A stretch of 33,067 nt of DNA from Embleya scabrispora DSM 41855. Its GTDB lineage: Bacteria; Actinomycetota; Actinomycetes; Streptomycetales; Streptomycetaceae. The DNA is taken from positions 1 to 33,067 of the forward strand of contig NZ_KB889729.1 of assembly GCF_000372745.1 (NCBI RefSeq), given 5' to 3'. Of this stretch, positions 1-33,067 are shown piece after piece. Below the pieces are notes generated by a model. The model was not told the DNA's origin, ran no database searches, and worked only from the letters and a program-made list of their open reading frames with translations. Numbering within the stretch: position 1 is the stretch's first letter; each line of letters starts with the position of its first letter. The translations under genes were made by a program, and so were the position numbers.

Positions 1-334
1 GAGGCGTTCCACGGCTTCGCTACGCATCTGATGATCGGCGGACGGCTGATCGGCCACAACGACCCGGACTACCAGGAGAGTCGTCAAATTCAACGAGCTG
101 ATCGCCAACTGTGCGATCTACTCCATCGCGCTGGACATTATCGATGCCGCCAACGCCTTCGCCGCCGAGGGCCATCCCGTGGACCCCGACGACCCGGCCA
201 CCGTCAGCCCGCTGATCACGCGCACCATACGCCGCTTCGGCGACTGGCACTTGGACCTCACCCCGCCCAAGGACGTCGTCGCCACCAGGTTGGATCCGGC
301 CCCCGGAACGCTGTTTCCCACCGCGCCGGTATAA
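1..334 (+). pseudogene. Tn3-family transposase, C-terminal remnant (frameshifted, cut by window edge)
   Basis: Reading from base 1 gives EAFHGFATHLMIGGRLIG, then HNDPDYQE. From base 80 the reading moves to another frame: VVKFNELIANCAIY, then AAEGHPVDPDDPATVSPL and RRFGDWHLDLTPP, stopping at TAA 332-334. These blocks match the C-terminal end of Tn3-type TnpA as I know the family: a conserved EAFH...A.N..EQE...K.N.L.AN segment followed by an EGH.V...LSP...H..RFG.Y.LDL ending. The frame change just after YQE means one extra base or two missing bases, so the copy is probably inactive. The start lies outside the window, so this could be the tail of a nearly full gene with one lesion or only a fragment. 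Confidence 0.75.
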
Positions 335-362
335 CGCCCGGCGGCCTGGCTAGGCTGAACGG

Positions 363-1223
363 ATGACTAATGCGGCAGGACGGGTCGAGCCGTCCGGGGT
401 GTGGGCCACAGCCGTGGGCGTGGCCCGGGTGAGGGCAATGGAGACGGCACGCGAGCAGCCACTGTTCCAGGACCCGCTGGCGCTGGCCTTCGCCACGGCC
501 GGCGGGAGAGGCCCCGGGACGCCGTCGCCCCCGCTCGCGGACGAGGCGGCGCGGCGCCGCCGGCTCGGTGTGGCCTTCTCGATCGTCATCCGGACGAAGT
601 TCCTGGACGACCTGCTGGACCGGGCGGTCGCGTCCGGCGTCCGGCAGGTCGTGCTGCTCGGAGCCGGGCTGGACAGCAGGGCCTTCCGGATGGACTGGCC
701 TGCGGAGACCCGGCTGTTCGAGGTCGACACGGCCGAACCGCTGGGCTTCAAGGCCTCGGTGCTGCGTCAGGAGCGGGCCGTTCCGCGCTGCGAGCGGATC
801 ACCGTCCCGGTCGACCTGCGCGAGGACTGGCCCGGCGCCCTGGCCGCGGCAGGGCACGATCCGGCGCGGCCGACGGTGTGGATCGCCGAGGGACTGCTGA
901 TCTATCTGCCCGAGGACGCGGTCCAGTCGCTGCTCGAACGGATCGGCGCGCTGTCCGCCGCAGGCAGCAGGATGGGCCTGACACTGGGCGCGCGCGGTGT
1001 GATCGAACGCTTCCGCGAGGACGCCGCTCCGGGATCGCCGGCGTCGATGTGGGTCTGGGAGACGCCGGAGGACCCGGTCGGCTGGCTGGACGGCCTCGGC
1101 TGGGAGGCGGAGACCTTCACCCTGCGTGAGCGCGCCCAGGCCTACGGGCGTCCGGTGCTCACCCCGTCGCCGCAGGACGAGGGCACCGGCGGACTGGTCT
1201 CGGCGGTGCGCGCCGCGCACTGA
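363..1223 (+). CDS. Class I SAM-dependent methyltransferase (LCMT-like / TIGR00027-type)
   Basis: A 286-residue protein with the landmarks of the actinobacterial leucine-carboxyl-methyltransferase-like family. It has an N-terminal RVRAMETAREQPLFQDPLA helix, the SAM-binding loop LLGAGLDSRAFR with the acidic strand end FEVD about 25 residues later, and the WIAEGLLIYLPEDAV motif in the second half. Members are thought to be O-methyltransferases, but their substrates are mostly unknown, so none is assigned here. The length is typical for the family and the reading frame is intact. The gene starts 28 bases after the transposase remnant and ends 90 bases before the convergent recombinase, so it sits inside the Tn3-type debris like a passenger gene. 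No strong ribosome-binding site precedes the ATG. Confidence 0.88.
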   Translation: MTNAAGRVEPSGVWATAVGVARVRAMETAREQPLFQDPLALAFATAGGRGPGTPSPPLADEAARRRRLGVAFSIVIRTKFLDDLLDRAVASGVRQVVLLGAGLDSRAFRMDWPAETRLFEVDTAEPLGFKASVLRQERAVPRCERITVPVDLREDWPGALAAAGHDPARPTVWIAEGLLIYLPEDAVQSLLERIGALSAAGSRMGLTLGARGVIERFREDAAPGSPASMWVWETPEDPVGWLDGLGWEAETFTLRERAQAYGRPVLTPSPQDEGTGGLVSAVRAAH

Positions 1224-1313
1224 GCACGACGAAGGCAGGCCCCCGCGTGTGGCGGAGGGCCGGCCGAGATACGGCCGAAAGGGATGGCAGGCCCTCGGCG
1301 GGAGGAAACGTGG

Positions 1314-2216
1314 TCACCGGGCCGGCTCCAGCGGGGCCGCGGCGCTCTGCTCGTCGTGCTCGCGCAGCATGCGCATGACGGTCGCGGGCGACGGGTGTCG
1401 GCCGCGTTTCCTGCCGGTGCGGATGACCAGGCGGGAGGCGATCTCCCGCAGTGACAGGTGCTCGTCGTCGCGCAGGCGCAGGGCGGTGGCGAGCATGTCC
1501 CCGTCGGAGACCTTGACGCCGCCGATGGCCTTGCCCTTGGTGCGGGCGGTCTCCTGGCCTTCGAGAGTCTTGTCACGGATGTGGTCGCGTTCGGACTCGG
1601 CCATGGCGGCGAAGAACGCGAACAGGGCGGCGCCGTGTCCGGCCGGGTCGTGCTTGCCGGCAAGGGGGCCGGTAAGGAACTCCAACTCGATCCCGGCGTC
1701 GCGGAGTTCCTCGGCGACCTTGAGGAGTTCGAGGGCGCCGCGTCCGAGCCGTTTCATCTCGTGGACGACAAGAGTGACCTTCGCGCCCAGGGAGCGGTAC
1801 TCGCGGGCGGCGGCGAGCGCGGCTTTCATCTCGGGGCGTTCCCTGACGCGGGTGCTGATGCACTCCTTGAACAGCCGGTGCACTTGCGACACTTCGAGGG
1901 CACCGAGCTGGGACTGGATCTCCTGGGTGCGGCTGGAGACGCGGGCATACCCGAGCCGGACCTCCATCGGGACAGCCGGCGCCGCGACCCTTCGTACCGG
2001 CAGCGCCTGCCACGCGGAGCCGGGATGTCGTACGGCGGGGGTGGCGACGTGGAGTTCGGACCGCAGGGCGGGGACGAGCTGGAAGCGGGCGGTGTGGTAC
2101 TTCAGTGCGACCTTGTCGGCGGTGGTGCGGCAGGGCGAGCCGGGCGGGGCCTGGCAGGTGGACATCGGGCAGGCGTGCGACTCAACGAGCTTGTACGAAT
2201 CGGGTTTCACACCCAA
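1314..2216 (-). CDS. Resolvase-type serine recombinase with N-terminal Cys/His domain
   Basis: The catalytic domain begins near residue 85 with RLGYARVSS (nucleophile probably Ser94). It continues through HEMKRLGRGALELL and GIELEFLTGPLAG to ESERDHIRDKTLEG, then a C-terminal helix-turn-helix region (SLREIASRLVI...HPSPATVMRML). This is the order of small resolvase/invertase recombinases. The first 70 residues are an added domain with C16, C21, C29 and H41 around APPGSPCRT and YHTARF, which resembles a small zinc-binding module also present in actinobacterial transposon resolvases, as I recall. The start used here is TTG at 2216; a GTG at 2210 is also possible, and no clear ribosome-binding site decides. 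Its neighbours suggest it is the tnpR of the Tn3-type element whose transposase remnant begins the window, recombining at a res site nearby. Confidence 0.85.
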   Translation of the reverse strand: MGVKPDSYKLVESHACPMSTCQAPPGSPCRTTADKVALKYHTARFQLVPALRSELHVATPAVRHPGSAWQALPVRRVAAPAVPMEVRLGYARVSSRTQEIQSQLGALEVSQVHRLFKECISTRVRERPEMKAALAAAREYRSLGAKVTLVVHEMKRLGRGALELLKVAEELRDAGIELEFLTGPLAGKHDPAGHGAALFAFFAAMAESERDHIRDKTLEGQETARTKGKAIGGVKVSDGDMLATALRLRDDEHLSLREIASRLVIRTGRKRGRHPSPATVMRMLREHDEQSAAAPLEPAR

Positions 2217-2493
2217 GTCGTTTCAGGAGTATGTTTCACCCGTCAAGAGGAAGGAACCGACCTGCGCAACGTGGCGACCTGCGGTGATGCCGCGCCGGCG
2301 CGGTGTTGAAACGGGGGTCACCTATGAAACAACATCAATGTCCGCATTGTCGTCTCTTCGAGTCGGTGGACGTCCTCGCCACCGCCTACACCACCGGTTC
2401 GTGCCTGTGACGTACTGGCCGCTGGCGTGTGGCACGTTTCGCTCGCATTCCGGTCCCACCCCTCGTAGGGCCTGTCGTGGGTGCCGCGCACGA
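2217..2493. other. Intergenic stretch with repeated GTTTCA motifs, possible res region
   Basis: No convincing gene. The sequence just upstream of the recombinase carries several GTTTCA/TGAAAC motifs within about 120 bases: around 2204, 2219 and 2233 in one orientation, and around 2305 and 2324 in the other. Two of them share GTTTCAC-CC. Serine resolvases bind inverted and direct repeats next to their own gene, so this could be a degenerate res site. The match is by eye and weak. A short ATG frame at 2324 (MKQHQCPHCRLFESV, then a stop after 28 codons) has a CxxC-like pair but no other support. Confidence 0.25.
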
Positions 2494-4536
2494 TCACGGT
2501 GATGTGCCCGTTCGCGTAGGCCGCGGCACCGGGCCACTCGGATTCGGTATCAGAACCCGTCCCCACGGATCGGTGGTGGGCACCACCCGCGACCACACCT
2601 TGAACGCGTTGCCTCCCCCCGCGGTCTCGAACGGGCCGGGGAAGGGCACGCTGCCGGATCGCCGCACGCCCAGGAAGTCCGTCGAAACAGACATGGCCGA
2701 GCCGTCGGGATTCGTGAAGGGCTGATTCGGCCGCGGGGCGTTCGCCAGTGACCCGGTGCTCACGACCGCTTGCGTCGACCGCCACGACTCGACCCGTGGC
2801 ACGGTCAGGTACCAACCGTCCGACCGCTTGACAAGCGCCGGCGAGTAGGCGACGGATGACGCGTCGACCCCGCCTTGCTCCCTGGCCGACCTTGTCGAAC
2901 CGCTGGTGAAGACATTCGCCTTCATCGAGATCGGGAAATCGCTACTCGCGGAGTCCCAGCCGGAAAGATCAGTCGCGCCGCCGATGATGTTGTTGTGCCA
3001 CTGATGGGCGCCGAGCGGGATGGAAGCGTTCGCCACCGTGGTCGTGGTGTGCGGTTGAAAGTAAGGTGTTTGTCGCTCGTCGTCGAGAGCGTCGATGGAT
3101 CCGGTCAGCAGGTTGTGCGCCCCGGCCAAGCCGTCGCTGTTGCATCGGAGCGCGGTCGGCGACAACATGACGTTGTTGGCGATCAGGAGCGGACCGTGAT
3201 CGACCTCGGTGAAGATGTCCAGGTGGTTGGTGTGCAACAGGTTGCCCACGACGCGGGTGCCCTGCGCCATCCAGTCCAACCAGATTCCTCCGAAGTCGGG
3301 GGCGTCGTAGATGTGGTTGCCGGAAATCTCGACATCCATCGCGGCGTGCAGCTTGATGCCCGCCATTTCGGCGCCGCTCCAGATGCCCTGGTCGTTGATG
3401 TGGTAGATCTCGTTGCCGGTGATCCTGCTGCCGATCGCGCCGAGCGAGCCCACGACACCGACTTGCCCGCAGTGGTGGATCGTGTTGTCGCGCACGATGT
3501 GGCTGCCGATGTTCGCGAACGACCACCCGCCACTCGATTGCGCGTCGGAGATCGTGAGGTAGTAGCCGTCGGTGGTGCCACGGGTGCCGTCGTACCGGTC
3601 CGAGTACTTGCCCAGGGCGACGCCCGCGCACCTGGCGTAGGCGATCTCGTTGTTCTCGATGATCCAGCCCTTGCACCAGTGGGCGCTCACGAGCCCCCAC
3701 TGCCCCATGGTCGGCGCGGCCCAGTTCGAGGCGGCGTTGAGCAGTTTGAAGCCGCGAATCGTGATGTAGTCGTAGTTCGTCGCGGCCGGTTTGAACACCG
3801 AGCCGCGAACGCCCACTTCGACCGCGCCGTGGTTGGGGTGGGCACCCGGGAACTTGGCGGTCAGCGTGGTGAACCCGGTCTCGCTGTAGGTCGGTTCGTA
3901 GGTCGGCGGGGTGCCTTCGACAAGGCCGTCCACACTCGACCACCAAGACGCGGTCGCGTTCGAGGTCACGGCGGCGAGGCTCGTCGCTTCGGGCAGCCAG
4001 GCGCCGTCGAGGTACACCATTCCGAGGCGGTGGATTCGGTCATGCGAGTAGAACCAGTCGCCGTGTACTTGTTCCGCGTAAGGGTTGAACCCGTTGAAGT
4101 ACGAGTTCGGGATTCGCAGTTGCCAGACGTCGCCGGAGACCCGGGTCCAGCGGGTGAAGACGTCGGAGCCGGTGATCGTGACGGCGGCCCCGGTGTCCGC
4201 CGCGTAGGTGATGCGGGCGGCGTCACCGGCACCGCCCTTCGGAAGGATCACCTCTTCTCGGTAGATTCCGCTGCGCACCAGGACGGTGTCACCCGGTTGG
4301 GCACGCTTCGCGGCTGCCTGGATCGTGCGCAGTGGCGCGGAGCCGGTGCCCGCGGCGCTGTCACGACCGTTTGTCGCGACGTAATAGGTGGTGCCGGTGA
4401 CCGCGGCCGCGGTGGCCGAGTCGGTGCCCACCGTGTTCGCGAGAGCCACTCCTGCCGAAGTCATCGCGCTCACCTCGAGGAAGGTGTGGCGCGAGAATTC
4501 CCGCCGCTTGACGGATTCTTCATTGTGCTCGGTCAT
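2494..4536 (-). CDS. Secreted right-handed parallel beta-helix protein (polysaccharide lyase/hydrolase-like)
   Basis: A 680-residue protein. The N-terminus KRREFSRHTFL followed by an alanine-rich segment looks like a twin-arginine-type export signal, although the core pair reads R-H instead of R-R. The mature part opens with YYVATNGRDSAAGTGSAPL, then TIQAAAKRAQPGDTVLVRSG, the usual start of DUF1565/pectate-lyase-like helices. From about residue 230 to 480 come repeated short strands with asparagines typical of beta-helix coils (WIIENNEIAYARC, HIVRDNTIHHCGQ, SRITGNEIYHIND, DVEISGNHIYDAP). The family acts on extracellular polysaccharides. The exact activity cannot be read from sequence, and no catalytic residues were assigned. 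It ends the leftward arm of the sugar locus, which suggests it releases the imported sugar outside the cell. A 285-base gap separates it from the upstream SDR gene. Confidence 0.82.
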   Translation of the reverse strand: MTEHNEESVKRREFSRHTFLEVSAMTSAGVALANTVGTDSATAAAVTGTTYYVATNGRDSAAGTGSAPLRTIQAAAKRAQPGDTVLVRSGIYREEVILPKGGAGDAARITYAADTGAAVTITGSDVFTRWTRVSGDVWQLRIPNSYFNGFNPYAEQVHGDWFYSHDRIHRLGMVYLDGAWLPEATSLAAVTSNATASWWSSVDGLVEGTPPTYEPTYSETGFTTLTAKFPGAHPNHGAVEVGVRGSVFKPAATNYDYITIRGFKLLNAASNWAAPTMGQWGLVSAHWCKGWIIENNEIAYARCAGVALGKYSDRYDGTRGTTDGYYLTISDAQSSGGWSFANIGSHIVRDNTIHHCGQVGVVGSLGAIGSRITGNEIYHINDQGIWSGAEMAGIKLHAAMDVEISGNHIYDAPDFGGIWLDWMAQGTRVVGNLLHTNHLDIFTEVDHGPLLIANNVMLSPTALRCNSDGLAGAHNLLTGSIDALDDERQTPYFQPHTTTTVANASIPLGAHQWHNNIIGGATDLSGWDSASSDFPISMKANVFTSGSTRSAREQGGVDASSVAYSPALVKRSDGWYLTVPRVESWRSTQAVVSTGSLANAPRPNQPFTNPDGSAMSVSTDFLGVRRSGSVPFPGPFETAGGGNAFKVWSRVVPTTDPWGRVLIPNPSGPVPRPTRTGTSP

Positions 4537-4821
4537 GTCAAAACCTCCATTGGTTTCGTGCAGCGGCGTCGTTGGTTACGCCGTGAATCCGCCTGTACGA
4601 ATTCCGAGGCCCTACCGGCCTGACAAGGGTGTCGGGGGCGACCTCGGGGGCCGGCCACCGCGACAACGAGGTGGTGATCGTGATGCCGTCGACCGTGAGG
4701 TCGCAGCGGGGGTCCGCCTGGAGATACGCGGGAGGGTGAATTTCTCGAACCGCGAGACGTTGCCGTGACAGTCGGCGCCACCGCGGAGGTTGCCTACCGC
4801 CCGCGAGGGGTGTGGCCCGGG
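4537..4821 (-). other. Gap with a possible decayed coding remnant
   Basis: Between the SDR stop and the beta-helix start, one leftward frame reads AVGNLRGGADCHGNVSRFEK and then FTLP. The neighbouring frame reads AYLQADPRCDLTVDGITITT, then SLSRWPAPEVAPDTLVRPV, before a TGA just upstream of the beta-helix ATG. Both segments have protein-like composition, unlike the arginine/proline-rich noise in the third frame, and one frameshift would join them. They may be the C-terminal piece of a lost gene of the same operon. No family is recognised. The beta-helix ATG is preceded by AATGGAGGTTTTGAC, a reasonable ribosome-binding site. Confidence 0.35.
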
Positions 4822-5640
4822 TCAGTCAAGCGGGAAGAGGCCGGCGCCCCCGTCGACCACTAGCGTGGACCCCGTCATGTACGAGGCGAGGTCGGAGCAC
4901 AGGAACAGGAAGGCGTCCGCGACGGACTCGGCGGTCTGCAGGTGGCCGAGCGGAATGGCGCGTTCGGCCCGGGCCCGGTAGTCGGGGTCGGTGTCCCACT
5001 GGCGTTTGGCCATGCCGACCCCCACGATGCCCGGCGAGATCGCGTTGCTGCGGATCCGGTACGGGGCCAGTTCCCTGGCGAAGCTCCGCATCAGCGACTT
5101 GATCGCGGCCTTGGACGCGCCGTACGGGGCGATGCCCGGCCACGGCACGTCGGACACCCAGCTGGTCGTGAAGATCAGGTGCCCGGGTTCGTTGTGTTCG
5201 CGCCACATCGCCGCGGCGGCCCGGGCGACGAGGAAGCTCCCCGTGACGTTGACGGCCTGGATCGTGTGGAAGGTCTGGAGGGGAAAGGTCTCGACCGGAT
5301 GCGCGTCGCCGACGACACCGGCGTGGCAGCACACGATGGTGGGTCGGGCGCCGAGCCAGTCGATGGACTGCGACACCGCCTCGCGCACCCTCTCGGCGTT
5401 CGTCACATCGCAGCGCCGGTAGCGCACCCGCGGATGCGACGGGAGTTCGGCGCGGTCCTCGGGGACCGTGTCCAGTACTCCGACGATCGCGCCGTGCTCG
5501 CTCAGGCGCTCGATGATCGCTCTCCCCAGACCGCCGAGTCCGCCGGTGAGCAGGACCACGTGTCCGGTGAGGTCGAGTCGGGATCGCATCCGGGCATCGC
5601 GTCGGTTCGTCGGCGAGGCGACGTCGGGCTTCGTGTTCAT
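4822..5640 (-). CDS. Short-chain dehydrogenase/reductase
   Basis: A 272-residue classical SDR: nucleotide-binding TGGLGGLG at 32-39, an acidic strand end at D57 in VLD (usually an NAD preference), CHAG at 105-108 replacing the usual NNAG, N131, S160 in TTSW, and the Y173-x3-K177 pair in PYGASK. All catalytic residues are present. The start at 5640 is chosen because AAGGAAG lies just upstream. An in-frame ATG at 5658 overlaps the stop of the dehydrogenase gene (ATGA) but has no ribosome-binding site. It follows the zinc dehydrogenase directly and is clearly co-transcribed. In the Caulobacter xylose pathway the first enzyme is an SDR, so a sugar 1-dehydrogenase role is plausible but inferred. 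A polyol or keto-acid oxidation step is the alternative. Confidence 0.9.
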   Translation of the reverse strand: MNTKPDVASPTNRRDARMRSRLDLTGHVVLLTGGLGGLGRAIIERLSEHGAIVGVLDTVPEDRAELPSHPRVRYRRCDVTNAERVREAVSQSIDWLGARPTIVCCHAGVVGDAHPVETFPLQTFHTIQAVNVTGSFLVARAAAAMWREHNEPGHLIFTTSWVSDVPWPGIAPYGASKAAIKSLMRSFARELAPYRIRSNAISPGIVGVGMAKRQWDTDPDYRARAERAIPLGHLQTAESVADAFLFLCSDLASYMTGSTLVVDGGAGLFPLD

Positions 5641-5654
5641 GGCGACTTCCTTTG

Positions 5655-6707
5655 TCATCTGCAGTCGATCGCGACTTTGAGCGTTTCCGCGGACGGTTCC
5701 GACAACAGCGGCAGTGCGACGCCGACGAGATCCGGAAGTGGGACACGATGCGTGACCAGGCCACGTGCGTTCAGTCGTCCGTCGGCCAGCATCCGCACCG
5801 CCTGGGTGACGTCGACGTCCCAGACGTGCGCGGCCGAGCCGAGTAGTCGCCGCTCCGCGAGCACGAGAGCCGGCAGGGGCAGCGGCGGGGAGTCGACGCC
5901 GAGGCCGACCGCGACCACGGTGCCGCCGGGGCGTACCAGGGTCAGGGACCGTTCGATCTGTCCGGGTGCGCCGCTGCACTCGTAGACGACGTCGACGCCC
6001 GGATCCCCGAGTTCGCCGACCAGCGTGTCCAGCCCGTCGGGCGCGCAGGCCCGCACGGCCGAGTGCGACGCGGCGAACTCGCGGCGGAACGGGCTCGGGT
6101 CGACGATCCAGCAGTTCGCCGCGCCGCAGGCCAGAGCGGCCTGGGCGGTCAACTGGCCGATGGTTCCGCCACCGATGACGATCGCGGTGGCGCCGATGGG
6201 ATCGGGGGTCTTGCGTACCGCGCGTACCGCCACCGCGGCCGGTTCGGCGAGGACCGCGTCGTCCGTGCTCAGCCCGGACGGCAGCGGAACACAGGTCCGG
6301 GCGCGCGCCACCATGAATTCGGCCAGCCCACCGTCGTCCTGTTGACCGGGGACCGACAGCTTCGGGCACAGTCCGTCCTCGTGGCGCCGGCACCACCAGC
6401 ACATGCCGCAGCCGTTGACCACATCGGGTACGACGAGGGTTCCCACGGCCGGTCCGCTGCCGTCCCGGGCCGCTTCGACGACTTCGCCGACGACTTCGTG
6501 GCCCAGGGTCAGCGGTGCCATGCGTCCGCTGAGCGGATGCGGCTCCGATACGGGGATGATGAGCGGCCCGTTGCGGTATTCCTCCAGGTCGGTGCCGCAG
6601 ATGCCGCACCAGTGCACCTTGACCAGGAGTTCGTCGTCGCGTCGGGGACGAGGCTCGACGTCTTCGATCCGGATGTCCCCGCGGCGGTGCCATCGCGCGG
6701 CAAGCAT
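5655..6707 (-). CDS. Zinc-dependent medium-chain dehydrogenase (butanediol/sorbitol-dehydrogenase-like)
   Basis: A 350-residue MDR enzyme. Catalytic zinc ligands are visible as C37 (CGICGTD), H70-E71 (LTLGHE) and E155 (AEPAA). The structural zinc site is complete as C100, C103, C106 and C114. The Rossmann motif GGGTIG is at 179-184. The loop HPLSGRMAPLTLGHE before the zinc site is like that of 2,3-butanediol and polyol dehydrogenases. The ATG at 6707 follows GAAGGGACTGCCC, a good ribosome-binding site; upstream codons in the same frame are not used. It is first in the leftward operon and overlaps the possible upstream start of the SDR gene. Probable role: NAD(P)-dependent oxidation of a sugar, polyol or sugar acid in the locus. 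In Sulfolobus, D-arabinose is oxidised by an enzyme of this superfamily. The substrate here is unknown. Confidence 0.9.
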   Translation of the reverse strand: MLAARWHRRGDIRIEDVEPRPRRDDELLVKVHWCGICGTDLEEYRNGPLIIPVSEPHPLSGRMAPLTLGHEVVGEVVEAARDGSGPAVGTLVVPDVVNGCGMCWWCRRHEDGLCPKLSVPGQQDDGGLAEFMVARARTCVPLPSGLSTDDAVLAEPAAVAVRAVRKTPDPIGATAIVIGGGTIGQLTAQAALACGAANCWIVDPSPFRREFAASHSAVRACAPDGLDTLVGELGDPGVDVVYECSGAPGQIERSLTLVRPGGTVVAVGLGVDSPPLPLPALVLAERRLLGSAAHVWDVDVTQAVRMLADGRLNARGLVTHRVPLPDLVGVALPLLSEPSAETLKVAIDCR

Positions 6708-6777
6708 GGGCAGTCCCTTCGGATGTCGGGAACGCGGACGGCCGGCGAAGTCTCGCGGGACGCTCCGAGTGGCCGGG

Positions 6778-6806
6778 AGCCTAGTGCGGTCAGACCGGTT
6801 TGACCA
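6778..6806 (-). promoter_or_regulatory. Candidate leftward promoter overlapped by operators
   Basis: On the minus strand TAGGCT (6783-6778) matches an actinomycete -10 box, with TGGTCA (6806-6801) 17 bases upstream as a weak -35. This predicts a transcript start near 6771 and a leader of about 63 bases before the dehydrogenase ATG. Two palindromic operator-like sites (6788-6796 and 6797-6805) fill the spacer and most of the -35. Confidence 0.4.
6788..6805. promoter_or_regulatory. Two adjacent FadR/GntR-type operator palindromes
   Basis: GGTCAGACC (6788-6796) is followed directly by GGTTTGACC (6797-6805). Both fit the GGT-NNN-ACC core that FadR-subfamily GntR regulators are known to bind. They lie between the divergent dehydrogenase and regulator genes. 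Bound repressor would cover the candidate leftward promoter. Confidence 0.65.
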
Positions 6807-6832
6807 GGTGCCGTTTTTGTCGGCCGAAACCG

Positions 6833-6861
6833 TTGACGGGCGTGTTTCGGGATGGCGATAC
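6833..6861 (+). promoter_or_regulatory. Rightward promoter giving a probable leaderless GntR mRNA
   Basis: TTGACG (6833-6838) and CGATAC (6856-6861) are separated by exactly 17 bases, a good SigA/HrdB-like promoter. Transcription would start about 8 bases after the -10, at or next to A6870, the first base of the regulator's ATG. No ribosome-binding site precedes that ATG, consistent with a leaderless message. Confidence 0.6.
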
Positions 6862-6869
6862 TCCGTGGC

Positions 6870-7715
6870 ATGACCGGTCAGACCAATCATTCGACCAATG
6901 CCGGATCGACGCCGCCGTCAGGCGCCGAACTCGCAGCGCTGCTGGAGGATCGCCTCGTGGGGGAGGAGTGGCCCCCCGGGGCGTGGCTTCCCTCCGAGCG
7001 GGCATTGGCGCTCCAGTACTCCGTCAGTCGTCCCGTGATCCGGGAAGCGCTGAGGTCCCTACAGGAACGAGGCTTGATCGGCGTCGCGCCGGGCCGTGGC
7101 AGCTTCGTCCGGGAAGTACGGCCGACCAGCGACGGCGGGGATCCGCTGCTGCTGGTGCGGCGGGGCGAGGTCACCGCGCGGCATCTGGTGGTGGCTCGCG
7201 TCATGTTGGAGGGACAGGCCGCGGCGCTGGCCGCGCAGTACCGTTCCGAGGACGACCTGGCGCACATGCGCCGGATCCTCGCCGACTTCGAGCGCCAGTC
7301 GGTGCTGTCGACCGCGGCGGATCTGGACGTGGCCTTCCACGAGGCCATCGCCATCGCCTCGCGGAACCCGGTCATCCAGATCATGTTCGGATCGATCAGG
7401 CCGTTGACCCACGGGGTGGTGCTGCGCAGTCTCACCGACCGGGCCGTCAGCGGTGCGGCCGTGCCGCTCCACGCCGTGATCCTGGACGCGATCGCGAACG
7501 GGGACCCCGATGTCGCCCGCGCGGCGATGACCGAACACATCGAGGCGGCGCAGTACTTCTACGGACCCGATCTCGACGTCGCCCTGACCGACGTGCTCAG
7601 GCGCCGCGCGGCACGCGCGCCGGATGTCGCGTCGGTGCTGAGCGAGGTCAGCAGGTCCATCGCCGACCTGCCCGCATATGGCCGGCCGGTAAGCCCGCCG
7701 ACCGAACCGAAGTGA
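6870..7715 (+). CDS. FadR-subfamily GntR transcriptional regulator
   Basis: A 281-residue regulator. The N-terminal winged helix-turn-helix spans about residues 14-78 (LPSERALALQYSVSRPVIRE, then LQERGLIGVAPGRGSFV). The C-terminal FCD ligand-binding domain follows with its usual metal-site pattern: D and H in LDVAFHEAIA, H in PLHAVILDAI and H in TEHIEAA. FCD regulators commonly bind sugar acids or other small carboxylates, which fits the locus; the inducer is unknown. ATG 6870 is chosen over ATG 6852 because the -35/-10 pair at 6833-6861 overlaps 6852 and predicts a transcript beginning at 6870. The gene heads the rightward operon, 10 bases before the ABC ATPase gene, and is flanked and overlapped by three matching palindromes. 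It is therefore the likely repressor of both arms. Confidence 0.9.
   Translation: MTGQTNHSTNAGSTPPSGAELAALLEDRLVGEEWPPGAWLPSERALALQYSVSRPVIREALRSLQERGLIGVAPGRGSFVREVRPTSDGGDPLLLVRRGEVTARHLVVARVMLEGQAAALAAQYRSEDDLAHMRRILADFERQSVLSTAADLDVAFHEAIAIASRNPVIQIMFGSIRPLTHGVVLRSLTDRAVSGAAVPLHAVILDAIANGDPDVARAAMTEHIEAAQYFYGPDLDVALTDVLRRRAARAPDVASVLSEVSRSIADLPAYGRPVSPPTEPK
6876..6884. promoter_or_regulatory. Third operator copy at the GntR start codon
   Basis: GGTCAGACC, identical to the site at 6788, lies 6 bases inside the GntR gene (about +7 to +15 of the predicted transcript). This is where a bound repressor would block its own promoter, so autoregulation is likely. Confidence 0.6.
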
Positions 7716-7725
7716 GAGGACCCAG

Positions 7726-8532
7726 ATGCGTGTTCTGGAAGTCGCCGACATCCGCAGGAGATTCGGCGGTGTCGAGGCGCTGCGCGGGGTGAGTCTCGGT
7801 ATCGACGAAGGCGAAGTCGTCGGCCTGATGGGCGACAACGGCGCCGGGAAGTCGACGCTGATGAAGGTACTGTGCGGATCGGTTCGGCCCGACTCCGGCA
7901 CCATGACGCTGGACGGCAAGCCGCTGTCCCTGCGAAGTCCGCGGGACGCCGCGGCGCACGGCATCGCCGTGGTCTATCAGGATCTCGCGCTGGTCGATCA
8001 GCGCGACGTGGCGACCAACGTGTTCCTGGGCCGGGAGCCCAGACGGGGGCTGGTGGTCGACCGGCGCCTGATGCGCCGTGAGGCTCGTACGGTGCTGGAC
8101 GAACTGAGTATCCGCATCCCGTCGGTACGGCTGCCGGTCGGCGGTCTGTCCGGAGGTCAGCGACAGTGCATCGCGATCGCCCGGGCGGTGCACCAGGGCG
8201 GCCGGATCGTGCTCCTCGACGAGCCGACGGCCGCGCTCGGACCGGAGCAGCAGGCCAACGTCCTCAAGCTCATCAAGACCTTGAAGGAGCGCGGCACCGC
8301 GGTCATCGTGGTCAGCCACAACGTCGACCACGTGCTCGCGGTGGCCGACAGGGTGGTCGTGATGCGTGCCGGGCTGGTGCAGGGTGTGCGTGACGTTCAT
8401 TCGACGAGCGCGGCCGACGTGGTCGGCCTGATCCTCGGGAGCGTCGCCGCCGACGCGATATCCCATGGGCACGGCGGACCGGCCACGGCCGTCGCGTCCG
8501 GGCTCGAAGTCGAGACGAGAGGCGCGCGATGA
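7726..8532 (+). CDS. Sugar ABC transporter ATP-binding protein (single-domain, FrcA-like)
   Basis: A 268-residue ATPase with Walker A GDNGAGKST, Q-loop in VVYQDLALVDQ, signature LSGGQRQCIAIARA, Walker B IVLLDEPTAAL and H-loop VVSHN. It has one nucleotide-binding domain. Most carbohydrate importers of the ribose/xylose (CUT2) class use a fused double-domain ATPase, whereas fructose-type FrcA is single, so this one would work as a homodimer. GAGAGG precedes the ATG by a normal spacing. The stop overlaps the permease start by 4 bases, indicating translational coupling. Function: energises import of the sugar or sugar acid consumed by the downstream enzymes. Confidence 0.93.
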   Translation: MRVLEVADIRRRFGGVEALRGVSLGIDEGEVVGLMGDNGAGKSTLMKVLCGSVRPDSGTMTLDGKPLSLRSPRDAAAHGIAVVYQDLALVDQRDVATNVFLGREPRRGLVVDRRLMRREARTVLDELSIRIPSVRLPVGGLSGGQRQCIAIARAVHQGGRIVLLDEPTAALGPEQQANVLKLIKTLKERGTAVIVVSHNVDHVLAVADRVVVMRAGLVQGVRDVHSTSAADVVGLILGSVAADAISHGHGGPATAVASGLEVETRGAR

Positions 8533-9542
8533 CGACCATGACGGTGCCGGGCGCGCCGAGAGTCGACAAGGACGCCGACCCCGGCGTGCTGCGCAAGGCT
8601 CTGGGCGCCCACGAATTCGGCGTCCTGGCCGCGACGGTCGCCATTTTCCTGTACGGCACGTTCTTCGTGAACAACTTCCTGACCGGCGACAACCTGCTGT
8701 CGGTTGTTCAGCAGATCACCTTCATCGGCATCATCGGCACCGGGATGACGCTGCTGATCGTCGCCGGGGAGATCGACCTGTCGGTCGGCTCGCAGTACGG
8801 CTTCCTATCGGTGCTGATGGCCTACTCGGTGACCCAGTGGCAGTTGCCGATCCTGGTCTCCGCGCTGCTGGTGATGGCCCTGGGCGTGGTCACGGGCGCC
8901 ATCTACGGGGTGATCACCGCGGTCTTCAAGGTGCCCTCCTTCGTGGTCACCCTCGCCGGCCTGGCCATCCTGCGCGGCTTCGCCCTGCTGGTCACCGACG
9001 GTCAGCCGCTGCAGGGGTCGACGAACTCCGCGTACCACAGCCTGGTCGGCGGCAATGCGATCGGCTCGCTGGCGGCGCAGACCGTGTGGATGGTGGCGGT
9101 CATGGCCGCCTTCGGCTGGATCCTGTCCCGGACGAAATTCGGGTACGACGTCTATGCCACCGGTGGCAACATGAAGGCCGCGTTGAACGCCGGCATCCGC
9201 GCGGTGCGCGTCAAGATCCTTTGTTTCTGCATCACCGGAGCGTTGTGCGGCCTCGCCTCGGTGATCCTGGTCGGCTGGCTCGGCAGCGCCAACCCGCTGA
9301 CCGGTAACGGCGTCGAACTGAGCGTCATCGCGGCGGTCGTGGTCGGCGGGGCGAGCCTGACCGGCGGCGTCGGCAGCGTCACCGGGACCCTGTTGGGGGC
9401 GCTGGTGGCCGGGTTGATCGGCAACCTGCTGGTTCTCATCGGTGTCGACGGCAACTGGCAGCAGGTCGCCACGGGCGCCCTGATCCTGGCCGCCGTCCTG
9501 GTCAACCGTTTCATCGCCACCCGACAAGCCGCGATGCGCTAG
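8529..9542 (+). CDS. Sugar ABC transporter permease (RbsC/FrcC-like)
   Basis: A 337-residue integral membrane protein of the BPD_transp_2 class. Hydrophobic spans alternate along the whole length, beginning around residue 35 (VLAATVAIFLYGTFFV). The family motif GEIDLSVGSQYG follows the second span, and VVVGGASLTGGVGSVTGTLL lies near the C-terminus. These are hallmarks of ribose/fructose-type permeases. The ATG overlaps the ATPase stop. It would form the membrane channel as a homodimer with the single-domain ATPase. The binding protein follows after 136 bases. That gap contains a small GC hairpin (CCCGG/CCGGG near 9638) but no clear terminator. Confidence 0.93.
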   Translation: MTTMTVPGAPRVDKDADPGVLRKALGAHEFGVLAATVAIFLYGTFFVNNFLTGDNLLSVVQQITFIGIIGTGMTLLIVAGEIDLSVGSQYGFLSVLMAYSVTQWQLPILVSALLVMALGVVTGAIYGVITAVFKVPSFVVTLAGLAILRGFALLVTDGQPLQGSTNSAYHSLVGGNAIGSLAAQTVWMVAVMAAFGWILSRTKFGYDVYATGGNMKAALNAGIRAVRVKILCFCITGALCGLASVILVGWLGSANPLTGNGVELSVIAAVVVGGASLTGGVGSVTGTLLGALVAGLIGNLLVLIGVDGNWQQVATGALILAAVLVNRFIATRQAAMR

Positions 9543-9678
9543 GTTCCGGCCCTCTCCTCACGTCGCCGTCCCACCGGCTTCGACTCCTCCTTCCTTCGGC
9601 CGAATCGCACTCACCGGTTTCAGCATCGTGCCCTGCCCGGAATCCGCCGGGATCAGACACTCAAGCACGGGAGCAGCC

Positions 9679-10737
9679 ATGTCCATCGCAAAGGGCGGAT
9701 CGTCCGCAAATCTCACACGTCGAGGCATCCTCGGCGGCAGTCTGGCGCTGGCGGCCGGGGCCACCCTGTCCGCCTGCAAAGCGGGGTCGAAATCCGACTC
9801 GGACTCGGCCACGTCCGCAGCCGGAGGAACGCCGACGGCCGGCAAGAAGGTGATCTTCGTCGTGCACGAGAAGAACACCTTCTTTGCGCCCGTGCAGAAG
9901 GGCTTCGAGACCTTCGGCAAGGCGGCGGGCTGGTCCACCCAGTTCATCGGTCCGCCGCAATTCGACCAGGCGACCGTGGTCAACATGATGCAGAACGCGG
10001 TCAACGCCAAGCCGGACGGCCTGATCCTCACGCGCATCGACACCACGTCCTACGACGGCGTCATCAAGGCGGCGCAGGAGGCAGGCATCCCCGTCATCCT
10101 CTCCAACGTCGCCAGCGATGGTTACGAGAAGTTGGGCGTCGGCTTCGTCGGCCAGGACTTCGTTCCCGCCGGGATCGCCGCCGGGCAGCAGATCCTGCAG
10201 TACATCGCCAAGCACACGGGCCGCAGGGACGGCGCGATCATCGTCGGCAAGATCCAGGCCGGGAATTCCGCGCTCGAACAGCGCGGCCAGGGCATCAAGC
10301 AGGCGGTCCGTGACTTCAACAGTGCCAACGGCACGAACTTCACCACCGAGGACCTGATAGTCGGCACCGAGGAAGCCGGCGCCGTGGCGAAGATCGACGG
10401 CCGCCATGCCCGCGACCCGCGCTCGGTGGTCGGCTGGGCCGGTACGGCCTTCGAGTGCCAGTTCGTGGCGACCTGGGCCAGGAGCAAGAACCTGGTCGGC
10501 AAGTTCGCCAACGGCGGATTCGACATGACCTCGCCGGTGCTCGCGGGTATCAAGGACGCCAGCATCGACTACACCATCGGCCAAAACCCCTGGGCCCAGG
10601 GCTGGGTCGCCGCTTCGCTGCTCGCCCAGCAGATCTTCCCCGGCTACCCGTCCTTCCACTACGACACCGGCGCCGAGATCGTCGACTCCACCAATGTGGC
10701 GAAGGTGTCCGCCCGCGAGGCGAAGCTGACGTCCTGA
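9679..10737 (+). CDS. Sugar ABC transporter substrate-binding lipoprotein
   Basis: A 352-residue periplasmic-binding-protein-like lipoprotein (Peripla_BP_4 type). The N-terminus has a twin arginine (LTRRGILGG), a hydrophobic stretch and the lipobox LSAC with the acylated Cys33, so it is probably exported folded and anchored to the outer face of the membrane. The mature domain opens with KKVIFVVHEKNTFFAPVQKG and contains GLILTRIDTTSY and AGIPVILSNV, as in ribose/xylose-type binding proteins. ATG 9679 is preceded by GGGAG; earlier in-frame codons would destroy the signal peptide. It supplies ligand to the permease/ATPase encoded just upstream. The ligand is not deducible. Confidence 0.93.
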   Translation: MSIAKGGSSANLTRRGILGGSLALAAGATLSACKAGSKSDSDSATSAAGGTPTAGKKVIFVVHEKNTFFAPVQKGFETFGKAAGWSTQFIGPPQFDQATVVNMMQNAVNAKPDGLILTRIDTTSYDGVIKAAQEAGIPVILSNVASDGYEKLGVGFVGQDFVPAGIAAGQQILQYIAKHTGRRDGAIIVGKIQAGNSALEQRGQGIKQAVRDFNSANGTNFTTEDLIVGTEEAGAVAKIDGRHARDPRSVVGWAGTAFECQFVATWARSKNLVGKFANGGFDMTSPVLAGIKDASIDYTIGQNPWAQGWVAASLLAQQIFPGYPSFHYDTGAEIVDSTNVAKVSAREAKLTS

Positions 10738-10820
10738 AGCGGGTCCGGCGTGACCCGAGGATGCCCCCCGCCACGGCCGCCTTGGAAGCCGTCCGGTCGG
10801 CCGGGACGATCGGACCCGCT
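10738..10820 (+). promoter_or_regulatory. Structured intergenic RNA after the binding-protein gene
   Basis: AGCGGGTCCG at 10738-10747, starting at the end of the stop codon, is the exact reverse complement of CGGACCCGCT at 10811-10820. The enclosed 63 bases contain a second stem (ACGGC...GCCGT around 10774-10790). No U-run follows, so a classic terminator is unlikely. A stabilising or attenuating structure that keeps binding-protein mRNA more abundant than the downstream enzyme mRNA is plausible. Confidence 0.5.
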
Positions 10821-10897
10821 CCGACGCCCTCATGAGGGGCTGCGCGGCAAGCGAGGCCGGAATTCTCACCGACGATAGGAAAGGCGAGTGATTTCGA

Positions 10898-12097
10898 GTG
10901 CGCGTTGTCGCATTGGAGACGCTGCGACCCCGGTTCCAGAAGAACCTGTGCGTCGTCGTTCTGCACACCGACGAGGGCGTCGTCGGGCTCGGCGATGCCT
11001 TTCTGCAGTCCGCCGCAGTCGAGGCGTATCTGCATTCCCACGTCGCCCCCCTGCTGTTCGGACTGGAGGAGCCGACCCCCGAGGCGGTCTCGCTCCTGCT
11101 CGCTCCGTACGTCGGCTTCCAAGGCGGCGGCGTGGAGATGCGCGCCAACGGTGCCGTGGACGTGGCCCTGTGGGACCTGCTGGGCCAGTACACGGGGCAA
11201 ACGGTGGGGCGCCTGCTCGGCGGTCCGGTGCGGGACACCATCGACGTCTACAACACCTGCGCAGGACCGGGCTACATCCAGAACACCTCCCGGCAGGCCT
11301 CGTCCAACTGGGGCCACGCGCACGGCGACTACGAAGACCTACACGCGTTCCTCACCAAGCCCCGCGACCTCGCCAAGGAGTTGCATGCCGAGGGGTTGCG
11401 GGGGATGAAGGTCTGGCCGTTCGACCGCGCCGCGGAAAGGACCGGGGGAAACCGCATCACTCCGGCGGACCTCGACAGCGCGCTTGCCGTGGTCCGGGAC
11501 ATCCGCGACGCGGTCGGCATGGACATGGACCTGATGGTCGAACTGCACGGGTTGTGGTCGCGCCGGGCGGCCGTCGAGATCTGCCGGGCCCTGGAACCGT
11601 ACCGGCCGTTCTGGGTGGAGGACCCGATCCGCCCGGACGCGGTGGAGTCGATCGGCGCGCTGTCCCATGAGGTCGGCGTGCCGATCGCGACCGGGGAGAC
11701 GGCCGTCGGTCGGCGGGGATTCCTCCCGCTGCTGCAACACGGGAGGATCGCCTACGCCACGGTCGACGTGCAGTGGACCGGCGGCCTGACCGAGGCGCGC
11801 AAGGTCGCCAACCTCGCCGACACGTTCTCGATACCGGTCGCGCCGCACGACTGCACCGGGCCGATCACCCTGGCCGCCTGCTTCCACCTGGCGATGGCAC
11901 AGCCCAACGCCTTCATCCAAGAGACCGTCCGCGCCTTCCTGCGGACCTGGTACCCGCGCGTGGTCACCGGTCTGCCCGAGATCCACAACGGGATCGCCAC
12001 TTCGTCCGCCGATCCCGGGCTCGGGCTGCGCCTCGCGGACGGTTTCCGGGAAGACCCCGACACCGCTCGGCGGATCACCGGCATCGAGAAATCCTGA
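10898..12097 (+). CDS. Enolase-superfamily sugar-acid dehydratase (galactonate-dehydratase-like)
   Basis: A 399-residue MR/MLE-type enzyme: an N-terminal capping domain, then a barrel with K171 (GMKVWPF), metal ligands E215, E241 (WVEDP) and E267 (TGET), H217 in VELHG and H317 in APHDCTGPI. The spacings +26, +26 and +50 from the first ligand equal those of E. coli galactonate dehydratase as I remember it (D183, E209, E235, H285, with H185), except that the first ligand is Glu. Such enzymes abstract the C2 proton of an aldonate and eliminate the C3 hydroxyl, giving a 2-keto-3-deoxy acid. Archaeal xylonate and arabinonate dehydratases belong to the same superfamily. The start is GTG 10898, after AGGAAAGG. 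It lies directly upstream of the FAH-fold enzyme that would use its product. Confidence 0.9.
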   Translation: MRVVALETLRPRFQKNLCVVVLHTDEGVVGLGDAFLQSAAVEAYLHSHVAPLLFGLEEPTPEAVSLLLAPYVGFQGGGVEMRANGAVDVALWDLLGQYTGQTVGRLLGGPVRDTIDVYNTCAGPGYIQNTSRQASSNWGHAHGDYEDLHAFLTKPRDLAKELHAEGLRGMKVWPFDRAAERTGGNRITPADLDSALAVVRDIRDAVGMDMDLMVELHGLWSRRAAVEICRALEPYRPFWVEDPIRPDAVESIGALSHEVGVPIATGETAVGRRGFLPLLQHGRIAYATVDVQWTGGLTEARKVANLADTFSIPVAPHDCTGPITLAACFHLAMAQPNAFIQETVRAFLRTWYPRVVTGLPEIHNGIATSSADPGLGLRLADGFREDPDTARRITGIEKS

Positions 12098-12129
12098 TCG
12101 ACAATCGCGCGACGAACAAAGGACTGACC

Positions 12130-13005
12130 GTGAAACTGGTGCGTTACCTTGGCGATACCGGCCGGGCGCGGGCGGCGGTGCTCGACGGCGACGTCGTTCA
12201 CCCGCTCCCGGTTCCCGACATGGCGACCCTGCTCCGGTACCGCGTCGCCGAGATCAGGGAGTTGATCGACCGGGCGACGACGGCCGGCGCCGGCCTGTCC
12301 CTGGGCGAGGCGCCGCTGCCGGCGCCGATCGACGGGCGAACCGAGGTGTGGGGCGCCGGCGTGACCTACCTGCGGTCGCGCTCGGCCCGCGTGGAGGAAT
12401 CCCCGTACGGACTCGTCTACGAAGACGTGTACGACGCGGCGCGGCCGGAGCTGTTCTTCAAGTCCGCCGCCTGGCGGGTACGCACGGACGGCGAGCCGGC
12501 CGGGATTCGCCCCGACTGCGACGACACGGTGCCCGAGCCGGAACTGGCCCTCGTACTCAACCGGCACGCGGAGATCGTCGGCGCGCTGGTGTGCAACGAT
12601 CTCACGGCGCGCGGCATCGAGGCGGAGAATCCGATCTACCTCCCGCAGGCCAAGCTCTACCAAGGAAGCTGTGCGCTGTCCGCCGGGATCGTCCCATGGT
12701 GGGCGATCGCAACGCCCGAGGACCTGTCCGTCGCCATGGAGATCCGCCGCAACGGCGCCGTGGTGTTCAGCGGCGAGGCTCGCACCTCGACGATGAAGCG
12801 CACGTACACCGAACTCGTCGAATGGCTGTTCCGGCCCGACGAGTTCCCCGACGGCGTCGTCCTCAGTACCGGTACCGGCATCGTGCCCCCGCTCGGCGAC
12901 GGACTGCGGCCGGGGGACGTGGTCACCGTGTCCATCGATCAGGTCGGCACCCTGACGAACACCATGACCGAGGCCCGGCCGCTCGCGGGGGGCAGCGCGT
13001 CATGA
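12130..13005 (+). CDS. FAH-family 2-keto-3-deoxypentonate dehydratase (XylX/KdaD-like)
   Basis: A 291-residue protein of the fumarylacetoacetase fold. The diagnostic stretch is GAGVTYLRSRSARVEES, then VYDAARPELFFK with K111. Metal ligands follow as E136 and E138 (VPEPELALV) and D157 (NDLTARG), then ENPIYLPQAK with K175. This combination is what I recall from Caulobacter XylX and Sulfolobus 2-keto-3-deoxy-arabinonate dehydratase, which convert the C5 keto-deoxy acid to 2-oxoglutarate semialdehyde. A 2,4-diketo-acid hydrolase role as in fucose degradation is the main alternative. The start is GTG 12130 after AAAGGA; the longer open frame upstream lies within the dehydratase gene. The stop overlaps the aldehyde dehydrogenase ATG (ATGA), giving tight coupling. 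Confidence 0.88.
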   Translation: MKLVRYLGDTGRARAAVLDGDVVHPLPVPDMATLLRYRVAEIRELIDRATTAGAGLSLGEAPLPAPIDGRTEVWGAGVTYLRSRSARVEESPYGLVYEDVYDAARPELFFKSAAWRVRTDGEPAGIRPDCDDTVPEPELALVLNRHAEIVGALVCNDLTARGIEAENPIYLPQAKLYQGSCALSAGIVPWWAIATPEDLSVAMEIRRNGAVVFSGEARTSTMKRTYTELVEWLFRPDEFPDGVVLSTGTGIVPPLGDGLRPGDVVTVSIDQVGTLTNTMTEARPLAGGSAS

Positions 13006-14525
13006 CCGTCATCAGTACCAACCCGGTGGACGACAGCGTGGTCGGCGAGGTCGCGGACACCTCGCCGGAGGAACTCCGGGCCGTCCTGACGAAGGCGGCG
13101 TCGGCAACGCCCGTGACGGCCTCCGCCGGAGCAGCCGACCGCGCGGCATGGATGCGCGCGGTCGCGGATGCCCTCGACCGGCGCGCGGAAGAACTGGTCG
13201 AGCTGGCCGATCGGGAGACCGCCCTGGGGACACCGCGTCTCGTCGGCGAACTGGCGCGCACTACCGGGCAGTTGCGATTCCTGGCGGCCCACGCCGAAAC
13301 TGCGGAACCCTTCCGGCCGACACTCGACACGCCCGACCCGCAGTGGGTCCCCACTCCTCGTCCGGATCTGCGGTCGCTCCGGGTCGCCGTCGGTCCGGTC
13401 CTGGTGTTCGCGGCGGGCAACTTCCCCTTCGCCTTCAGCGTCGCCGGGGGCGACACCGCCGGCGCCTGGGCGGCAGGCTGCCCGGTCGTCGTCAAAAGTC
13501 ACCCGGGGCATCCGCTGCTGTCGGTCGCGGTCGCCGACACGATCGACGCCGCCCTCGCCGCGAGTGGCGCGCCCTCGGGCATGTTCGCTCTCATCCACGG
13601 CCTCCACACCGGTGTCGCCGCCCTGTCCGCACCGGAAATCGCCGCCGGGGCGTTCACCGGATCCGTGTCCGGCGGTCGCGCGCTCCACGCCATCGCGGCC
13701 GGTCGGCAGACCCCGATCCCATTCTTCGCCGAGATGGGCAGTGTCAACCCGGTCGTGGTGACCGAGCGCGCGAGCCGGGAGCGCGTCGAGGAGATCGCCG
13801 CCGGTTTGAGGACGTCCTTCCTGCTGGGGGCGGGCCAGTTCTGCACCAAGCCCGGCCTGATCCTGATCCCGGCCGACAGCGAACTGCCCGACCGGCTCGC
13901 AGCGCTGATCGCCGACCTTCCGGCACCGGTGATGCTCAACCTCGGCATGCGCGACCGGCACCGTTCGCTTCTCAGAGATTTCCTTTCGCACGAATCCGTG
14001 CAGCTGTCGGCGACCGGCCGGGAACCGGTCGGCCAGACCGGGGCCCACGAGCGGATCTCGGTTGCCGCGACCACGGCTCGCGCGCTGCTGGCCGATGTCG
14101 ACGCGCTGACCGAAGAACATTTCGGGCCCAGCACCGTGTTCGTCACCTACACCTCGACCGAAGAACTGCACGACGTGCTCGCCGCGCTGCCCGGATCGTT
14201 GACCGGCAGCGTGCAGCGCGGTACCGGAGAGGACGTCGCCGATCTGGTCGGCGAACTCGCCGCACGGGTCGGGCGCGTCCTGGTCGACGACTGGCCCACC
14301 GGGGTCGCCGTCAGCTGGGCCCAGTTCCACGGCGGCCCTTACCCCGCCTCGACCGACTCCCGACACACCTCGGTGGGCTCCGCCTCGATCGGCCGATTCC
14401 TTCGCACCGTGGCGTACCAGAACATGCCGCAGGACGCGCTGCCGCCGTGGCTGCGAGACGCCAATCCCGACGCGGTGCTGCGGCGGATCAACGGCACCCT
14501 CACCACCGATCCGGTGCGGCCGTGA
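13002..14525 (+). CDS. 2-oxoglutarate-semialdehyde (2,5-dioxovalerate) dehydrogenase-like ALDH
   Basis: A 507-residue aldehyde dehydrogenase with all catalytic elements: N140 in AGNFPFAFS, K165 in VVVKSHPGHP, the cofactor loop AFTGSVSGG (217-225), E244 in FAEMGSVNPV and the nucleophile C281 in GAGQFCTKPG. The pattern GNFPFAFSVAGGD together with KSHPGHP is the one seen in ketoglutarate-semialdehyde dehydrogenases rather than in generic betaine or succinate-semialdehyde enzymes. It would complete the pathway by oxidising the FAH product to 2-oxoglutarate with NAD(P). ATG 13002 overlaps the FAH stop and its own stop overlaps the lactonase GTG, so three enzymes are translated as a coupled block. 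Confidence 0.92.
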   Translation: MTVISTNPVDDSVVGEVADTSPEELRAVLTKAASATPVTASAGAADRAAWMRAVADALDRRAEELVELADRETALGTPRLVGELARTTGQLRFLAAHAETAEPFRPTLDTPDPQWVPTPRPDLRSLRVAVGPVLVFAAGNFPFAFSVAGGDTAGAWAAGCPVVVKSHPGHPLLSVAVADTIDAALAASGAPSGMFALIHGLHTGVAALSAPEIAAGAFTGSVSGGRALHAIAAGRQTPIPFFAEMGSVNPVVVTERASRERVEEIAAGLRTSFLLGAGQFCTKPGLILIPADSELPDRLAALIADLPAPVMLNLGMRDRHRSLLRDFLSHESVQLSATGREPVGQTGAHERISVAATTARALLADVDALTEEHFGPSTVFVTYTSTEELHDVLAALPGSLTGSVQRGTGEDVADLVGELAARVGRVLVDDWPTGVAVSWAQFHGGPYPASTDSRHTSVGSASIGRFLRTVAYQNMPQDALPPWLRDANPDAVLRRINGTLTTDPVRP

Positions 14526-15382
14526 CGACCCGGGAGACCATCGGCGCCCGCCGGTTCACCGAAGTCGTGACCGACCACGGCGAAGGACCGGCATGGCTGG
14601 ACCGGTGGGGCCTGTGCGTGCTGGACATGCTCGTCGGCGACCTGGTCCTGATCGACGCGTCCGGAACGGTCTCCCGCCGCGCCAACGTCGGCCCCGTGGT
14701 CGCGGCCGTGCGCGAACGGCGCGGCGGCGGTCTGGTCGTCGGTGTGGAGCGCGGCTTCGCAATGCTCGACGAGGACTTGTCCGTCACCGAGTCGATCGAG
14801 TGCTGGACCGATCCGAGCGTCCGCATGAACGACGGGGGTTGCGATCCGCAGGGCCGGTTCTGGTGCGGATCCATGGCCTATGACCTCACCCCCGGTGCCG
14901 GCGCGTTGTGGCGGTTGGACCCCGACAGGGCAACCGGGTTGCTCGTGCCGGATGTCGGGTGCTCCAACGGCCTGGCTTGGACCCGGGACGGTTCACGCGC
15001 CTACCACGTCGACAGCCTGACGAATCGGGTGGACGTGCTGGAGTTCGCCGCCGACGGGACGATCGCGAGCAGGTCGCCATTCCTCGACGTCACCGGGGAA
15101 GGGTTCCCCGACGGGATCGCAGTGGACCGCGAGAACGGCGTCTGGCTCGCCCTGTTCGGCAGCGGCCGTTTGATCCACGCCGATCGGTACGGCCGCCGCG
15201 ATGCCGAGATCACGGTGCCGGCGGCGCAAGTGACGGCATGTACCTTCGGCGGTCCGGACTTCGACGAGCTCTACATCACCACCTCCCGCTACCGGCTCAC
15301 CGATCCGGAGCCGGCTGCCGGGGCGGTATTCGTGGCCGAACCGTCGGTCGGCGGATTCGCGCCGTTCGGATTCTTCGGCTGA
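14522..15382 (+). CDS. SMP-30/gluconolactonase-family sugar lactonase
   Basis: A 286-residue six-bladed propeller lactonase. The metal-site residues of the family are in place: E21 in HGEGPAW, N149 in CSNGLAW and D197 in FPDGIAVD, with the substrate-side N103 in VRMNDGG. In oxidative sugar routes this enzyme opens the aldono-lactone made by the sugar dehydrogenase. It is a lone last gene here, but its GTG overlaps the aldehyde dehydrogenase stop (GTGA), so it belongs to the operon. The protein ends in PFGFFG, near the usual length for the family. Cytosolic: no signal peptide. Confidence 0.92.
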   Translation: MTTRETIGARRFTEVVTDHGEGPAWLDRWGLCVLDMLVGDLVLIDASGTVSRRANVGPVVAAVRERRGGGLVVGVERGFAMLDEDLSVTESIECWTDPSVRMNDGGCDPQGRFWCGSMAYDLTPGAGALWRLDPDRATGLLVPDVGCSNGLAWTRDGSRAYHVDSLTNRVDVLEFAADGTIASRSPFLDVTGEGFPDGIAVDRENGVWLALFGSGRLIHADRYGRRDAEITVPAAQVTACTFGGPDFDELYITTSRYRLTDPEPAAGAVFVAEPSVGGFAPFGFFG

Positions 15383-16104
15383 TCTCTCACGTGTCTCCCG
15401 TTCTTGCCGCGTCGGGGGCGTTGACGGGGGCCGCGGCGGTGGGCGCGTTACACGCGGCTCGCACCGACCGGCACGCCGTCGGCGTCGTCGCCCCACACGT
15501 CCAACAATCGCGACGGCCGAACGAGCAATATCGACATACGACCGACAACAGCCATCGCCATCCGATATACCGACCCCGTGGATCCCAGCCGCTCACATCG
15601 CGTTCGCCACGACCGGCGCCGCCATCCGAACGCTCGCTCGACCCCTCGTAGAACTCACTGGCGCGCCGCGGAACACAGCCGCCACAACGAACCCCAACCA
15701 CACACCCGTTCGCCCACTCGGAACAGCTTCCGCGAGCCCGCACCTCGCACCACCGACGCACAAACACCCCGGCCCCGAACCCGGATGAGAACAACCCGGC
15801 GGACGCGAACGGGCCACATCCACGCTCGTTTCCATGCCCTCGTACACCGGCGACCCCCGCCACACCGAACTCGTCGCAGTCCTCGTTCCCTTGCTGCGCC
15901 GCACGTGCCCCGCCGCCGGCGGCGGCTACGGCGGCGCCTACGAACTGCGCCTGACCCCTGAAGCGGGGCTCCGGTCTGAGCATCGACAGCTCGTTCTGCC
16001 GGCCCACCGGCTCGGCCTGGCCGGGCCTGTTGCGGTCCGGCGGGTTCGTGGTGGTGGGGGTGTGGGTCGGATGGTTCTGGTTGAGCTGAGTGGTGGAGGA
16101 GATC
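15383..16104. other. Gene-poor gap after the sugar operon
   Basis: I see no convincing gene in 722 bases. Long open frames on both strands have arginine/proline- or cysteine/glycine-rich translations without family features. A GCCGCG/CGCGGC inverted repeat around 15407-15437 could help end the operon transcript but lacks a T-run. The reverse strand is rich in GTG/GGTGT strings, similar in style to the GT-rich repeats near 26750 and 31970. Confidence 0.5.
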
Positions 16105-16482
16105 ATGACCGCTGAGCATGCCGAGTGGGGCGACGAGCCGCTGATCCCGATGCCGCCCTTGAAGATCCGGGCGCTTCGGGAGGCGGTGGCCGTGTTGAGC
16201 CCGACCTGTCTGCCGGAGTCCCAGCAGGAGGAGGACGAGGCTCTGGATTGGGTTGCCGAGAACCTCCAGCCGAACGCGATACGGCTGTTCCTGCGTAAAT
16301 GGGCCGTGTTCGTGGCGATCGAGCGCCGGCCCGTTCTCGCGGGGCGTCTGCGGGAGCTGGAACGTGTCGTGGCGCGGTTGCACGATCCTCAGGAGGTTCG
16401 GGACGTGGGTACCGAGATTGCTCGACTGCGCGCCGAGGCGCACCGCGAGATCGCCGCCCGCAGCTTGACCAGCGCCCCGTAG
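16105..16482 (+). CDS. Small DUF6247-like protein
   Basis: A 125-residue acidic/helical protein. Its core (PMPPLKIRALREAVAVLSP, then an acidic linker, NAIRLFLRKWAVFVAIERRP and a C-terminal helix LRAEAHREIAA) resembles short actinobacterial proteins that I recall as DUF6247. Some of those lie next to toxin-antitoxin genes. The start is ATG 16105, directly behind GGAGGAG, the clearest ribosome-binding site in this part of the window. No toxin-like partner is visible downstream: the next gene is convergent after 105 bases. No membrane segment or signal peptide. Function unknown. Confidence 0.7.
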   Translation: MTAEHAEWGDEPLIPMPPLKIRALREAVAVLSPTCLPESQQEEDEALDWVAENLQPNAIRLFLRKWAVFVAIERRPVLAGRLRELERVVARLHDPQEVRDVGTEIARLRAEAHREIAARSLTSAP

Positions 16483-16587
16483 CCGATTCAACGATGTTGC
16501 GTCGAACGCACCATGAGCGTGGACCTGCCGGGACCCCGCGCGGCCCAAGGTCGGGGTGCGCACGGCTCGGGCGACGGCACCGGTCGA

Positions 16588-17730
16588 TCACGGGCCGCAC
16601 AGCGCAGCGGCCAGCACCGCCTCCACGGCCCGGCGTTGGGCGTCGTCAGGCTTCAGGCCCAGCGGGTTGTAGGACACGGCGACGCTGCGGCGTCCGTCCT
16701 CGGTGGTCCAGAGTTCGGTCATGAATCCGGGTGCGCCGCCGGGGTGGCCCCACACCGACTTTCCGCAGGGCAGAACTTCCGATTCCAGGCCGAGGCCGTA
16801 TCGGTACGGCGCGCCCGTGTCGATCGTGTCGGTCATCTCGCGCAGTTGCGCGGGCCGGAGCAGGCGGCCCGTCGCCAGGGCGCGGATGAATCGGGTCAAG
16901 TCCCGGCCGGTGGAGAGGATTTCGCCGGACGCGCCGGCCTGGGAGGCGTTGAACTCGGTGACGTCGATCGGCTGCGGCACGAGTTCCGCGTACGCGTGGG
17001 CGTGCGGTCCCGGGATCGTGGCGGACGTGCCGGGGAAGGTCGTGTGTGTCATGCCGAGCGGCCGCAGCACGCGCGCGGTGACCTCGTCCGCGTAGGTACG
17101 ACCGGTGACCTTCTCGATCAGCATCCCCGCGAGGATGTAGTCGGTGTTCGAGTAGCGGTAGCCGGTGCCCGGCTCGAAGTACGGCGGCTGCCGGACACCG
17201 GCGGCGACCTTGTCCTTTGCCGTCCAGGTCTGCCAACGGCCGCGCAGATACCAGTTCTCGCTGCCGATATCGAGTGCGTACACGTAGTCGTGGATGCCCG
17301 CCTGATGTCGGAGGATCTGCCGTACGGTGATCCCGGCACCGCCCGGCACCACGCCCGGCAGGTGGTGCTCGATCGGGGTGTCCAAGCCGATCCGGCCCTC
17401 GTCGACGAGTTGCAGGACCACGGTCGCGATGAACGTCTTGGTGGTGCTGCCGATGCGGAAGGTCGCGTGGGGGCGCATCGGCGTGTTGCCGACGTGGTCC
17501 GCGATTCCGGCGGCGAGCGCGCGGTGTGCCCCGTCGCTGTCGACGCGCACGAGGGCAGCGGTGGCACCGGCGCCGACGACGGCGTCCAGGGCGTGGCGGA
17601 GTTTGTCTCCGCCTCGGGTCGGCGACCCCGCTGCAGGAACGGCTCCCGTCGCGGGCGGGATGGATAAGGCCGCGACGAGTCCCCAGCCGGTGATCAGGGC
17701 GCCGATGCGCCTCTTCGTTCCACTTCTCAT
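16588..17730 (-). CDS. Secreted serine hydrolase, beta-lactamase class C / DD-carboxypeptidase fold
   Basis: A 380-residue precursor with a Sec-type signal (KRRIGALITGWGLVAALSIP, then PATGA). The three active-site motifs of the class C/R61 group are present: S95-T-T-K98, Y193-S-N195 in YRYSNTDY, and H329-P-G331 in WGHPGGAPGF. These act on peptidoglycan stem peptides, beta-lactams or unrelated esters; the sequence does not choose between them. FEPGTGYRYSN is especially common in secreted streptomycete carboxypeptidases. AGGACGG precedes the ATG. The gene lies 109 bases downstream of the FtsX-type permease on the same strand, so the two may be co-transcribed as a cell-envelope pair. Confidence 0.9.
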   Translation of the reverse strand: MRSGTKRRIGALITGWGLVAALSIPPATGAVPAAGSPTRGGDKLRHALDAVVGAGATAALVRVDSDGAHRALAAGIADHVGNTPMRPHATFRIGSTTKTFIATVVLQLVDEGRIGLDTPIEHHLPGVVPGGAGITVRQILRHQAGIHDYVYALDIGSENWYLRGRWQTWTAKDKVAAGVRQPPYFEPGTGYRYSNTDYILAGMLIEKVTGRTYADEVTARVLRPLGMTHTTFPGTSATIPGPHAHAYAELVPQPIDVTEFNASQAGASGEILSTGRDLTRFIRALATGRLLRPAQLREMTDTIDTGAPYRYGLGLESEVLPCGKSVWGHPGGAPGFMTELWTTEDGRRSVAVSYNPLGLKPDDAQRRAVEAVLAAALCGP

Positions 17731-17839
17731 GTCCGTCCTGCCTCTCTGTGCTCCTTCGGTACGGAGCGGTCGGCCGTGACGACCCGGCGGGTCGTCTCCG
17801 GCGATCTTGCGAATCCGGCGACGACATGACGACGCTGCC

Positions 17840-20398
17840 TCAGCCGTCGCCGATCGCCGTCAGGATGTTCATCCGGGATGCGCGGCGGGCCGGGAGTGTC
17901 GCTGCCGCGACTCCCACCGCGGCGGCGCCGATCGCGACCGCGACGATCGTGACCCAGGGGATCGCGAGCACGGTCATGGCCGCGGTGGCGCGCTGGTTCG
18001 CGATGCCCCAACCGACGCCCAAGAGCAGGCCGAGGAGCGTGCCGTAACCGGCGATGACGAGGGATTCGAGTCGGATCAGTCGGCGGATCTGGACTCGGGA
18101 CGCGCCGACCGCGCGTAGTAGGCCGATCTCGCGGGTGCGCTCCAGGAGCGACAGCGCGAGCGTGTTGAGCACGCCGAGCCCCGCGAGGAGGATCGCGAGG
18201 GCGGTCATCGAGTACACCGCGGTCAGCAGGGCGCCGACCCGGTCGCGGGCCGCCGCCCGGAAGCCCGAGCGGTCCAGGCAGGTCAGTTGCGGATGGTCGA
18301 CCAGCGCGGCCCGGAGCTCCCGGCCCAAGGCCGCCCGGTCCGCGCCGGACGCGGCCGTCGCGAAGACCGTGGTCGCGCGGGCCCCGGGAGCGACCCGGTC
18401 CAACGTGGCGTTGCCGACCATGGGGGCGCCCCGCACCCGGCCGATGCTGCCGCCCGGCGGTTCCACGACCTGGATCGCGCCCACCGTCAGCGGGACTTCG
18501 GGCCCGCCCTCGGCGCGCAGCCGTACCGTGTCGCCCACGCGTACGCGGTGCCGCGCGGCGTAGTCGTCGCCGACGACGATCTTCCCGTGGGTGAGCGCGT
18601 CCCCCACCGAGCCGGAGCTGTATTGTTCCTTGAGCATGACCGGGAAGTCCGGGTCCTCGCCGTACAACGTGGCCGCCGGTTCCCACGCGTCACCCGCGCC
18701 GATCGAGACCCGCACGGTGCTCTGACGTTCGTTCACGACCTCGCGCACGCCGCGCACGCCCCGTACCGCGCCGGCGACGCCGTCGCCGAATCCCGTGTCG
18801 CCCGCGTTGCCGGCGAGGTCCTTGCCGTCGCCGGCGATCACGAAGTCGGCGCCGAGCATCCGGTCGGCCAACACGGATTGCGAGGCCACCATCGACGCGC
18901 CGATCACCGACATCGCGCACACCACGGCCACGCCGATCATGAGCGCGGCGGCGGTCGATCCCGTGCGGCGCGGATCACGCACCGCGTTGCGCGCGGCGAG
19001 CCGACCCATCGAGCCGCACCTCGCCGGGAAGACGCTCGTGAGCACGGGCAACAACCGACGGACCAGGACCGGCCCCAGTACGACGAACGCCCCCGACGAA
19101 CAGACGAGCGTCGGGATCAACGCCTGCATGCCGCCCGCGAAGGCCCCCACCCCGGCCGGCACGAGGAGCGCCGTGCCCGACAGCACGCGCCGCCACGACG
19201 ATCGGACCGGCTCCCGAGGCGCCTCGCGCAACGCGGCCATCGGCGCGACCCGCCCGGCCTTGCGGGCCGGCGCGTAGGCCGCCGCGACCGTGACCGGCGT
19301 ACCGACGAGGTACGCGACGATCGGCGTCGCGGGGGCCACGACCAGCGTGTCCCCGCCGAGCGAACGCCCGCCCAGGGAACCCGCGATCGACCCGAAGTCG
19401 AAGCCGCGCCCGAGCACGAACGCGACGCCGTAGCCGAGCGCGAGACCCACCGTCGACCCCACCACGCCGAGCAGCGCGGCCTCGACCAGGACCCCACGCT
19501 TGACCTGCCCGCGACTCGCCCCGAGGGCCCGGAGCAGGCCGAGTTCGCGCGTGCGGCGCGCGGTGAGCATCGTGAACGTGTTGACGATCAGGAAGACGCC
19601 GACGATCAGCGCGATCCCCGCGAAGCCGAGCAGTATCGCCCGCAGGGTCGCGAGTGTCCCGTCGGCGTCCGCGTCCTGCTCGGCACGGGTGCGCACGTCG
19701 ATCGAGGGGACATCGGCGAGCGCGGCGGCCACGCGGTCTCGCAACGCCTCCGCGGTGACGCCCGGAGCGGCGTCGACCGAAACCGCGGTGACGACGTCGG
19801 GCGCCCCGATCAGGCGGGCGGCGGCGGGCTCGGGATCCACGTAGGCGAACACTGTGCCCGGGATGTCGACCGGCAGCGCGACCATGCCGACCACGGTCGC
19901 CGAGATCGTGCCGGGTGCGGCCGCCACCCGCACCGGATCGCCGAGCCGCACCCCGGCGGCGTCGGCGCAGGCCCGGTCCAGGACCACGTCGCCGGGGCCG
20001 GCCGGCGCGCGCCCCGCGACCACGGAGACCGCCGCGGACCTCGGGAAGCCCGCGACCGTGAAGCGGTCGCCGAGCCGGTGCCCCGCCCGGTCCACGACGA
20101 CGGCGTCGTGAACGCTCACGGTCGGGTACGTGTCCGCGACGCCGGCGACGCGCCGGACGCGGTCGACGAGCGCGAACGGCAGGGTCGGCACGCGGAGGGG
20201 ACCGCCGTCGTCGGCGGCGACGGGCGACACCGTGACGTCGGCGGCCGTCGAGCGCGCCCCGGCGGCATCGGCCGCGCCGATCGTGTCGGTCAGGATCAGG
20301 GTCGCCGCGACGAACGCCACGGGCAGCGCGACCGCGAGCAGCGACGTTAACAGCCGCAGCCGTTGCGCGAGGAATCCCCGCAGAGTCAGCCTGAGCAT
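17840..20398 (-). CDS. FtsX/MacB-type ABC transporter permease (large, two-module)
   Basis: An 852-residue membrane protein. It has an N-terminal span (residues about 12-36, LLTSLLAVALPVAFVAATLI) and a long extracytoplasmic domain. An FtsX module with the family motif RRTRELGLLRALGASRGQVKR lies near residues 290-310, with further spans to about 450. A second external domain is followed by a C-terminal FtsX module with ERTREIGLLRAVGASRVQIRR and closing spans. This duplicated architecture is usual for streptomycete permeases that export or sense peptides and antibiotics. They normally need an ATP-binding partner encoded next door, and none is seen here. The gene is divergent from a two-component system, the typical genetic partner of such transporters in drug-resistance modules. 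Confidence 0.92.
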   Translation of the reverse strand: MLRLTLRGFLAQRLRLLTSLLAVALPVAFVAATLILTDTIGAADAAGARSTAADVTVSPVAADDGGPLRVPTLPFALVDRVRRVAGVADTYPTVSVHDAVVVDRAGHRLGDRFTVAGFPRSAAVSVVAGRAPAGPGDVVLDRACADAAGVRLGDPVRVAAAPGTISATVVGMVALPVDIPGTVFAYVDPEPAAARLIGAPDVVTAVSVDAAPGVTAEALRDRVAAALADVPSIDVRTRAEQDADADGTLATLRAILLGFAGIALIVGVFLIVNTFTMLTARRTRELGLLRALGASRGQVKRGVLVEAALLGVVGSTVGLALGYGVAFVLGRGFDFGSIAGSLGGRSLGGDTLVVAPATPIVAYLVGTPVTVAAAYAPARKAGRVAPMAALREAPREPVRSSWRRVLSGTALLVPAGVGAFAGGMQALIPTLVCSSGAFVVLGPVLVRRLLPVLTSVFPARCGSMGRLAARNAVRDPRRTGSTAAALMIGVAVVCAMSVIGASMVASQSVLADRMLGADFVIAGDGKDLAGNAGDTGFGDGVAGAVRGVRGVREVVNERQSTVRVSIGAGDAWEPAATLYGEDPDFPVMLKEQYSSGSVGDALTHGKIVVGDDYAARHRVRVGDTVRLRAEGGPEVPLTVGAIQVVEPPGGSIGRVRGAPMVGNATLDRVAPGARATTVFATAASGADRAALGRELRAALVDHPQLTCLDRSGFRAAARDRVGALLTAVYSMTALAILLAGLGVLNTLALSLLERTREIGLLRAVGASRVQIRRLIRLESLVIAGYGTLLGLLLGVGWGIANQRATAAMTVLAIPWVTIVAVAIGAAAVGVAAATLPARRASRMNILTAIGDG

Positions 20399-21084
20399 CG
20401 CTTCGGCTCCTCACACGACCGAGCGACAACGGCTGCTCCACCGGGCGAGTTCTCGTACGGGCGGGCCGCCGCTTGGCGGGGACGCCGGAAGTCCCCCATG
20501 GAGACCCGGGGTTCCCGGTCGGGCTCACCCTCGGCGTTGCCGTGCGGCAGGCGACGCACACGGCCCGGCCCCGGAACCGGTCGAATGCCGCAGTGCCCGG
20601 GGGACCGAAGCGACACCCGAAGGTCGCCGGGATTCCCCTGCCCCGCGTCCCACCCGTGTCGTGCGCGCGAGCATCGAGCCCACCGACTCCCCACAGGGTC
20701 CGTCGAGCCCCCAGCGGCGTCGAAATGGACCAACCCGGCCGCCACGACACCGGACAAGGCCGCGTCACGGACGCCCCCGCAGCGCGCCGCCCACTCGGCC
20801 GTCTCCTCCGCCACAGGAGCACCCACCTCCCGTCCCATCGACAGGCCGTTGCGTCGGGCCTCGCCGGCGCACCGAATGAAGTGGCGCCGTGTTCGCGTTC
20901 GTTTCATGGCTCCACGCTCGTCGTTTCGGGCGCGACGGGCGTCGGCCCACGGGCGTGTTCGTGCCGTCCGTGGCCTGTCGCACCGGGCGCGGTGCGCACG
21001 TCCGCCCGGTACGTCCCCTGTCGACACTCCGACCTACGCCCACGAGCGGACGCAGTGTCCACGCAACCGGGTTAGGTTCCGGGT
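20399..21084. other. Gap between permease and two-component system
   Basis: 686 bases with no recognisable gene, where an ABC ATPase gene would be expected. A leftward frame starting at ATG 20907 (MKRTRTRRHFIRCAGEARRN...) has a nearby GGAG but no family features. TAGGTT at 21073-21078 is a fair -10 box placing transcript start close to the GTG at 21085, so the sensor-kinase mRNA may be leaderless. No good -35 is visible. Confidence 0.4.
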
Positions 21085-22347
21085 GTGTGCGAAACCTCAA
21101 CCGGCGTCCTCGATCGCCGTCTTCCGCTGAGCCGGCGGCTGCGGCCGCGGCACTGGATCGCGATCGACTGCGCGGTCGCGCTGCCGGTCGCCGGCTTCGA
21201 CACACCCGGCCTCCAGCAGATGCGCGACGTGTCCATGCCGGTGTGGGCGGGTACGCTGTTCCTCGTCGCGACCGCGCTCGCGATCGCCGTGCGGCGGCCC
21301 TTCCCGTGGGTGGCCCTCGTGCTCGCGACGGGCGGCGCGCTCGTGTTGATGGCGTACGCGTTTCCCAAGTCGCCGCTGCTCGGGCTGGCCCTCGTGGTAT
21401 TTCTCGTCGGCCGGGCCGCGGCGGATCGGGCAGTGGTCGGCGCGGTCGCGGCCGTTCTGGGCGCAATCGGGCTGGCCGCCGCGTGCGCGGTGTCGCCGAT
21501 GTCGCTGTCCGTGCTGCGTTCCGACGTATTCGCGCGGCTCGTCCCGATCGCGATCGCCCTCGTGGCGGCGTGCGTGGCCGGCGTGGCCACGCGCAAGCGA
21601 CAGGCGTACGAGGCGGGGCTGCGAGAGCAGATCGAGCGGGCCGCCGAGGCGCGGGTGGAACAGGCCCGGCGCACGGTCGTCGAGGAACGCCTGCGCATCG
21701 CCCGCGAGATGCACGACATCGTCGCGCACAGCATGAGCCTGATCGCGGTACAAGCCGAACTGGGCGGGTACATCGCCGCCGCGCGCCCCGAGGAGGCGCG
21801 GCCCACGCTCGCGTCGATCGCGGACACGAGCCGGTCGGCGATGGTCGAACTACGCCACCTCCTGGGCGTCCTGCGCGCTCCCGACGGCGACGGGCCCCCG
21901 GTCCCGGCGGACCTGCGCCCGTCGGCGGGCCTGGCCGACCTCGACGAGTTGATCGCGACGACGGCCCGGGCGGGCGTACACGTCGACCTGGTCGTGGTCG
22001 GTCGGGCCCGCGCACTGTCCCCCGGCCTCGACCTGTCGGCGTACCGGATCGTTCAGGAGGCCCTGACCAATGTCGTCAAGCACGCCGAAACAAATCGTGC
22101 CAAGGTCGTACTGACCTTCGGTGAAAGGGAGTTGACCATCGACACGAGCGACGAGGGCCGAGGCCGCGCCCCGTCCCGGGACCACGCGGGACACGGTGTC
22201 GCCGGGATGCGCGAGCGCGTCGAACTGTGCGGCGGCGTACTCGACGCGGCGCCGAGGCCGGATCGCGGTTTCCGGGTCCTGGCCCGCCTCCCGTTCGAGC
22301 CCCTTCGCGTCGGCCACGACGCGTTCGCGTATCGGACCATCACGTGA
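21085..22347 (+). CDS. NarL-type sensor histidine kinase
   Basis: A 420-residue kinase. Its N-terminal half holds about four to six membrane spans (residues 25-168) with little external domain, as in intramembrane-sensing kinases. The HisKA_3 dimerisation helix follows with the phospho-acceptor H210 in LRIAREMHDIVAHSM. The ATPase domain has the N-box region AYRIVQEALTNVVKHA and a short G-region ending HGVAGMRERVEL. The start is GTG 21085; no ribosome-binding site is seen, and a -10-like TAGGTT nearby suggests a leaderless message. The stop overlaps the response-regulator GTG. It probably controls the divergent permease and detects a membrane-active compound, by analogy with similarly placed systems. 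Confidence 0.92.
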   Translation: MCETSTGVLDRRLPLSRRLRPRHWIAIDCAVALPVAGFDTPGLQQMRDVSMPVWAGTLFLVATALAIAVRRPFPWVALVLATGGALVLMAYAFPKSPLLGLALVVFLVGRAAADRAVVGAVAAVLGAIGLAAACAVSPMSLSVLRSDVFARLVPIAIALVAACVAGVATRKRQAYEAGLREQIERAAEARVEQARRTVVEERLRIAREMHDIVAHSMSLIAVQAELGGYIAAARPEEARPTLASIADTSRSAMVELRHLLGVLRAPDGDGPPVPADLRPSAGLADLDELIATTARAGVHVDLVVVGRARALSPGLDLSAYRIVQEALTNVVKHAETNRAKVVLTFGERELTIDTSDEGRGRAPSRDHAGHGVAGMRERVELCGGVLDAAPRPDRGFRVLARLPFEPLRVGHDAFAYRTIT

Positions 22348-23078
22348 CCGCCAATCCGGGCGGCGCCGACGTGCGCGTGGTCGTCGCCGAGGATCAGGCG
22401 CTGCTGCGCACCACGCTGCGCGCGTTCGTCGACGTGGCACCCGGAACGGTGTGCGTCGGCGAGGCCGCGAACGGCGCGGACGCGGTGCGGGTGTGTACGA
22501 CGGAGCGGCCCGACGTCGTGCTGATGGACATCCGGATGCCGGTCGTCGACGGCATCGAGGCCACCCGGCGGATCACCGCGGACCCGGCCGGCGCCGCGGT
22601 GCGCGTGCTGATCCTGACGACCTTCGACCTCGACGAGTACGTGTACGCGGCCCTGCGAGCCGGCGCGAGCGGCTTCCTGCTCAAGGACACGCCGGCCCCC
22701 GACCTGCTCGCGGCGATCCGTGTCGTGGCGGCGGGCGACGCGCTCCTCGCCCCGAGCGTCACGCGCCGCCTGGTCGCCGAGTTCGCCCGCCGCCCCGAAC
22801 CGGCGGCCGGCCCCGTCCGCACGCTTTTGGGCGTGACCACGCGCGAAAGCGAGGTGCTCGCACTCGTCGCGCGCGGCCTGTCCAACGACGAGATCGCGGA
22901 CCACCTGTGCCTCAGCCCCGCGACGGCGCGCACCCACGTGAGCCGCCTGCTGTCGAAGACCGGCGCGCGCGACCGCGCCCAGCTGGTGATCCTCGCGTAC
23001 GAGACGGGCCTGGTACATCCCCGCACGGACGCCGACCGGACTCCGCCCGGGAACCACCCACCGCCCCGAGCCGGGTAG
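22344..23078 (+). CDS. NarL/LuxR-type response regulator
   Basis: A 244-residue regulator. The receiver domain has the acidic pair in VVVAEDQ, phospho-acceptor D62 in VLMDIRMPVVDG, T in LILTTFDLDEY and K in GFLLKDTP. The C-terminal LuxR helix-turn-helix reads LTTRESEVLALVARG-like (here GVTTRESEVLALVARG), then LSNDEIADHLCLSPATARTH. GTG 22344 overlaps the kinase stop (GTGA), so the pair is translationally coupled and forms one phosphorelay. The proline-rich tail after residue 225 is unstructured. Likely target: the promoter region between the kinase and the divergent permease. Confidence 0.93.
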   Translation: MTANPGGADVRVVVAEDQALLRTTLRAFVDVAPGTVCVGEAANGADAVRVCTTERPDVVLMDIRMPVVDGIEATRRITADPAGAAVRVLILTTFDLDEYVYAALRAGASGFLLKDTPAPDLLAAIRVVAAGDALLAPSVTRRLVAEFARRPEPAAGPVRTLLGVTTRESEVLALVARGLSNDEIADHLCLSPATARTHVSRLLSKTGARDRAQLVILAYETGLVHPRTDADRTPPGNHPPPRAG

Positions 23079-23926
23079 CATCGCCGAACACCCCTACGAG
23101 TGCCGGAACACCGGCTCGGACACCTCGGCCAGGCGTCGCTTGGACGCCGTCCGGTGCGGAAGTTCCGTGCCCGCGTTCCCGCCACGGCGTCGGGACCGGG
23201 GCAGGCGGCGGGTTCCGGCCGCGGGCGGACGGCAAGACGGACGTGGTCCCCCGTTTCCCGCCGCCGCCCGGTCTGTGGCGGCTCGACGACCTCGGTGTGC
23301 GCCGCCGATGCAGGTTCCCCGACGACCGCGTGTGATACGGATCCCCTCGGGTCGTAGCGCTGCCGAATGGTCCCGGCCCGGCCCGGGCGGGTGGTCTTGG
23401 CCTTTCAGCCTGCGGTGGGGAACCCCCGGCGGGTCCGGCCGTCGATGGCGGAAGGGGCTCTTCCCGCCGTGGGGCGCGATCATCGCGTTTCGGCCCCGGT
23501 TCACCCGGACGACCCCCGGGTCGGACTCACCGCCGACGTCCTCCACGGCCTCGACCTGTACGGCCACCGTCGGGGGTCCGAGGGTGGTGGGGTGTCCGGG
23601 TTCGCCGTGGGCATCACGAATCCGATCGGGACACGTCGGTCGAGAAGACGGCACGGCGGCGGACGCGTCGTCGGGCCGGCTCACCGGTCCCGGACCTTAT
23701 GCCCCAGCGGTCCACTCGGCGTACCCGCCGGGGCGAGGGGCGCGACGTGCTCGGGAGAGCGGACGGCCCCGGCCCCGGACCGCGTGCGTCAGCGCGTGAA
23801 CTTCACGCTCCGGAACTCGGAGTAGTCCGTACCGGTCCCCGGGGCGACGGTCTGAACCACCTCTCCGGGAGTACGGGTCGCGCGGATGCCGCCCCCGCCT
23901 GGTCGACGCGGGTTCGCCGCCGACCC
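23079..23926. other. Gene-poor gap
   Basis: 848 bases without a supported gene. Open frames exist in all frames, as expected at this GC content, but none shows a family motif or a convincing start. In the ATPase frame, codons after the ATPase TGA continue open to a second stop near 23795 and end in GTDYSEFRSVKFTR. This looks protein-like but has no start of its own. Confidence 0.4.
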
Positions 23927-25372
23927 TCAGTGCTTCCATGCCTCGACGACGTCGTCCGGTCCCCAGAGCACACCGATCGGTTCGGTGGGCACGTCGGACG
24001 CGAGACCGGACAGGGTGACCACGGCCAGGGCGGTACTGCCGACCGTGAAGCCGGGGACCTGGGGAGCGGCCGTGGCGAGGTCGGCCATGTCGTGGCGATC
24101 GAACGGCCCGGCCAGCCATTTGACCGACCCGACCAGGCGGACGTGCCGGGCCACCGGCGCGCGGTCCACGCCCACCAGGTCGACCTCGGGGTCGAAACGT
24201 CGGTTCCACCAACCGCCGACGGCCTCGATGTCGTCCCAGGGCAACGCGCCCTCCCCGGCGGCGAGTTCGAGCGCTTCGCGTACCAGCGGTTCCACGGCGC
24301 GACCGCGCCACGCGGCCCAGCGCCGCTCGACGAGCCGGTAGGCCGCCTCGGGCCGGCCCCGCCGCACCTGTTCCTGCGCTCCGCGCAACACCGCGAGGTA
24401 CAGGCGCAGATTACTGTCCTGGACCCGGTACAGAGCGGGCTTGCCCGGCGTGGTGGACACCGGTTCGTCCATGGCCAGGACCCGCTTCTCCTCGACCAAC
24501 CTGCGCAACAGGGGCGACAGCGACCCGGAAGGGATCGCGCCACCGCGGCCGCCGGCCGTCGCGGCGATGTTCGCGTGTGTGCGGTCGCCGCCGCCCACCG
24601 CCTCCAACACCCGCCGTGCCTGGTCCGGGGCGGGGAACTCGGCCGACAGGGACGACTCCGGCACGCCGAACACCGGCGACGCCGGATCCGCGCACTCGTC
24701 CCGGAGAAACGAGAGCGCGGGGGTGCCGTGAGGCCAAGCACGCAGGATGCCCGGCAGGCCGCCACAGACCAGGTGCGCGTCGATGGCGTCGGCGGCCCCC
24801 AACCCGAGCGCGTCCGCGGTCTCGGCGGGATCGAGCGGGCCGAGCACGAGATTGTCCGCACGGCCGTAGAACGGCCGGTCGTACGCGGTCAGCCGCTCCA
24901 TCATGTGCAGGTCGCTGCCCAGGAGCAGCAGAAGGACCGGGCGCTTGGACAACAACCGGTCCCACGCGGTCTGCAACGCCCCGTCGAAGAGCCCGTCCTG
25001 CTCGGCCAGCCAGGGCAACTCGTCGATCACCACGACGACGGGCCGATCCGGCAGGACCGCGGCCAGGGCCCGGAAGGCGTCGGGCCACTTGCCCGCGCCG
25101 CCCGAGGGCACCAACTCGGGGTCCGCGGGCAGCGACGACTCCGCCAACTCGGTCAGGAAGTCCGACACCGCCTCGACCGGCGAAGCCCCCTTGGTCGCGG
25201 TGAAGAACACGTACGGCACCGCGGCCGCGTCGCAGAACTCCTGCACCAACCGGGACTTGCCGACCTGCCTGCGACCCCGCAGCGCGAGCGCAGCCCCGAC
25301 ACCGGAGGCGGCCACACGTTCGAGGCGCTTGGTCAACAGCGCCAGCTCCAGCCGCCTACCGACAAAGGACAT
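23927..25372 (-). CDS. AAA/STAND-like ATPase with C-terminal DUF234-type region
   Basis: A 481-residue ATPase. Walker A is GRRQVGKSR (33-41) right after the SFVGRRLELALL start typical of the archaeal-ATPase (MNS-type) clade. Walker B is VVVVIDELPWL. The middle part has FYGRADNLVLGPL and VCGGLPGIL, which belong to the same clade, followed by a helix-turn-helix-like segment. The C-terminal part is like the DUF234 region, with VERRWAAWRGRAVEPLVRE, WWNRRFDPEVDLVGVD and VRLVGSVKW resembling a PD-(D/E)xK nuclease-type core (E...D-x-V...K). Biological roles of these ATPases are largely unknown; defence or mobile-element maintenance has been suggested for relatives. GGGAGAG precedes ATG 25372. An unusual tandem palindrome lies 41-65 bases upstream. 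Confidence 0.85.
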   Translation of the reverse strand: MSFVGRRLELALLTKRLERVAASGVGAALALRGRRQVGKSRLVQEFCDAAAVPYVFFTATKGASPVEAVSDFLTELAESSLPADPELVPSGGAGKWPDAFRALAAVLPDRPVVVVIDELPWLAEQDGLFDGALQTAWDRLLSKRPVLLLLLGSDLHMMERLTAYDRPFYGRADNLVLGPLDPAETADALGLGAADAIDAHLVCGGLPGILRAWPHGTPALSFLRDECADPASPVFGVPESSLSAEFPAPDQARRVLEAVGGGDRTHANIAATAGGRGGAIPSGSLSPLLRRLVEEKRVLAMDEPVSTTPGKPALYRVQDSNLRLYLAVLRGAQEQVRRGRPEAAYRLVERRWAAWRGRAVEPLVREALELAAGEGALPWDDIEAVGGWWNRRFDPEVDLVGVDRAPVARHVRLVGSVKWLAGPFDRHDMADLATAAPQVPGFTVGSTALAVVTLSGLASDVPTEPIGVLWGPDDVVEAWKH

Positions 25373-25384
25373 ACGGCTCTCCCA

Positions 25385-26286
25385 TCATCCGGAGCGAGTA
25401 TCGACGTGGAACTCTATGTAGACCTGATCTATGTAGAAACAGTCTACGCTGCTCGTCGCCCGAACCCACGCTTCGAAACAAAACTCAGCCAGGGGCCTGG
25501 ACCCTGTCACCGCCGGCGCAATACGCGAATCGGGGAACGTCACCGCGTCCCGCCCGGCCACCCGCCGCCACAAGAAGTCATCCCCTGCGTCCCCGCCGGC
25601 GACCGCGTGCAGTCGCCGCGGCCAGATCTCCTCCCGTTCCCAGGCCGGCGCCGACTCCCACCACCGGCACACCACCGCCCACGCGACGCCGAACACCTCC
25701 CCGGGATCCACCCCACTCCGCGCCGCCCGCCGCGTCATGCCCGCCCACCGCCGCTGCGCCCGGACCACTTCCGGCACTTCGTGCAACGCGAGGTGTTCCG
25801 GCACTCCGTCGGCGTCCGCGTCCGGGCCCCACCGCGCGTGTCGCTCGCACGCCCGCTTCCACCGTGCCGCGTACCACCCGTACCGGCATCCCGGTGCGCC
25901 GTGCCGTACACAGGCGACATCCGAACGCCACCGGCCCCACCACGGCCCCACCACGGCGCCACCCGCCCGCCACACCCCCCGGGGCATCCCCGCCGTGTCC
26001 CACCCGGCGACCTCCTCCTCCCGGCCCCGGGACGGCAACGCCCGCGCGAGCACCCCCTCCTCGACCCTGCACAGCTCCACCAACACTTGCCGCCCCGCCG
26101 CGTCGAGGACCATTTCCGCGTCCGCCCGTCGCGCCCCGCTCTCGTGCCGGGGGCGATGGTCGCCCCATCGCCGACGACCCGTCAGGGCGTCGGCGCCGGC
26201 CCGTAGCACCCGGCGACCCGACCCACGAACGACCACGTCGTCTCACCGCTCAACGAGTCGACCCGAAACACCCCCACCGGTACCAA
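25385..26286 (-). pseudogene. TniQ-like transposition protein, decayed copy A
   Basis: Leftward from about 26286 one frame reads LVPVGVFRVDSLSGETTWSF, then VGRVAGCYG, and stops at TGA 26182-26184. A different frame continues with LTGRRRWGDHRPRHESG, LARALPS, ALHEVPEVVRAQRRWAG, VVCRWWESAPAWEREEIWP and VAGRDAVTFPD. This order of a GETT-S-F-R-A N-terminus, ARALP, a CxxC block, VVRAQRRW and RDAV-FP is what I know from streptomycete TniQ-like proteins. Lesions: the first frameshift; an 11-bp tandem duplication at 25935-25956; and, relative to copy B, a 5-bp loss near 25874 that restores the frame. The CxxC block (GCRLCTARRTG) is readable only between the two. The gene is almost certainly dead. Its last codons run into the ATPase promoter. 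Confidence 0.65.
25413..25437. promoter_or_regulatory. Tandem TCTAnnTAGA palindromes upstream of the AAA ATPase
   Basis: TCTATGTAGA occurs at 25413-25422 and again, identical, at 25428-25437. Each copy is a TCTA-NN-TAGA palindrome and the period is 15 bases. The AT-rich sites stand out in this GC-rich DNA and lie 41-65 bases upstream of the ATPase ATG, within the expected promoter. They look like a paired operator; the cognate regulator is unknown. Confidence 0.55.
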
Positions 26287-27061
26287 AGCGCACCCCCGAC
26301 CCACCACGAACCCTCACACCCACCGCACACGAAGCCCCCGGACCGACACGGCCCCACCGGCGCATGCCGAGTCCCCGTCGGCAGCGTTTCCGCTCGACCG
26401 ACAGCGAACCACGCCGGGCGCGTCCGCTGTCGACCGTTCGGCCCGGCCGCTCGACAGCGAGCCATCCGCATCCCGACCACGCCGGCGCCGGCCGCGTCGA
26501 GCGCCGGCCCGATTCCTTGTGCACGAGTCCGGGACGCCGCTCGTGTCGTTCGCGGTCGTCGTTGCGCAGTCGTCCGGCCCCGTGTCGGCCCGGCCCCGTG
26601 TCGGCCCGGCCCCGACGGCGTCGTCCGCTGCGGGAGTATCGGGATTTAGAGTCCTTGATACTCCCTCCGCTGCGCCGTGTGTGGTCGCGGTGGCAGGCCC
26701 TGTCGTCCTGGTCTGTGTCGGTTCGGGCCGTGTTCGGGTGTGGTGGTGTGGTGGTGTGTTGTCTGGTTTCTGCGGTGGGGTTTCTGTGTGGTTTTCCTTA
26801 CGACATTCGATGGGGAGGGTCCGGGTTCGTCGGCGTGCGTCGCGGAGTGCCGTCCTGCGGCGTTGTTCGTGGGCTCGGCCGCGGGCCGTGGCGGAATCGG
26901 GCGTGAGGGCCGCAGGGGGCGTCCGGCGCTTCCTGTCGGGGCGTCCTGGTGGTCCGAGGCGGGCTCGCGACGACGGTGGAGGGTGTTCGCTGCGCCCTGG
27001 AGGTCGGTGCCGGTTCATTGCGGCGTGGCGACGTGGGGGCCGTGGGGGCTGTGGAGTTGCG
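25719..27061. repeat. 1.3-kb direct repeat, copy A
   Basis: This segment matches 31001-32270 along its length, roughly 85-90% by eye, in the same orientation. It contains most of TniQ pseudogene A and about 750 bases upstream of it. The upstream part ends in a GT-rich strip (GTGTGGTGGTGTGGTGGTGT near 26740) and the sequence GTGGTTTTCCTTACGACAT. The edges are sharp on the left (CCGCGCCGCCCGCCGCG in both copies) and blurred on the right near GGCTGTGGAGTTGCG. Copy A alone has the 33-bp insertion at 26633-26665. Confidence 0.8.
26624..26674. mobile_element. 33-bp palindromic insertion with 9-bp target duplication
   Basis: TCCGCTGCG at 26624-26632 is repeated at 26666-26674. Between them lie 33 bases that are absent from repeat copy B, where a single TCCGCTGCG is found (31889-31897). 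The insert begins GGAGTATC and ends GATACTCC(C), a 9-bp inverted repeat when the flanking G at 26632 is included, around a 16-base loop. A target duplication plus terminal inverted repeats is the signature of a transposition event. The insert is far too small to be an IS, so it may be an internally deleted remnant or a miniature element. Confidence 0.7.
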
Positions 27062-27670
27062 TATGTCCGCGGAGCGGCGGGCGGTGTTCGGATCGGGCGA
27101 TGGACGCGTTCGGCGGACGACCCCTACGGCAACGGCTCCTCCCGATCGGTTCCGACGACCCGACCGCCGCGACGCTACCGTCGGTGGTTGCTTCATCGTC
27201 TACTACGTGGCCGGCCGGGCCTTGGGCCGTCACCGTGGTCGAGCTGCGGGAACCTCCGCGGTAGCCGACCGCGTGTGGGCCTGATCGGTGTCGGCGTCGA
27301 CTGCGGGCGGACGCGCTGCGAGGGATGAAGGGGATGATTGTCCCTTTTACGTCCGGATGCCTGACGGAATTTTCCTTAAGGGGGCGTCTGAGAAGGGTCC
27401 TTCAGGTACGTGTTCCTGCTGCGGCCTGATGGGGCAGACGCATGACGGTGGCGACCGAGCGGGCCCGATCGTGGTGACGCCGCTGCGCCTTCGTGTCCCG
27501 CCGGCTCTGCCGCCACCTTCGCGCACCTTGTTGCGGGTGGTCCGGCGGCCCTGCCCCCACTCCCGGCCCTGCGGCCCCGGGCGCTCCGCGGCCATCCACG
27601 CCGGCCCCGGAGCGCCGCCGAGCCGCCGCCGTTGCCGTGAGCACCGAGCCGGGGGCAACTCGCCTGCCGG
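27062..27670. other. Gap with possible mobile-element debris
   Basis: No supported gene. Around 27320-27420 composition drops (GATGATTGTCCCTTTTACG, then TTTTCCTTAAGGGGGCGTC, then TGAGAAGGGTCCTTCAGG). The string GGGGGCGTCTGAGAA at 27380 recalls Tn3-family terminal repeats but lacks the expected TAAG end about 38 bases inward, so it is left unassigned. Open frames between 27390 and 27670 are arginine/proline-rich shadows. Confidence 0.35.
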
Positions 27671-27844
27671 GTGCACCGGTTCGATGACGCGGCGCCCGGT
27701 GGTCCGCTGTCGCCCTCGGCTCTCGAAGTCTTTCCAGGCAATGTTGCCGAGTACGTTGACGTGCGTCACCGGGTGCTCTCCAATCGACTCGACATCCTGC
27801 GGGCGGACATGCTGGAAAGTGGGAGCACACAGTGGGCGTCCTGA
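27671..27844 (+). CDS. Small hypothetical protein, overlapping the next gene
   Basis: A 57-residue frame: GTG start, then HRFDDAAPGGPLSPSALEVF, PGNVAEYVDVRHRVLSN, RLDILRADMLESGSTQWAS, stop TGA 27842-27844. The amphipathic, acidic C-terminal half looks like real protein, and the gene overlaps the start of the downstream membrane-protein gene by 13 bases, as in coupled pairs. The frame is closed upstream by a TGA, so it may be either complete or the tail of a gene truncated by the nearby transposon debris. Family not recognised. Confidence 0.5.
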   Translation: MHRFDDAAPGGPLSPSALEVFPGNVAEYVDVRHRVLSNRLDILRADMLESGSTQWAS

Positions 27845-28494
27845 GCACGATCGGTGTGATCTGCCTCCCGGTGCTCGCCGCGTGGTCCCTGCTGCGGATG
27901 CTGCTGCCGATATGGCGAGGTGGCAAACCTCGGATCCGGGATGTCGCCGGGGCGGGCCTTTGGCTGGGCGGGACGCTGACCGTGGGCTCCGGGGAGGGCT
28001 ACGGCTGGCTGCTGATTGTCGGCTGGGGTCTGCTCGCCGTCTTCCCGCTGTTCGGGATCGGGTTGGGGATCTCCGCCGCCGCGAGTGCGCTCAACGGAAA
28101 AGGCGCGTCCGTCGTCGACCCTGCGCGACTGATGCTGCGGATCGCGACGGCCGCCCGACCGGACACGGCCCAGAGCATTCTCTTGGGCGTGGCACGGAAC
28201 GGCACGGTCATCCTGGGCGGAATGCCCGCGGATCCCGACGGCCTCGCGCTGCCCCCGCGGGTCAGGCTCGCGCACGAATGCCCGTTCTGTTTCGTCGAGG
28301 AGATACTGGTCGAACTGGTGCAGGACACGGCCCCTCACATCGCCGAGTACCGAAACGACGTGGCACACGGGAGGAACCGGGTGTTCATCCTGGGGCGCCT
28401 GGACGGCGATCCCCGCCTCCGCGCGGAGATCAATACCCTCGCCGGCGAGGAGAAACCGCACGCTGTCGACTGCCCCGTGCACGGTCCCGCCTGA
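27832..28494 (+). CDS. Hypothetical membrane protein
   Basis: A 220-residue protein with two or three N-terminal membrane segments: residues about 4-27 (LSTIGVICLPVLAAWSLLRM), 40-58 and 60-84 (WLLIVGWGLLAVFPLFGIGL). A soluble cytoplasmic-looking domain of about 130 residues follows, with ARNGTVILGGMPADPDG and the Cys pair in HECPFCFVEEILVELVQ; the protein ends DCPVHGPA. GTG 27832 is preceded by GGGAG. No family recognised. The CPxC near the middle and the two terminal residues C and H could bind a metal, but this is speculative. It is coupled to the 57-residue gene upstream. The two lie between the direct repeats in an otherwise decayed region, yet are intact. Confidence 0.75.
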   Translation: MGVLSTIGVICLPVLAAWSLLRMLLPIWRGGKPRIRDVAGAGLWLGGTLTVGSGEGYGWLLIVGWGLLAVFPLFGIGLGISAAASALNGKGASVVDPARLMLRIATAARPDTAQSILLGVARNGTVILGGMPADPDGLALPPRVRLAHECPFCFVEEILVELVQDTAPHIAEYRNDVAHGRNRVFILGRLDGDPRLRAEINTLAGEEKPHAVDCPVHGPA

Positions 28495-29269
28495 GGACCG
28501 GCGCACGAGCGGGACGCCGGCACCGGAGGTGTTCACGACCCGCGGGACATCGCGGCGGACGGTGCCTGCGGTGTCCGACTCCGGTCGTGGTTCGGTTCCC
28601 GACTCGGCGCTGATGGCGATGCGTTGGCGAGGGGCCCGACACGGGCGCGAAGCCGAAGTTTTGCGTGAGGTTTTTTTCGCGTGAGGTAAGTGGTGAGGAA
28701 CCGCGCGCGGATGGTTCCCGGAGGGACGGGGGACGCTTTCGACCGAGGGCGACGCTGCGCCTGGACGAGGCTGCGTGTTGAGGGCACCGGAGGCGCCGGT
28801 GCGGCTCGTGCAACGGCCTGGTGGGTCCTGTGTGGTTGTCCGGTGGATTCTCATCGGACTGTCCATGGGGTGCGTGGGTGCGAAATCGGGATCTGCCTTT
28901 GTCCGTGGGGGAGTTGGTGATCTCGTCGCGGTCGGGTGGGTGGGACGACGCCCTGGGATGGGATCGGCCGGCCATACGGTGAGAATGCCCTGCCCGGCGT
29001 GACGGGACGCACCAGGTGTCGCCGCTCGGGTTTTGTGGGTGGTGTCGGGTGTGGTGGCCTGCGGGTTCGCATGGTTGATTGACGCGGACCGCGGGGCTTC
29101 GTGGTCGGTCTTTGTGCGTGCCGGGGCCGGCCGGCCTGCGCCCGGGTGTCGTGTCGTCCTGCGGTTTCCCGCCGGGGTGTGTTGCGGTTCCAGGTGGGCT
29201 GCTCTGTTTCATCGGGTGGTGTTCGGATCCGGTGATCCGCCCGGGCGGCGACCCTCCCGTGGAGGCGTT
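28495..29269. other. Gap with short repeats
   Basis: No supported gene in 775 bases. GCGTGAGGT occurs twice (28663-28671 and 28679-28687) around a T7 run, which could act as a weak unstructured terminator or mark an element edge. From about 28970 the rightward sequence becomes GT-rich and leads into the TniA-like fragment, so the right part may be its lost 5' half, too degraded to read. Confidence 0.35.
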
Positions 29270-29745
29270 CGCGGGCGAGGCCCCGAGGCCGCCCGGGCGC
29301 CGGCGTGTTCGCCAAGCGCCCCGACCTGGCGCTACCACCTGGGAGACCGACCACGTCCAGGCACCCCGCGTGTGACCGTCGACGGCGACCTCGTCCACCC
29401 GTACATCACGTGGTTCGTCGACTGCGCGACCAAAGCGATCACCGACGTCGCCGTCACCCCCCGGCCACCCAGCGGGCCTCGGTCCTGGCCGCACTGCGTT
29501 CCGCGATCGTGCGCACCCACCCCTACGGCCCCATCGGAGGCCTGCCCGAACACGTGCGCTTCGACCGCGGCAGAGACTTCCTCTCCCACACCGTGACCAC
29601 CGCGCTCATCGCCCTGGACGCGGACATCACCGTGCTCCCGCCCTACAGCCCACATCTGAAGGGCAGCATCGAGAGAACCTCAACCGCTGTGTCGAGCGGA
29701 TGCTGTTCGCCGCCTTACCCAGCCTGGGGAGCCGGCTTGGGCCTC
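29270..29745 (+). pseudogene. TniA/TnsB-like (Mu-type) DDE transposase fragment
   Basis: The rve-type catalytic core is readable but split over three frames: TTWETDHVQAP with the first Asp; VTVDGDLVHPYITWFVDCAT, then KAITDVAVTPR; SVLAALRSAIVRTHPYGPIG, GLPEHVRFDRGRDFLSHT with the second Asp, PPYSPHLKGSIE with the Glu; and finally ENLNRCVERMLFAALPSL. This matches streptomycete TniA-like transposases as I know them. At least three frameshifts and loss of both ends show it is dead. The readable part stops near 29730, at the 3' end of the small convergent gene. It is probably from the same kind of element as the TniQ copies. Confidence 0.78.
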
Positions 29746-29825
29746 CCGGCTTGTCGGGTGAGTCGGTACTCGTCGGCTTCACGGATGAGTTCCCGAGAGC
29801 GGATCCGGTGCAACTCGCTGTGCAT
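29715..29825 (-). CDS. 36-residue protein downstream of MerR-PP2C
   Basis: ATG 29825 follows the phosphatase TAG by 11 bases with GGAGGGAG in between, an excellent ribosome-binding site. The product starts MHSELHRIRSRELIREADEY and continues RLTRQAG; it is basic and helical. It resembles short actinobacterial ORFs of unknown function found after regulatory genes, from memory. The last residues (RPKPAPQAG) are encoded over the end of the transposase fragment, so the original C-terminus was probably replaced when that fragment arrived. Confidence 0.6.
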   Translation of the reverse strand: MHSELHRIRSRELIREADEYRLTRQAGRPKPAPQAG

Positions 29826-29836
29826 GCCGCTCCCTC

Positions 29837-30916
29837 CTACTGCTGCAGCTCCATGACGTCGGCGACCACGCAGCTGATGTTGTCGGGACCGCCGGAGCCG
29901 TTGGCGAGGACGACGAGTTCGCGGACGGCCTGCTCGGGATCCCCGACTTCCGAGAGCACCCGTCGGATTTCCTCGGTCGGCACGACGGTCGACAGGCCAT
30001 CGGAGCAGAGCAGGTAACGGTCCCCCTGCCGGGCGTCGTGAAGGCGCATATCGGGGGTGGCATCGGCTCCTTGGCCAAGGGCTCGTACCAGTAGGGACCG
30101 CTGGGGGTGGGAGGCGGCTTCTTCCGCACCGAGGCGTCCTTCGTCGACCATCGACTGCACCATGGTGTGGTCGTGGGTGATCTGGAACAGCTCTCCGTCG
30201 CGTAGGAGGTAGACGCGGGAGTCGCCAATGTGGACGAGGGCCAGCTGTGATCCGGTCCAGAGCATCGCGGTGAGTGTCGTGCCCGCCTCTTCGGGTGAGG
30301 AGCCGACCCCGACGATGCCGTTGACGGCCTGTTTGGCCTGTTCGATGGCGTCTTCGAGGGCGTTGAGGAGGTTGCCCCCCGGGATGCTGTCGGTTTCGAG
30401 GTGCTTGAGCGCGTCGACGGCGGTCGCGCTCGCGGGAGTTCCTGCGCTGCCGTAGCCGTCGGCGACGGCGAGCAGGCGGGATCCGGCGTAGGCGGTGTCC
30501 TGGTTGCTCTCGCGGACATGGCCCGTGTCGGAAAGAGCCGCGTAGCGGATCCCGAGGGGCTTGGCGGTCGGGGACATGGCAAGGTCCTTCCAAGACAGAT
30601 GGTCGATGAGGAAGGTGGCCAGATCCCGCCGCGCGGCGGTGCCGGCTTCGACCTGGGCCCAGAACGCGCGGATCTCCTGGGCGCCCGGGCCTGCCTCCAG
30701 CGTGCAGACGTGCTGGATGCGGGCGAGGGGCATCCCCAGGCGCCGGAGCCAGGCGACCAGCCGGGCCTGATCCAGTTGTTCCGGTGCGTAGAGGCGGTAG
30801 CCGGTCACCGGGTCGACGCGAGCGGGGGCCAGCAATCCGAGCTCGTCGTAAAGACGCAGCGCCTTCGGTGACAGCCGGGACGCCTTCGCAAACGCCCCGA
30901 TGGTCAGCAACCCCAT
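29837..30916 (-). CDS. MerR-family regulator fused to a PP2C-type Ser/Thr phosphatase
   Basis: A 359-residue two-domain protein. Residues 1-70 form a MerR winged helix (LTIGAFAKASRLSPKALRLY, DPVTGYRLYAPEQL, LRRLGMPLARIQHV) and a helical dimerisation arm runs to about 115. From about 125 comes a complete PP2C domain: LSDTGHVRESNQDTAY, LLAVADGYGSAG, ALVHIGDSRVYLLRDGELFQ, THDHTMVQSMVDEGR, LLCSDGLSTVV and GGPDNISCVVADV. The metal-binding aspartates of NQD, ADG, SDG and PDN are all present, so the enzyme should be active. The start is ATG 30916, with AGGAGGAG seven bases upstream. The frame is open further upstream into TniQ remnant B, but that part is not expected in the product. Similar fusions occur in streptomycetes as I recall; the partner kinase and target genes are unknown. 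Confidence 0.9.
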   Translation of the reverse strand: MGLLTIGAFAKASRLSPKALRLYDELGLLAPARVDPVTGYRLYAPEQLDQARLVAWLRRLGMPLARIQHVCTLEAGPGAQEIRAFWAQVEAGTAARRDLATFLIDHLSWKDLAMSPTAKPLGIRYAALSDTGHVRESNQDTAYAGSRLLAVADGYGSAGTPASATAVDALKHLETDSIPGGNLLNALEDAIEQAKQAVNGIVGVGSSPEEAGTTLTAMLWTGSQLALVHIGDSRVYLLRDGELFQITHDHTMVQSMVDEGRLGAEEAASHPQRSLLVRALGQGADATPDMRLHDARQGDRYLLCSDGLSTVVPTEEIRRVLSEVGDPEQAVRELVVLANGSGGPDNISCVVADVMELQQ

Positions 30917-31000
30917 GCCCGCTCTCCTCCTCATGCCGAGCACATCGCCCGGCCCCACCGATGCTCTGGCCTCCCCCAAGGTGAAGGTCAACCCCCCGAC

Positions 31001-31575
31001 CCGCGCCGCCCGCCGCGCCACACCGGCCCACCGCCGCTGCGCCCGGACCACCTCCGGTACTTCGTGCAACGCGAGGTGTTCCGGCACGCCGTCGGCGTTC
31101 GCGTCCGAATTCCACCGCGCGTGCCGCTCGCACACCCGCTCCCACCGTGCCGCGTAGCGAACCACCCGTACCGACATCCCGGTACGCCGTGCCGTACACA
31201 GGCGACATCCGAACGCCGCCGGCCCCACCAAGGCGCCGCCCACCCGCTACATCCCCTGCGGCATCCCCGCCGTGTCCCACCCGGCGACCTCGCCCTCTTC
31301 CCAGCCCCAGGACGGCAACGCCCGCGCGAGCACCTCCTCCTCGACGCCGCACAACTGCGACAACGTCCGCCGCCCTGCCGCGTCGAGGGTCATCTCCGCG
31401 TCCGCCCGTCGCGTCCCGCTCTCGTGCCGGGGGCGGTGGTCGCCCCATCGCCGACGACCCGTCAGGGCGTCGGCGCCGGCCCGTAGCACCCGGCGACCCG
31501 GCCCACAAACGACCACGTTGTCTCACCCCTCAACGGGGCAACCCGGAACACCCCCACCGGTACCAAAGCCCCCAC
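31001..31575 (-). pseudogene. TniQ-like transposition protein, decayed and truncated copy B
   Basis: It starts at GTG 31575 with GALVPVGVFRVAPLRGETTW, then SFVGRVAGCYG, and stops at TGA 31462-31464 exactly as copy A does. The next frame reads LTGRRRWGDHRPRHESG, MTLDAAGRRTL, LARALPSW, then meets TAG at 31247-31249 where copy A has a Trp codon. It continues in the same frame with AAFGCRLCTARRTG, RYAARWERVCERHARW and EVPEVVRAQRRWAG, breaking off near 31001. So copy B has the shared frameshift, one nonsense mutation and loss of its C-terminal third. The junction lies about 85 bases upstream of the MerR-PP2C start. Confidence 0.65.
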
Positions 31576-32270
31576 CTCACTGTGAACCTCACACCCACCG
31601 CCGACGAAGCCCTCGGACCGACACCTGCCTCACCGGCGCATGCCGAGCTGCCGTCGGCAGCGGTTTCCGCTCGCCCGACAGCGAACCACGCCGGGTGCGT
31701 CGGTTGTCGATCGTTCGACCCGGCCGCACCCCGACGGCCCGGTCATCCGCTTCCCGAGCACGCCGGCGCCGGCCGCGTCGGGCGCCGGGCCCGATTCCTC
31801 CGGCACGAGCCTGGGGCGCCGGCCGTGTCGTTCGCGGTCGTCGTTGGGCAGTCGTCCGGCCCGTGTCGGCCCGGCCCGGACGTTGTCGTCCGCTGCGCCG
31901 TGTGTGGTCGCGGTGGCAGGCCATGTCGTCCTGGTCTCTGCCGGTTCGGGTCGTGTGGTGGTGTGGTGGTTTGTTGTCTGGTTTCTGGGGTGGGGTTTCT
32001 GTGTGGTTTTCCTTACGACATGCGGTGGGAGGGTGTGGGTTCGTCGGCGTCGCGGCGTGCCGTCCTGCGGCGTTGTTCGGGCTCGGTCGCGGGCCGTGGC
32101 GGAATCGGAGCGTGAGGGCCGCAGGGGGCATCGGGCGGCTTCCTGTCGGGGCGTCCAGGTGGTCCGAGGCGGGGCTCGCGACACGGTGGAGGGCCTGTTC
32201 GCTGCGCCTGGAGGTCGGTGCCGGTTCGTTTGGTGTGGGGGAGTGGGGCCGTAGGGGCTGTGGAGTTGCG
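31001..32270. repeat. 1.3-kb direct repeat, copy B
   Basis: Counterpart of 25719-27061 in the same orientation, with scattered substitutions and small indels. It lacks the 33-bp palindromic insertion of copy A and keeps a single TCCGCTGCG at the site. The GT-rich strip (near 31960-31995) and GTGGTTTTCCTTACGACAT are conserved. Together the two copies bracket a segment of about 3.9 kb that holds the membrane-protein pair, the transposase fragment and MerR-PP2C. Confidence 0.8.
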
Positions 32271-33067
32271 GTTGGGTGTCGTGGTGGCCGTGTGAGGATG
32301 TCGTGGGTCGGTAATGACGGGTGTGCCTGGTCGCGGCCGTGCAGGGCGCCGTTCGTGTCGTTTGGATGGTTTCCGGTGTCGTGGAGACGACGTCCTGCAG
32401 GGCAGCGTCCCACAACCTCCCATGCGTGCCCGGGAGTTGGCCGTGCCCGGTCCGTCGTGTGGGTTGGGGCGCTGTGCCGAGTGGAGGTGGTTGCTCTGCG
32501 GTGTCCCGATTCCTGCCCGGATTTTCCTTACAACTTTCGGGCTTTTCGATCGGGGCCGCCTGGGGTTGTCGTGCGGTGCAGGGCCTTCGTGGCGGAGATC
32601 GGGCATCGAGGGCCGGAGGGGCCGTCCAGGGGGGCTTGTCGGGGGTTCCCGGTGGTTTCCTGGGCGGGCTCTGATGGCCGTGGAGGGCCGGTGCGATGTA
32701 TCCGAGGGGTGGGTGCCGGCTCGGCCCGGCGGGCGCGATGGTGGGGCCGCGGAGCGGACCGTCCGGTGCAGGCGGGTCCGTGGATTTTCCCGGATCGTAC
32801 CCGGAGCAGATTTTGATGCATGGTCGTGTCCGTGCTGTGGTGCCCCGCCTATAATTGGAAGTGGCCGGCCGGTGGTGAAGTCGCCTGTTTCCAATGATGG
32901 TTGGCGATGACGGTTCCAAGTCCTGTGGTGTTGTGGAATGTTGGTTTGCTCCACGAGCCGGCGTCCCGGTCCGCCGACCCCGGGTGATACAGACCCGGAT
33001 GCGAACCCCCGTTGCTGCCAGCGCAGTTCCCGAGCAATGTGGTCGGGAGTCGAACACGCCCGGCGAG
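32271..33067. other. Right-end gap with isolated promoter-like and palindromic elements
   Basis: Apart from the partial repeat copy there is no supported gene. A perfect TATAAT stands at 32850-32855 but no -35 lies at the right distance. ATTGGAA (32854-32860) and TTCCAAT (32889-32895) form a 7-bp inverted repeat, with another TTCCAA at 32914. A leftward 62-codon frame (33037-32849, MLGNCAGSNGGSHPGLYHPG...) has less biased composition than its surroundings but no recognised family. Confidence 0.35.
32515..32705. repeat. Diverged partial third copy of the GT-rich repeat
   Basis: ATTTTCCTTACAACTTTCGG at 32521 followed by GTGGCGGA, GAGGGCCG, GTCGGGG, GGTGG and GTGGAGGGCC parallels the order of strings in copy B from 32007 to about 32205, with many differences. 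The alignment is by eye. No coding frame runs through it. Confidence 0.4.

Follow-up and report, generated by a model that had tools for sequence, protein, structure and literature searches.

In Caulobacter crescentus, the xylXABCD genes encode an oxidative pathway with the same five-step logic as the locus described here, running from a xylose dehydrogenase through a lactonase, a xylonate dehydratase and the keto-deoxy acid dehydratase XylX to a semialdehyde dehydrogenase (PMC6475665, PMC9795676). A 2022 review describes its Fe-S-dependent D-xylonate dehydratase as limiting the rate of both the Weimberg and the Dahms pathway (PMC9795676); it is of the IlvD/EDD type, whereas that of the present locus is of the enolase type. 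The D-xylose pathway of Haloferax volcanii and the D-arabinose pathway of S. solfataricus are described as using an enolase-superfamily dehydratase, as here, and KdaD of S. solfataricus resembles the FAH-superfamily enzyme of our locus. In Haloterrigena pHTUR02, genes for SMP-30, SDR, ADH, enolase, ALDH and FAH proteins are grouped together. The same 2022 review states that enolase-type aldopentonate dehydratases had no known crystal structure (PMC9795676).

Among actinomycetes, oxidation of xylose has already been published for plasmid pAO1 of Arthrobacter nicotinovorans (Mihasan et al. 2013), a likeness drawn from the title of that paper. The pen operon of Rhodococcus jostii RHA1, which an evolved strain over-expressed on xylose, includes a FadR/GntR regulator, an ABC importer, an SDR, an FAH protein and ALDHs (PMC11998424). 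However, the genes listed in the excerpt of that account include a xylulokinase and no enolase-type dehydratase, so the operon was rejected as the same system; its authors suggest a phosphorylating role together with a xylose reductase route (PMC11998424). Salmonella xynABC was also set aside as a counterpart because its predicted dihydroxy-acid dehydratase belongs to a different family.

The window, a stretch of 33,067 nucleotides from Embleya scabrispora DSM 41855 (NZ_KB889729.1), carries ten genes at 4822-15382, all with open reading frames, and the feature extends beyond them out to 2494, where a GH120 gene is located. The start codons of the ten refined gene coordinates were the analyst's choice.

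2494..4536, minus strand: predicted GH120 beta-xylosidase, its N-terminus resembling, by eye, a twin-arginine signal (KRREFS...); PF21258, PDB 3vst
4822..5640, minus strand: SDR dehydrogenase, candidate aldose 1-dehydrogenase; adh_short_C2, E 8e-50, YxxxK motif at 173
5655..6707, minus strand: medium-chain Zn-dependent dehydrogenase, candidate alternative or second aldose dehydrogenase; ADH_N, ADH_zinc_N
6787..6806, no strand: palindromic operator TGGTCAnACCGGTnTGACCA with one mismatch, lying in the divergent promoter and probably bound by the FadR/GntR regulator; motif scan
6852..7715, plus strand: FadR-type regulator (GntR + FCD); PF07729, PF00392
6866..6885, no strand: second, weaker operator copy with three mismatches, where the regulator gene begins; motif scan
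7726..8532, plus strand: single-domain ATPase of a CUT2-type sugar ABC transporter; NCBIfam, below cut-offs
8529..9542, plus strand: CUT2-type ABC permease; PF02653, E 6.5e-35
within 9628..10737, plus strand: sugar-binding lipoprotein, in which an RR signal and an LSAC lipobox were seen by eye; PF13407, E 5.6e-38
10898..12097, plus strand: enolase-superfamily sugar-acid dehydratase, proposed D-xylonate dehydratase; PF13378, E 1.7e-57
12130..13005, plus strand: FAH-superfamily enzyme, predicted 2-keto-3-deoxy-D-pentonate dehydratase of the KdaD type, GTG start; PDB 2q18
13002..14525, plus strand: NADP-type ALDH, proposed alpha-ketoglutaric semialdehyde dehydrogenase (KGSADH); PDB 3v4c, 1eyy
14522..15382, plus strand: SMP-30 family lactonase, GTG start; PF08450, E 4e-61

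Each of the ten proteins had at least one Pfam match above cut-off, while among the families listed no window protein reached an NCBIfam equivalog cut-off. The ATPase and permease, FAH and ALDH, and ALDH and SMP-30 genes overlap by 4 bases. All the genes named in the first-pass annotation (both dehydrogenases, the lactonase, the dehydratase, the FAH enzyme, the ALDH, the importer and the regulator) were present, and candidates for all five steps of a Weimberg route, the oxidation of a pentose to 2-oxoglutarate, occur together in the cluster. Its statement that the key residues are intact was borne out for those checked, since a motif search located active-site motifs in the enolase, FAH, ALDH, SMP-30, Zn-dehydrogenase and SDR proteins; the roles of these motifs are mostly ones that we presume. 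The annotation had left the sugar open and had overlooked the beta-xylosidase gene.

By Pfam, the dehydratase is of the MR/MLE enolase type and not of the IlvD/EDD type usual in bacteria, two matches to which were found elsewhere in the genome, on other contigs. It had been called GalD-like, and GalD (NF010624) was indeed its best NCBIfam model, but the score of 182.9 bits fell short of the cut-off of 311, identity to E. coli DgoD was 29%, and DgoD, a flagged long branch, lay outside the bacterial clade in a quick tree; as a specific claim the label is not supported. The archaeal arabinonate dehydratase model NF040866 gave 114.2 bits against a cut-off of 650. The full-length relatives in the PDB were 4dx3/4dxk (E 2e-109), 2pod (E 4e-109) and 3dip (E 2e-84), the molecule names of which give no substrate; their active-site motifs, compared by eye, are the same as those of the window protein. 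In 3dip, the residue just after the conserved His is unread. The search found no substrate on record for any enzyme of this subfamily, which counts against the D-xylonate role.

In the tree, the dehydratase fell within a 38-row bacterial clade (support 97) and, with the proteins of four related loci (L009-L012), formed a 5-row clade with support 100. DgoD, the fuconate-type protein, the Haloterrigena protein, L002, L007 and L039 were flagged as long branches, which a starred fork may wrongly exclude; partial or duplicate hits (L001, L003-L006, L008, L049, L054, L056, L059, L061, L062, L064-L071 and L080) were omitted beforehand. Of the more distant relatives (46-47% identity), some have, by eye, a PfkB-like sugar kinase as neighbour (L021) and others a GH2-like gene (L023), a setting that points to hexonates as their substrates there. 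If the window dehydratase likewise acted on a hexonate, for example D-galactonate or D-gluconate, and the cluster were a mixed assemblage, that would agree with these neighbours. This reading is nevertheless the least probable of the readings weighed and a very improbable one: all four of L009-L012 carry FAH and SMP-30 genes near the dehydratase, three of them also an ALDH, and we know of no way in which these enzymes could convert hexonates to 2-oxoglutarate semialdehyde.

The nearest solved relative of the FAH enzyme was S. solfataricus KdaD (2q18; E 1e-53), matched full-length over residues 14-283. Glu107 of the window enzyme aligned with position 114 of KdaD, so that the catalytic dehydratase Glu is kept, as are Glu, Glu, Asp and Lys of what we take to be the metal site. 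The window enzyme had 29% identity to the 390-residue protein of L079, which was taken as XylX-like and served as a stand-in for XylX. The hydrolase His of the NYxxHxxE type, present in YcgM and in a second Priestia FAH protein, was absent from the window enzyme. These residues bear on an L-fucose-type route, in which the second dehydrogenase would oxidise C4 of the 2-keto-3-deoxy acid, the FAH enzyme would cleave the diketo acid to pyruvate and the ALDH would oxidise the released aldehyde. Such hydrolases do belong to the FAH superfamily and the cluster does hold two dehydrogenases, but the active site disfavours cleavage, and the ALDH matched 3v4c and 1eyy most closely among solved structures and scored 54.8 bits on the lactaldehyde dehydrogenase model (cut-off 650), making this route improbable.

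The two best PDB matches of the ALDH (3v4c, E 1e-94; 1eyy, E 1e-92) were far ahead of the next (9e-15). Both carry only the name aldehyde dehydrogenase; we take them to be KGSADH-like. The top NCBIfam model was not KGSADH but the PutA-type glutamate-semialdehyde dehydrogenase (88.1 bits, cut-off 747), and the KGSADH model GucD scored lower (72.8 bits, cut-off 770). Deinococcus and Runella have relatives of the ALDH (35% and 43%, respectively) beside an FAH enzyme of the same type, and in Deinococcus the pair adjoins an annotated D-xylonate dehydratase. The pair is joined to different dehydratases: enolase in the window, YjhG/YagF in Deinococcus and the altronate-dehydratase family in Runella. 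The KdaD-type enzyme and an ALDH fitting the last step support the proposal, made in the first reading of this DNA, that a pentonate would be converted to 2-oxoglutarate. The same FAH type was found in 11 other genomes among 391 drawn from the order, in none of which an ALDH or SMP-30 relative was found near it; this counts against the D-xylose route.

The view that the enzymes are closer to the archaeal set held for the FAH enzyme, about 40% identical to archaeal counterparts, but not for the dehydratase (26% to Haloterrigena, 24% to Haloarcula) or the ALDH (24% to Haloterrigena); H. volcanii was likened by description only. On these low identities and the bacterial clade, an archaeal origin of the whole set was rejected.

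The matches of the two dehydrogenases singled out no one substrate. For the SDR, the best NCBIfam model was glucose 1-dehydrogenase (172 bits, under the cut-off of 215) and, by eye, CHAG replaces the NNAG typical of most classical SDRs. The best PDB match of the Zn-enzyme was (R,R)-butanediol dehydrogenase (E 7e-49), and D-arabinose 1-dehydrogenase 2h6e was also matched (E 1e-15). One dehydrogenase would suffice, and the presence of two counts against a Weimberg route for D-xylose. The SMP-30 protein matched regucalcin best (E 5e-32), and 7plb, a Smp-30/Cgr1 family protein, was also listed (E 6e-25).

The protein at 2494-4536, a beta-helix protein initially suspected of acting as a fucosidase or on arabinan, was assigned to GH120 by PF21258 (73.8 bits, cut-off 27; the only match in the genome) and by its sole PDB match, xylosidase 3vst (E 2.1e-111). 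Its D382 and E405 aligned with D421 and E444 of 3vst, which we take to be the catalytic residues. The insertion domain and the Asp/Glu pair, residue types given in a passage of the literature, were both found. The gene lies 285 bases from the SDR gene. In Streptomyces NBC_00841/NBC_01669 (L080/L012), where the same gene set was found when other actinomycetes were searched, GH120 is within the operon itself, between lactonase and SDR; by the ORF caller's coordinates in L080, SMP-30 ends at 19404, GH120 spans 19446-22280 and the SDR starts at 22319. All eleven window proteins had matches in L080 (56-85% identity). In favour of the link, GH120 and the window-type dehydratase are both rare, occurring in 2 and in one of the 391 genomes, respectively, with the organism's own genome counted; against it, GH120 was present in only one of 34 related loci (L012), and there is the 285-base gap in the window. 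Because a GH120 beta-xylosidase adjoins the cluster and sits inside the operon of a relative, a circumstantial linkage, the likely sugar is D-xylose.

The same route to 2-oxoglutarate might instead serve L-arabinose or D-arabinose, an unlikely alternative, though less so than the two above. L-arabinonate has the configuration of D-galactonate, the GalD family substrate, and a galactonate dehydratase model was the best, if sub-threshold, match of the dehydratase. A 51% identical FAH relative adjoins an enolase that, by eye, looks like an L-fuconate dehydratase (L063). Such dehydratases take D-arabinonate, and L-KDP is the substrate of some FAH-type enzymes (PMC6336799); a GH120 xylosidase is reported to act on pNP-arabinoside, yet it released only xylose from arabinoxylo-oligosaccharides (PMC7142710).

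The operator at 6787-6806 was the only match in the genome at two mismatches; at three mismatches, the window would be expected to hold 0.08 matches. It is similarly placed in relatives, and the reversed control gave no hits in 47 loci. The conservation of this 20-base palindrome between the divergent arms points to a single regulon. The ATPase was closest to galactofuranose, xylose and arabinose ATPases (213-202 bits) and the permease to GguB, AraH and ribose permease, all under their cut-offs, and the 39 PDB matches of the binding protein, topped by generic sugar or ribose-binding proteins only, did not single out a substrate. The upstream position of the ABC genes is taken by an MFS sugar porter in both Nocardia and Prescottella, so that import probably concerns a sugar and not an acid.

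The gene content and order, the protein families, the catalytic residues, the conserved operator and the link to GH120 are observed, and we consider it probable that this is a self-contained locus for D-xylose (xylo-oligosaccharide) utilisation by a Weimberg route to 2-oxoglutarate under FadR/GntR control; substrates, activities, export, step direction, regulation and the choice of xylose dehydrogenase are predicted from sequence. The GH120 enzyme, presumably exported, would free D-xylose outside the cell for uptake by the CUT2-type importer. The SDR or the Zn-dehydrogenase would then form xylonolactone, which the SMP-30 enzyme would open, and the enolase-superfamily dehydratase would convert D-xylonate to 2-keto-3-deoxy-D-xylonate. 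The KdaD-type FAH enzyme would yield 2-oxoglutarate semialdehyde and the ALDH 2-oxoglutarate. Both arms would be controlled by the FadR/GntR regulator at the 20-base palindrome in the divergent promoter. Against this, two genes of the genome score above cut-off as xylose isomerases, and the pathway is therefore not needed for xylose as such.

The cluster is most likely a variant of the Weimberg pathway in which the dehydratase, a member of a bacterial enolase subfamily, comes from a family usually reported from archaea in this role. More tentatively, and with less confidence than in the D-xylose assignment, the window dehydratase and its bacterial clade, including 4dx3 and 2pod, may be enolase-superfamily aldopentonate dehydratases, the counterpart of XylD and of bacterial origin apart from the archaeal enzymes, forming in actinomycetes part of a movable module, controlled through one FadR-type operator, that would convert xylan fragments into 2-oxoglutarate. 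If so, structures of the missing enzyme class are already in the PDB. From their superfamily, such enzymes are expected to have no iron-sulphur cluster and to need magnesium alone, so a bacterial enzyme of this type, with full-length relatives (4dx3, 2pod) already crystallised, would be a possible practical replacement for the Fe-S enzyme. For the soil actinomycete itself, the locus most likely represents a compact gene set leading from xylan to xylose, through import, to 2-oxoglutarate.

Two divergent gene groups flank a 144-base gap in the window, which lies on contig C168 of the 11.4 Mb draft genome of the host:

2494-4536, leftward: beta-helix protein (GH120), 285 bases beyond the SDR gene
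4822-5640, leftward: SDR
5655-6707, leftward: Zn-dehydrogenase
6852-15382, rightward: FadR/GntR regulator, ABC ATPase, permease, sugar-binding lipoprotein, dehydratase, FAH enzyme, ALDH and SMP-30 lactonase

The gene set that the first-pass annotation had placed at 4822-15382 (SDR, Zn-dehydrogenase, importer, regulator, dehydratase, FAH enzyme, ALDH and SMP-30 lactonase) was located there, and all ten proteins had a Pfam match above the cut-off. None of the ten reached an NCBIfam cut-off among the matches listed (the best 25 each for the SDR, ATPase and ALDH), so protein names beyond the family level are putative. Past the 3' end of the GH120 gene lies a PF04072 (LCM) methyltransferase-family gene, 363-1223 (+), and a serine hydrolase gene of the PF00144 beta-lactamase family, 16588-17730 (-), adjoins a large FtsX/MacB-type permease gene, 17840-20398 (-).

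The beta-helix protein is a GH120 glycosidase. Its PF21258 score was 73.8 bits against a cut-off of 27, its sole PDB match was the xylosidase 3vst (E 2.1e-111), and D382 and E405 were aligned with D421 and E444 of 3vst, which we take to be the catalytic residues. GH120 catalysis employs an Asp nucleophile and a Glu acid/base, and the two characterised members covered by the cited account are both beta-xylosidases (PMC6887791). The gene was the only PF21258 match in a profile search of the host genome, and the family is rare, occurring in 2 of 391 genomes from the order (taken as that of Streptomyces), the host's own included.

A dehydratase-seeded scan of genome contigs yielded 34 loci, some truncated at contig ends, in which neighbour matches were counted at E up to 1e-10. 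An FAH gene was near the dehydratase in seven (L009-L012, L016, L017 and L020), all with SMP-30, six with the Zn-dehydrogenase and five with the ALDH, while GH120 occurred in one of the 34, Streptomyces locus L012. This locus and the plasmid record L080 represent two Streptomyces strains with matching gene content and identities and were counted once. The first-pass annotation had proposed looking for the same gene order in other actinomycetes, and the window's order was retained in L012/L080, where SMP-30, GH120 and SDR genes lie on the same strand, separated by 41 and 38 bases, respectively (ORF-caller coordinates). The GH120 gene thus lies within the operon in Streptomyces, which makes D-xylose the likely sugar; we hold with moderate confidence that it is the one served by the window's pathway. 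The top NCBIfam model of the ALDH was not KGSADH, which counts against D-xylose.

An IS110-type transposase gene (L012 150-1547, identified by Pfam; L080 5152-6549) lies about 3.5 kb from the Streptomyces cluster copy, and the copy in strain NBC_00841 sits on a 1.5 Mb linear plasmid. In the Nocardia (L009) and Prescottella (L010) loci, the importer's binding protein and permease had no match and L010 had a single ATPase match (30%, about 10 kb off); both have an MFS sugar porter upstream (PF00083, E 5e-102 and 7e-102). In Nonomuraea lactucae (L014 11218-16400), what looks by eye like a second, CUT1-like ABC importer comes after the dehydratase, together with a 738-residue protein that matched no Pfam family.

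Among solved structures, the FAH enzyme was matched best by S. solfataricus KdaD (2q18; E 1e-53, residues 14-283). Watanabe et al. describe a dehydratase-specific glutamate and a catalytic His/Glu pair in the cleaving hydrolases (PMC6336799). When 19 FAH proteins were aligned, the window's enzyme had the dehydratase glutamate (Glu107) and lacked the hydrolase histidine, which YcgM and a second Priestia protein possess. Related FAH enzymes are found in Deinococcus (L044 7857-12299; 43% identical), beside an NADP-type ALDH and a protein annotated as a YjhG/YagF D-xylonate dehydratase, and on a Runella plasmid (L076 9806-13985; 41%), with an NADP-ALDH and an altronate-dehydratase-family protein; in these organisms the FAH and NADP-ALDH pair would be a downstream unit with interchangeable dehydratases. 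This FAH type occurred in 12 of the 391 genomes at E up to 1e-50, the host's own included. For the remaining 11, tblastn (E up to 1e-8) found neither the ALDH nor SMP-30 in the roughly 19 kb covered per genome, which counts against a fixed unit. A weak enolase match (26-33%) lay near the FAH gene in seven of the 11. Such matches, in genomes of the host's family, include L062, L064, L065 and L067-L070; in L063 (9077-12816) the enolase beside the FAH gene resembles L-fuconate dehydratase by eye, and an MFS transporter is also present. The KdaD-type FAH enzymes of L063 and similar loci, 45-53% identical to that of the window, possibly serve D-arabinonate or L-fuconate use. The FAH closest to the window's (74-76% identical) is at L061 9000-10211, and the other pathway enzymes were not found in the 19.5 kb around it.

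The dehydratase was described initially as GalD-like, a label that was not supported as a specific claim: it is 29% identical to E. coli DgoD and 26% to a Haloterrigena enolase. In a quick tree built from 45 enolase-type proteins, it fell inside a 38-row clade with support 97; DgoD, haloarchaeal proteins and a fuconate-type protein lie outside, an exclusion less sure than this support suggests since several of the outside proteins are flagged long branches. Within the clade, it formed a five-row group with L009-L012 (support 100). Given this placement and these identities, the dehydratase is by sequence not a close GalD and not of the archaeal type. Its alignment with 4dx3, 2pod and 3dip covers almost the full length, with active-site motifs shared by eye, and the PDB names of these entries give no substrate. 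As for the claim that the enzyme set is closer to the archaeal one, it stood for the FAH enzyme and the choice of superfamily, on which the archaeal likeness rests, and failed for the dehydratase (26%) and the ALDH (24% identity to the Haloterrigena ALDH across 298 residues). A review (PMC9795676) assigns many bacterial aldopentonate dehydratases to the IlvD/EDD family and describes the archaeal ones as typically belonging to the enolase superfamily, with no structure known for the enolase type. Among more distant dehydratase relatives, the neighbour is by eye a PfkB-like kinase in L021 and a GH2-like protein in L023, and TRAP transporters occur in Chelatococcus and Peteryoungia, so substrates probably vary over the wider clade.

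The divergent promoter contains the palindrome TGGTCAnACCGGTnTGACCA at 6787-6806, for which 0.08 matches are expected in the window at 3 mismatches. It was the sole match in the host genome at 2 mismatches; the reversed pattern gave 3 per strand, so this uniqueness alone proves little. Across 47 sources (the window and 46 loci; 861 kb) there were seven matches at up to 2 mismatches, two of them from the twin Streptomyces loci; the reversed control gave none, and 200 shuffled palindromes averaged 0.02 (largest 2). Sites lay upstream of the Zn-dehydrogenase or regulator in the window, L009, L010 and L012/L080, and started ahead of the dehydratase by 47 bases in L013 and by 36 on the Herbiconiux plasmid (L045); two 3-mismatch sites, in L014 and L017, were near the ABC ATPase start. 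Because the window, L080, L009 and L010 supplied the pattern, independent support comes only from L013, L014, L017 and L045. No site was found at up to 3 mismatches in 38 of the 47 sources, including FAH-bearing L011, L016 and L020.

In full-text searches, with most subscription journals outside their scope and some lists capped (for example at 10 of 441), none of the listed titles or abstract openings described the window's gene set. An oxidative xylose pathway has reportedly been published for Arthrobacter pAO1 (title cited in PMC6305408). The closest dehydratases are those of the Nocardiaceae L009 and L010 (84 and 83%), followed by the Streptomyces copy (78%), and at E up to 1e-80 the enzyme occurred in one of the 391 genomes, the host itself, making it rarer than GH120; this distribution points to horizontal transfer. 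The host genome also has two xylose isomerase genes above the cut-off and two IlvD/EDD matches, so the oxidative route may be an addition to other means of xylose use and not the sole one.
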